Positions 1-64,000 of a DNA stretch of 64,000 bases are shown here, in pieces. Position 1 is the stretch's first letter; each line of letters opens with the position of its first letter. Position numbers and translations under genes: made by a program. The notes beneath the pieces were generated by a model that saw only the letters and a program-made list of their open reading frames with translations, was not told the DNA's origin and did not search any database. Origin of the DNA: Malania oleifera (taxonomy: Eukaryota; Streptophyta; Magnoliopsida; Santalales; Ximeniaceae); the NCBI RefSeq assembly GCF_029873635.1, contig NC_080417.1, positions 29,845,682 through 29,909,681 on the forward strand. Direction: 5' to 3'.

Positions 1-2007
1 AAGGATGTGACAGTCATGAATTTTTCATTCCTAACATCTTCCCTTCCTTCGTGTTTATGCATTGACCTATGTTTGATGCATATCCATCAGGGAACTTCAC
101 TGATTTCAACCATTTGAAGAATTTCTTCTTCTTATCCTTCGAAAATGTGTAACAAGATGATGACATGAGAAGTTTGTCCCCATCAAGAAATAGGTGCAAC
201 TTAGGCCGTATTCCCATATCTTCTATATCCCGGTGAGCATTTGCGGTGTCCTTTGTCTTCCCATTTACATCTAGCAATGTACAAATGAAATTCTTGCAAA
301 TGTTCTTTTCGATGTGCATGACATCCAAGTTATGGCATAGTGGAAGATCTTTCCAGTATGGCAACTCGAAGAAGATGTTTCTCTTTGTCCAATTCAACTC
401 CCACTCAATACGTTTTCTTTTTCTACTGGTTGTTGGTTTCCCAAATTTCACATCTCTGATTAATCTGAGCTGGTTTGATATCTCTTCACCACTTAGTCAT
501 TTTGGCTGCAACCTTTGTTCAGGTTTTCTATTAAAGCTTTTGATGCCACGAGTCCTCCAAGGATGTCCAAGTCATAGAAAACAACAATGACGCATAAAAC
601 ATAACTTGCGTCCATGCTTCAAGGATAATGACCCAGCATTCTTATTACATACTGGGTATGTTAAGTAACCTTTTCTACTCCAACCCGATAGGTATTTGTA
701 GGCGGGGAAATCATTAATTGTCTACAACACTGCAACATGCATTCGAAAGGTTGTCCCGCTTTCCACATCGAATGTCTCCACTCCTTTTTCCCATAGTTTT
801 TTCAACTCGTCAATTAACGGACGTAGGTACATATCAATATCATTACTAGGGGCTTTCGATTCAGGAATAAGCAGTGACATATAAATGAAGGGTTCTTTCA
901 TACATCACCATGGTGACATATTGTATGACATCATCATAACTAGCCATATGCTATACGGGTTGTTCATGTTACTAAAAGGATTGAACCCATCAGAGGCAAG
1001 GCCAAGTCTAATGTTGGAAGGATCACTAGCAAACCACGAATGCATTTTATCAAAATCGGCCCAAGCTTTGGAGTCCGCTGGATGGCTAAGGGTGTTTCCA
1101 TCTTGAAGACGTTTCTCTTGATGCCATCACATATCGGTAGCAGTCTTTTTGCACATGTACAATCGTTGCCGTCGCAGGATTAATGGACAACATCGCAAAA
1201 ATTTTTGGGGGATCTTTTTACCCTTCTTCTGATTAGTTGTATACCTCGGTTCACCACATTCTGGGCACTCATTTGCATTTTCATATTCAACATAAAAGAG
1301 TGCACAATCATACCTAGACGCATGTATTAGAGTGTAACCGAGACCCAATTCACGCATGTATGTCTTTGCCTCAAAAAAAGACTTTGGAAGTGTTTCAACA
1401 TCAGGTAGTGCCACCTTAATGAGGCTTCAATGCATGTTGAATGCACTCTGAGATAACCCATGCATTGTCCCTGCATGAAGCAACTTTATTAGACACTTTA
1501 ATTTTGAGAACTTTTTACAGTCTGGGTATAGGAGCACCCGTGCATCCCTCACGAGATTAGCAAATGGTTTACTGAGTCGATTCAACATACTAGGATCACA
1601 AGGTACCTGCTAAAGTAGATTCATCACCAGTACGCAACCCACTGACATCGCCCGTGTCCACTGCAATCCCCCTTTGCAAATCACCTAACATTTCGATTAA
1701 CCCTTCCGCATGTGTATCACCACCTACTATATTTGCCCCCTCATCTTCATCGTCATCATCATCGCTCTAAATTGCATAATCTTCACCATGGAACACCCAT
1801 CTTGTGTACCTTTTCTCCATTCCAAAGTCTAATAAATGTGAATGGACCAGATCAATGTGTTTGAATGTTATGTTTTGACATTTCTTGCAAAGACACCTTA
1901 TTCTATTAGCTTTGTCTACATGATAATGGGCGAACTCTATGAAATCATATACCCGTTTCATGTATTCTAGAAAACTTACCCCGAGTGTTCATCTAACTCT
2001 TATCCAT
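1..2007 (-). pseudogene. CACTA TNP2-family transposase, broken and cut by window edge
   Basis: The minus strand encodes, from right to left, an MDKS start at 2007, a transposase-associated domain (cysteine pairs RCLCKKC near 1880-1900, then WVFHGED near 1775-1790), a segment with CPECGEPRY and KKIPQKFLR (1190-1275), the block DSKAWADFDKMHSWFASD (about 1030-1085), and the FELPYWKDLPLCHNLDVMHIEKN region (300-370). These are typical of the tnp2 transposase family, which cuts and pastes CACTA ends. The start is placed at 2007 because MDKS followed by Trp-Met is the usual N-terminus. Here the Trp codon is TAG, and a one-base shift follows before the domain resumes at 1961. Further stops and shifts lie between 450 and 1130 and between 1415 and 1765. 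The C-terminal half is beyond the window start. Confidence 0.85.
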
Positions 2008-3099
2008 GTTCGTTAATTACCCTATAACATGTTCAAGTAAATGGTATTGATTACATTCTCATAATGTTTATGACGCATGCATCGTGAATCCTATAATCGA
2101 CGACCTTCCGTCTAAAGGGTATGGATCTTATCCCATTTAGGAATGTTGCATTTACGTTGCGATCAGTTGCTCAAATTTCTTCATTGTAGTCATTATAAAT
2201 TTCGTCAGTTTCTTCCCATGGCTCTCCAAGTACATGAGATAGGGGAAATGAACATGTTGCTAGTTTTTCATCACTAACAAATTGTCACGACACCCCACTA
2301 TGCACCCAGAGAACATAAGTAGAGACGCGCTCGAAATATATAATGATATTGACAAAGCATGAACGATGATAACAATGTAAATACAACTTCCTGAACTATC
2401 CACATTGGACAATCCAAGAATGCTTGAAATAAAAACATTACTAATTGTAAGTGAAGCAAATAATTAACATGTTTAATTGATTATTAGTCAATATAGTATG
2501 ACTAATAATCAATTGAATTATAGCAATTGACTTATCTCATATGTACAATTAGGCATGAATGTATAGTAACCATTCTTGAATGGGTCCAAGCTTCAATGAA
2601 CACATGAAATGGCAGTAATTAATTTGCTATTTTACATCATGTGACATTTAGTTCTTGAGCTTTCACTGTATTCTATATATTGTTGTTCTTAGGCAAGTGT
2701 TTTAGATTTTCAATGATAAGCCTAAGATCGCTTCTTTTCTTACGAATTTCAACATGTGAGAGACGCGAGTTAGAATGACTTTAAGTTTTAATTGATCGGG
2801 CATATGTTTCTTTGTACATGGTTTTATTCTGGAAAAACTTTAACAAAATTTCAGCAGCATGCCGTCTGTAAATTGAACATATCCCAAAAAATTCTTGCAC
2901 TAAAACTTGATAGATTCAAGTAAACAAATCACAATAATATGCATCATGCAGATACTAGTGAGTTTGAGGATGCGAGAACCTAAATCCACTACTAGCATGC
3001 AATTCACCGTGTACTGCATCAGTCATTCAGTTAGTGTTCAATACAAGCATGCATTTTAATAGTTCAATATACAATTCATATAACATAATACCATCCATC
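2008..3099. other. Non-coding stretch between TNP2 start and LINE
   Basis: No coding segment longer than a few dozen codons, no RNA gene and no terminal repeat was recognised here. It is AT-rich. If the CACTA model is right, this is the part of the element's first intron or leader that separates the TNP2 start from the inserted LINE. Confidence 0.4.
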
Positions 3100-3104
3100 A
3101 ACTC

Positions 3105-4077
3105 GGTCATTCAGGGCATTGAGTATTTTTGGCTGTCCATTATTCCTATTCCCAAGGTTGTAATCGGGCAGGTTGTGAGTTTATGTCGTAACTTCCTTTA
3201 GGGAGGTAGAAGGAAACCCTTGGTTGCATGGAAGGAGATGTGCCTCCCGAACATTGAAGGAGGCTTAGGTGTTTTTGATTTAGAGGCTTGGAATAGGGCT
3301 TTCCTCTCTAGGGCCCTTTGGAATATTCACACTAAAAAGGACTCCCTTTGGGTCAAATGGGTAAATCAGGTGTTCCTTGGAGATTCTAATATTTGGGATG
3401 CTTCCCCCAAAAGAGATGACTCCCCACTTATGAAGAAGATTATGGACATAAAAAATATGATTTTAAAGCAGTACAATGATCAGCATTCTGCTGTCACAAT
3501 TATGAATCAGTGGCTGCAGGATGATAAATTCAGTTGCTCACAAAGTTACAATTTCTGGAGGAATAAAGGGCAGAAAGTTACTTGGTTTAAGGAGGCTTGG
3601 AAGAGTGGCTGTATTCCCATGCATGCCTTTACATTATGGCTAGGCGTTAAAAGAAAGTTATTTACAAAAGATAATATGCAGGATGAGTATACTGACCTTC
3701 AATGTGAACTTTGTAACAATGATTTAGAATCTGTTGACCATTTGTTCTTTAAATGCAGATTTATTAATGGTGTTTGGGACCTCGTTCGTAACTGGATGGG
3801 GTTAAAACGATGCATGACCACTTTTAAAGCCGCACTTAAATGGATGCACAAGGAGGCCAAGGGCAATGGGGTTCAATCGGTGGCTAAGAAAGTTTGTCTT
3901 GCTGTCACCATGTATCTTATCTGGCATTTTCGAAACAAAAAGAGGTTTGAAAAGAAAAAGATATCTCCGGAAGCTGTTTTTAAAATGGTTCAGGTACACA
4001 CTTACAGAACTATCCATGGAAAATTTCCTCTTTGCTCTGTTGACAGGGGACCTAGATATGTTGATGCTGTACTGTAA
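3105..4077 (+). pseudogene. LINE reverse transcriptase C-terminus with zf-RVT domain
   Basis: The reading frame contains YFWLSIIPIPKVVI, then CRNFL-stop-GG, VAWKEMCLPNIEGGLGVFDL and a long tail with a zinc-binding zf-RVT motif, CELCNNDLESVDHLFFKC, at about 3700-3760. These are the conserved end of plant L1-type LINE ORF2. The Trp of the usual FLWGG block is TAG at 3199-3201. No true start exists: the open stretch from 3220 begins with TTG just after that stop, and the frame continues upstream. The protein ends with a natural TAA at 4075-4077. The catalytic RT palm and the endonuclease are absent because of the 5' truncation. Only the last 285 residues or so are uninterrupted. Confidence 0.85.
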
Positions 4078-4284
4078 CTTTGAAGTTTGGTTGGGAGTAG
4101 TTGACTTAATTTATTCAGCTCTGGTTGTCGCATTCAGAGGTGTCTTCGTGAGGATCTGGGTTGCTGTGTTGGTCAGAATTTGTTTGATAGCTCCAAGTTC
4201 AGTGCTGATGTCTATTCTGGTGCACATGGTTTTTGATTCTGGTTCCTGCAGTTACAGTTACTGGTTTTTGTCCTGCTTTTGCTG

Positions 4285-4615
4285 ACTGCTGTGTGGTTGG
4301 AGCAGGTTGTTGGTGCTATTTGATGTGGGTACCAGTCTAATGTTTGATTGTAGCCAATTTTCTTCTACATTCACTTGGTTCGGGTATTCTGTTCTGAAGC
4401 TACTGTTTTAGTTCTGAATTTTTACAGCAACTGTTCAGTTCCTACTTTGGCCCACTACTGTGTCGTTAGAGCAGGTTGATGGTGCTATTTGATATGGGTA
4501 TCAGTCTGATTTTTGATTGTAGCTGATTTTCTTCTACGTTCAGCTGGTTTGGGTATTCTGTTCTGAAGCCACTGTTTCAGTTCTGAATTTTTGCAGCTTA
4601 AGTTTGGCCTGAATT
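4285..4615 (+). repeat. Tandem duplication (period 169) in LINE 3' UTR
   Basis: Two consecutive copies, starting at 4285 (ACTGCTGTGTGGTTGG) and 4454 (ACTACTGTGTCGTTAG), share the same long string with scattered substitutions. The copies are clearly diverged, so the duplication is old and may be a family trait. Confidence 0.8.
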
Positions 4616-5095
4616 TCTGGTACTCAGTTCTGGTTCCTGTTGTCTATTCCTGGTTTCCCATCAACTGCAACCAGCTGATATGGTTCAGTTCTTGCTTTTG
4701 CTGCGTATTAGGAGCTATGTTTAATGATGGAGTCCGTTTGATTTTTGGTTGAAGCTGGTTTTCCGTTTGAAGCTTCAGTTCCATCTTTTGTTTGCTTGCT
4801 GGAGCTGGATTGAAGTCCTGGTTCCCGAAGCTCTTTATTGTTTGCTAGTGCGGGGTTTGAAGGAGCTTTGTTTTAAGCTGGAGTTTGTCTGTTTTTTGGT
4901 TGAAGCTGGTTTGAAGCTTCAGTTTCAGATCTTTGTTGGAGAGTCTTCAGCTTTTTTCAAGATTGTTTGGTTCGTAGCTGATGCTGAATTCAGATTTGGT
5001 TTGCTGATTTTTTAAAGTCAGTGCTCTGATTTGATGATCTACTTTGTATGCTCTTTGCAGCTTAAGTAATTAATGAAACATTAAATTAAATTTTC

Positions 5096-5650
5096 AGAAA
5101 AGTCCTATTAACCTAATGTTGGAGAATACAACTAAATTCTAGATGCTTAACTTGTTCATCAAAATTTATGATGAAGTTGTCCAAAGGCTTCAAGTCGAAA
5201 CTACATCCTTCTCAAACTATGATAACAAAAGCTTTATAGGGAGTCTAATGCACTATCTAAGCTCAAGCTAAATGGATTGTGCCTAATCCTAAATACATTT
5301 AAGAAATCACTCACTCAAAGTTTCAAAATCATCCAAGCAACATGATTTTACCATTTCACTTACTTTGCAATAGGATTTAATACCTTGTTTTTCATTTTTG
5401 TTTTGTTTTCAAAGAAATTCACTCACACCTAAATGAAAATCCAAGTCTACTAATATCAAAATTGATAGGTTTTGAAAATTGAATGCTAGTTCTTCCGTAG
5501 ATGACTCACTTATATGTACATATTTTGTATGCATTCACAATCATTCACCACAAGCTCGTCTTGTTATTCACATGGATTTTATCCTTTGCATTGCTTATCG
5601 CCAAACAATGTGACAATGATATAAGAACACAGACTCAGTGGAAAATAGTA
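5096..5650. other. Non-coding stretch, probable CACTA intron
   Basis: AT-rich sequence with no recognisable gene, RNA or terminal repeat. I looked here for a left CACTACAA terminus of the hairpin-bearing element and found none. It is most simply the intron downstream (on the minus strand) of the leader exon. Confidence 0.35.
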
Positions 5651-5660
5651 GAAGCTTACC

Positions 5661-5890
5661 TGGAAGTAGCAAAAGAAAAAGAAGAAGAAGAAGATGAAGC
5701 AAACCAAGATCCTGGCGAGGAGCAGCGGCGGCGGCGACAGTCGGAGTAGAGAACGGTGATAGGCAAAAGCTGGGCTACGACGGCGATAGTGAGCCAACGG
5801 TGACAGACGAGGCAATTGCGAATGATGATGAAGAGAAGAGGATCGGGAGAATGGAGGGAAATTTTGGGAGAAAAAATGGGAAAATAAGAG
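5661..5890 (-). other. Probable CACTA 5' leader exon ending at a splice donor
   Basis: On the minus strand this segment is pyrimidine- and CG-rich, holds CGCCGCCGCCGCTGCTCC around 5725-5740, and ends with a consensus plant splice donor TTCCAG|GTAAGC (exon/intron border at 5660/5659). The open minus-strand stretch through it is low-complexity (Phe, Ser, Pro, Arg) and does not look like a protein domain. Inference: untranslated first exon of the transposase transcript, lying between the subterminal repeats and the TNP2 start. Confidence 0.45.
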
Positions 5891-5894
5891 ATTG

Positions 5895-7040
5895 GGGGGA
5901 AGGGGCCAATAGTGACGAATTTGTAAATTCGTCACTAATAGTTTCAGATAATTGTTTTTTAAAGGGAAATATTAGTGACGGTTCTTAAATCTGTCACTAA
6001 TAATGGGTCAATAGTGACGAATATGTAAATTTATCACTAATACTCTGCACTAAAAAAATTTAATTTTTTTTAAAAAAAGAGAAGTATTAGTGACGGTTCT
6101 CAAGTCCGTCACTAATAATGGGCTAATAGTGACGTATTTAGAAATTCGTCACTAATACTCTGAACTAAAATTTTTTTATTTTTTATTTTAAAAAGGAAAG
6201 TATTAGTGACGGTTCTCAAATTCATCACTAATAATGAGCAAATAGTGACGAATATGTAAATTCGTCACTAATACTTTGAATTAAAATTTTTTAATTTTTT
6301 TTTTTTTTAAAAGGGAAGTATTAGTGATACTTGTTAAATCTGTCACCAATAATGAGCCAATAGTAACGAATATGTAAATTCGTCACTAATACTCTGCACT
6401 AATAGTTTCTAATTTTTTTTTTTAAAAAGGGAAGTATTAGTGATGGTTTCCAAATCTGTTACTAAAAAGGGGTCAATAGTGAAGAATATGTAAATTCGTC
6501 ACTAATACTCTGCACTAAAATTTTTTAATTTTTTTTAAAAAGGAAGTATTAGTGATGGTTTTCAAATCCGTCATTAATAATGAGCCAATAGTGACGCATT
6601 TAGAAATTCATCACTAATACTCTAAACTAAAACTTTTATTTTATTTTTTTTAAAAAGGAGAGTATTAGTGATAGTTCTCAATTCCGTCACTAATAGTTGG
6701 CCAATAGTGACAAATTTGTAAATTTGTCATTAATACTCTAAATTAAATTTTTTTTTTAAATAATAGTAGTGACCGTTATTTAATCGTCACTAATGTTTAT
6801 CTTTTAGTGATAGATTTAATTCATCACTAATACTATAGAAATCGTCGCTAATATTTTCCCGAGATAATTTCTGCACAAAAAATGTTTTCGTGCGATTTTT
6901 TCCAATATTTAGTGATGAAACTATTAGTTATGGATTCAATTTTGTCACTAATAGTGTCGTATTGGTAATAGTTACTAAAACCGTCACTAATACCCTACTA
7001 TTAGTGACGAATTTGAATCTTTCACTAATAATTTCATCAC
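5895..7040. repeat. CACTA subterminal hairpin array (about 115-bp units)
   Basis: Eight units begin with TATTAGTGACGG-like sequence at about 5970, 6085, 6201, 6319, 6435, 6547, 6663 and 6763, a period of 112-118 bases. Each unit has two self-complementary modules. One is TAGTGACGG...CCGTCACTA with a short loop; the other is TAGTGACGAAT...ATTCGTCACTA. An AT tract follows each pair. The motif orientation alternates throughout, and more single modules continue to 7040. Known: such arrays near CACTA ends are binding sites for the element's TNPA-like protein. The unit count and very regular spacing are seen directly. Confidence 0.85.
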
Positions 7041-7050
7041 AAAAAATAAG

Positions 7051-7063
7051 TTTTTTTGTAGTG
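7051..7063 (-). repeat. CACTA terminal inverted repeat
   Basis: TTTTTTTGTAGTG ends at 7063 and reads CACTACAAAAAAA outward-in. The next bases (CTC, then gypsy pol sequence) are the expected start of the target. Confidence 0.75.
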
Positions 7064-8454
7064 CTCACCACTGCCTCTATCTTACTCGGGTCAATTGATA
7101 TGCTGTCTCTGGAGATCACATGATTGAGAAACGTAACCTGCCTTAACTAGAATTCACATTTCTTGACTTTTGCATACAACTTTCTTTCTCTCATTGTCTA
7201 CAAAACTAGCCTCAATTGATGCTCGTGCTTCTCAAAACTCCTCGAGTAGACCAGTATATCGTCAATGAATACTATAAAAAACTAGTCTAAGTACTAATGA
7301 AACACCCGATTCATTAAATCCATAAATACTGCTGGTACATTAGTCAACTCAAGTGGCATCACCAGAAACTCGTAATGCCCATATTTAGTTTGGAACGCCC
7401 TCTTTGAGATGTCTTTTGCTTTAACTTTCACTTAATGGTAACCCGAGCGAAGGTCAATTTTAGAGTAGACTTGGGTCCCCTGGAACTGATCAAACAAATC
7501 ATCGATCATGGGAAGAGGATATTTATTCTTGACTGTCAGTTTATTTATTTCCCTATAATCTATGCACATCCTCATGGTCCCATCTTTCTTCTTCACAAAT
7601 AGAATTGGTGCTCCCTAGGGCGACACATTGGGCTTGATAAATCCTTTATCTAGCAATTCTTGCAATTGATTTTTCAATTCCCTTAACTTGGCTGGAGCCA
7701 TTCAGTAACGTGCTTTAGATACCGGTGCTGGCCCCCATAGAAGATCCATGGTAAATTCAACTTCACGGTCTGGTGGTAAACCAGGTAATTCTTCTGGAAA
7801 AACGTCTGAAAATTCTCTAACCACAAAAATATCGGCTTGTTTCAGTTCTTATTTTGGAAATTCTTTTATGTAGGCAACAAATCTCTGGAAACCATCTTGA
7901 ATCAGTTTCCTCACCTGAATAGTTGACACAAGTTGTGGCAAAATGCGCACACATGAACCAAGAAATCTGTATTCTTACTCACCAAGAGGTCTGAAACTCA
8001 CTTCTTTCAAATGACAATCAATACTGGCATGATTAGCTGCCAACAATTCCATACCCAATATTACATCAAACCCCTGCACGTCTAATATCACAAGATCAAC
8101 TGGTAGTACTTTTCCATGAATGGCCACTGAAAAATGACTAAGTACCTTCCTACACCTCACCATTGATCCAGTCGGCGTAGCTATAGCCAATTCGACATAT
8201 AACAACCATACCTCATACCCAATCAATTTAGCATACCCCGTCAAAATAAAAGAATGGGTGGCCCCTGTGTCAAACAAAACAACAATTTTATACGAAAAAA
8301 TGGTAAAAGTACCTATAACTACGTCTCCAGCTGCCTCGATGTCACCCGACATTAACGCATAGACCCTTGCCGGTGTAATGTTCCTCTGCAAGCCTCCATA
8401 GGGCTCTTGATAACCACCGCGAAATGGTGTGGGAACTGGTGCCTGGGCTGGCAA
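7064..8454 (-). pseudogene. Gypsy A protease and reverse transcriptase, broken
   Basis: The protease (7975-8454) retains the aspartic active-site motif LFDTGATHSF at about 8250-8275. Downstream are the linker [23 protein letters not shown], the RT block [17 protein letters not shown] (about 7550-7600), and the catalytic FIDDILVYS (about 7240-7270). Several stops interrupt it, for example after NVSP near 7620 and after RVFH near 7310. Coding similarity ends within a block like ISIDPSKIEAVV at 7070-7100, exactly at the CACTA end. The enzyme would copy element RNA to DNA, but this copy cannot be functional. Confidence 0.85.
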
Positions 8455-8459
8455 TCCCT

Positions 8460-9400
8460 AACATGACCAAGACCCGTGCTCGGGTCTCCCACAATGATAG
8501 CAGATGTCCTCTCCCATCCTACACTCAACTGGATGTCTCCGACCACATCTAGGAAAAATACGAATAGTCTTGAGGACCACTGCGCCCCATCATCCGTCCA
8601 TGACTACTTCCATATCCGTCTCCCCTCCATGGCCCCCGGCTAGAACCTACCTAGAAATCCTAGGGCGCAGGCCTCTTCCTCTGACTCTGAGTTGCGGCAC
8701 CCCTCTGTATACCACTCTCGATAACAGCAGCTTTGTCCACCACCTCTGCAAATTTCTGAGCCCGAAAACCGTTGACTTGCTCCAAAAAATTCTGCCTTAT
8801 ACCTTCCTTAAATTTCCTTGCTTTCTTCTCTTTGTTTGGTGCCAAGTGTAGGGCAAATTGAGACAACTCAATAAATCGTGCTGCATACTGTGACACTGTC
8901 ATGTGCCCCTGAGCTAAATGCAGGAATTCTACTGCCTTCGTGCTCCAAATGATAGCAGGAAAATCTCGCTTGAAGAACAATTCCTTCAACCGACTCCACG
9001 TCATTGGAACGATATCAGGCCTCTGCTCCTCAATTAGCTTTGTCAACCTCCACCAGCATTTTGCCTCCCCTGTCAATTTAAACGACGCAAATGACACCTT
9101 CTGTTCATCTATACATGAAAGCACTACCAAAATCTCCTCAATATTCTAAAACCAATTTTCAATCACAATTAGGTCAGCTCCTCTAGCAAAGGATGGGGGC
9201 TTCATCCGCGTAAACTACTCGATCGTGCAGCCACGCACCCCCGAGCTCCTGGTCATCTCAGCCATCACCTATTGGGTGATGTTGCGCAACACTGAATCTG
9301 TATCTCTATCTCTTATACTGGAGGCCCCTGCTCTATCACCTCTAACATACGTACCACTGCTCCTTTGGTCTATCCTGAAAAGAAAAAGAGCACTATTTAA
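8460..9400 (-). pseudogene. Gypsy A gag (capsid and CCHC zinc knuckle)
   Basis: The retrotransposon gag domain is clear at 8660-9130 (KLTGEAKCWWRL, RFIELSQFALHLAP), with an N-terminal part, MKPPSFARGADLIVIENW, up to about 9215 after a stop. Near 8480-8525 there is an apparently complete CX2CX4HX4C knuckle, CYHCGRPEHGSWSC, followed by a stop. The capsid packages element RNA. At least three stops or frame changes break the gene between 8460 and 9400. Confidence 0.8.
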
Positions 9401-9683
9401 GGATCCTGTCTCCCATACATATCTAATTTATTTCATTCAACTAAAACCTCAGATTCACTATTAACTATCCTCCCCTGTTCCTAACTTAAAATCCAATCCT
9501 TCAACCTAGACACACAACTCATCAATAGTTTACTATGACTTTCTTGAAATTGTCACCCCAGGAAGGACACAGAAACCACCATGAAAATCATGTCCTAGAT
9601 CACAGAACAAAACCTCAAATCCTTTTTCTATATTCAGGTATTGTTTCTGCTGCACTCTTGGGTCTACAGAACCTAGTAACCTA

Positions 9684-9696
9684 GGCTTTGATATCA
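9684..9696 (-). promoter_or_regulatory. tRNA-Met primer binding site of gypsy A
   Basis: Minus strand TGATATCAAAGCC differs from the usual plant TGGTATCAGAGCC at two positions, both G to A. It lies three bases inside the LTR edge at 9700, which fixes element orientation. Confidence 0.8.
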
Positions 9697-10038
9697 AACT
9701 GTCACAACCTGATCTTTCATGCAATTTTTGTTCCACTTAAACATATATAACAATTCTCTCTCTATTGCCCGCTAAAAAGATCTCAGGCCCTAAAGGAGTA
9801 CCGAGGAAACTCTGTTCACATTACATTTCTAGGCAACGGTAAACATAAAACTATAAATAGTATTTCCAATACCAGAAATCTAAAAAGTTCCAAAATATAC
9901 ATCTAAAAATACCCAATGACATCAATCAAAAGCCCTAGGATCTACCCCAAACAATCAACACCCAGGAAAACACTCACCCTTCCAAAAAAAGGTTGCACAA
10001 GAACCTCTCTACCAATGAGCCTGATTTGCTTGCCTAGT

Positions 10039-12079
10039 TGGATGTTAGTTTTGGTATATTCCCAAGAAGGGAGTGAAATGGAATTTAAAAAATGTTTCCA
10101 AAGTTTGACCTATATGGCAGCAGTACATTCACAACCTAGGGTCTGTCTATGCAGTTCTAAGTGAGCAGATAAATATAATGTGCGGAATTAAAAATCATGC
10201 ACAACATTCACCAACTATAACATACACGTGAAGAAATGTAAATTGCAGAAAGATAAATAGTGCACACATGATATGTTATCAAGGTTCAGCCAATACTGCT
10301 TACGTTCCAGCCTTGGCCATGACAACACAAGGATTCCATTAATGCTCACTTAATGAGTGGATCGGCACCTAATACAACCAGGTCAATTAGTACAGAGCTA
10401 ACCTCAACCTTTACACAATCTCCTTGAAGGGCAGAGAAGGCCCTAAGTCAAATTCACAGGGCTAACCCCAACCTGATCCTTCCAGGCTAGATCAAAGCCC
10501 CTCAGGCGATGCTTGAAAATACAACAGTATTTTCACTCAAATGGTATAGTGATTGTGCTTTCATGTAAAGCAGATATGTACCCAATAAGCACAATTATAT
10601 TCACATCAACAATGTAGGCCATGTAAGCTCAGTGATGCAAATAGTTGTGCTATCAACACTCACTATGGTATAATCAGTGATATGCTCAAGAGTGTTCAAA
10701 ACAAGCAGTATCTTGGAATCTAAGAAATGCACAGTTTAGCAGAATCAAATAATCAAACTAGTTCAAGAGGATTTTCCTCAATGAAATACGCACAATACTA
10801 GTTTGAAAATGTTTTGCTTATTTGAAAAATATTTGCACAACAAAACCAAGCTAATGGATACTTGCAACAAAGATGCAAATATCCTAAGCTTACTAGGTTA
10901 TCCCAACACAAGATTTATAATATGAAAATCTGTGGGATAAACCTAAGCTAAGCTCCCCAAAAACAATATCTTAATCACACAAGCAAGTGGGAGTATTTAG
11001 CACTATCTAGCAATTACAAGCACACTTACTAAGCTTTTACAATACCAAGATTTATCAAAGGAATGAGTATTTGAAGGTATTTGAGCAAAGTGAGATTTTG
11101 AAATAGAGAGGATTTTTGGATAATGATTTTTGCTAATCCTTTACTAATCCTCACAAATGAACTCATATTTATAGGCTAGGGTAAAATTATAAACGTTTAG
11201 AACTTGTTGGGAAATCTTAGAAAAGTTTCAAATAGTTTAAATGTAATTAACCTAACTTAACCCGTTTTTACCATGGTTAAATTAATTTTAACAAAGGTTT
11301 GGGTGGCTGAACCGAGGTTCGGTCGTTCGAATAGACACAGTAATAAAAGTAATTTAAATGGGTTTAGCCTGAGTGTAGGTTAGGTAGCCCGAAAAAAAGT
11401 TAGAAACATTTGTTCGTAGGTTCGAGTGCCCGGTCCTAGGTTCGGTTAACCGAACCATCCAATTCGGTCACCTAAGCCCATTTTTAATGTGATCGTTCAT
11501 GCGTCTGGGTAGTTGAAAAGGAACCTGACATAGGTTCGGGTGCCCGAGGGAGATATACTCAAAATATGTTCAGTCACCCGAAGCATGGTCAAACTGTTGA
11601 TTACTCAACAGTTTGGGCGCCCAAGTTGACTTGTTGACCTAGGGTTTGGTCACCCGAACTCCCTTATACTTTCCCTATTTTGTCCAATTTTATTTCAATT
11701 ACTTCCCCTGATAATGTAAGCGATTATGAAGACTTTATGCACAATGCGTAGGAACCAAGGGTTTTTTCAAGTACGCCCAAAAACCTGGCGTCGGTCGACC
11801 TTGCCCTAAAGTCATTCGGTCCCTATTGTCAATCTACGGTTATTTTGAGCTTAATATTGCCCACATGTATGACATGTAGAGATTATTATAAACCGATATA
11901 AATTATTACATACCCAAATATTATAAATTACAACAATAAATAATCTTCAAGGTCTTTAGGCTTTACTTCGTGTGTCATCAATTGATTTGCTAATATGAAC
12001 CTGCACATAAACTCGAAAGTCATCAAATACCAAGAGTATTTGTCATTATCAAAACTGGGTGTGACCTATAAGGTCAACA
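10039..12079 (-). mobile_element. Solo LTR, family A, inverted
   Basis: On the minus strand it begins TGTTGACCTTATAGGTCAC and ends near CTAACATCCA, with the family's A- and pyrimidine-rich 3' end (CTCCCTTCTTGGGAA near 10060-10075). Flanks are CTAGT (10034-10038) and CTAGA (12080-12084), a 4-of-5 match to a target duplication. No internal retroelement sequence is present. An array of TTCGGTCACCCGAAC-like motifs lies at 11300-11660, next to a TATAAATA (minus strand) at 11166-11173. Confidence 0.75.
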
Positions 12080-12362
12080 CTAGACCACCTGAAAAATGTT
12101 GAGTCTTGGAATGAGACAACACTCAGTAAAAGAAGATATGCTATCACTAGTGTGTGGCAAATGAGTTACACATTTAATATACTGATATAATACTGAAACA
12201 GTAAAACTGACAGACTAGTATACTATATAGATTACATTTATTATAGTTTAAAATATAACTGTATATCTGAGTTTTCTAGTTACACATAATTCTAATATTA
12301 TAATAAATCTACTGCTATATTGTAAATCTATATTTATAGAAATAGCTGTGATATTACCCTGG

Positions 12363-14514
12363 TGTTGGCTCTACGAGTCCAATTCGGTTTTGATAATGAC
12401 AAATCACTTGGTATTTGATCTGTGCATTGAGTTTATGAACATGAACTATATTAAGCATACACGGAAGGATAATGAGTCATGGAAGCTATAAAGTAAAGCG
12501 TACATATCTTGGCAAGATCCATGGAACTCAAAGAGTACGAGAATCAAGATGCAAGCGGCAAAGTTCAAGAACGTCATGGGAATGGGTACTTTGACCTCAT
12601 GTATTTACATTTTCATATGATTTAATTTAAGGCTCAAATCATACCTTAGAATGACCTTAGGACTCATGCATTTCATGAACATTATTAGGGGGCATTCATG
12701 GACTTGGAAATAATGTCAAAAGCCTAGAAAATATTTTTATAAAAGAGTCAAGAAAGACAGCAAAACAGACTTCTCAAACTAAAAGAAAAAATTTAGAAAT
12801 TGGGAACTTCAGAAGACCAAAGTCAACGTTCAGTCGTCTGAAGTGGCAACTTCAGAAGACTAAAGTTAACCTCTGTCGTTTGAAGAATTTCTTCAAAAGA
12901 CCAAAGATTAAGTTTAGTCATTTGAAGAATTTCTGGTGAAACTTAGAACCTAGCAGAAGCACCTTAGAAGACTGAACTCACACTTCAGTCGTCTGAGCCC
13001 CAACCTTAGTCATCTGACCCTGTGTCCAGGTTATTTTTTGAAACTTAAAAAGAACTTCAGTCGTCTGGGCCCTTGACCTCAGTCATCTGAACTTGTGAGA
13101 AAACTTAAAAATTTAATTTTTATTAAGAGAACTTGCGAGATAATTATTGATCCAACAGTTGAGATATATTCTAAAGGCAAAATCACTATATATACTGAAT
13201 ATCTAAACCCTAGTGGTGAGCTAAGACAAATGAGAAGAGAAGAGAACATATTATTGAAAGAGAATTGAGAAACTTGAACTGATTGCTACATCCTATATTC
13301 ATCTTCCTTGGGCAAATCTACTCAAAAAACTAAAAGGGATCTCACTTATACATATTGATCTCATCTTGGTATTAAGGTTTGGTGATTCTCGTTATTATTT
13401 TCAAGAGCTTCTCATCTCATCACTTATTTTTGAATATCTTCAAAGAAGTTTGATATTGAGTTTTCACATTCATATAAAGATTATTTTTGACAAGTTCAAT
13501 ACTTGTGAAAGTTTTTTATTAGGCCATTGATCAAAGAGTAACTTTCAAGTGTGTTCTTAGTTAAAGACTTGATGTTTTGAATATGTCTAAACTATTTGAT
13601 TAGATATCCTTAGAAGTGCATAACTATATATATATATTGAAGGATATTTTCTGAAAATCATATATTAAGTTTGTTGATCTTTGGTATTCTGATCATATAG
13701 ATACTTATATATACATTAAGTCAAATATTACCAAGGTCACATTGAGATTGAAATCTTGAGAGAAATATTGTTTTTGACAAAGTGTGTTTGAAATATTTGC
13801 AATCTTCAAAGTTGATTTTTTTTTTTTTCAAAGATTTAACCTAAATTCTCTGAAGCATTGAGTTATGTAAATATTTTTTGGGAGATTTGATAAAAAGGGA
13901 TTTGTGTGTTGAAGGATATCATTTATAAACGATTGTATCGTTTCATACATTCTGAGCTTCAAATTTCATCATATGTTAATGTATTAGGAATTTGAACTGT
14001 ACTCACAACCTCTGTTTGGACGCAATTTTATGTGTTTTACAAATTTGATTGTAATCATGGTTCGAGCTATGAACCAGGTGTGAGGAGAGAGTTGTATCTC
14101 TTGTAAGCAGTGGATTAGGAGGAAGCTATACCTTTTGTAAGCAGCGGATTGTAAGGAAAGTTCCGTCCCAATTTAAGGAGTAGGGATTATAGTGAAATCC
14201 TTGAGTGGGTTGCTCAAGGCGAGGACGTAGGTAGAGTTGGCTAAACCGAATAAAAATTGCATTTGTCTTCTCTCTTTCCTTTAACTCTTTACTTTCCGCA
14301 TTAAATTTTATTAGTCATATTGCATGTATACGTTGAATCACTGTACACACACTTAATTGGGAAAAAAAAACTCATTGATAAAATCAATTTAAGTTAGTCA
14401 TAAATTCCAGCAATTAATTTAGTAAATATACAAATAGGGATTAAATAGTAAATAGGTTCAAAGAATTTTAAAATACCCAATTCACCCCCTATTGGGATTA
14501 CACATTAATCAACA
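12363..14514 (+). mobile_element. Solo LTR, family A
   Basis: Begins TGTTGGCTC and ends ATTAATCAACA. Flanks are CCTGG (12358-12362) and CCTAG (14515-14519), one base apart. It shares TTTTGATAATGACAAAT near its start and AATTCACCCCC near its end with the other copies. Motif array CTTCAGTCGTCTGAA-like at 12795-13095, then TATATATA at 13187-13194. No coding internal region. Confidence 0.85.
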
Positions 14515-15200
14515 CCTAGGAACTAAATGTCAGGATTTAACCCCTAATGACAGGGTTGTGCGGCCCGTAGGTGGGACTTAACTTTGGTTGGCCTACTAGG
14601 TAAGTCAATCTAAAACCTTACCAATCAACAATCTAGCCCACTACAGTGTCTCAGGGCATGCTACTAATCTCTACCTTGTTAAACTGACCACCTCAACCCA
14701 GCTCTCTAGGGAGACTACAATCTCTCCTAGCATGATAGACAGAATCCGCACGCTATCTAAGATATGTGTTTGCACTCTGATTTGAAATAACAATGGTACC
14801 ATGCCCTGCTGTCTGAATCTGATTGAATATTTCCTCAAGGCCTGATACAATTTAGTATTGATATATATAATTATCTTACTATTTTTACCATTATTTTGAA
14901 ATAACCATAACATTTCTAAATTGATCTGCATAATCTGAATATCTGACTAAATAATTGAGTGTTACGGTTCTAAAGTCATGGTATTCTAAAAAATACTATA
15001 AAACATAATTTCTAAAAACTGCATATTGATATTTTCTACTAATACACTATAAAACATGATATCTGTAAAAACTATATAAATACCATACTAAATTGTAATG
15101 AACTCATGCCCACACAATTGAGTAATTAAAATCTCATGCTCTAAAATTTTCATCTCCTAATATAATAATAATATACTGGAAAAACTGAATAATAAACTGA

Positions 15201-15234
<34 letters not shown>
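15201..15234. repeat. (TA)n microsatellite
   Basis: Uninterrupted TA dinucleotides inside the family B LTR. Confidence 0.95.
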
Positions 15235-15236
<2 letters not shown>

Positions 15237-16110
15237 AAATTTTTTGATAAACTTTTTAAAATTCCTAGCATAACATATCTCCCTTACCTATCTGACTGGG
15301 AGGCTAGCCTCCACTCAACTCTCGCACCCTTGGTTTACCAACCCCAAAAACCTGCATTTACATATACAAATTTTCTAGTAAATCAGTAAAACCATATTTC
15401 CTGAGATTGCCTATTCATAATTTCTTGAACTATAACTTACCTGGGCTCCCAAACAAATACTTGCAGGGGTCTTCCACCCATGATTATAGGGGTCCAAAAC
15501 ACCCTATTCTTGAAAATATGATGCCCCAAATTTATTCTACAAAACACCAGTATATTATCATAGTGTACAAAATCTGACCCCAAATAATACTGGTAATACT
15601 GAAAATACCTAAAAATTCACTTACCCAAATTTTAGGATGGTTTCCAAACTGCACAAATGAAATTTTCGCTCTAGTTAGGTTGTAGAGAATCTCCCCAGAA
15701 TCATCATGGTAACTTTTGATCATCGAACCGAGGAGAGAAGGAGCCGAAATCTTAGAGAGAAGTCAAATAAACCATTTTAGAGAGAGAAAAAAGTTATAAA
15801 ATGAATTTCCTATCAAAAATTCGTTCTAGGGCTATATATAAAATGCTATCCACGTGGCCTTATTGACGAGCCATGTCACCTCGTTGATGAGTTCAAGTTG
15901 TAGTCTCATCGATGAATGCCCACTCCTCGTCGACAAGTTTCAGGCCCTGAAAATGCCCCCTTGGTAACTTCTCATCGACGAGACACGTGTCCACATCGAT
16001 GGGCCCAAGAAGACTTTTTTTCGACGAATGCTGCTGCGACCCTTTTTTAAAATTTCTTTTTTCCCTTCTTTTCTTTTCTTTATTTGTATACCAAATACCT
16101 GTATTGAACA

Positions 16111-17462
16111 TTATCCATTAAGGAAAATGGGTTACTTATTTTATTACTTACCCTCACTTATGGTAAAGGAATACTGTGGTTACATTCAAGGTCCCGAGAG
16201 ATTACAAATATACTCATAAAATAAATTCTCTCAAAACCAAAACATTACCTATCTTATAATCTAAAATACAACCATATATGTATCACTCTACACTAAACAA
16301 CTTTGTATTTATCTAAAGAACACTGACTAATACTATAATTCATTAAATAAGTATGGATACTTCTGTCTAATTTCTTCTTCAAGCTCCCACGAAGCTTCTT
16401 CTATAGCATGGTTTCTCCACAAAACTTTCACCAGCTGAATTTCCTTGGTGCGCAATTCCTATATCTTTCGGTCTAAAATATGTACTGGTGCTTCCTCATA
16501 GCCTAGAGAATCTCTATGCTTTATTTCTACATAATTGATTATATAGGATGGGTCTGGGACGTATTTCCTTAGCATGGCTACATGGAATACGTCGTGTATT
16601 TTAGACAAACATGGTGGTAGAGCTAGCCTGTAGGCAACTAACCCTATTCTCTCTAGTATCTCAAAAGGGTCAATATACCTAGGGCTCAGCTTGCCCTTCT
16701 TCCTAAACCTCATAACCTCTCTTGGAGGAGCTACCTTTAAGAATACTCGATCCCCCACATCAAATTCTAACCTCGGTGGTGAGTGTCTGTGCAGTTCTTC
16801 TGCCGACTCTGAGCTGTACTGATTCTTTCATTAATTAGTCGGATTTTATCATACGCCTGTTGCACCATCTTCTAACCCAAAACTCGCCCCTCGTCTACTT
16901 CATCCCCAAAAAGAGGAGAACGACACCTCCTACCATAAATTTCTTCGTAAGGTGTCATACCGATGCTGGCTTGATAGCTATTATTATAAACAAACTTAAC
17001 CAACAACATAAACTGGGTCCAGCCACCTTCAAAATCCAGTATGCATGCACGAAACATATCTTCTAATATCAGGATCGTCCTCTGAGGGTGAAAAGCAGTG
17101 CTGAATGCTAACTGTGTTCCTATAGCCTCCTAAAAGCTTTTCCAAAATCATAAGGTAAATCAAAGATCTCGGTCTGAGACTATAGATACCAATACACCAT
17201 GGACGCAAACTATTTCCTAAACATATATTTCTGTCAGTCTGTTCATAGAATAGAGGACTTTAATAGGGATGAAGTGAGCGGTCTTCGTCAGACGATCAAC
17301 AATCACCCAAATAGCATTTAACCTATGTCGCACTGGTGGTAGCCCAGTAACAAAATCCTTAGAGATGTGATCCCGTTTCCACTCTGGAATGAAGAGTGGC
17401 TGCAACTGCCCCACGAGTCTCTAGTGCTCAGCCTTTATCTGTTGGCACGTCAAGCACTGCTT
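16111..17462 (-). pseudogene. Gypsy B integrase and C-terminal domain, truncated
   Basis: Minus strand, right to left: LTCQQIKAEH (17415-17460), the integrase core with WKRDHISKDFVTGLPP, IWVIVDRLTKTAHFIP and IVSDRD, then YNNSYQASIGMTPYEEIYGRRC (16900-17000), and the chromovirus-type C-terminus FRKKGKLSPRYIDPFEILERIG with HDVFHVAMLRKYVPDPSY (16540-16720). Known: the integrase uses a DDE triad to insert cDNA. Odd: in FHPQRTILILED near 17060-17090 the usual stretch between Gln and Arg, which carries the catalytic Glu, is missing, so this integrase is dead even without its stops. RT, protease, gag and the 5' LTR are absent. The copy is cut at 17462 against an Athila LTR fragment. Confidence 0.8.
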
Positions 17463-17558
17463 TACTTATTTCCTTTTCCCCCTCTTTTCTTTATTTAATT
17501 CCAATAATTATCTGGGTTATTACATAAGGACTTAAGCCTTGGCGTGCCTACCAAATTT

Positions 17559-17576
17559 TGGCGCCATTGGCGGGGA
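17559..17576 (+). promoter_or_regulatory. Athila-type primer binding site
   Basis: TGGCGCCATTGGCGGGGA differs at two positions from the common TGGCGCCGTTGCCGGGGA, usually assigned to tRNA-Asp. It lies just inside the 5' LTR remnant. Confidence 0.85.
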
Positions 17577-17658
17577 CTTAGCTACAATTATAATCCAACT
17601 TCCATCTTAGAGTTTTTTTTTTTTTGTTTTTATTTGTCTTTTTTTTTTTTTATTTTGT

Positions 17659-19080
17659 TTGCGGACTCTGATGTCTTATATGTGTGTGCTTCAAGTGTGT
17701 ATGTTTGGTTTACGTTCTTTGGAACCAGAGATATTTCCATTAGACCTCGAGATTAAGAGATCCTGTAGGTCCTCTAAGAAACATACCTCTAATCTTGAGA
17801 TAGCTAAGTCGTCCAAACTTAAACTCATGGTTGAACAACCATCGGTTCTAGTTGACCAAATCTTATAACCCCGTCCTCCCAGCCTACCTGGGTTGGGAGA
17901 GCAACCCCTTCGACCTCTTAGGGACTACTTTATACCTAATGCATACACTTTTTCATCTTGCATCCGGTTCCTAGATGTCCTGGTTGCTCAATTTGAGATT
18001 AAGACTTCTATCATCTTGATGCTACCCACTTTCCATGGGAATTCCACTGAAAATCCTTATTAGAATCTAGATGAGTTCCTCGAGATTTGTTCTACCATCC
18101 ACATCCAAAATTTTGATGATGATGCTCTCCATCTAAGGCTTTTCCCATTCTTTCTGAAGGATAAGGCCAAATATTGGCTGGCGTCCTTAGAGCCGAACTC
18201 GGTGGCCAACTGAACCACCATGCAACTAGAATTCTTGAAAAAATACTTTCCAATTGGCAAGACTAATTAGCTTCAGAGAGCCATCACTAGTTTTTCCCAA
18301 TCGGATAGGGAACTATTCTGCAAGACTCAGGAAAGGTTCAAGGACCTCTTACGTGAATACCCACACCATTAGGTCCCTAAATGGCAATTGGTGCAAACTT
18401 TTTATGAGGGATTAGCCGAGAGAGATAGGTCGATGGTTGATGCATCGTGCAGAGGTACTTGCGTCACAAAGCACAAGAACAAGGCTTGTGTTCTCTTTGA
18501 GAACATAGTTGAGAATTCTCAATAGCGCATTGTTACAACTCGTTGACCCCCCAACCCATCCACCTCTAAACCTAAAGGAATTTATGAGTTGGCCTCAGGC
18601 CATGACTTAGCACCAACCCTGCACACCATCACTCGAAAGTTAGATCAGGTTTTGTCTTTAAGACAACACCTGTAGGTAGCAGCGTGTGTATAGGTGTGTG
18701 CTATTTGTGCTTATCCCTCCCACTATTGTTATAATTTCCCACATATGCCTTCCCAACCTGAGCCTATGCAAGAAGAAATAAAGACCACCCACAATTGGTA
18801 TGATAGGCCGCCCAATGACCCCAATTCCAACACTTACAATCCTTGGGGGGGGGGGGGGAACAACACCCTAACTTCTCTTGGAGGCCATAAGCTTCTGTCC
18901 CTCAACCCCAAATACCTCAAAAAGCCCCTAATGCTTTTTCTTCTCGTCCATATCAAAATTTTCAAAATCATCCTGATGCTGCCTCTAGATCTTCATCATT
19001 TGAACAACCATCTTCTCCTTAGCCCAAATATGATGCATTTCAGAAGACGGTGTTGAAAGCCCTCAAGGGCATTGAGGTTG
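17659..19080 (+). pseudogene. Athila gag, broken
   Basis: Recognisable blocks: PLRPLRDYFIPNAYT (about 17908-17950), LLPTFHGNSTENPY ending in a stop at 18061, LDEFLEICSTI, LFPFFLKDKAKYWLASLEP (about 18140-18195), and LEFLKKYFPIGKTN (about 18230-18268). These are the capsid domain of Athila-type gag. The downstream part is rich in Pro and Asn (HMPSQPEPMQEE near 18743) and includes a run of 13 or 14 G at about 18844-18857, which is a frame hazard. At least six in-frame stops interrupt it, most at positions where related proteins have Gln or Trp. Confidence 0.75.
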
Positions 19081-19310
19081 ATCGCTAAGTAGATCGACAA
19101 CTCCTTCACTCCCACTCCCAATCTATACTTAAGCTGGAAGTCACCATAGAACAACTAGCTACCACCTTGAGTCAGAGAGATGAAGGAAAGTTTCCAGGTT
19201 AGCCTTTTGTAAACCCTAATGGCCAATATAGCATAGAATGTGAATCAGACGCTAGTTCATCGACATATCATAAGTAGGCCCAGGCAGTATCCACTCTTTA
19301 GAGTGAGGGG

Positions 19311-20420
19311 GTGATACACAATAAAATGGAAGAGCAGTTAAGCAAGGGCAAGGATGAGGAGAAGAGGAAAGAGGAGCCTAACAGTGAAACTTGTGCCACC
19401 TCCTCCCCAAGTATAATGGCCAATCTCAAGATTTATATGCCTATTTATGAAGTACCAGAGCCTCACTATGCCTCATATATGGCATTTTATGTCCCTTCAG
19501 CACCATGCCCTGCAGCTCGTCCTATGCCTCCTTCAACTAAGAAGGAGACCACAACCGAGTCCATCTTGGATGCATTTAGACAACTTTTGGTCAACAAGCC
19601 CCTCTTGGATGAGATTACGAAAACATCTAAGTATGCCAAGGTCCTCAGGGACTTATATAGGCTGCAACAAAAGTCAAGGGCTTTTATGGATAAACAAGTG
19701 AGGCTAACTGAGCACATGAGCTCAATGATTTTAGGCCACCTCCCTCCTAAACTAAAATACCCTAGCACACCAAATATTGTGTGTGTAATTTGAAAATTCA
19801 TCATTGATGGGGATCTCTTAGATTTAGGGTCAAGTGTGAACATCATTTCGTACTCAGTTTACCAGCAACTCGACCTAGGAGAGTTGAAGCCTACCCCAGT
19901 TACCTTGTGTTTTGCAGACCGATCACTAAAATGACGTTGGGGTGTGATAGAAGATGTAGTGGTCAAAGTGGAAGGGTTTTCCTATTTGGTGGATTTCATT
20001 ATCTTAGATATGGAACCTTCCAAGAATCTCATCCCAGTCCTATTAGGATGCCCATTCTTAGTCACGGGTAATGCCCGCATTCAATGTATGACTGGGGTTA
20101 TGGACATATCCTTTGGCCACAAGCAACTCTAGATAAACATATTTCATGCTCCCCAACATCCACCTAATACCATCCAAGTTGTGGACAAAGACATGATTTA
20201 TATATATGTTAGGGAAGAGGCTCCCTCAATCCTGTGGAGGGACCCATTGGACAAGACTCTTCAGCCCAGGAGCCCATTTACCGCTGATCTGGAGGAGCCA
20301 TATGATCAAAGTATATCATTTCATGATTTGGACTCCAAGGTAGAGGTAAAGTTAGGGGTATACCACATTGGGTGTGACAAGGAAATGAGGGAGGACAATC
20401 TGAGCTTCGAACTCAGATGA
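19311..20420 (+). pseudogene. Athila gag C-terminus and aspartic protease
   Basis: The open part at 19311-19793 holds a charged linker and the conserved segment FRQLLVNKPLLDEITKTSKY, which precedes protease in Athila polyproteins. After one stop the protease follows, with the active-site region LLDLGSSVNIISYSVY at about 19818-19865 (DLGSS in place of the usual D-S/T-G-A), then IPVLLGCPFLVTGNARI (about 20030-20080). The frame runs to FELR at 20420. No RT follows; 40 bases later comes the sequence normally found after integrase. Confidence 0.8.
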
Positions 20421-23400
20421 GTTCGATGTAAGCTTTAGTGCATCTAGCTGAAGACGGTAAACTTAGCGCTTCTGGCAAGCAACCCAAGAGTTTTTCTTTT
20501 CTTCTCGAGTCCTTAGGGCGTCCATTAGTAGTGTAAATAGAGTGTGAGATTTATAGGATAGGTGTTCTAGGTTAGTTGAGGGTATGACGGGCTTTCTAAG
20601 TTTCTAAAGGTTTTAGGTATTCGACAAGGGACGCGACCATCACGTTGTGGGCACGACCTGGTTTATCCCTTGAACTCCCCTAAGCTTACAAAGTGCCAAA
20701 AGGGTCGACCATGTCGGTGACCAGCACTAATAGGTGTGCGACTTAGTCAGTAACACCAAAAGTCGTTTCAAACCATGTTTCTCCCCCGACTCTTCAATTC
20801 TTGACTTTTCATTCTTAAGACTGTGGTGACTCTATAGTCACCTGCCTCTACTTCAACAACCTTCCCATTAGGAGAGGCTCTATTTGGTAACCTAGGATTT
20901 TGGCTTACTCATTATTTTCTTTCTTTTTCGATCTTTCAAGCTCCCTCGATGATGTCTTCCCAACAAGATTCGTCCCAACCCCCGCAAAACGGCAGCAGCT
21001 TCGGGCCTTGCTGTGTAGGGGATCTTCTTCGTGGAACCAATTGACTCTAAGGGGGGCTATAGATGTAATAAGGACTCCTTGCAGGTGGCTCTGAGTTATA
21101 CCAAGGAGAGGTTCTTATTCTATGGGTCATTCATCTTTAGGGGTACATGAAAGTACTTTAGCAGGGGACAACCCATGCCGCCGGTGCCATGACATGGAGC
21201 TTCTTCGTTCCATGGTATATCGTGAGATGGCAGAGATGCACCAATTTCTTCAAACGATCTTTGAGTTTCTTCATGACAAATTCCCCAATGAAGTATCATC
21301 AATCCACTTCCCAACACTTGTGCCGATACCACATGTTACTACTCAGGTGGTGTCTCTTGCTCCCGCTTCACCTATTTCGCTAGTATTATATGGCAATATT
21401 CATAAGGAGTAGGAGACTACCAAAAGTGCCAATTCTACCATGGGAAGCGACTCTGAGACAAGCACCCTAACAGATGAATAAGATGATTTTGGAGGTAGTG
21501 AGTCAAATGGCGACACGAATGAGTCGATTAAGGATGATTAGGATAGGTATGGGGCTAAACACTTACGATCCATTTGGTTTTTCTAGGCTTTACCTTTGTA
21601 CTATGTTGCTACAACACACTTTTGTTTTCTTTCTTTCGTGTGGGTTACACCATGTGACTATATTTGTGCTTCTAATGTGTTATTTCCAGTCTATTGTTTT
21701 TGAATACTAATGCAATTCACATGGTGCTTTTGCTCAGTCTGCTATGCTATAGTGTATTCATGCATACATGTTGTTTCTGGATTATATGTATTTGATGCAG
21801 GTACATGGTTTGCTATTTATTGCACAATGTAGTGTCATCTCACATTTCTAGGCTCTGTTATTTCTTTCCACACTTTAGTGAGGACACTGAAGTTCTAAGT
21901 TGGGAGTAGGGGGGAACACACTGCATGACACATTTTATGCACAAAAATGAAAAATTTTCAACAAACTCTATCTGTTTCATGCCATGTTGACATCTATCAT
22001 ACTTTCTACATACACCTATATAATCTAGATGTTACATGCATAGGCTTCTCAGTTATATGATCTTATTATGCTCACTAACAAAGTAGTGAGCCATTTATGC
22101 GTAGTTTCACATGATATAGCCTAGGTACTGACATACCACTCTAGGTAGGTTGACTAGCGATTCATTTGATTTTAAAGGCTTATGTAAACTCTGGTATTCA
22201 CATGGTACTTCATAAGGATAAAAACACATATACACACGATTTGTAGCACTTAGGGTTCATTGAGAGCACTAAGAGAACAACCAATGTGACTATGACACCT
22301 TGTGAGGTACCGTTAAGCCATTCATTCATTTCTTGAGTTGTGTCAAATTCTGAGTTTATAAAACTGAACTTCCTTTCTATTGGCTGGATTGCCTTTGCCC
22401 AACTAGTTCTTGTTTTTGCATTTGCTAGCCTAAAGGTGACATCTAGTGGGGAGATAGAAACCTAAGTCTTGTAGCTTACTCAAGACGTGAAGATTAAGCA
22501 ACCCCTGGAGACATAATTATTTCCCATTAGAGCTATTCTGTTCGAGCTAAATTCCCATTGGAGATATGAAGACAACATAAGAGTGTAATGATTGTCCTAA
22601 CTGATCATGAAAAGAAAATTAAAAGAATGAATAGAAGAAATGCAAAAGAATGAAATGAAAAATATATACCTTCTCCAAACAAATGTAAACAGGTCAAGCT
22701 TAGGACACAACACCACACTTCCACAAGTATAAATAGTCTTCACCTGACCGATGCATTTGTTGTATTCATTCTTAGTCTATGAACAAGTCAATCTAGGGTC
22801 ATCTTAATTGAATGTGACGAGAAAGTGAGAAGTTGCTAGGGGTAAAGGACCTGACACCTAATTATAGGCTGGATTCCTTTCCTATGAGACTAGTCTACTC
22901 CATAGCCTTAGCGTTAGTTCTTCAAATATGTGGGACATTTGATCATGAAACTTTTCCTCGCATATGAGTGTGAACGCCTTTTCTTAAGTATTTTTGAGGG
23001 AATACCAGTGAGTCTAAGTCAAGACGACTATTTTGTAGGTGTCCAAGGGTATTCTAAGTGTGACATATCATACACCTTACACATGCCTTGTGATGTGGCC
23101 TATCCATACTTAAATTTACTTGATAATATTAACTTTGAATTGCAACTGCTGGTTAATTCTCTATGAATTGTGCTCTTGAGATGGTTGTGCATTGTTGAGA
23201 CATGAATAAGTGAATTGCTATAGAGTGTGTGTATAATAGAATCATGTATGCAAAGGTCTATACGTAACTAGACATATTAGTGTATGCAAAATGGTATGAT
23301 TTTGTTATATGCTATCTATCTGATGTTTACTACACTGGTGTTTGTGGGTATCGCCCTAGGAACCCTCACAAGACTACAACTCGTCCACTAGGGTCAACTT

Positions 23401-23530
23401 AGGGGTTAAAAGCCTTGGTACATAGGGTAAATGAAACAGTGTTTCCAACGAAAGAGGAGGTAGGTAGGATTTTCTTAGTTTTCTTAGTTTTTGCTTTACT
23501 CGAGGACTAGCAAATTGTAAGTTATGGGGT
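20421..23530 (+). other. Athila 3' non-coding region
   Basis: Starts with the post-pol signature AAACTTAGCGCTTCTGGCAA near 20458. A weakly coding patch at 20900-21420 could be a relic of the extra ORF some Athila elements carry, but I recognise no domain. A segment like GTGAGGACACTGAAGTTCTA at 21879 resembles the polypurine-flanking repeats of this branch. A purine stretch and GTTATGGGGTTG at 23519-23532 immediately precede the LTR and are the likely polypurine tract. Nothing else was recognised. Confidence 0.55.
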
Positions 23531-25151
23531 TGTGATGTGTCCCTAAAATGCATGATTTTAGACCCTCAATTACCTTTGTTTATTCTCTTTTATCTTGTAG
23601 GTAACCCTTTGTTAATATAGTTCGAAGTTATGCAATGTTTATTCGTGTTGTAGGAAATACAGGGTAAAGCCAAGGAGTTAAAGCATTACAAGAAGCCAAT
23701 GGATTGGGAAGACTTAAAGCTCAACTTAGATGTTCAACCAAGTCCCTAGAGCCTTGAATCATTCAAAAAAGAAAGATCTTGTTCGACTATGTGGGGCGAC
23801 TAGTTACCTACAGGGGCTACCAAGGCAATAGATACAGACTCCAAGGTTCAAGCTTGAAATAGAACAACTGCAAGTTTCAACCAAGTCCTCGACATAGTGA
23901 TCCTCTAGGGCGACTAAGTCTAGAAACTGAAGCTGACTAAAGAAAAAACTACCGAGAGTCCTATCCAAATGCTCAACCAGAGAGACCATTATGGGCGACA
24001 GAGTTGAGTTCCTGAGATTTCCTGAAGCTTAAGATCTTGCAAGTCTCAACCATTGACTTGACCAGCAATACTTGATTATGAGACTATGTCAAGAAGAGCT
24101 GAATTCAAATCCCTACTTTCTTAGAAGCTCCGATTAGGGTGTAACCAAGGAAGAACATGGATGCGACCTAGTCAAAACTGATGATTTGTGTCGCGAGATA
24201 CTTGCAAAAGTTGCCATTTTTGAATTTCAAATATTGTAAACCAAAATGGGTATATATAGTAGCTTTGACAATGAGCTTAGGGTTCCTTTTTGGCCTTTTT
24301 TAGATTAGTGACAAACATAAGACGTCATTGAGAGCCATTGTAGGTTAGTTAGAATAGATTTCAATACCTATTATGGTTTGTGCAAGATGTGTTTGACAAC
24401 TTCTAAAAACTGGTAAAGCTTTTGTGCTTTCCGTGTTGATTAGATGATCACTTAGTTGTACCTCCAGCCATTTGTTCCTCCAGCCGTTAGTGACAGACGA
24501 TTTGAATACAAAGGATTGATCCTTTTACATGCTTTCTCTTTACTACTTTCATCTTTATATGCTTTCATTTAATTGTTTTCCTTTGTTTCTTTCCTTTAAT
24601 ATTTGATTGTGATGAATACCTAGTGGATAGGATAGCATTTATACAACTTCAGTTAGTACACATAGTAGGTTACGATCTCTCACAGAGGTTCTCGTGATCG
24701 TTGCGATAGAGTGTACTCCGAACCCAACCATGCTCCAGACGGTTGGTGCACCCTTTCTATCCTATGCCATCAAATTGCTCCTTGGGCCATTCAGCCGATT
24801 TTCAATTAGCTTAATATAGTAAACAAACATAACTTAGATTACGCATATGACATCCTAGGACAAATTCATGATTGAGCATTGCTTAGTAGGAGTAAAGTTA
24901 AGTTAGATTTACATGCTTTCATTTATCTGCTTTCCAGTAGTTGTTAGAACACACCTTGAAAAAGACCAACTTTTTACTTTTCTTTTACACAAGGTTATAA
25001 TAAACTGATTTAGAAGTGGTTTGGTAACTGCGCTTTAAGTCCTTGAGGATCGACACCTGAATTCCCCCACTTTCTACTGAACTTGGGATTAGTTAGGTTT
25101 TATAAATATTATTTTTGGTAGTTAAGGACCCAAGCCTTTGTGAGCCTACCA
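23531..25151 (+). repeat. Athila 3' LTR
   Basis: Begins TGTGATGTGTCCC after a purine tract and ends GCCTACCA. Its last 60 or so bases match the 5' LTR remnant at 17490-17553. Length about 1.6 kb. The exact first base (23531 or 23533) is uncertain. No target duplication can be tested because the 5' LTR is truncated. Confidence 0.7.
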
Positions 25152-25968
25152 ATGTCCTATGGTTTAACTCTCACACAAGCACATACACTCAAAATACGTT
25201 GACTTAAGAATTTAATTAACCAACATAAACATCATAAATTGTGTGTCATTTGACATGTTGTTATTTTGAGATGGCGTATGACTTTGTTCGGCAAATATGT
25301 CCCAAGGGTTCTTTGTCAAGTAATCAAGCTTTATGCATATATATGTTAATTTGAAAGCCAAGAATACAAGTTCTAGGTTAACAAACTAATATTCATACAA
25401 TTGATTTTAGCTAACAAGTATCAATATTGCATTCTATGAATTCAAATGGGTTATTCCAAGATGTGATTTTAATCTACTAGCAATGGTTCACAAAATATAA
25501 CAAGGATTCAAACACAACTACTGAAGTTACCATGAGATTTGTTTGGATGACTTTGACGTTATTCAAAAAAGTCTTAGACCATGCCATAAATCTTTCACAA
25601 AAGCTTTGAAACACTGAGACGAACGTAGCAATGGAGTGGAGGGGAGGTGGCTATGTGCATGTGTTAGAGGGGAGGCCATGTGGGTTAGAGAGGGGGTGGA
25701 GATGGAGTCGTTGGATAGAATGGTGGCCTCTCATCGCTTGATCTTCAAAGAGAACGACGTAGCCTTACACTACACAATCGGAAGATTAGACAAAGCTATC
25801 AAGTTTTAGTAAAGAAAATTTCTTTTAATTCAATATTTGCTCCTCATTAGAGTTCTTACAATGCTAAATATAAAGACTTAGCATGGGGAGAAAAAGACAG
25901 TAACAAGCTTAGCTAGCATAGGGGGACAAGACATTATTAGCTTATACTTCTCACACTAGCATGGGAGA
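25152..25968. other. Unassigned DNA
   Basis: No gene or element recognised. A purine-rich segment at 25620-25720 (GGAGTGGAGGGGAGGTGG and similar) stands out. This, with 28141-28310 and 30482-30731, is probably the pre-insertion background into which two solo LTRs landed. Confidence 0.4.
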
Positions 25969-26921
25969 TGTTGACCTTATTGGTCACGCCCGGTTTTGAT
26001 AATGACAAATACTCATGTATTTAATGAATATCTAGTTCATGTGTAGGTCTATATTAGCAAACATTTTGATCGCACGTGAAAGCTAAAAGCTGGAAGACCC
26101 AATTCATTCGTGTTGTAATATATGTATTAAGTGGTGAAATTGGTCTGTAATAGTAATTAGGATATTTGGTTTGTAATAAGCACACACAACACATGCATGG
26201 TTTATTATGTAAGCTCAAACCAAATACGAACTAAAAGCAAAAGTAGAATGACCTTCGGTTGACCGACACGAGACTTTTTTGGTATCTTTAAAATTGGACC
26301 CAAGTGACCTTAGGACACTCACCTTTGCACTTGCATGTATTAGGAACTTGAATAGGGTGAATGTGTATTGAAACGAGACCGAAATGCACACTTTGTACAC
26401 TTTTGGTCGATCGGCCAAGGCAGTTCATTTTGCCTTGGTCGACCGAAACAGGCCTGGGTCAACAGTTGACCAAGTTCCTGGTCGACCGAACTAGAGTAGT
26501 TCAAAAAGCCCCGGTCGATCGAAACCCTCTCTGGTCAACAATTTGACCATCTGGTTGACTGAGTCAATTTTGTACTCCAACTACCTGGTCAACCGAGGGT
26601 CCTCGGGAAAAATCCCAACGGTCTGGTCGACCGAACCAGCCAGTTCAAAATGGCTCGGTCGACCAAACCTCGCTAAAGTGGAAAATCACCTTTGGAAAGG
26701 CACTTTCGGTCGACCAACCATTCAGTTCAAAAATGCCTTGGTCAACCGAACCATATGAGATCTGGTCGATTGAAACCTTTCTAGTCAACCGGACCTCTCG
26801 AGTTGCACCTCATTTTTTACCGTAGTTAATATTTTTAAATAGGGTTAAAATGTTTAAAGTGTCATTAAATTTTTCTAACAATTTCTAATAGGTCCCCAAC
26901 GGTAAAAAATCATGGGGTGCC

Positions 26922-26929
26922 TATATATA
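26922..26929 (+). promoter_or_regulatory. TATA box of solo LTR
   Basis: TATATATA downstream of the motif array and of a block GGTCCCCAACGGTAAAAAAT, both shared with 34164-36297. Position inside the LTR fits the U3/R border. Confidence 0.5.
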
Positions 26930-27396
26930 CCCTTTCATTTGGGAAAATTAGAAAGTTGTTTAAGCAAAGAAATTCAAATTTTTCTCCCAAGAAAAATACC
27001 CTCTACTGCTCATACTCTTTCTCCAAACACTCTAGCTTACATTCAAAAGTTATTAAATCATCTGTAAGTGTTCTTGAGTGTTTAGATAGGAAGGTTTGCT
27101 TTCTCATTGTTATGAGATTGATTCATTTTTATTGAGAGCCAAACCAAAAGAATTCTTATGGGACTTTGCTAATAAGTTCATCCTAAGAAGACCTTACTAG
27201 ATCTTCTGAGATTGCATATTCGTTGCAACATCTTGAGAAGCTCGTATTTGCTTTTGGTTGTGAAATATTTTCAAAATAATTTACAAATATCTATTGTTCT
27301 TTATCTTGAAAAGCATTTGAGGAGATATTCGTTTTTTAGGTGAAACATCTTTGTTGCAATATTTATTCACTCACATACTATTTGCTAAAAACAAAG

Positions 27397-27398
<2 letters not shown>

Positions 27399-27437
<39 letters not shown>
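27399..27437. repeat. (TA)n microsatellite
   Basis: Uninterrupted TA run inside the solo LTR. The related LTR at 34164 has only a short TA tract at the same place (around 35592), so the run expanded in this copy. Confidence 0.95.
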
Positions 27438-27441
<4 letters not shown>

Positions 27442-28145
27442 TAGTCCAAGCATATGCATATTTATGTGATTGAGATATTCTGCTGATTGATACTCTTGAG
27501 GCTTGCTTGATATTTTATGTGAGCATGTTTGATTGAATATTTTGAAATACACAGATTGTAGTTGACACTCTCACATACTCACTACACTGATAGAAAATAC
27601 ATTTGAGAGTTGAACTATTTAGACCACATTGAGCTTACATTTTAAATCATCTGTGGTGTATGTGATTGAACACATTTGGGTAAAAATCTGCTTTACGTGA
27701 AAGCACTTTAATATTGTACCATTTGATTGTATATCTGAGTGATTTCAGGCGTGGCCTAAGGAGGCGGTAATCCAGCCTGGTAAGGATTGGTGTAAAGGTT
27801 GAGGTCAGCCCTATGCTAATTGACCTGGTTTGTATAGATGTCACTCCACCTGTTTAAGCGAGCAAGTTAGTGCGATAATCCTTGTGCTAGTTAGCCAAGG
27901 CGGGGACGTAGGCAGTTGGCCGAACGTCGATAACATATCTGTGTGTCACCCTTTCTTTACTACTTTCTGGTGCTTGTGTGATTAATTAAACTGCTTTACT
28001 TAATTTCTGATATATTTATATTACCTGCACTAGATTGACCATAGGTTTGTGAACATACTGCTGTTAGGAGGAATACCTAGGGGATAAATTTTAAAAATAA
28101 CAATTCACCCCCCCCTCTTAGGATCACGGTAAAGCTAACAGGAGA

Positions 28146-28310
28146 CAACAAATTAAATACTCTCACAACTTACTAACACAATAAATACTAACACAACTTA
28201 CTAAGCACACGCTTGCAAGCTTGGTTGGCTTGAAATATTACAAATTAAATACAAAGACATAAGCCAAAAGGAAGTCAAATTCGTGTGGGGCACAAGTCGT
28301 GTGAGGTTCT
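28146..28310. other. Short unassigned gap between two solo LTRs
   Basis: No coding or RNA signal. Contains a local direct repeat (ACAACTTACTAA at about 28160 and 28192). Confidence 0.5.
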
Positions 28311-30481
28311 TGTTTGCCTTACAAGGCTTAAAATCATGTTCTGATGATAACACATGAGATGAACTTAACATATTTGGTTAAGTGATGCCATTTTAGGACT
28401 CAAATATATGAATACAAAGTCAAATGTTCATAAGGATCATTAAAAGCTTATACTTCAAAGAAAGATGATCAAATGAAGACTAAAGAGTCAAGGCATGGAT
28501 TAAAAGATGTCCTCATAAAGCTTGAAGATCATGAGAGCATGGATGTTAAAGTGGACTTGCTAAAATCTTAAAGTATTTTAAAGCTTGAAGACAAGATAGA
28601 GCCATAGAAAGACAAAGCAAGAGAGCTCAAAGAAAGACAAGCATGAAGACTTAAGAGCTTAAAATGTCAAAAGTCATAAGAAGTCTTTGTGTAAGTACTT
28701 CATATTTAAATATCTTATGGAAATATTATGAAAGCTCTTCTAGGGTTATTCATTGTCTTAGAGACCATATTCAAAATTTTGAAAAATGTTTTATAAGAAA
28801 TCAAAGCAAGAGAGCAAAAAGAATTTTTGAAACCAAAAATGAAAATTCTAAAGTTCGCCTGCTCATATGATTGAGGTGAACCCTCAGAAGTCTAAAGATG
28901 CACCCTCAGATGAGTGAAGTTTTACTTTAGACATCTAAAGAATTTCTTCAGAAGACTAAAGAATTAGTTTAATCAACTGAAGATTTATTTGTTGAAACGC
29001 AAAACAAGCAGAACACCCTCAAAAGATTGAACCTTTAGTTCAATCGTCTGAGCTAGGATTTCAGAAGTCTAAACCTACAATTCAGTCATCTGACCCTGTG
29101 TCTAGACTATAATTTTTAGTACTTTAATGAACATCAAAAGACTGAACTCGATAGTTTAGTCGTCTTAACACTATTAACGGTTAGAAATTTTAAATGTTTT
29201 AATTTTCAAATAAAGGTTTCTTGTGCCCCAAATTTTCTAAAAACTTGGAAGATACTCCAAGTAAACTTGGGCATCCCGAAATTACTTTTAGAAGCCTATA
29301 AATACATGGTTTTGCAAATCAAACTAATACATCAAGAACAAAAGAATTGAAAAATCTATTTGTAAGCTAAAAGCTCTCGCTGCTCTCTCTTGTTCAAATC
29401 TTTGCTCAACTGAAGTGCTGAATTTCTGAGTTGCTGATCCATCCTACTTCTGAGTTCTAAGTTGCTAATTCTCATCTAGAAGGAACTTGGTGATAAATTC
29501 TCTTGTACTTTATTGTATTGCATGTTGATATTTAATATTGAAGTACATAATGATTGAATTTGTACTAATCTTCTTTTTGTGAGAGTATCATTGCACACAA
29601 CTATTGTTCTAGTTTCTTTGACGATTCTAGGTTGTTGGATCGTTGACCAAGTATAGGGTATCACTTGGAGAGGTGCAGCTCTAGCCTATTTAAGGAGTGA
29701 CCGAGTGTGGGGTATTTCTTGGAGAGGTGTTGCTCTAGCCTATTGAAGGAGTGACCGAGTATGGGGTATCACTTGGACAGGTGTTGCTCTAGCCTACTTA
29801 AGGAGTGTTTGAGCATGGGGTATCGCTTATAAAAGGTTTGTTCCACCCAGAAAGGAATGACATAGTGGAATCCTTTGGTAGTATTGGCCAAAGGCAAGGA
29901 CGTAGGATGAGGATAATCCAAACCTCGTAAAACCTATTAACTAAAGGTTTATTTGAAATCTGAATTTTGGGAAGAGTGTGGATGTTATATTACTTATCAT
30001 CTTGAAAGACAAATTTCATTCTCTACAGGGCTTGAATCAAATTCATATATGCTGGGCTGCGAAAGCTGAAACTTGTATAAAAGCTGGCATATCTTGATTG
30101 AATATTTTGTGATTGATTCCTTTGAGTTACTAAAGTGCTGAATCTTGAAAGCATTGTTGGAATCAATATAACTTGTGTATATTGTTTTGATCATTTTGGT
30201 TGAATTGAATTTTTGGAAGAATATCTAAAAATCTACTAAGTATTCAAGTCACCATACTTACACTTAGTTATAAAGGTTTATAACTTAATTAATTTTTCCC
30301 TGAACTTGTGATTATAAACCAATTTTGTTTGTGTTGTGTTGAAGTATTGATTGATTGTCCAAATAAGGTTTGATCATGTGATTGCTAAATTAATAAGAGA
30401 TTAAGAATTCACAAAGAAATTAAAATAAAATTTAATAATCCAATTCCCCCACCCCCTCTTGGGACAACTCCTTAACTTTCA
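28311..30481 (+). mobile_element. Solo LTR, family A (divergent)
   Basis: Begins TGTTTGCCTTACAAGG, has GATGATAACACATGAG near the start, and ends CTCTTGGGACAACTCCTTAA plus CTTTCA. Flanks are GTTCT (28306-28310) and GGTCT (30482-30486), 4 of 5. Motif array CAGTCGTCTGA-like at 28868-29170, then TATAAATA at 29297-29304. Three imperfect repeats of about 60 bases (GAGTGACCGAGTGTGGGGTA type) lie at 29640-29830. No internal retroelement region. Confidence 0.7.
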
Positions 30482-30600
30482 GGTCTACATGTGTCTTGAA
30501 CTCGAACTTACTTTAGCATATCAACTGGGGGTCTTTATGCACCGAAAATCTTCTCATAACCTTCAATTAACTCTATATGTACCTACAAACAATTGCTAAC

Positions 30601-30688
30601 AAAAGTGGACATCAATAGGTCATCCACGTGTTACCATATTAGCAAAGGAGTGGACATCAGGAGGTCGTCCATGTGTCACCATAGCTAC
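30601..30688. repeat. Two-copy tandem repeat, period about 45
   Basis: GTGGACATCA recurs at 30605 and 30650 with similar sequence after each (GGTCATCCACGTGTTACCAT and GGTCGTCCATGTGTCACCAT). The rest of 30482-30731 shows nothing recognisable. Confidence 0.75.
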
Positions 30689-30734
30689 AAAGGAAATGGT
30701 TAAGGCACGTTGATCCCCATCTTTCATGCTTCAC

Positions 30735-31237
30735 TACGGGTGTTATCGGTTTGGTTCGGTTCGGTTATGGGCCAAATAAAAACCAAATCGAACCTTGCAA
30801 TTTGTGCAATTCACGAATCGAAACTGATTCAAAAGTAGTATCCCATGGAGAACCGAACATTCGGCTATTCGGTTATGATTTTTAATCGATTTTCTAAATA
30901 TTTAACAATTATTTTTCAGAAGATTTGTTGAGAATCTATTGGCCATTTTGATTTTTTAGAATGTTTCATAATTTAAAAAAAAATAAACCTATTAAATTAT
31001 TTAGACAGCTGAGAACGTGTCGGTCCTGTTGGATATTTTCTTTTAGTTCCTAATTCCTACCAGCATAGTAACTTAGTAGCTTCTACAAATGATCATATTG
31101 CAAATTACATATCAATTAACCACAATGTCTTAATACTTGGGAACTTTAATAATTAGATCTCTCTATCCCTATTTTCACAAAAAAACAAGGGAGCAAATTC
31201 TTTGACACTTTAATAATTAGTTTTATCTATTTCACAA
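30735..31237 (-). other. hAT-like 3' terminal region
   Basis: TACGGGTGTTATCGGTTTGG followed by repeated GGTTCGGTT and later AACCGAAC and TCGGTTATG, the base pattern common at plant hAT ends. AT-rich after 30890. A local duplication of about 40 bases with period 64 (ACTTTAATAATTAG at 31143 and 31207) adjoins the gypsy-1 junction. No reading frame. Confidence 0.5.
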
Positions 31238-32226
31238 AACATGCCCTCGAACTCTATACCATGTATAAATCCCCACAATCGGGGTTGACCGCCCCTACTG
31301 TCTCAATACAGCCTGGGTACACGATCAAGAGGCAAACTCACACTAAGACTGTGCCTACTGTATCAATACAACTTGGGTTCTTATAGATCAAAAGTATGGT
31401 GCCCTCACTGGCAACGGATCCGTGCCTACACTATTAGTCCCCAGGGTTCCTAAAGCATATCCTGCAATTTAAGCAATTTAAACACTCTTTTGAAATCATT
31501 TCATAAACACATCATTGCATGAAATTCGGCCCGTAGCCGTCAAATAAACTTCTTGCATTTTCACAACAGTTCCAGTATTTCACAACATCAACACATGCCA
31601 CACAAGTTTCCACATTCGAAAACAACCCAAAAATAAATATAAACAATTAATATCACAATACGAGTTTTAAACAATGAAACAACATTGCCAACCGGTGAAA
31701 AGGTCTAGAATGACGAGTACAATATTCTAAAAATATAACATTTGAATTTGACCGATTGGCTTTGAAAATAAGCCGATTTACTAAAACGAGGCCTAGAAAC
31801 CCTAAAACCTTCGTAACTCAATATCTAAAAGTTATTTCAACATTTAAATCAATTCATATTGTGTAAGTCACTGTATTAACATAACCCCCTTACTTGCGTG
31901 TGAATTGGAGTCCGAAATGATCCGGAACTCAAGCCCTAGCTTTTCGAACCCCGAACCTAAATGGTTCAAAATGACGGCACGAAAACCCTGAAACCTAATA
32001 CTTGAAGAACAAAACATCAGTATAATCTCGTATACTGCAGATCTACCAGATCAAAAGCAAAAATTGAACCTTACCTCGATTTTCGAAAAAAACTCGGAAA
32101 TCTTCGAAATGAATTTTTGATTCATAGAACCTGTAGAGATTCCTTCCCTGATCCACGTAGCGACGTCAGATCGTTGATTCCGGCAACACATAGCCCAGAA
32201 TCTTAGAGAGAGAGAGTGGGAGTTCG

Positions 32227-32317
<91 letters not shown>

Positions 32318-32508
32318 TGAGAGAGTTTATAAAGAAAAAACTAACTTAGTCTTTAAGTAATCAAAATAAATATCTCCTCCAAGATATTTATATATAAATA
32401 TCTTAAAATATCTCCTTTCAAATATCTTCTCCAAAATATATCCTCCAAAATAGCTCTTTATTTATTATATATATATATATATATATATATATTGATCGGG
32501 TTACTACA
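31238..32508 (-). repeat. Gypsy 1 3' LTR, outer end missing
   Basis: Homologous to the 5' LTR from ACATGCCCTCGAACTCTAT onward (compare 42326). On the minus strand it starts TGTAGTAACCCGATCAAT at 32508. The last 550 bases or so of the LTR, present at 41777-42325, are missing here. A long (GA)n at 32234-32314 is much shorter in the 5' LTR. Confidence 0.8.
32234..32314. repeat. (GA)n microsatellite
   Basis: About 80 bases of GA with two small interruptions, in the gypsy 1 3' LTR. The 5' LTR equivalent is 45416-45463. Confidence 0.95.
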
Positions 32509-32525
32509 ATCTCCCCTCATAAAAT
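32509..32525 (-). other. Polypurine tract of gypsy 1
   Basis: Minus strand ATTTTATGAGGGGAGAT directly before the 3' LTR start TGTAGTAACC. This is the usual plus-strand primer position, and it resembles the tract before 56206. Confidence 0.75.
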
Positions 32526-32759
32526 TTCATCCTCGAAATTTGCTATCTATTCCTATCACATCGTCTGAACTCTAACAGCTCTATCTCTAGGAAGAGCCGG
32601 TGGTAACCAACATAGCAGCCCCATCCCAAATTTATTACCTACCCTTATTTATGGTGGAGGAATATCGTGGTTACATACAATAGTCTCGTAAGGTCACATT
32701 ACATATACAAACTCTCCCAGAGACAATCCACATACCATTACCATAAGCAAAAAGGGATA

Positions 32760-34163
32760 CACTCACATATCTACGTTACTTGTCTAACTTTGAACAACTC
32801 TAAATAGTTGAGGATACTTCTGACGAATCTCAGTCTCTAATTCCCAAGATGCGTCCTCAACTGCGTGGTTACACCATAGCACATTTTCCAATGGTGTCTC
32901 TTTGGTATGCAGCTTCCGTATCTTCTAATCCAAAAGCTAAACTGGTACCTCACTATAAGCTAGCACTTCACTGATCTCTAAGGACTCACAACTGATCACG
33001 TGCGACAGACCTAGAATGTACTTCCTCAGCACCGACACGTGAAACACATCATGTACCCTAGATAAAGTAGGCAGTTAGGCTACTCGATAAGCAATTGGAC
33101 CTATCCTCTCCAGGATCTTGAACAACCCAATGTACGGAAGACTCAACTTGCTCTTCCTCCCGAACCTCATCACTCGTTTCATATGAGCAACCCTCAGAAA
33201 TACCATATCTTCAAATATCAAATTTCAGTTTTCGTCGGTGAGTATGGGTATAAATCTTCTGCTGACTTTGAGCTGATCTAATCCTTTCTCTGATAAGCTC
33301 GACCTTCGCAGAGGTCTACTAAACCAACTTCGGTCCCAAAATCTGTCGCTCACCTACCTCATCCTAGTACAATGGAGTTTGACACCGATGACCATACAAG
33401 GTCTCATATGGTGCTATCTCAATACTGGCTTGGAAACTATTGTTATAAGCAAATTCTATGAGCGGGAGATACCAGATCCAACTGTTACCAAAATCCAATA
33501 CGCATGCCCGCAACATATGCTCCAAAATCTGAATCTTCCTTTCAGATTGCCTATTCGTTTGTGGGTGAAGCGACATGCAGAACGTGAGTTATGACCCCAA
33601 GGCATCCTGCAACCCCTCCTAGAACCGAGATGTGAAACGTGGGTCTTGATTTGAAATGATAGACATCGAGATGCCATAGAGCCATACTACCTCGTGTACA
33701 TACAACTCTGCCATCCTATTCATAGAATAACTGAATCTGATTGGAATGAAGTGTACTGTCTTCGTCAGCCAATCCACCACCACCCAGATAGCATTATGTC
33801 TGTACACCGCTAAAGGTAACCCCGAAACAAAATCCATTGAGATGTGTTCCCACTTCCACTTGGGAATGTCAAGCGGTTGTGATGGTCCTACTAGTCTCCG
33901 ATGCTCAGCCTTCACCTGTTGGCATGTAGGGCATTGCCCAACAAACTCGGCCACTTCCCTCTTCAGATTACTCCACCAAAACAATTCTCATAGATCTTTA
34001 TACATTTTTATGCTCATTGGATGAATAGTATAGAGAGAGCAATAAGCCTTCTCCAAAATCATCCTCTTTATCTCTGCGTCGTCTAGTACAAACAACCTGG
34101 TGTGGAATCTAAGAACTCCATCCTCAGAGACATTAAATTCTAAATTTGGTTCGCTATGCAGTT
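32760..34163 (-). pseudogene. Gypsy 1 integrase and C-terminal domain, broken
   Basis: Minus strand: the zinc-binding part (CPTCQQVKAEH near 33915) and core WKWEHISMDFVSGLP, IWVVVDWLTKTVHFIP, IISNQDPRFTSRF (33619-33984), then HPQTNRQSERKIQILEHMLRA and FAYNNSFQASIEIAPYETLY (33364-33576). Both Asp residues and the Glu of the DDE triad are present. The region left of 33360 (chromovirus C-terminal part) is shifted and full of stops. The N-terminal side continues across the solo LTR: GTTGGTAAAGAGTGTGGAGA on the minus strand at 36303-36322 rejoins KLHSEPNLEFNVSEDG at 34110-34160. Confidence 0.82.
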
Positions 34164-36297
34164 TGTTGACCTTATAGGTCACACTTGGTTTTGATAATGA
34201 CAAATACTCCTGTATTTAATAAATATCTAGTTCATGTGCAGGTTTATATTAGTAGACACATTGATGGCACGTAAAAGCTTAAATTTTGAAGACAAATTTA
34301 TGTTCTCAATTGTAATATTTAGTAGTGAAATTTGTCTATAATAGTAATTAGGATATTTGGTTTGTAATAAGCACACATAACACATGCATGGTTTATTTTG
34401 TGAGCTCAAACCAAGTACAAACTAAAAGTGATCGTAGCAAGACCTTAGGGTTTACCGAGGTCGACCGACACCGGACTTTTTCGGTGTCTTAATTTTGGAC
34501 CCCAAGTGACCCTAGGACACACACATTTGCACTTATATTTGTAAGACACTTAAATAGGATTTTTGTGCATTAAAACTGGACCGAAATGCACACTTTGTGC
34601 ACTTTCGATCGACCGAACCAGGAATTTCATTCTGCCCCGGTCGACCGAACCAAGCCTGGGTCAACAATTGACCAAGGCCATGGTCGACCGAACCTGGTAG
34701 TTCAAAAAGCCCCGGTCGATCGAAACCTCCATGGGTCAACATTTTAACCATCTGGTCGACCAAACCACTTTTGTACTCCAACTACCTGGTCGACTGAGGG
34801 TCCTCGGGAGAAATCCCAACGGTCTGGTCGACCGAACCAGCCAGTTCAAAATGGCCCGGTTGACCAAACCTCAGAGATTTGAAAAATCTCCTTCTCCTTT
34901 TCGACCGAGCCTTTAGTTCAAAATCCCCCTGGTCGACCCAATCATATGAGACCTGGTCGACCGAAACATTTCTGGTCAATCGGACCTCTCGGGTTGCCCT
35001 AAATTTTTTACCGCAGTTAATATTTTTAAATAGGGTTAAAATGTTTTAAACGTCATTAAACTTTTCTAACAATCCCTAAAAGGTCCCCAATGGTAAAAAA
35101 TTCTGGTATATCTATATATACTCTTTCATTTGGTAGATTTAAACATTGATTAGCAAAAACAAATATCCAAATTTCTCTTTCAAGCTATATACTTCCTACT
35201 GCTTATACTATTTCCAAATCCACTCAAACTTACCTTCGCCACTTCTTTGTATCATTTGTAAGTGTATTGAGTGTGTTCATTTGAAGGTTTGCTCTCTCTT
35301 GGTTGTGAGATTGATCCATTTTTATTGAGAGCCAAACCAAAAGAATTCTTAGGGGACTTTGCTAATAAGTTCATCCTAAGAAGACTTTACTAGATCTTTT
35401 GAGATTACATATTCGTTGCAACATCTTAAGAAGCTCATATTTGCTTTTGGTTGCGAAATATTTTCAAAATCATTAACAAATATCTATTGCTCTTTATTTT
35501 GAAAACCATTTGAGGAGATATTTGTTTTTGAGGTGAAACATCTTTATTGCAATATTTATTTACTCATATATTTTTGCTGAAAACAAAGATCATATATATT
35601 TTGCAAGTCCAAGCATATACATATTTATGTGATTGAGATATTTTGTTGATCGATACTCTTGAGGCTTGCTTGATATTCTGTGTGAGCACGTTTGATTGAA
35701 TATCTTGAAATACAAAGATTGCTTTTTGACACTCTCACGTACGCATTACACTGATAGAAAACATATTTGAGAGTTGAAATATTTAGACCACATTGAGCTT
35801 ATATTTTAAATCATCTGTTGTGTATGTGATTGAATGCATTTGGGTACAGATCTGCTTTACATGAAAGCACCCTTATATTGTACCATTTGATTGTATATCT
35901 GAGTGATTCCTAGCGTGGCCTGAGGGGGCGGTAATTCAGCCCGGTAAGGATTGGTGTAAAGGTTAAGGTCCTCCTTGTGCTAATTGACGTGGTTTGTATA
36001 GGTGCTACTCCACCCATTTAAGTGAGCAAGTTATTGTGATAATCCTTGTGCTCGTTAGCTAAGGCGGGGACGTAGGCAGTTGGCCGAACCTTGATAACAT
36101 ATTTGTGTGTCACCCTTCTCTTTACTTCTTTCTGATGCTTGTGTAATTAATTAAACTGCTTTATTGAATTTCTGATATTACTCGCACTAGATTGACCATA
36201 GGATTGTGAACATACTGCTGTTAGGAGGAATACCTAGGGCAAAGATTTTAAAAATATCAATTCACCCCCCCCTCTTGGGATCACAGTAAAGCTAGCA
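34164..36297 (+). mobile_element. Solo LTR, family A, in gypsy 1 integrase gene
   Basis: TGTTGACCTTATAGGTCAC to ACAGTAAAGCTAGCA, flanked by perfect CAGTT (34159-34163 and 36298-36302). Removing it and one CAGTT restores a continuous gypsy reading frame. Array of GGTCGACCGAAC-like motifs at 34446-34980, TATATATA at 35113-35120. Insertion is against the gypsy orientation. No internal region. Confidence 0.95.
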
Positions 36298-36302
36298 CAG
36301 TT

Positions 36303-36407
36303 TCTCCACACTCTTTACCAACTCTGCGTTGTTCAATTGAGCAGCTTTGATTCATTCTCGTAAGGTCAGCTAAACCACCAACCCAGCAATGAAGGCCTGG
36401 AGATCCT
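36303..36407 (-). pseudogene. Gypsy 1 pol linker between RNase H and integrase
   Basis: Minus strand DLQAFIAGLVV-stop then AAQLNNAELVKSVEKL. The segment is left between two solo LTR insertions. It is only 105 bases and has two stops. Confidence 0.7.
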
Positions 36408-38391
36408 TGTAACAACCTGAAGAATAATGGTATTTAAATAATAAAGAGGGAGAGAAATGGAAACAGAATTAGAAGGAGGCAATAGATTTCATCGACAAAC
36501 GCGTCGCACTTTGGGAAAAATACCCCAATAAATTTATCAGGGCCTCGTCAACGAATACAGGGTATTTGTCAACGAAGGCAAAATAGGACCTCGTTGACGA
36601 AGGCGAGCTTCGTCGACGAGAAAATACTAGGGGGGTTTAGGCAGTATGGAATTCATTGACGAGGAGGTAGGGTCCATCGACGAAATTACTGAAGGATTCG
36701 TCAACGAAATGACATGGCTCGTCGACGAAGCCCGCAGTATAATAGTGCTAAATTCAGATTTTACGCAGAAAATTTCAGCTGAGAAACCCTTTCTTCCTCC
36801 CCTACGGTTTCCTTTCCAATTTTGGCCCCATTAGTCACCGAATCGACAATCTGAGGCCACCACGACACTCCAGCCAAGTTCTTTACAAGTTTGCCGAAGC
36901 GGATCATTGGTGGGATGAAGTTGGAATTCATCCCAAATCCAGGGTATGGTCCTTTATTCAAAATTTGACTTTCCAGCAGTTGTAAGAAATGCTATAGACG
37001 TAGAAATAGTGATGGTTTGCTATGAGAAATATGGTTTTTAGGGTGTTGAGGGGAGAATCCTACTGGTGTAGGACCCGTCTTAGTATGGGGATTTTAACAA
37101 AATTCAGGTAAGGGAAATATGCTATGCTAAATAGTTCTAAAATGATTTCCAGTATGAAATGTATATTTTTACAAAGTTATTATTCACAGCAGGACATTAT
37201 ACAGTTTATTAATTATGAATATTATGTATTAAATTATTGTGCGGCTTGAGAATATGAAAATAGTACAGAAGTATGTTTTATAGTATTTTTAGGGTATGTT
37301 TTACAAAATATACAGCCAGTGGATATGTTTTATAGTAATTACAGAATACCATGATTATACAGTTTTAGTACCATGACTTACAGATTATAGTTCAGTTCAA
37401 AAATACAGTTGACACTTTACAGTTTATTGCATTGTCATGGTTAATACAGTTATTTCAGAATCATGGTAAATCAGATAGTTGTATATAAAGATGTATTATA
37501 TAGTATTAGACCCTGTTGGACCATACAGTTTATAGAGCACGGTACCGTAGCTACAGATATTCAGTTCAGAGTGCAACCACCTATTTAGATAATACATGGT
37601 AGTAGGTCGATTGTGCCCAGACTTGGACAGGCTCCCCATCAGATATGGGTTGAGGAGTGGCCGATCTGACTAAGGGAGTATGGTGGTTTACCCTTGTCAG
37701 CCAGCCAGGGTAGATCTCGCCTACGGGCCGCACAACCCTGTCATAAGGGGTTAAATCATGACACACAGTTATCCACATGAAAATTTTCAGTTATTATTAT
37801 GATTATACAAATTTACAAAGACAATATATATATATATTAGAAGTATTTCGAGTAGAAACCTAAAGTACATATATGTTAAGCAATAGGAAAAAAAAAAGTG
37901 ATGGTTTATATTTCTGGTATTATAGTTACAGATTCAGTGATACGTGATTATACAGTAATAGATTTTCACAGTATTGTAACTCAATTGCCACACACTAGTA
38001 ATAGTATATTTTATCTTACTGAGTGTTGGCTCAGGCTCATCCCATTACTTTTAACCATTTTCAGGTGATCCAGGTAGGCGAGCAAACCAGGCTCGTAGAT
38101 AGAGGGGCTTCAGTATTGCCCTGTCAGTAGAGAGTGAGTATGTTTTTGGAGTATTTCTGTATAGCCCTAGTTAGTTAAGGGTATTTTGGGAAACAGTCAT
38201 ACATGTATATTTTGGGAAACATTTTAGCACTCTGGTATTGTATATAATTATGTATGGTTATGTTTATTTGATTTCCGCTTTGCGCTACTTAGGTTGGTGG
38301 TTGGGTTTAATCCAATTTGGTATCAGTGCATTATAAAGGTTATAGTATATAAAAAAAAAAAAAAAACCAAGTTAAATAGCAGGTCGTTACA
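36408..38391 (+). mobile_element. Solo LTR, family B, in gypsy 1 pol
   Basis: TGTAACAACCTGAAG to AGCAGGTCGTTACA, matching the copy at 43232-45303 at both ends. Flanks ATCCT and AACCC agree at only 3 of 5 bases, so the duplication is decayed or an edge is off by a few bases. It carries nine CGTCGACGA-like motifs at 36487-36735. It interrupts the gypsy 1 frame between ELERLRVELVD and DLQAFIAGL. An A run (38350-38366) is near the end. Confidence 0.8.
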
Positions 38392-40410
38392 AACCCTATC
38401 CACCAACTCTACCCTCAATCTCTCTAGTTCCATCCTAATATGATGCTACCCCACAATTGTCGAAATCGATGCCTCCACTAACTTCCGACTCAGCGCATCA
38501 GCTGCCATATTAACTTTTTTAAGGTGATAGCTAATGGTATAGTTGTAGTCTTTGATCAGTTTGAGGCACCTACGTTGCCTCATATTTAACTCCTTTTGGG
38601 TGAAGAAGTATTTGAGACTCTTATGATCGGTAAAGATCTCGCACTTCTCACGATATAGATAGTGCTGCCAGATCTTTAGAGCAAACACAATTGCTACCAG
38701 CTCCAAATCATGCGTAGGGTAATTCTTCTTGTACTCCTTGAGCTGATGATAAATGTAGGCAACTACTTTACCCTATTGCTTCAAAAAAAAACCTATTCCC
38801 TTCAAGGATGCATCATTGTAGATCACGAAGCCACCATCCCCTGATGAAATGGTCAACACTAGAGTCGTGACCAAGCATTGCTTCAACTCTTGGAAACTCT
38901 GCTCGCAGTCTCCAGTCCACGAAAACCTGCTACCCTTCCTGTCAAGTTGTGTCAAAGGGCCCAACAGCTTAGAAAAGCCCTCGATGAACCGACGATAATA
39001 CTCGGCCAGACCTAAGAAACTATGAATCTCATACACTTTCCTTGGTCTCGCCTAGTTAACTACCACCTCAACTTTACCTAGGTCAACTGAAATGCCCTCC
39101 TTGGACACCATGTGCCCTAGAAATGCAACTTTCTCGAGCTAGAATTTGCATTTCTTGAATTTAGCGAATAATTCGTTCTCTCTAAGTACCTAAAGGACTA
39201 CTCTAAGATGAGCATCATGCTTTACAGGACTCTTGAATACACCAAGACGTCATCGATGAACACCACCACGAATTTATCCAAGTACTTGTGGAACACCTTG
39301 TTCATCAAGTCCCCAAATGCTGTAGGTGCATTCATCAAACCAAACGGCATAACAAAAAACTCGTAACGGCTATACTGGGTTCGAAAAGCAGTTTTCGATA
39401 CATCCTCTACTTTCACCTTGAGCTGGTGATACCCAAACCGCAGATCGATCTTCAAAAGGTCCTGAGTGTCCTACAACTGGTCAAACAAGTCCTCAATCTG
39501 AGGCAATGGATATCTGTTCTTCACGGACACCTTATTGATCTTCCGGTAATCGATGCACATCCTTATCGACCCATCCTTCTTTTTCATAAACAACAATGGC
39601 ACACCCCAGGGTGACACGCTGGGCTTGATGAAACCCTTGTCCAAAAGTTCCTGCAACTGCTCCTTTAGCTCTTTCAACTCATTTAGACCCATCCTGTAAG
39701 GTGCCTTGGAGATTGGTGCCATCATTAGTGCTAACTCAATAGAAAATTCCACTTCCCTGTCTGGAGGCAACTTTGGAAAGTCTTCAGGAAAGAAATCGGA
39801 GAACTCCCTTATCATTGGGATATCCTCCAACTTCAATCCCTCCTTAGGTGATTCTTTCACACTCGTCAGGTATCGCTGACAACCCTCAAGAAGCAGCTGT
39901 CTTGCCTGCATCGTCGAGAGGATCTGTGGTGCAAAATGCACGCATGACCCAACAAATAGAAATTCTTGCTCTCCGGGAGGCCTGAACACTACTTCCTTCC
40001 TATGCCAGTCAATGCTTGACAAACTAGATTCCAGCCCATCCATCCCTAGGATTATATATAACCCATGCATATCAAACATGATTAGACTGCCAGACAGCCT
40101 CCTTCCCTAAATCTCCATCAAGTAATCCCTGACCACTCTACTGCATACTACCACTAACCTTGATGGTGTATCCACACCTAAATCGACCTCTGACGGTTAA
40201 GCTTCCACTCCACACTGTTTAAAATATTCTTGAGATATAAAGGGGTGGGCTGCACCCGAATAAAAAATAACTACAACATTATATGATAAGCTGTAAATGG
40301 TACTTGTCACCACATTACCAGTGATCTCTGTATCACCCGGCATCATCGAGTACACCTTAGCCTGAGCGGTGCCTCCTTGGTGACCACCTTGAGGTTCCTG
40401 GTTACCACCG
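38392..40410 (-). pseudogene. Gypsy 1 protease, reverse transcriptase and RNase H
   Basis: Protease near 40197-40330: the catalytic motif reads FYSGAAHPF where D-T/S-G-A is expected, so the active Asp is lost. RT: linker [23 protein letters not shown], block [18 protein letters not shown] (about 39540-39600) and catalytic FIDDVLVYS (about 39235-39265). RNase H: SFLGLAEYYRRFIEGF, then the DASLKGIGF region (38773-39036) and the [17 protein letters not shown] segment with AADALSRK (38446-38706). The three main open stretches are separated by stops at 39455-39471, 39036-39222 and 38706-38773. Confidence 0.87.
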
Positions 40411-41400
40411 AGGTTCTGAGCATGTGCGAAAGGGAGAGTCACTGTAGCTCGACAATGTCGTATCTGATGCCCTAACTCCCCGAACCTGTAGCAGCCCATG
40501 AATCGAGACTTGCGCTCCCCCCAATGCTGATTCTAGCACTTGGGACACATTGGGGTCTCCAAACTCCCCTGGGAAGCCTAAGATCCCGATTGCTGCTATT
40601 GTTGGCCCGAAGGACCACCGGACTTCTTCCAATAACTCTTGCTAGAGCCTGACTTCAAATTCTGGGGAAAACAGCCTCTTCTTCTAATTCTCCTCTCTCT
40701 TCCCCCCCTGGATGCTGATTTCAGTCACCATGGCTCTATCCACAAGATCGTAAAAGCCCTGCACCATCAACGCTACCACCTGCACGTGTATAGCCTACTT
40801 CAAGCCCCTCTCAACCATACGAGCCTTCTTTGGCTCATCTAAAACCATGTGAAGTGCAAATCGAGATAATTCTATGAACCTAGTCGCATACTGCAACCTC
40901 GGCATCGATCTTTAAGTCAAGTGGAGGAACACCTCAGACTTCGCCTCATGGGTGGCAATAGACAAGTATCGTGCGAAGAACACCTCCCTGAAGCAACTCC
41001 AGGGAGTCAACACATGACCTGGGCGTTGCTCCTCAACTAGCCTAGTTTATCGCTAGGATCTCTTATCCTACCCCAATAGCTTGAGGACGGCATATTTAAC
41101 CTTTTTTTCCTCTGTGCACTCAGAAACCTCTAGCAGATCCTCCATCTCTTGTAACCAATCCTCTGCCGCAATCGAGCTCAGCCCTCCCGGAAATGCCAAC
41201 GGATTCGTCCTGGAGAACTATTGGTACGTGCAGCCTCTATCTGCAACTATTTGATCCTACTCCCTAGAAACCCTCTTGGTTTCCTTCCTGGTCTGCCTTG
41301 CTATATCATGGAGAAACACAAGAGCCTCAACCTCATCCTCACTAGAGGCATCTAGGTGATTATTTCCTCCTACCATAATCCCCTTCCCTCTGGGTTCCAT
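40411..41400 (-). pseudogene. Gypsy 1 gag, broken
   Basis: The start is placed at the ATG at 41400 (MEPRGKGIM), which follows the primer site and leader. The capsid domain includes AAEDWLQEMEDLLEV and RFIELSRFALHMVLDEPKKARM, with stops and one or more shifts. The zinc knuckle near 40470-40500 reads CYRFGELGHQIRHC: the second Cys of CX2CX4HX4C is Phe. Packaging of element RNA would be lost. Confidence 0.78.
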
Positions 41401-41761
41401 CCTGGACATAGGTAAAAGCCAACTTAATCATTCCATATTTAACACAATAAATACAAATATGGAACAAGAAGATTAAACAACACGTATTCGAGACACCGAC
41501 AACCCATATACACTAGACCGTCTAACCTCTCATCTCGACATCTGAGTCAAGTCCCTCAACCTAGAAATGAAACCATCGATGGATTTACCATGGTTTTCTA
41601 GAAATTGTCATTCCCAGAAAAGCATAGAAGACCATCAAAGGAAATCCCACCTCCAAGCCTCTAGACTAAACTTGACTAACTCTCTAACTCTAACTCATTA
41701 CAACCAATACTCTAGTAATTTACTCACTGACCGTCAAAGTCTGCAGAACCCAGCAAACCTA

Positions 41762-41774
41762 GGCTCTAATACCA
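41762..41774 (-). promoter_or_regulatory. tRNA-Met primer binding site of gypsy 1
   Basis: Minus strand TGGTATTAGAGCC differs by one base from TGGTATCAGAGCC. It abuts the 5' LTR edge at 41777. Confidence 0.87.
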
Positions 41775-43231
41775 CCTGTAACACCACGGTCCCAACTTGC
41801 GGCCCGAGTGTTACTATAGTGACGTTTGTGTACCTGATATACTTCTCAATAGATATATACGCAGCAAAAAACATAAACATTCATCAAACTTCTTCCAGAG
41901 TTCTAACTGCCTGATAGATACATACAACTATTCCAACATCCATAAACAATATTGTATGATACTTGACGCATCCTCGAGTCTTACAAGATTTTACAAGTTC
42001 TGAAAACCTATAACGTAACCTACAAAATTGAGCTTGCGGAGATGCTCACTCAAAAATAGATTGCTACCCTGCCTCAATCCTTCCTAATCTCAACCTCGAT
42101 AAGGACCTAAAAAGACAGTTTGTATGATAGGGTGAGACACCTCTCAGTAAGGGACGATTAAGCTAATAACAGTGTGTGGACATCATGTTTTAAGTGTTTA
42201 ACAAAAACATAAACACATATATTCATCATCTCTGTAATTGTAAAGTATGTAGCCCATTTTCATCATATGAACAGCCCCATACTATATAACAATAATTACA
42301 TAAATGTACAGATATGCAGGATAGAACATGCCCTCAAACTCTATACCATGTATAAATCCCCACAATCAGAGTTGACTGCCCCCACTGTCTTAACACAGCC
42401 TGGGTACACGATCAAGAGGAAAACTCACACTAAGACCACCCTTACTATCTCAATACAGCCTGGATTCATATAGATAAAAAGTATGGTGCCCTCACTGGCA
42501 ACGGATCCGTGTCTACACTATCAGTCCCTAGGGTTCCAAAAGTATATCCTGCAATTTAAGCAATTTAAATGCTCTTTTTAAATCATTTCACAAACACATC
42601 ATTAAGTGAAATCTAGCCCGTATCTGTCAAATAAACTTCCTGCATTTTCACAACAGTTCCATTATTTCACAACATCAACACCTGCGACATTGTATTCCAC
42701 ATTCGAAAACAACCCGAAAGTAAATATAACCAATTAATATCACAGTACTAGTTTTAAAACAATGAAAACAACATTTCCAATCAGTGAAAAGTTCCAGAAT
42801 GACAAGTACAATATTCTAAAAATATAACATTTGAATTTGACCAATTGGTTTTGAAAATAAGCCGATTTACCAAACTAAGGCCCAGAAACCCTAAAACCGC
42901 CATAACTTGATATCTAAGGATTATTTCAACATTTCAATCAATTCATATTGTGCAAATCATTGTATTAACATAACCCCCTTACTAGCATGTGAATTGGAAT
43001 CCGAAATGACCAGGAACTCAAGCCCTAACTTTCCTAACCCCAAACCTAAACGGTTCAAAACAACGGCACGAAAACCCCAAAACCTAATACTCAAAGAACA
43101 ACACTTTAGTATAATCTCGTATACTACAAATCTACCAGACCAAAAGCAAAAATCAACCCTTATCTCGATTTTCATGAACTCAAGCCGTAACTTTCTGAAC
43201 CTTAAACCTAATACTCGAAAAACAACACTTC

Positions 43232-43556
43232 TGTAGAGACCCGGTGAATTATATTAATTAAATAATAGGAGGAGAGAAGAAGGAATTGTAAATTTGAAAT
43301 TTAGCATGGTCTCGTCGACGAACGTAGCGCGATCATCGACGAATGGGCTTCTTGGGCTCATCAATGGGGACACGTATCTCGTCAACGAGAAGATACCGAG
43401 AAGACTACTTTTTGACCTGAAATTTGTCAACGAAGGGTAAGTGTTCATCGATGAAATTCCTGAATGGCCTCGTCAACGAAGTGACGTGTCTCATCGATGA
43501 AGACACGTGGCTAAGCATTCTATTTAAGGCCAAAATGACCCTTTCTGCTAGAGAAG

Positions 43557-43613
<57 letters not shown>

Positions 43614-45303
43614 GCAGTTTCCTTCTCTTCTCTCTAGAAATCCAGGCCAGTTTTCCACCAGTTCGACAATTTGAAGCTGCCACGCTACTCTTGGGAAGTT
43701 TCTTTTCATTTTTTCTTGAGTAGATCGTTGGTAGGACTAACTTGGATACCATTCCAGATTCAGGGTAAATTGGTTTTCCTAGGCTTTTTAATGGATATTT
43801 GGTATTTCTTGAGTTGTAGAAAAGTAGTATTTGGAAAAATACTGAAGTTCTATTTGTAAATTTTCTTTTTTTTTGGGTGTTCAGCTAAGAACCCAGTGGA
43901 TGCAGGACTAGTTATTTTTAGGGCTTTCCAGTGGTCAGGTAAGGGAGTAAACTAAAGCAGTAATTTTTCATGAAAATTATTATTATTTAATAACAGATTA
44001 ATTTTCAAAAAGCATGTATTATATATGAGTATATTTGGAAAAATATTGTTGTTACACAGGAATATGTTTTTAATGTAGAATGTTAGGAAATGTGATTTCA
44101 GAACAGAATTCATGATTTTATTCAGTTTGTGTGGCATGAATATTGTTTCACGTATATTGTATTGTGCCAAGTCAGATTTATAATAGAGGCATATTTACAG
44201 TTATTTTCAGAAAAATCAGAGATATTACAGGAAATTATGATTTCAACATTTATTTATTCGGATCAGTATGCATAATATGTATGGCACAATTCCGTGATTG
44301 ATAGCCAATGCAAGGCCATAATTATGTACATCATCCGGCACAAGGTTGTGTTTACTATGATATGTCTTCAAAGAAATGCTATCAATCTAGTTTTCATGTA
44401 AAACCAGTGTATGTATATGTACTATATGTTATCAGAACTTGAATGATAGTTTTAGATCAGTATTCAGGGCACGATACCGTAACTATTCAATTCAGTTCAA
44501 ACTTGTGCTGCCACCCCTGCCAATAAAGGGGGTGGGAGATGGATAGTCAATGTGGTTTCAGTGTAGCGTTGTAGACGTCCCCCTGGCAGTCCGGACCAGG
44601 GGTGGGGCGGGCCTATCTTACTTATAGACATATTTTGAGTATTATCAATTATAGCCCATCGTACCCGTCATGGGGGTAATATATTACATTAGCTAGCTAT
44701 CCATTTTGGGTATATTTCAGTATTATTAGTTATAACAGACAATTTTATAATAACCAAAAGTTAGTATGATTTAATATGCCGATGATTATATATCTATTAC
44801 TCAGTGATTATGCTACAATTTTTACCAGGCATGTATCACGTATTGTTTATTTATTATAATACGAAAATATTCATGTTGCCACATAACTGTATTTAGTTTA
44901 TTTCCCTTACTGAGAGGTGTCTCACCCAAGCTTAAAATTATTTCAGGAAACCCAAATAGACAGGCGGACCAAGCTCTGCGCTAATAGAGGCAGTTTTTAC
45001 TACCCTGCTAGGAGGGTGAATTTTTTAGCTAGGATGAGCTAGTTCTTGGTGTATATTTCTAGTTTTGTCTTGTGAGGTTGTGAGGATTGTATACCTATAT
45101 TTTAGACATAGTAAGATTTTTATAAACTCTAGTATTGTATATTTTGTATGGAATTTATGTTTACTGTTGCTTAGGTGTTCGCTGTGTATGACAGGTGTGT
45201 CCCCGTTACCAATGGGTTCAGGTCGACTTTGCTATACCATTAGTTATTGGTATCAAGGTATTTAACAAGATTGGTTATGTAGCAAATCTAGCAGGTCGTT
45301 ACA
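43232..45303 (+). mobile_element. Solo LTR, family B, perfect target duplication
   Basis: TGTAGAGACCCGGTG to AGCAGGTCGTTACA, flanked by ACTTC (43227-43231 and 45304-45308). It has a CGTCGACGA-like motif array at 43308-43505, a TATTTAA at 43521-43527 and a (CT)n at 43559-43609. No coding content. Confidence 0.93.
43559..43609. repeat. (CT)n microsatellite
   Basis: About 50 bases of CT just downstream of the TATA-like box in the solo LTR; a position typical of 5' leader pyrimidine tracts. Confidence 0.95.
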
Positions 45304-45414
45304 ACTTCAATATAATCTCGTATACTACAGATCTAATGGACCAAAAGCAAAAATCGACCCTTACCACGTAGCGACATCAGATCGTCGATTCCAGCAACAC
45401 ACGGACCGGAATCT

Positions 45415-45415
<1 letters not shown>

Positions 45416-45463
<48 letters not shown>
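45416..45463. repeat. (GA)n microsatellite
   Basis: Equivalent of the longer run at 32234-32314. The two LTR copies now differ in repeat number. Confidence 0.93.
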
Positions 45464-45464
<1 letters not shown>

Positions 45465-45573
45465 ATAAAGAAAAAGCTAACTTAGCCTTTAAGTAATCAA
45501 AATAAAGATATTTATATATAAATATCTCAAAATATATCATTTCAAAATATCTTCTCCAAAATATCTCTTTATT

Positions 45574-45611
<38 letters not shown>

Positions 45612-45879
45612 ATCGGGTTACTACACGATCAAAGTTCAATTGTTCATGAAAAGAGGTGAATACGTAATCTTACCAATATATCATCGACAATGTCAATATT
45701 AGAAGAATTTAAGCCAAATTTATCAAATGCTTAAATGAATGAAAAATAAAAAGTCAATAAATTAGAGAAAATAAATACAAAACAATAATTGTAATAAAAA
45801 AACTAGAAAATGTGAAAAATATGTCATAAAAAATTATTTTTTACCTTTCTCAAGTTTATCAAGTTCTTCAAGTTTTCTT

Positions 45880-47048
45880 CATAGTTAAGTGGTACTATTG
45901 AATTTCGCAACTAATCTTGAAAACATACAAGAGCTTCCACAATCTTAGGAGTCAATGATGTCCTGAAAGAATCAAAAACACAATCTCCCATACTAAATGC
46001 AGACTCAGAGGCAACAGTAGCTATGGGGATAACCAAAACATCACGTGCTACTTGTGGAAGGATAGGAAACCTTGGATTATTTATCTTCCACCATCCTAAA
46101 ATAACTAATTCATGACTAGCCTCTTCATGGTCCTTAGAAAGATACCTACCAAGATCACTTTTGCCTTCCCCACAGTTTTTTTTTTATCTATGCCTCTTGA
46201 ATTTATCTACCATAAGCATCCTTATCTTCACTGATGGTTGCTCAACATTCACCATACCATTAGAAGAACTAAAACCAATTTCAGAAGTTATACCACTAGG
46301 TCAACTCCATTGTTTATCCCCATTTTTGTAGTCATCAAATTAAACATAGAAAAAAAAAAAAAAAAACATATTTCACCCTTTTACTCAAAAGATGTAGGAG
46401 GATAAAACACTTGAGAAAAGCCCCACTCCACATACTCTAACTTGTATCGAGGATCAAGAATAGTTGCAACAAACATCATCATGTTCAATTTTTTAGGAGT
46501 CCCCTACTAATCATCATATTTATGTTTAATTTTGAATGTCATTTCATTTAATTCAAATTATCACTACAGGACCAATCTCCTAACAAAGCATTAACTATAC
46601 AAATTTCATTGAAAAAAGTATCAAAAGTCACATAATTAGAACCAGTAACACGCAAAGTGAATTTATAGAAACAGTCTAAGAATTGCATTATCCTCTCCAC
46701 ATTATCCCAATCATTTTCCATTGGCTTACCTTTTCCACAATCTCTTGAAAGATCAAGTGTAAAATCTCAATCTTTTTCATCATATATGTCAAAAACCTTT
46801 TGAAATTTTTTCGAAGTGTCTAACATCATATATGTGAAATTCCATCTAGTACGCACATCCAAACACAATTTTTTTTTTTAATAATTAACCTTTTCCTCAT
46901 ATACACACTCTAAATTTTGCTATTCTACGAGGTAATTGCCTAATATATTTTACTGTTTGCCTAATTCAAAGTACCGAATCTCCCACAAGTTTCAATTCAT
47001 TTTGCACAGTGAAATTAATTATATGTGCCACACACCTCATAGGCAAGA
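45880..47048 (-). pseudogene. hAT transposase, C-terminal half
   Basis: Minus strand. The block LPMRCVAHIINFTVQNELKL at the right edge continues the exon at 58181. Next come VKYIRQLPRRIAKF, LDVRTRWNFTYMMLD (the conserved W of the hAT catalytic fold) near 46830-46870, and FATILDPRYKLEY-like sequence near 46430-46480. The dimerisation domain HELVILGWWKINNPRFPILPQ, then VARDVLVIPIATVASESAFS (45960-46120), is nearly intact. Stops and shifts separate the blocks. Known: the protein dimerises through this domain and cuts and pastes hAT ends. Confidence 0.88.
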
Positions 47049-47059
47049 TGTTGGAATCT

Positions 47060-49137
47060 TGTTGACCCTATGTGTCATACCCTGTTTTGATTATGACAAA
47101 TACTCAGGTATTTAATGTCTACCGAGTTGATGTGCAGGTTTATCTTGGCAATATCTTATGATGGCACTCGGAGACCCGAAGGAAAATGAAGAGCTAAAAT
47201 GTTTTTTTTTAATTGTTGTAATCTATATTTCATTCTGTTGAGTCTATAATAATAATAATTATCCAAGGTCTATAATAATCTGCATATCATGCATATATGA
47301 CTATAAGTTCAGGACCTTAGAAAGACCTTAGGGATTCGGTTGACCAACACCGAGTTTTTGGGTCTATGTCAAAAGACCTTAGGTCCTTGCACTAACACGT
47401 AAGATAGTCCCCAATATCACATATATCATTAAGGGAACCAATTGAAGTAAAATGGGACTTAAAAGGCCAAATTTGAGAGGTTTCGAGTGACTAAACCCCT
47501 AGTGTTCGAAACTCCTTGGGCGACCGAACCTTTGACCAGTCATAATATTGACCTGGCCTCGGGTGACCGAATCAAAAGTGACCGTAGCATCCTCAAACGA
47601 CTGAACCACCATTCTGACTTTTCCCACCAACTCGACAGCCCGAACTTCACGTTCAAATTTGCCTCGAGCTACCGAACACATGAGTTTGGCTGATCGAACT
47701 TAGGACCAGACGACAAAACTACGGTCTTTTGAAATCACCTTTGGTTTAGCAGATCGAACCCTTATTTAGGCACCTGAATGTTCAAAAATGACTTTTTCTG
47801 TTGTGTCTGTTCGGACGACCGAACTTCAAGTCAGGCACCCGAAATTCTCGGGTTGCATAATTTTTCACCATGGTTAAGAGGGGTTAAATGGGGTTAATTT
47901 TCCTAAACATTTTTCAAAGAAAGTTAATAATTACCCTCGAGTCCCCAACGACTATATTTTAACCCATCTCTATATATACGCATTCATTTGTCAAATTAAG
48001 GAGGGAGTAGCATTGTGATTAGGGCAAAAATTCTTTGAAATTTTCCAAGTTGATTTTTCAAATACAAACCCTATACTCTCACTCTTTGCCATTCCCTTGG
48101 AAAATCAAACTTAGTAAGAGTGCCTTGAGTGATTCCTTATTGTTCCTACTTAACCAAAACTCTCATTGTGTTGATTGTGTGTTTATTTTTATTTAGAGTT
48201 TTAGCCAAGCGTTTTTTCCCCCGGTTTAAATCAATAAATCTTTTGTGGGGAAAACCTTGTAGCTTGTAAGTCTTGGCACTTGTATTGCAAGACTTATAGG
48301 ATTGTATTTGATTGTGCAAAAAAAAAAATTCTTTTCACAAGCTTATTTTTCAAATATCTCATGTGTTAGAATCTTGAGAAAAAAAAAATCTTAGAGATAT
48401 TTTGATTAAATTATTTGGATATCTTTGACACCCTACGTGTGATTGAGATATATTGATTCATTGTTTCAAAGATTGTTTGAAAAAATACACTCATTGCTTT
48501 GATTTCCTATTAACGTTAGTAAGAGTGTAGTTGGAAACATTTGGGACTGAGCTTATAATTTCTATTTGTTTGATGTGCATTGATTATACTGTGCTATATT
48601 GTAGTACATATCTGCTTATGTAGAAGCATATTTTCATGTACGCAAATTTTTATATCTGTTGTATTCTAGACGTGGGCTTGAAGAGGGAGACTAGCCCTAT
48701 TGAATAGTCTCGGATTGGCTTAGATCCAGTTAGGAAAGCTAAGTGCACCATCCTGGTAAGGTGCAGTTGTAGGTTAAGGCCAGCCCCGTTAATTGACTTG
48801 GTTGTAATCGGTTTCATTCTACCCGTTAAGGGAGCATTAGTGGAATCCTTATGCTTGTGAACCAAGGCAGGGACATAGGCAGTATTGGCCAAACCCCGAT
48901 AACAGATCATGTGTGCATTGTTTATATTTCCTCAATTTACATTCCTGCACATGTATGTTATTCAGTGAATGTTGCACATGATTTAATTTCTACACATTTT
49001 ATTTATCTGTGCATTTGGGTTTATGAGTGTATAGATAGACCCTAGGTTGAGTATTACTACTATTGATTTGAACATACCTATGAAGAAATTTTAAATACCC
49101 AATTCACCCTCCTCTTGGGAATGCACCAAGGTCAACA
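47060..49137 (+). mobile_element. Solo LTR, family A, in gypsy 2 5' LTR
   Basis: TGTTGACCCTATGTGTCAT to CACCAAGGTCAACA, flanked by AATCT (47055-47059) and AACCT (49138-49142), one transition apart. GGGCGACCGAACC-like motif array at 47335-47860, TATATATA at 47971-47978. It landed 11 bases inside the gypsy LTR, so it is younger than gypsy 2. Confidence 0.88.
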
Positions 49138-49938
49138 AACCTGAACCCAAAAAATAAAAGAAAATATTTTTTTAAAAAAGAGAAATAAAAAAATAAAATA
49201 AAATAAAAGGAAGGAGTTGGGTTTGGCAAGGCCAAAATCGTCGATAGTTTCATAAAGTAGGAGAAAAATCGCCACCAGTTTTGGGTCAATTGGGCGAGTC
49301 AACCATAAAATCGTAGATGGTTTTGCAGATACAGGGAAAACCATTAACGATTTTCCCCTGGGCTGCCCACCCATAAATAGAAGTGAGCTCATTTTTTTTT
49401 TTTTTTCTTAAAATTTCAAAATCCTCTCTTCTTGCTCTCTACTAGGGTTTCGATTTTTTTTTTCACTAAAAGGCGCCTACGGGTCTCTCTTACTCCTAGA
49501 TCACTTTCTCACTTCTTGGCTCATAGGATCTCGAGTTTCAACAAGTTCGAAAAGCTAGGGTTTCTATTTTTCTATCCGTTTTGTTTTCTTTTTCATAAAC
49601 AGTAAGGAGATTTAGTTAAGTCAGCATTTTAACAAGTTTGAACCGATTGAAATATATTTTGGGTATGTATATTTATGTTTTCAGTTGTTACTTCGAAATC
49701 AACCTTTCAAAATGGGCTTTATCAAACCTAGGATATATGATATGATATTTTGAGTAAAAATAAGTGGTGGGAAGCTTGGTTTTATCTTCTAAACCGAATA
49801 TACAATGCTTTCTTGGTTGCCTATGGGCTATATTCAAATATTGAAATTTGTGTGGCAGGTGAATGATATGTATGTATTATTTTATAACCGAATTTGAGAA
49901 TGTTTGTAAAATACTGGAACTACTTATAAAAATACAGG

Positions 49939-50091
49939 GATTTGATATAACGGTTGCGAGCCGAGTTTTATATGATGGTTGGAGGCCGAAATTTGATATA
50001 GCGGTTGTAAGTCGAGTTGTATATGACAACCAAACGTCGGGATTTGATATAGCAGCTGTGAGCCAAGATTTATATGATGGTTGAGGACCGA
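49939..50091 (+). repeat. Three 51-bp tandem repeats in gypsy 2 5' LTR
   Basis: Units begin GATTTGATATA-like at 49939, 49990 and 50041, each with a GAGCCGAGTT/TATATGATGG-like body. The 3' LTR has only two units (57029 and 57076). Confidence 0.85.
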
Positions 50092-51077
50092 GATTTTATA
50101 ATATGATAGATTTTATACGAAATGAGTTTGAAATATAGTTTTATTACTTAAATTGCATGATATGCTTTAGGAACCCTGAGGACTAGTTATGTTATGAGCA
50201 TGGTACCTTTGCTAGAGATTCAATATTTTGCCATGTGTGCCCACACTGTTCTAGATAGAAGTGTAGGGTGGTCTTAGCTGATTAGCCTCAATAGAAGGTG
50301 TACCTTCCCTGGAAGTCCAGACCAAGAAATGGTAAGGCAATCGGACCTGCAAGCAAGTTGTGGAGTTGTAGGTGTATTAGCAGACATATGATTTGATTTA
50401 GTCTAGGTTGATCCCCCATAGCTAAGTCCAGCCTTTGGGGCCGCACAACTCGTACCATGGGGGAAGTAAATGGTGTTTAGTCCTAGGGAGTGTCTTTTGT
50501 GCATATCTGTGGATTTATGCAAGTGATGTTACTTATTTACTAATATATTTATACTACGGAAACAAGACAAGTATTTTCAACTATGAAAAGTGAGTACAAT
50601 GTAAAATGGTTATTTTTGGTTAAATGAAGGATGAATGTTTTCTGTAAACACTAAATGCATGCTGACCACACACTAATGCTAACTTAATCTTCCTTACTAA
50701 GAAGTGTCTCACCTCAATATACAAATCATCTTTTTCAGGAAATAGTAGGGATCGTGCTTAGCGGGATAAGGGGGTGGAAGTTAGAATAGTCTCTTTTGTG
50801 AGTATTTGTATAAACTTTGGTGTATGTAAGTTATGTTGTAAGTCACTGGACTTGTATTATGGTTGTATGGACTGAGTTAGTTGACCTTTTTTGGTTGGAT
50901 TGTAATATTGATTTTTGGAAACCTTTATTTATAAACGAAATTTGGAACTTTAGTCATGCATGTTTGGATATTGTTTCATTATTTTTACTGCATTTATTTA
51001 TGATGATGTGGTATTAGGTACACAGACAAAACTAAAGTAGCACCTCAGGCCCACGTGGCAAGTTAGGGCATTATAGG

Positions 51078-51090
51078 TGGTATCAGAGCC
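51078..51090 (+). promoter_or_regulatory. tRNA-Met primer binding site of gypsy 2
   Basis: TGGTATCAGAGCC, an exact match to the usual plant primer site, two bases after the 5' LTR. Confidence 0.95.
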
Positions 51091-51521
51091 TAGGTTTTCT
51101 AGGTTTTGCAGACTTTGATAGTGGATAATTACCTGAGTATAGGTTGAGATAAGTTAAGGATAGGAATGGGTAGGTTAGGTTGGGTTTTAGTCTGGAAGCT
51201 TAGAGGCAGAGATCCTTTGATCGTTTTCTGTGTTTTTCTTGAAATGACGATTTTAGGAAAACCGTGATAAATATATCGATGGTTTCATTTCTAGGTTGAG
51301 AGACTGGAACTGGGAAATGTAAGTGGGAACATTAGCTCGATAAAGTATGTGCATCATGTTAGTGTTATGGATAAAGGTCGGTACCTTAACGACTTTGTAG
51401 CAAAATTGTGTGAATGACCTCTTTAACTACAAACTAATGTATTTTGTTATTAGTCGTTCCATATTTGCTTTAACCATTTTAAATGTGGAACTTTTAAGTC
51501 GTTTTCTATTCTATCTACAAG

Positions 51522-52600
51522 ATGGATTCCAGGGGAAAGGATTTCAAGGAAGATAATCATGTGGATACCTCCTGTGAGGATGATTGATGCCTTGACAGTG
51601 CTGCGCAGTATAGCACGGCAGGCTAGGAAGGAAACCTAGAGGGATTCTAGAGGGTAGGACTAGCTATCAACTGATAGGGGTTGCATGTTTCAACAATTTA
51701 CCCTGGCGAATCTGCTAGCATTTTCAAGAGGAGCGAACCTGATTGCAGCTGAAGATTGGGTTTAGGAGATAGAGGAGCTGCTAGGTATGCTGGAATGCAC
51801 AAATGAGCAAAAGGTGTGGTTTGCCACCTTTAAATTTGTTGGGGAGGCAAACAGATGGTGAAGATCGGCTAAGCTGGTGGAGGAACTGCGTCTAGGGTAT
51901 GCATCTATTACCTGAAGCCATTTCAGGGAGGTCTTCTTCAGCAGATACTTCCTTATTGCCACCTGAGATTCGAAGGCTGAGGATTTCCTACATCTGACAC
52001 AGGGGCCCATGACTGTGCAGTAATATTGCGGCTAGGTTTGTGGAGCGATCCCGTTTCACTTCACATATGGTTTTAGATGAGCCAAAGAAGGCTCGATGTT
52101 TGAGAGAGGTCCGGGGCAGGGTGTACATGCACAAGTGGTGGCGTTAATGACTTAGAGTTTTTCTAAGCTAGTGGATAGGGCCATGGCAATTGAGACCAGC
52201 ATTCAGGAGGGGGAGAGAGTAGAAAATGAGAAGAAGAGGCCCTTGCCTCAGGGTTTTCAGTCTAGCACCAACCAGGGTTTAGGGAGGCGGCCTAGTAATT
52301 TCATAGGTCAGCGATAGGAGATAGGATCTCAAGCCCCTCAAGGGAATTCTCAGTGTTCTATATGTTCTAGATGCCATAAAAGGCTTTGGGGTGAGTGTAG
52401 GGCTAAATTAGCTGGCTATTATAGGTGTGGTGGGGTAGGGCATCAGGTGTGGAACCATCATGAGACATTCAACTATCCACCTCCATGACATCAGTATAGG
52501 GGAGGTAGCTAGGCACTCTGTGGTGGTCATCAGAAGGGTACTACCCAAGCGCAGGAGTATTCTATGACTTCGGGTGACGTCGAGCATGCAAAAGATGTAG
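51522..52600 (+). pseudogene. Gypsy 2 gag, broken
   Basis: The start is the ATG at 51522 (MDSRGKDFKEDN) after a 430-base leader. The capsid region has ANLIAAEDWV, TNEQKVWFATFKFVGEANRW and VEELRLGYASIT, each followed by stops where Gln, Arg or Trp is usual (51670-51960). Near 52416-52460 the zinc knuckle reads YYRCGGVGHQVWNH: the first Cys is Tyr and the last is His. At least eight in-frame stops and several shifts are seen. Confidence 0.8.
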
Positions 52601-52619
52601 TTACAAGTAACATTTATGT

Positions 52620-54475
52620 GCTTTCAAATAAAGTTGTTGTACTCTTTGATTCAGGTGCGACCCACTCATTTGTATCTTAGGGGTTTGTTAAAGTGCGCGG
52701 AGTAGAGATTCAGTCGTTAAAGGATGAGCTAGGTGTGGTCACACCAACAAGGTTGATTGTTGTATGCAGTAAGGTGGTTAGAAACTATCCAGTGGAGATT
52801 CAGGGGAGGAGGCTGCCTTCTAGTCTAATGGTCTTTGATATGCATGGATTCAACATTATTAAAGGGATGGATTGGCTAGCATCCAGCTATGCGAGTATAG
52901 ACTGCTATAGGAAGAAAGTGGTGTTTAGGCCTCTAGGGGAACAGGAGTTTAAATTCATCGGGTCGTGTGTGCGCTCTGCACCACAGATCCTTTCAGCGAT
53001 TCAGGAAATGAGGTTGCTTCGAGATGGCTGCCAGGGGTACCTTGCATATGTGGAAGAAGCACCGAAGGAGGGACCTAAGTTGGAAAATATCCCTATGATA
53101 AGGGAGTTCTCTGATGTGTTCCTTAAGGACTTACTAGGATTACCTCCAGATCGTGAGGTGGAATTTGCCATTAAGTTAACTCTAGAGACGATACCAATTT
53201 CCAAGGCTCCATACCAAATGGATCCAGCTGAATTAAAGGAGCTAAAGGAGCAGCAAAAAGAACTTCTTGACAAGGGGTTCATCAGATCTAGCGTGCCACC
53301 CTGTGGAGCACCGGTATTGTTTGTAAAAAAGAAGTATGGGTCTTTGAGGATGTGCATTGACTATAGGGAAATTAATAAGGTGACAGTGAGGATTAAGTAC
53401 CCGTTAGCTCGTATAGATGATCTTTTGACCAGCTGAAGGACACCCAAGTTTTCTCTAAGATTGATCTACAATCCAAGTATCATCAATTGAAGGTGAAATT
53501 AGAGGATGTATCCAATACAGTTTTTCAAAACCGATATGGCCATTATGAATTTATGTTTAAACCGTTCGGTTTGACGAATGGGCCACAACATTTATGGACC
53601 CGATGAATAGGGTGTTCCATGAGTACTTAGATTAGTTCGTGGTGGTGTTCATCGATGACATCCTAGTTTATTCGAAAAGTTCTACAAAATGTGAAGCTCA
53701 TCTGAGGCTGGTACTTCTGGTACTCAAAGAGAAGATGTTATTTGCTAAATTCGAGAAATGCGAGTTATGGCTATAACAGGTTGCATTTCCAGGACATGTA
53801 GTGTTTGAGGAGGGGGTTTTAGTGGACCCAAGAAAAGTAGATGCGGTAGTTGATTGGGAGAGACCGAAGAATGTTAATAAGATTAAAAGTTTATTAGGTC
53901 TTGCAGGGTACTATCACTGGTTCGTTAAAGGTTTTTCTAGATTGTCAAGTCCTATGATACAACTTACGAGGAAGAATAGTAAGTTTGAGTGGACTAGGGA
54001 ATGCGAGCAGAGCTTCCAGGAATTGAAGCGATGGTTAGTCATGGCCCTAGTGTTGGCCATTTCATCAGGGGATGGTGGTTACGTGATCTATAGTGATGCA
54101 TCCCAGAAGGGACTTGGGTGTGTTTTGATGCAATGAGGAAAAGTTATTGCGTATGCTTCTCGCTAACTTAAAGAGTTCGAGAAGAACTATCCTATGCATG
54201 ACTTGGAGCTGATAGTAATGGTGTCTGCACTAAAGATCTGGCGGCACTGCCTATATGGCGAAAAGTGCAAAATCTTTACTGATCATAGGAGTCTCAAATA
54301 CTTCACCCAGAAGGAGATGCATATGAGGCAAAGCAAGTGGCTTAAATTGATAAAGGACTATGACTGTACCATTAGTTACCACCTAGGAAAAGCTAATGAC
54401 GTAGCTGATGCATTGAGTCGTAAGTCAGTGGGTGCGTCAGTTTCAGAATTGACCTGGAGAGGTTGGGGGTAGAAT
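52620..54475 (+). pseudogene. Gypsy 2 protease, reverse transcriptase and RNase H
   Basis: Protease active site LFDSGATHSFVS at 52645-52680, followed by a stop. The longest open part (52693-53436, 247 codons) covers the protease end and RT fingers, with [20 protein letters not shown] and [18 protein letters not shown] shift occurs near 53430. Then [20 protein letters not shown] and the catalytic [13 protein letters not shown] (about 53635-53675, after a stop). RNase H: LLGLAGYYHWFVKGFSRL, VIYSDASQKGLGCVLMQ with a stop, and [16 protein letters not shown] with VADALSRKS (53801-54440). Confidence 0.88.
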
Positions 54476-55876
54476 GAGTGGATGGGGATTCACAGATGAT
54501 CATGGCCAGTTTGATTATTCAACCAACCTTACAGAAGAAAATTAAAGTCGTTCATATGAGAGACGCAGAGTTGATGAAAATTATGGAGAAAGTACGGAGT
54601 GAGTCGTGGACGGACTTCAATGTTTTTGAGGATGGAGTTTTCAGATTTAACACCAGGTTGTGTGTTCCTAACGATGCATAGATTAAAAGGATAATTCTGT
54701 AGGAAGCCCATCCCTCTCTCTATACTGTTCATCCAGGGAGCACAAATATGTATAAAGATCTACGAGAATCATTCTAGTGGAGTAACATGAAGAGGGAGAC
54801 CACCAAATTTGTAGAGGAGTGCCTGAGATGTTAGAAGGTTAAAGAAGAGCACCAGTGGCTAGCGAGACCACTTAAACCACTTGACATCCCTAAGTGCAAG
54901 TGGGAGCATATCTCGATGGACTTTGACGAAGACTGCGCATTTCATTCTGATCAAATTCAGTTACTCTATGAATAGGCTGGCAGAACTTTTTGAACAGGAG
55001 ATAGTATGGCTTCATGGCATCCTGGTCTCTATAGTTTCAGATCGAGATCCACGGTTCACCTCTCGTTTATGGAAGAGTTTGCAAGACGCCTTGGGATCTT
55101 AACTCACCTTCAGTACCGTTTTTCACTTGTAAACGGATGGCCAGTCCGAGAGGACCATTCAAATTTTGGAGGATATGTTGTGGGCGTGTGTACTAGATTT
55201 CGATGGTAGTTGGATTAAATATCTGTCATTTGTTGAGTTTGCATATAATAACAGTTATCAAACCAGTATTGAGAAGGCACCATATGAGGCTTTGTATGGT
55301 CACCGGTGCCAATCTTCATTGTACTAGGATGAGGTAGGCGAGCAGCAGATTTTGGGGCCGAAATTAGTTCAGGAGACCTTTACAAAGATCAAGCTTATCT
55401 GGGAGAGGAAAAAAATAGCACAGAGTCGGTAGAAGAGTTATACAGATACTCACCGATAGGAGTTAGAGTTCGAGATTGGTGATATGGTATTCTTAAGGAT
55501 TGCTCTGATGAAGGGGATGATGAGGTTCGAGAAGAAAGGAAAGTTGAGCCCTTGGTACATTAGGCCATTTGAGGTCTTGGAAAGGATTGGTCCAGTTGCC
55601 TATCAAGTGGCATTACCCCTAGCTTTGCCTAGAGTTAACAATATGTTCCACATGTCAGTGTTGAGGAAGTATGTGCCAGATCCTTCGTATGTGATTAGTT
55701 TTGAGCCTTTGAAAATTAGGGATGCTCTGACATATGGGGAGGTACCAGTTCAGATTCTGGATTGAAAAATACAGGAACTGCGTACCAAGGATATATCGTT
55801 AGTAAATGTGTTATGGCGTAATCATGGAGTTGAGGAGGCTTCTTGGGAGTCAGAGACAGAAATATGCCAAAAATAG
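54476..55876 (+). pseudogene. Gypsy 2 integrase and chromodomain-like end
   Basis: Zinc-binding part near 54680-54840 (stops at 54679, 54703 and 54776). Core: WEHISMDF is joined directly to TKTAHFILIKFSYSMN at about 54922, so the usual 20 or so residues between them, with the IWVIVDRL strand, are deleted. SDRDPRFTS is present (about 55037). After a shift, TDGQSERTIQILEDM with the catalytic Glu, then FAYNNSYQTSIEKAPYEALY. C-terminus: RFEKKGKLSPWYIRPFEVLERIG (55484-55765), then VLWRNHGVEEASWE near 55805-55850, a reduced chromodomain-like motif that in relatives may steer integration to heterochromatin. Confidence 0.85.
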
Positions 55877-56188
55877 CCATAGATTTTCAGAGAAGTTTGA
55901 CCCCAAATAGATTAGTAGGCAACACAGGTAAGTGGTCATTGCGAGAGTTTGTTTAGTTTGTTAGTTGTTCATGATTCAGTATATAAACGGTCATTGGGAG
56001 AGTTTTGTATAAATATTGTAATCTCCCAAAAAAAAAAATGTAACCATGATATTCCTCCGCCATAAGTGAGGGTAGTTAATAAATTTGGGACGGGATCGCT
56101 AAGCGGGTGACAACTGACTCTTCTATAAAGAGGGGTCACGAGTTAAGATGTGTTCAGTAACAGTTAGCAAATTTTAAGGATGAAATTC

Positions 56189-56205
56189 TTATAAGGAGGG
56201 GTGAT
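56189..56205 (+). other. Polypurine tract of gypsy 2
   Basis: TTATAAGGAGGGGTGAT directly before the 3' LTR start TGTAG. Same layout as at 32509-32525. Confidence 0.8.
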
Positions 56206-58175
56206 TGTAGAAACTCGAACTCGGAAAATAAAAGAAAATATTTTTTAAAATAGAGAAATAAAGAAAAAAAATAAAGGAAAATAAAAGAAAAGGAAGGAGT
56301 TGGGTTTGGCAGGGCCAAAACCGTCAACGGTTTCACAAAGCAGGAGAAAAATTGTCGCCGATTTTGGGTCAACTGGGTGAGTCAACCATAAAACTGTAGA
56401 CGATTTTGTGGATACAGGGAAAACCATCGAAGATTTTCTCCTGAGCTGCCCATTTATAAATAGAAGTGAGCTTATTTTTTTTTCTTGAAATTTCAAAATC
56501 CTCTCTTCTTGGGCTCTGCTAGGTTTTCAATTTTTTTTTTCACTAAAATGCTCCTATGGGTTCTCTCTTACTCCTTAATCACTCTCTCTCTCTTCTCGGC
56601 TCATAGGATATCGAGTTTCTACCAATTCGAAAAGCTAGGATTTTGGTTTTTTCGTCCATTTCGGTTTCTTTTTCATAAACATGCAAGTGGATTAAGTTAA
56701 GTAAGTGTTTTAACGAGTTTGAACCGATTTAAAGGTATTTTGGGTATGTATATTTATGTTTTGAGTTGTTACTTCAAAAACCGACCTTTCAAAATGGGCT
56801 TTTTCAAACCTAGGATATACGATATGATATTTTGAGTAAAAATGAGCGGTGGGAAGCTTGGTTTTATCTTCTAAACCGAATATACTATGTTTTTTTGGTT
56901 GCCTACGGGCTATGTTTAAATATTAAAATTTGTGTTGTAGGTGAATGGGTGAATGATATGTAGGTATTATTTTATAACCGAATTTGGGAATGTTTTTAAA
57001 ATACTGGAACTACTTGTGAAAATACAGGGATTTGATATAACAGCTGTTAGCCGAGTTTTATATGACGAGGGCTGGGATTTGATATAGCAATTGTGAGCCG
57101 AGTTGTATATGACGGCCAAGGGCCAAGATTTTATAATATGACAGGTTTTTTACTAAATGAGTTTGAAATATAGTTTTTTATTTAAATTGCATGATATGCT
57201 TTAGGAACTTTGAGGACTAGTTATGTTATGAGCACGGTAGCGTTGCTAGAGATTCAATATTTGGTCATGTGCACCCACACGAATTTGGATAGATGTGTAG
57301 GGTGGTCTCAACTAATTAGCCTCAGTAGAGGGTGTACCTTCCCTGGAAGTCTAGACTAGGTGTGGTAAGACAATCGGACCCACATATAAGTTGCGGATGC
57401 CTGCAGGTGTATTAGGAGACGTACGATTTGACTTAGTCTGGGTTGATCCCCAGGGCTAAGTCCAACCTTCAAGTGCATAACCTATACCATGGGGAAAGTA
57501 AATGCTGTTTAGTCTTAGGGAGTATCTTTTATGCATATTTGTAGATTTATGTACCATTGGGGAAGTAAATGGTGTTTAGTCCCCCAGGAGTTTCTTTTAT
57601 GCATATCCGTAGATTTATGTAAATGATGTTACTTATTTACTGATATATTTATACAATGCAAACAAGACAAGTATTTTCAACTATGAAAAATTGAGTACAA
57701 TGTAAAATAACTATTTTCTGTTAAATGAAGGATGAATGTTTTCTGTAAACACTAAATGCATGTTGACCACACAATGATGTTAATTTAATCTTCCTTACTA
57801 AGAAGTGTCTCACCCCAATATACAAATCATCTTTTTAGGAAATACTAGGGATCGTGCTTAGTAGGATAAGGGGTTGGAAGTTAGAATAGTATCTTTTGTG
57901 AGTATCTGTATGAACTCTGGTATATGTAAGTTATTTTGTAAGTCACTAGACTTGTGTTATGGTTGTATAGATTGAGTTAGTTGTCCTTTTTTGATCGGGT
58001 TGTAATATGGATGTTTGGAAACCTTTATGTATAAAGGAAATTTAGAACTCTGGTAATGTATATTTGGAGAATGTTTCATTATTTCTGCTCCATTTATTTA
58101 TGATGATGTGGTATGAGGTACACACACGTCACTAAAGTAGCACCCCGGGCCCACATGGGGGGTCGGGGCATTACA
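56206..58175 (+). repeat. Gypsy 2 3' LTR
   Basis: TGTAGAAACTCG to GGGGCATTACA, 1970 bases, then target CAAGA. TATAAATAG at 56455-56463, downstream of degenerate CCGTCAACGG/TCGACG-like motifs at 56315-56440. It has two units of the 51-bp repeat and a private 67-bp tandem duplication (57485-57618). Confidence 0.93.
57485..57618 (+). repeat. 67-bp tandem duplication private to 3' LTR
   Basis: TACCAT plus GGGGAA(A/G)GTAAATG recurs at 57485 and 57552 with the same body (TTTTATGCATAT...GTAGATTTATG). The 5' LTR has one copy (near 50453). Confidence 0.85.
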
Positions 58176-58180
58176 CAAGA

Positions 58181-59263
58181 ACTCACTATTTAGCACACTA
58201 CCCTTCCAATTGTTCACCATCCTCTTTAAGTAACTAATGGTTGTACCATTAGAACTTGCATTGTCCACAATAATAGTAAAAGCTTTATCTCTTTCCCAAT
58301 CTAACAACACTTTCTCCATAGAAAAACCTAACACTTCCCTGCGGTGATTAAGAATTGGACCAAAACTTAAATTTTTTTTTCTGTAACCTCCATTCAATGT
58401 CAACAAAATGCCTAGTTAAACACAATGTAACTAACATTCTATAAAGATGTCCAAGTGTCTGTTGTAAGGGAAACTCGTTGACAATTATGTTTCAAAAATT
58501 CTTTTAATTTCTTTTTCTCTTATCCATATAAAAGAAGACAATCCCTTTCCTACTGTCACTCGTGATGGAACCTTAAATCTAGGTTCCATGAGGCTACAAA
58601 TATGTTTAAAACCTTGTTCCTCCACAAATCTAAAAATTAATTCGTCCACTATCACCATATACGCTAAAGCCTTTCTAAAAACACCCACATCATATTTTTG
58701 GCATGTTAATTTTTTTTGTTCTATTTTTACTTTTGGTTTGAAATTAATTTGCGATTGATTACGATCACGCAGACTCCTATAGGGATACTTAGCATATGTA
58801 TTCAAGTGATTCCACAAAACTCTTGTCCATTTCTTCTTGAATCATTACAGAACACTTTTGAACAATATTTAAATTGAGCTTTTACCTCTAAAGTGTCATC
58901 AACACATAATCTAGTAAAATTGTCCCATACCTCTAATCTTGATTTAAACTTCCTCTTCTTACCCAACTCTGTTGCTATTCAAGTGATTCCACAAAACTCT
59001 TGTCCATTTCTTCTTGAATCATTACAGAACACTTTTGAACAATATTTAAATTGAGCTTTTACCTCTAAAGTGTCATCAACACATAATCTAGTAAAATTGT
59101 CCCATACCTCTAATCTTGATTTAAACTTCCTCTTCTTACCCAACTCTGTTGCTAAAGTAGCAACATTATCTCCTGATTCTATATTCGTGCTTGGGCTTGG
59201 ACTTGGGTTTGGGCTCGAACAAGGAGTTGTATTGAGACTTGTGTCGTCCCCAATTTCAGACAT
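58181..59263 (-). pseudogene. hAT transposase, N-terminal half with BED finger
   Basis: The minus-strand start at 59263 gives MSEIGDDTSLN, a Ser/Pro-rich leader, then a BED zinc finger (VWDNFTRL, KAQFKYCSKVFCNDSRRNG). One base is lost just after it, and the frame resumes as VLWNHLNTYAKYP. Next are YDVGVFRKALAYMVIVDELIFRFVEEQGF (58600-58690), LLDWERDKAFTIIVDNASSNGT (58240-58310) and YLKRMVNNWKGSVLNSEFL at the left edge, which continues at 47048. The Cys pair and later His pair of the BED finger are present. A perfect 177-bp tandem copy of the finger region disrupts the gene further. Confidence 0.87.
58801..59154 (-). repeat. Perfect 177-bp tandem duplication over the BED finger
   Basis: 58801-58977 and 58978-59154 are identical base for base. 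The unit is 59 codons and spans ATELGKKRKFKSRLEVWDN through the finger. Identity means a recent event, or an assembly artefact. Confidence 0.93.
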
Positions 59264-59532
59264 CTATAAAAATCATGCATAATTGCAAATTCATTAGATT
59301 TGAAACATAAACTAATGTTGAAACACTCACAATATCATATTCTCTATAAAATTTGAGAAGATAGTGCATGATGAAAGAGATATTAAAAAAAAAAAAGAAG
59401 AAGAGAAAACTTGTATGTCCAAGTATATTTATCAACACAGCTTGGTTGTGAAGATCAATGAAGCAAAATAGTGACTACTATATCTAATATAAATAAATAG
59501 AGGTAAAAGCTAGTATTCGTTGTTATTTGTTT
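59264..59532. other. Non-coding, probable hAT 5' region
   Basis: AT-rich, with an A run at 59384-59395. No reading frame and no hAT terminus. The copia LTR begins at 59533. Confidence 0.4.
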
Positions 59533-60103
59533 TGTTGTATATAGAATCATAATTGCACAGTAGAATAACAATGTAGCAATTAATGAAAACCAAATACAGA
59601 AAGTAACCACACAATTTATATGCAAGCAAATAAAATCAATACAAGGAATTACGTAGTTAGGCAATGCCTACATCCACGGAAGCAATCGGCAAAGTACTTT
59701 TACTATCTTGGTGACAAAAGACACTTTTACAATGATCTTCTTCTTCTCTTACAATACAAATACACCGAGAATCATGTATATATAAAGTTCTCAGAGGGTT
59801 TCCCTCCAAGCCCCCAACCAACATAACATTCACATTCAAAATTTGAAATCAGCGTTGGTGCCCCAAGCATATCTGTCAACAGTTTCATCAAATTGTCGAA
59901 GGTTAGAGCCAAACCATCGAATTTTTTTTGTTATTCCATCAACAGAAAGATATCGATAGCAAAATGTCTCTCCATGTTTAGTCAAGCCATGGACGATTCC
60001 TTTGACGGATAAATTCCTAGAGCATACATTCTGAAAGTTCAGCCAAACCATCAACGATAAGAGCAAAATGTTGGCGGTTTCCCCCACCACACTAATTCAT
60101 CCA
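59533..60103 (-). repeat. Copia 3' LTR (probable limits)
   Basis: On the minus strand it starts TGGATGAATTAGTGTGG at 60103, after the purine stretch AAATAAGGAGAAAACA. It holds TCGTTGATGGTTTGG-like motifs (59865-60065), a TTTATATATA at 59777-59786 and a leader/U5-type segment CCGTGGATGTAGGCA near 59665-59680, and ends ATATACAACA at 59533. The ends are inferred from TG...CA and domain context, because the second LTR is not in the window. Confidence 0.55.
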
Positions 60104-60239
60104 TGTTTTCTCCTTATTTATGTCATCCAATCAAAGATATGAGCCACAAAACAAAACAACCAACTTGGAAAATATATACACCTTAGAAGAAATAAAAAAC
60201 ATAGCCCGCTGCTCCACCTGGACTTTGGAACGTTAGGTT

Positions 60240-61240
60240 GGATCTGTCTCCCTTCTAGAACTTGGAGAGATGAAACAAGTCCAAGCAATGCTTGAACTTT
60301 TTAGTGGTAACCTACTTTGTCAAGATATCCACTGCGTTCCCAGATGTGTGTGAACTTTATCAAGTACAAGTTCACTTGTAGAGATCAATTCTTGGACGTT
60401 GTCTAACCTTACATCAATATGTTTGGTTCTAGCATGCTACACTTAATTATTTGCCAAATAGTTGACACTCTGACTATCACAACGCAGCACAACTCCACCT
60501 TACTGTATACCCAACTCCTTGACTAAACCAGTAAGCCATAAGGCTTCCTTTGTAGCTTCAATGACTGCCATATATTCATACTAAGTTATAGACAATGCCA
60601 CCAAGGATTGTACCATGGACCTCCAACAGATGGGTCCTTCTACAAGGGTGAATACATAACCATTGTAGACCTTTTAACATCTATATCCCATGTATAATAA
60701 GCATCAATAAACCTCGTAAGTATATGAAAATCCATTTGATGGCTTCTCGATGTTGTCTACCTGGATTAAAGAGAAACTTACTCACCAAACTTATTGCATG
60801 TGCCAAGTCTAGTCTTGTACTAACCATGACATACGTTAAACTAGCCACAACACTAGCATAGGGGCTTTTGATATGTCTTGGATTTTATCATCTGTCATTG
60901 AGCATTCAATGGGAGACAATTTAAAGCGATTCACTAGAGGTGTACATATTGGTTTAGCATAAGCGATGCTGAACCTTTCCAGCACCTTCTCCACATAACC
61001 GCCCTGAGATAACCACAACCGTCCGATAGTCCTATCTTAGTGAATCTCCATCCCAAGTATCTTTTGGCTAGGCCAAGATCCTTTATGTCAAATTCTTTAT
61101 GCAGTAGATCCTTTAACTAATTTACCTTGGTTAAATCCTTCGCAACTATTAGTATATCATCAACATACAACAATAAGAAAATAAGAGAACCATCATCAAG
61201 GTCTTTCACTTACACACACCAATCATATTCACACCTCCTA
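60240..61240 (-). pseudogene. Copia RNase H and RT C-terminal part
   Basis: Minus strand: the catalytic LLLYVDDILIVAKDL (YVDD at about 61156-61167), KEFDIKDLGLAKRYLGW, a stop-bearing GYVEKVLERFSI... segment with PICTPLVNRFKLSP (60836-61018), then RNase H with YEYMAVIEATKEALWLTGL (about 60540-60600), RCDSQSVNYLA (about 60450-60480), ARTKHIDVR and TKVTTKKFKHCLDL near 60270-60320. RNase H removes the RNA strand after copying. Many stops and frame changes. Confidence 0.82.
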
Positions 61241-61948
61241 TAGCTCATCCAGGTCATATGGAATCAAACCATTTTACCATTGCCTCAGAGATTGTTTCAG
61301 CCCATAAAAATACTTTCAGTTTACAAACTAAGTGCTTTCGCCTGAGTTGACTTAATCCCTATAGTTGTACCATATAGATCTACTCCTCCAAGTCACCATA
61401 GAGAAATGTCGTCTTCACATCCATTTGTTCCAAATGTAGGTCATAATGAGCTACTAATGCCAACACCACCCTAATGGAAGTGTGTCAGACCACATATGAG
61501 AAGATCTCGTCATAATCTACTCCCTTCTTCTGTGAGTACCCATTTGCCACTAACTGTGCCTTAAATTTCCCTCCTTTATTTTCTGAAATCGCTAGCCTAT
61601 TTGGATCATATAGGAATCAAATAATTTGTGTCTTTGCCTCGGAAACTGTTTTAGGCTATAAAGAGACTTCTTCAGTTTACAAACTAAGTGCTCTTGCCCA
61701 AGTTGGCTAAATCCCTCTAGATATATCATATAGATTTGCTCCTCCAAGTCACCAAGGAGAAATGATGTCTTCACATCCATTTGTTTCAAATGTAGGTCAT
61801 AATGAACTACTAATCCCAACATTACCCTAATGGAAGTGTGTCGGATCACAGGTGAGAACATCTTGTCACAATCTACTCATTTCTTTTGTGAGTACTCGTT
61901 TGCCACTAACTATGCCTTGAACTTCTCCCCTTCCTTTGCTAAAATTGC
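61241..61948 (-). repeat. Imperfect tandem duplication in copia RT (about 352-356 bp)
   Basis: 61241-61592 and 61593-61948 repeat the same RT segment: FKA-LVA-YSQK, HTSIRV-L-LV-HYDLHL-QMDVKT-FL-GDLEE, HLVCKLK and the start of the thumb side. For example, CAGTTTACAAACTAAGTGCT occurs at 61317 and 61673, and CTTCACATCCATTTGTT at 61413 and 61769. The copies differ at many bases. The period is not a multiple of three. Confidence 0.88.
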
Positions 61949-62640
61949 TTCCTTCTTCCTATATACCCATTTGTAGCCTATAGCCCTCTTTCTATCTGGA
62001 AGTTCCACCAAATCCCAAGTGTGATTCTTATGCAATGACTTCATTTCCTCAATCATTATATCCATCCACCTGCATTTCTCCTAGCCATGCACTGCCTCTT
62101 GAAAATAAGTCAGATCCTTGTAACTGGTAATGAAAGTGTAAGACACCAGATCATCAAATTCATGCCTGGGCGGTGGTCTGATAGTGAGATTGGATCCATA
62201 TAGGAACACTATCAACTTGTTGGTTTCCTTAGCTAGAACTTCATGCAATCAGGGGAACAAGATATCATTATCATTGATCTGAGTTTCTGACTCCACCTGC
62301 ACAATATGCTCATCTATGCTATAGTTTTCTGGCTCCTGTTTCTAATCATCATTTGTTTAAGTACGCTTCACCATAGCTTTCTTATCAAAAACTATATCTC
62401 TACTGATTACCACCTTGTTTTCCATTGGATCCCACTACTTGAACCCCTTCACACCTTTCTGATATCCCACAAAGATGTAGTGTCTAGACTTTGCATCAAG
62501 CTTCGATCTCTCCTCACTCGACATGTGAACATATGCCGAACAACTGAATACCTTCAATCTGGAATAGTCTACCACATTTTACATCTATACCTCCTCTGCC
62601 ACTTTCCTCTCTAATAATGCCCTTGGCGATCGGTTTACCA
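61593..62640 (-). pseudogene. Copia integrase tail, linker and RT N-terminal part
   Basis: Minus strand, right to left: RSPRALLERKVAEEV, VFSCSAYVHMSSEERSKLDAKS and FVGYQKGVKGFK (62470-62640), a linker, then RT with MDIMIEEMKSLHKNHTWDLVELP (about 61985-62075), AIGYKWVYRKKEAI, and FSPVIRHTSIRVMLGLVVHYDL (61592-61861), followed by a stop. These are standard blocks of plant TNT1/copia polyproteins. Confidence 0.83.
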
Positions 62641-63069
62641 AGAAACAAGCCATACTAACTGCCTCTACTTAGAAGTTCTTCGCTAGCCATGCATTAAGCC
62701 TGATACACCAAGCTCTCTCAGCTAGAGTTTGGTTCATCCTTTCAGCCACACCATTTTACTGAGGTGTCTGACGAGCAGTGAAATGTCTCCTTATGCCCTA
62801 TTGTGCACAAAACTCCATGAACCTAGAATAAGCATACTTGGTCCTATTGTCTGATATAAGGTATTTAATTCTCCTCCTAGTCTAGTTTTCCACTTACTTA
62901 AACCTGGCAAATGAATCTGACTTCTGCCACATGAAGTATACCTAAAACGTCGTAAGTAATTGTTAACAAAACTCACAAAATAAACATGTCTTCCTTGTGA
63001 TGCTACTCTCATTGGCCCCCAAACATCAGAATGTATGTAATCAATAATACCTTTCTTCTTATGTATAGC
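62641..63069 (-). pseudogene. Copia integrase core
   Basis: Minus strand: DYIHSDVWGPMRVASQGRHVYF (about 62950-63030) with the first catalytic Asp, then a frame-broken YLISDNRTKYAYSRFMEFC (about 62810-62870) with the second Asp, and TARQTPQ-stop-NGVAERMNQTLAE (about 62715-62775) with the Glu. The triad residues are all visible, but at least three stops and two shifts break the gene. Confidence 0.8.
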
Positions 63070-63387
63070 TTATTTGGACAGCACCTTGCTTTGCTTCCCG
63101 AGAACACAAAACTTGCAGAAGTTCAGTTTGTATGTTTTCATACCCTTCAAGAGCTTCCTTTTATGAAGTTCTTTCATACCATGCTCACCCATATGCCTTA
63201 GCCGCATAAGCCACAAGACGTTTTCATCAAATTCAGAATCTGCGAGTGCAGCTCCACCTACAACTATAGTGCCCAACAATGGATAAATGTTTCCATCTAA
63301 CTTTTTCCCTTTCATCACCGTTAGATTACCTTTGCAAACCCTCATAACTCCACTTTCAGACTTGTAATTGAATCCATTACAGTCCAA
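63070..63387 (-). pseudogene. Copia pre-integrase (HHCC) zinc domain
   Basis: Open over 106 codons: LMRLRHMGEHGMKELHKRKLL and FCKFCVLGKQSKVLSK, the gag_pre-integrase domain with His-His-Cys-Cys spacing intact. It joins protease (upstream, right) and integrase core (left). Confidence 0.85.
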
Positions 63388-63393
63388 AATGCC

Positions 63394-63660
63394 TCATGAA
63401 ATTAGACTCTTCCCTAGGTTTTGAATGTTTCTTACATCACATAGAGTTCTAATAGTACCATCAAACATTTTGACTTTAACATTTCCTATGCCAATGATTT
63501 TACATGATACATCATTGCCCATAATAACTGAACCTGAATTAACCAACCTGTAAGTGTTAAACCACTCCTTATTTGGAGTCGTGTGGTAAGAATACGCTGA
63601 GTCTAAGATCCAAGAGTCCGTAAAGCGATCTGACCCCAATGAAACTGAAAGTATGTCACC
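63394..63660 (-). pseudogene. Copia aspartic protease
   Basis: SWILDSAYSYHTTPNKEWFN (about 63540-63610) corresponds to the usual W-I-L-D-S-G-A-S/T block. The Gly after the catalytic Asp-Ser is missing (DSAYS), so activity is doubtful. IMGNDVSCKIIGIGNVKVKM and VRNIQNLGKSLIS follow. A stop separates it from the pre-integrase domain at 63388-63393. Confidence 0.83.
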
Positions 63661-63696
63661 ATCACTGCATTCTAAATTTCCTTCTTCAATTACATT

Positions 63697-64000
63697 TTAT
63701 AATTTTGAAGTGCCTTCTTGCTTTTCAGTATTCCCTTTTTTCCAATCTAGACACTCTAGTTTAATGTGCCCCTTTTTACCGCACTTAAAACATAGGATTT
63801 CCTTTTTCTTCTTGGATTGAGATTGGGACTTTTTTTGACTCGATCCATTTTTTAATTTTCCTTTCCTATGTTCATGGTTACCCTTCACCACAATCCCTTC
63901 ACCGTGTGAAATTTCATTGCGGACTTTCATTTTTTGATGAAACCCCAACAACGCGCTTGTCAACTCTTTCAAATTTAGGGTCTCTTTGCCCCAAGTAAGA
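63697..64000 (-). pseudogene. Copia gag C-terminus with zinc knuckle
   Basis: A Lys/Ser-rich stretch (KKSQSQSKKKK) precedes an intact CX2CX4HX4C knuckle, CFKCGKKGHIKLEC (about 63755-63796), that would bind element RNA. The upstream capsid lies past the window edge. Confidence 0.85.

Follow-up and report, generated by a model that had tools for sequence, protein, structure and literature searches.

Arrays of short palindromes in the LTRs of several Malania oleifera retrotransposon families and their possible role as promoter sites

The 64-kb stretch of Malania oleifera DNA analysed here (the window) is dense with nested LTR retrotransposons. In the LTRs of several lineages, rows of a short palindromic motif stand upstream of a TATA-like box. 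Are these rows more than a product of base composition, and, if they are, what are they for?

The arrays and the elements that carry them

The palindrome arrays are genuine, and chance is excluded. A strict scan collected near-palindromic 12-mers (at least five of six pairs and at least four G+C) with at least three similar copies within 350 bp. All 14 centres found in the window lay inside regions that the initial annotation had described as arrays of imperfect self-complementary copies in LTRs, and 40 Markov resamplings gave no cluster larger than two, which bears out that description. A looser scan, for the best 12-base palindrome with up to three mismatches per 300 bp, gave 11 window clusters of at least five. 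Nine were in the same regions and two elsewhere, within or next to tandem repeats (4387-4602 and 5905-6122), and none of 1,725 resampled windows went above four. Exact palindrome density alone was dropped as a measure, being swamped by AT dinucleotide runs, in favour of these GC-filtered, similarity-clustered scans. In stretches fetched from the genome (L numbers), the looser scan found additional clusters, for example in L016 (8865), L017, L020 (7518) and L027 (2183). Clusters with a near-fixed period (such as L013 9234 and 9455; L018 188-407; L024 6868) were set aside by eye; these, and probably L011 3627, look like ordinary minisatellites.

The best palindrome of each named region was compared with 100 dinucleotide shuffles, using 12-mers with up to three mismatches and 10-mers with two. 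With 12-mers, 10 of the 12 named regions reached counts found in zero shuffles: A1 10 copies, A2 11, A3 6, A4 8, A5 9, A6 7, B1 9, B2 7, B3 6 and the second gypsy 2 region (G2b, 56315) 4. The other gypsy 2 region (G2a, 49235-49355) had two copies, matched by 44 of 100 shuffles, and the window's copia (59865) was marginal, its three copies being reached in 2 of 100 shuffles (11 of 60 over a longer stretch). With 10-mers, no shuffle matched A1, A2, A4 or B1-B3, and A6, A5 and A3 were matched by one, two and five of 100; G2a and G2b (100/100 each) and copia (75/100) were non-significant. Two gypsy 1 stretches, taken as controls, were non-significant under both settings and held no cluster of five, in agreement with the initial statement that gypsy 1 lacks the array and has (GA)n there.

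Genome-wide counts covered 1.494 Gb in 510 contigs (the window is on contig 1, C1), and each word was compared with one palindrome of equal composition and CpG number. The Family B word TCGTCGACGA had 132,361 sites against 433 for TCGACGTCGA (306-fold), the class 1 word CGGTCGACCG 37,462 against 54 for CGCTCGAGCG (694-fold), and the copia word ACCGTCGACGGT 2,868 against one for ACCGACGTCGGT (2,868-fold). These counts combine the multiplication of elements with that of sites inside arrays. All three words lie far above their matched palindromes.

Table 1. Positions in the window of array-bearing LTRs, arrays, C-rich signals and the gypsy 1 control
Feature	Position	Strand	Description
A1 solo LTR, Sirevirus-type	25969-28140	+	Target duplication GGAGA on both sides; TATA at about 26922
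A1 array	26403-26773	+	11 copies (up to 4 mismatches in 12), CGGTCGACCG type; extra site at 26255
A2 solo LTR, Sirevirus-type	34164-36297	+	Target duplication CAGTT; TATA at about 35113
A2 array	34605-34964	+	CGGTCGACCG type; extra site at 34457
A3 solo LTR, Sirevirus-type	47060-49137	+	Near-duplication AATCT/AACCT; array 47516-47842, TCGGGCGCCCGA type; TATA at about 47971
A4 LTR, Sirevirus-type	12363-14514	+	Near-duplication CCTGG/CCTAG; array 12830-13090, TCAGACGTCTGA type; TATA at about 13187
A5 LTR, Sirevirus-type	28337-30481	+	Ends by reading; array 28884-29167, TCAGACGTCTGA type; TATA at about 29297
A6 LTR, Sirevirus-type	10166-12079	-	Array 11319-11657, TCGGGCGCCCGA type; TATA 145 bp downstream
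C-rich signals	A1 28102; A2 36259; A3 49101; A4 14479; A5 30442		Distance by reading where measured
B1 LTR	36408-38391	+	Ends TGTAACAACC...GGTCGTTACA; no clear target duplication; array 36488-36729; TATA 8 bp after
B2 solo LTR	43232-45303	+	Target duplication ACTTC; array 43311-43501; TATA-like box 19 bp after
B3 array	15859-16028	-	Array only; TATA about 18 bp beyond 15859 on the minus strand
Gypsy 2 5' LTR	49144-51075	+	Ends approximate; decayed array 49237-49351, four palindromes; TATA-like box 20 bp after
Gypsy 2 3' LTR	56206-58175	+	Array 56320-56434, four AAAACCGTCGACGGTTTT-type palindromes; TATAAATA 20 bp past the last
Gypsy 1 LTR, negative control	31238-32515	-	Ends approximate; no palindrome array found, (GA)n there
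Copia array, decayed	59872-60078	-	AACCGTCGACGGTT-type palindromes in a Ty1/copia LTR; TATA 87 bp downstream on the minus strand

Family A had been described as one group. Arrays were indeed present in all six of its LTRs, with 6-12 palindromic sites in the upper LTR of each, but the motifs fall into three classes and not one: CGGTCGACCG (class 1; A1 and A2), TCGGGCGCCCGA (A3 and A6) and TCAGACGTCTGA (A4 and A5). A1 and A2 are 83% identical and are recognized as solo LTRs by their target duplications; A6 has apparently lost its 3' end. A C-rich integrase signal (e.g., CAATTCACCCCCCCCTCTT) lies about 18-20 bases before the LTR end in five of the six. Sirevirus membership is also marked by AGGGGGAG polypurine tracts, a CA/ATTGG-PBS junction and a reverse transcriptase that groups in the Sirevirus clade. 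A junction of this type occurs at L021:3165 elsewhere in the genome; the six window LTRs have no internal or coding part adjoining. Judged on these LTR features, Family A fits the published Sirevirus repeated-motif kind, of which its LTRs would be further members.

Family B is represented in the window by LTRs without interior, and elsewhere in the genome its arrays flank four elements (L015, L018, L022 and L028). Between the flanking arrays we found Ty3/gypsy protease, reverse transcriptase, RNase H, integrase and SH3_Tf2-1 domains; the domains detected for B and gypsy 2 were RVP_2, RVT_1, RT_RNaseH, Integrase_H2C2 and SH3_Tf2-1. The pol pieces of the four elements share 41-74% protein identity with gypsy 2, so the initial count of four unrelated lineages was too strong. 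SH3_Tf2-1 was above the cut-off in B, gypsy 2 and gypsy 1, and Chromo was the top but sub-threshold match behind the integrase, in a single short piece per family (E 0.014, 0.0066 and 0.037, respectively). B and gypsy 2 appear to be two related chromovirus-like Ty3/gypsy families; these and gypsy 1 presumably belong to Tekay/Del. The Sirevirus C-rich pattern had no match near the B or gypsy 2 LTR ends in the window; one match, at 45022, is within B2 on the opposite strand.

Of 498 candidates for a gypsy 2 query, 40 were scored matches. In an alignment read by eye, the two window LTRs and eleven further copies (L030-L040) have four AAAACCGTCGACGGTTTT-type sites at the same places. Site spacing in the window is 31, 42 and 30 bp. 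TATAAATA then follows in 10 of the 11 copies and TTTAAATA in L039, 20 bp past the last 12-mer where measured. Gypsy 1, which manages without an array, has 67% identity to gypsy 2 over the compared piece of protein. As a separate observation, gypsy 1 (31238-45626, minus strand) appears to be split by the solo LTR A2 and by the LTR B1, and its other LTR holds B2; this nesting order is usable for dating.

The copia element has RVT_2 and gag_pre-integrs domains, and the Sirevirus C-rich signal is absent from its stretch in the window. A query with it gave 47 matches including itself. All six relatives fetched from the 46 further matches carry 4-7 copies of ACCGTCGACGGT or of its deaminated form ACCATCGATGGT, each with 0/60 shuffles; L044, one of the six, probably belongs to the window's copia as its partner LTR. 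The window copy is too decayed for the blind palindrome test, which all six fetched stretches pass. Scored with the gypsy 2 word, which was picked after seeing it, the window copy has six sites against at most three in 200 shuffles. Copia and gypsy 2 share the palindrome AACCGTCGACGGTT, and their spacers differ. Between copia L043 and gypsy 2 L031 the cores are 0.67 alike and the flanks 0.29, and BLAST between the two found matches of 12-24 bp (best E 0.009). A word shared without its spacers points to convergence on a common site over transfer of a module.

Other features of the window were recorded along the way. A tandem array with a unit of about 116 bp (about seven copies, TRF score 954) at 5934-6755 contains AGTGACG/CGTCACT repeats, which we presume may derive from DNA transposon ends. 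A 177-bp unit is tandemly duplicated with 100% identity at 58799-59154, as a very recent duplication or an assembly artefact. The segments 45626-47059 and 58176-59260, which flank the nested A3/gypsy 2 block, may by reading be one interrupted, decayed transposase-like gene. An open frame of 291 aa at 3202-4077 has a zf-RVT domain (E 1.4e-19) and is probably a LINE fragment.

Spacing, TATA distance and decay of the sites

Many centre-to-centre spacings lie near multiples of the helical turn (21, 31, 42, 52, 62, 73, 92 and 147 bp), and those of Family B are mostly 19-21 and 24-25 bp or sums of these. The 25-45 bases originally reported hold for gypsy 2 (30-42); class 1 runs from 24 to 51, and Family B (mostly 19-25) and class 3 (about 21, 51 and 92) do not follow that range. 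A joint spacing test used one array for each of six motif families and periods of 8-14 bp; the first A2 spacing (148, to a lone distant site) was omitted and A1 kept its own. The joint periodogram peaked at 10.5 bp, a peak equalled by none of 1,500 jittered sets. Single-family p values at 10.5 bp were 0.0107 for class 1, 0.0003 for class 2, 0.0001 for class 3, 0.0131 for gypsy 2, 0.0021 for copia and 0.10 for B; the best period of class 1 alone was 8.1 bp.

An earlier position-based test had given p < 0.05 for A1, A2, A3, A5, A6, both gypsy 2 copies and copia, p = 0.0515 for A4 and p = 0.47-0.88 for B1-B3. Eight of ten further arrays were also below 0.05 (the other two at 0.091 and 0.057), and two of the ten had variant motifs unused before (p = 0.0005 and 0.023). 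Pooled B spacings (137, from related copies) exceeded 5,000 of 5,000 jittered sets at 10.5 bp, and 11.2 bp (mean cosine 0.44) fitted them better than 10.5 bp (0.23). One helical rule for every family was rejected, as B fits it poorly. Spacing near 10.5 bp is found in five of the six motif families, a strong result that is exploratory because the idea followed sight of the spacings, three to five mismatches were allowed and the copies of a family are related.

The arrays had been placed directly upstream of the TATA box. This is true of gypsy 2 (20 bp) and of Family B, where the distance is 8, 18 or 19 bp, but of none of the six Sirevirus-type LTRs, where TATATATA or TATAAATA lies 95-147 bp past the last palindrome, nor of copia (87 bp). 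In 14 of a larger sample of 23 B arrays a TATA-like box follows the last 12-mer, 8 bp away in eight of them and 19-20 bp away in six; the remaining nine had no TATA pattern match there, and at least two of these are cut by the end of the stretch. Genome-wide, TCGTCGACGA at most 30 bp 5' of TATAAA had 21,029 matches against 27 for the reversed pattern, in a count that can match a single TATA from two palindromes and that ends at 30 bp.

Gap lengths were taken from the first 100 matches listed, which lie within the first 4.7 Mb of contig 1. Among these, the gap was 9 in 38 (8 bp after the 12-mer), 11-12 in 11, 19-21 in 17, 30 in 24 and another value (5, 22, 24-29) in 10, and there were none of 6-8, 10 or 13-18. 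All 24 matches with gap 30 have a second palindrome (0-3 mismatches, often decayed) that ends 9 bp before the TATA. The spacers at gap 9 comprise 30 distinct sequences of 38, with a mean identity of 0.46. The B TATA box prefers 9 or about 20 bp past the palindrome; the gap lengths could be inherited from few ancestors. Apart from this register, TGACGTGGC or TGACGTGTC, which we take to be bZIP-like words, occurs in several of the spacers that precede the last B palindrome in that part of contig 1, and 15 of 18 gaps of 19-22 bp carry a GTCAA, GTTAA or ATCAA word; these are other candidate sites in the same promoter.

The anatomy of Family B arrays was studied in 264 kb, made up of the window and 20 stretches picked where the motif occurs close to one end of contig 1. 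The sample held 23 arrays with 160 sites, called with up to three mismatches, which sets a ceiling on the decay that is visible. Within arrays, the 12-base cores are 0.78 identical against 0.30 for the four bases on each side. The four inner non-CpG positions showed six departures in 640 cells. The six CpG positions showed 138 in 960, of which 129 were C to T or G to A. Double changes at the three C-G/G-C pairs numbered 1, 6 and 3 against 1.5, 5.1 and 3.9 expected, and the outermost variable pair had a slight excess of paired double changes (38 against 32.7). The B word itself is thus preserved, its variation being almost wholly CpG deamination, and little points to compensatory change or to selection for pairing. 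The pattern suggests that the B CpGs decay as if methylated; CpG o/e is 1.1-2.1 in 14 B arrays, compared with 0.51 across the window.

Cores were more alike than flanks in other families too: class 1, 0.76 against 0.32 (six arrays); class 3, 0.70 against 0.40; gypsy 2 L031, 0.75 against 0.47; and copia L043, 0.67 against 0.41. Since the flanks of the last three are above chance, some shared descent of the units remains.

A predicted promoter module and its alternatives

We consider that the arrays probably (at about 0.7) act as the U3 enhancer or upstream promoter of their LTRs, with the rows of palindromes as predicted binding sites of a host protein that acts as a dimer. Palindromes of 10-14 bp, kept cores, near-helical spacing and the TATA register are features expected of sites for such an activator. 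Its dimers would sit next to one another along the same helical face, touching the TATA-bound machinery and helping it to assemble. Their binding would drive LTR transcription while the CpGs are unmethylated; host CpG methylation would block it and, over time, erode the sites. The chromovirus-like families and the copia that lacks the Sirevirus signal would have reached the same design separately, via the same or related host factors. Among the functions offered by the initial annotation, promoter modules serving as host-factor sites appear best supported, given the spacing, the B TATA register, the conservation of cores over flanks and the word that copia and gypsy 2 share without spacers.

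A single shared factor cannot be assumed because the motif classes differ; for the Sirevirus motifs, Bousios 2010 (PMC2829016) found no common factor. The CBF/DREB-type AP2 family is a first candidate, although a doubtful one and a lead only. It is named because GTCGAC is catalogued as a CBF/DREB (AP2) site: in PLACE it is CRTDREHVCBF2, a CBF2-type low-temperature element (PMC4553201). GTCGAC occurs in class 1, B, gypsy 2 and the copia relatives, as a six-base match that is weak evidence; the early remark that several motifs centre on it was right for four of the six motif families. An enrichment of CBF/DREB sites has been found in maize transposons linked to stress (PMC4287451), and a machine-learning study associates DREB1D with plant LTRs (PMC11656987). 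MYB, WRKY and bZIP factors may be alternatives.

It is possible, with the odds against it, that unrelated superfamilies in one plant converged on one promoter design, with helically phased, mostly GTCGAC-centred palindromes placed at fixed distances from TATA, licensed by one factor family. If so, with one word at more than 100,000 sites, transposons could titrate the host factor or become its genome-wide targets. The shared words, phasing and TATA register offer a handle for finding the host activator, and high copy number eases a binding or chromatin readout. The arrays also allow activator readings of Sirevirus palindromes to be told from hairpin or small-RNA ones.

In one such alternative, already proposed for maize Sireviruses, read-through or 3' LTR transcripts fold into hairpins that yield small RNAs, and the palindromes persist, or draw the host's notice, in that form. 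Small RNAs do map to palindrome clusters of maize Sireviruses (Bousios 2016, quoted in PMC10760457), and the hairpins proposed initially form readily in silico: folding of 25 array stretches on both strands gave z from -11.2 to -0.06, with 42 of 50 values below -2.5, and separate array foldings gave -3.69, -6.13 and -1.99. None of eight control values from four stretches fell below -2.5, but three of the four controls reached about -2.1 to -2.3 on one strand, and folding is no independent evidence because any palindrome array folds well. The inner B pairs lack compensatory evolution, the slight excess being confined to the outermost pair, and selection for hairpins predicts neither the 10.5-bp spacing nor the TATA register. 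We regard this explanation as unlikely; hairpins may perhaps form as a side effect. Still less probable, to our minds, is that CpG-dense palindromes attract or resist CpG methylation, as an island or nucleation site, with no activator binding. The B, class 1 and gypsy 2 words have three CpGs each, and CpG o/e is raised in B arrays. Bousios 2010 (PMC2829016) notes CpG islands formed by the motifs of Sireviruses, and the decay pattern of B suggests past methylation. However, a pure CpG-density role requires no fixed word of 10-14 bp, phasing or TATA register; class 3 arrays have a CpG o/e of only 0.37-0.50, and one array-less gypsy 1 control has 1.30. The methylation-related elements of the initial annotation are visible as methylation-driven decay, which looks like a consequence and not a purpose.

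Slippage may have copied the motif along the LTR with no role at all. TRF reports imperfect tandem units in A4, A1 has related units of 33-44 nt, and flanks are above chance (0.40-0.47) in class 3, copia L043 and gypsy 2 L031; slippage probably made the first array copies. As the whole explanation it is improbable, for cores are alike with flanks near chance in B and class 1, the inner core of B hardly varies outside its CpGs, and equal placement recurs across families with differing motifs. A promoter module passed between lineages by template switching or recombination, which the palindrome common to copia and gypsy 2 might suggest, is likewise improbable: only short BLAST matches and dissimilar flanks join the two, and they differ in spacing pattern and TATA distance. 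The earlier suggestion of exchanged modules is unsupported, as regards whole modules, for copia and gypsy 2, the sole pair tested. The idea that the palindromes are insertion targets was dropped because they sit at fixed promoter positions; integration has a weak palindrome preference (PMC6911290).

Relation to known systems

Binding of a dimeric host activator, our preferred reading, can be set beside three known systems. The CBF/DREB sites (CRTDREHVCBF2 GTCGAC; A/GCCGACNT) resemble the arrays in that four of the six motif families are centred on GTCGAC, and differ in that the TCGGGCGCCCGA and TCAGACGTCTGA classes have no GTCGAC centre. The U3 repeats of the Tnt1/Tto1 type are defence-response promoters with short repeated, partly symmetrical activator boxes; these boxes have few copies, their motifs by description differ from those of the window arrays, and they are known only from copia. 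Tnt1 is mentioned in PMC2829016.

Arrays in chromovirus-like Ty3/gypsy elements and in a copia that lacks the Sirevirus signal, the word common to both superfamilies and the phasing look new. This novelty is weakly evidenced because the searches cover open-licence papers only. Among these, judged by titles and the beginnings of abstracts, no description of arrays in Ty3/gypsy LTRs was met, nor any array in a copia lacking the Sirevirus signal, cross-superfamily word or phasing, and the excerpts used of PMC3601003, on LTR structure, mention no such arrays.

The closest system is the Sirevirus repeated motif, which is palindromic and CpG-rich and lies in many copies in the upper LTR half before a conserved TATA (PMC2829016). 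The motif given there for Vitis (grape), CGGTCGACCG, is letter for letter that of A1 and A2, and Family A shares the C-rich integrase signal near the 3' LTR end, published at about 21 bp before it. The published mean TATA distance of 37 bp is not directly comparable with ours because it was counted from the CpG island. The TCGGGCGCCCGA and TCAGACGTCTGA motifs are absent from Table 3 of that paper, and helical phasing is not reported in the excerpts used. The motif was called Sirevirus-specific within copia, from a copia data set; in contrast, two of the families described here, B and gypsy 2, belong to Ty3/gypsy, and the copia of the window has no Sirevirus signal. The initial view that no named system covers all four groups therefore stands for the four jointly but not for Family A, the largest, which fits the Sirevirus motif. 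If the tentative idea of convergence is right, the "Sirevirus-specific" palindromic promoter would be a general solution found in both great superfamilies of plant LTR retrotransposons.
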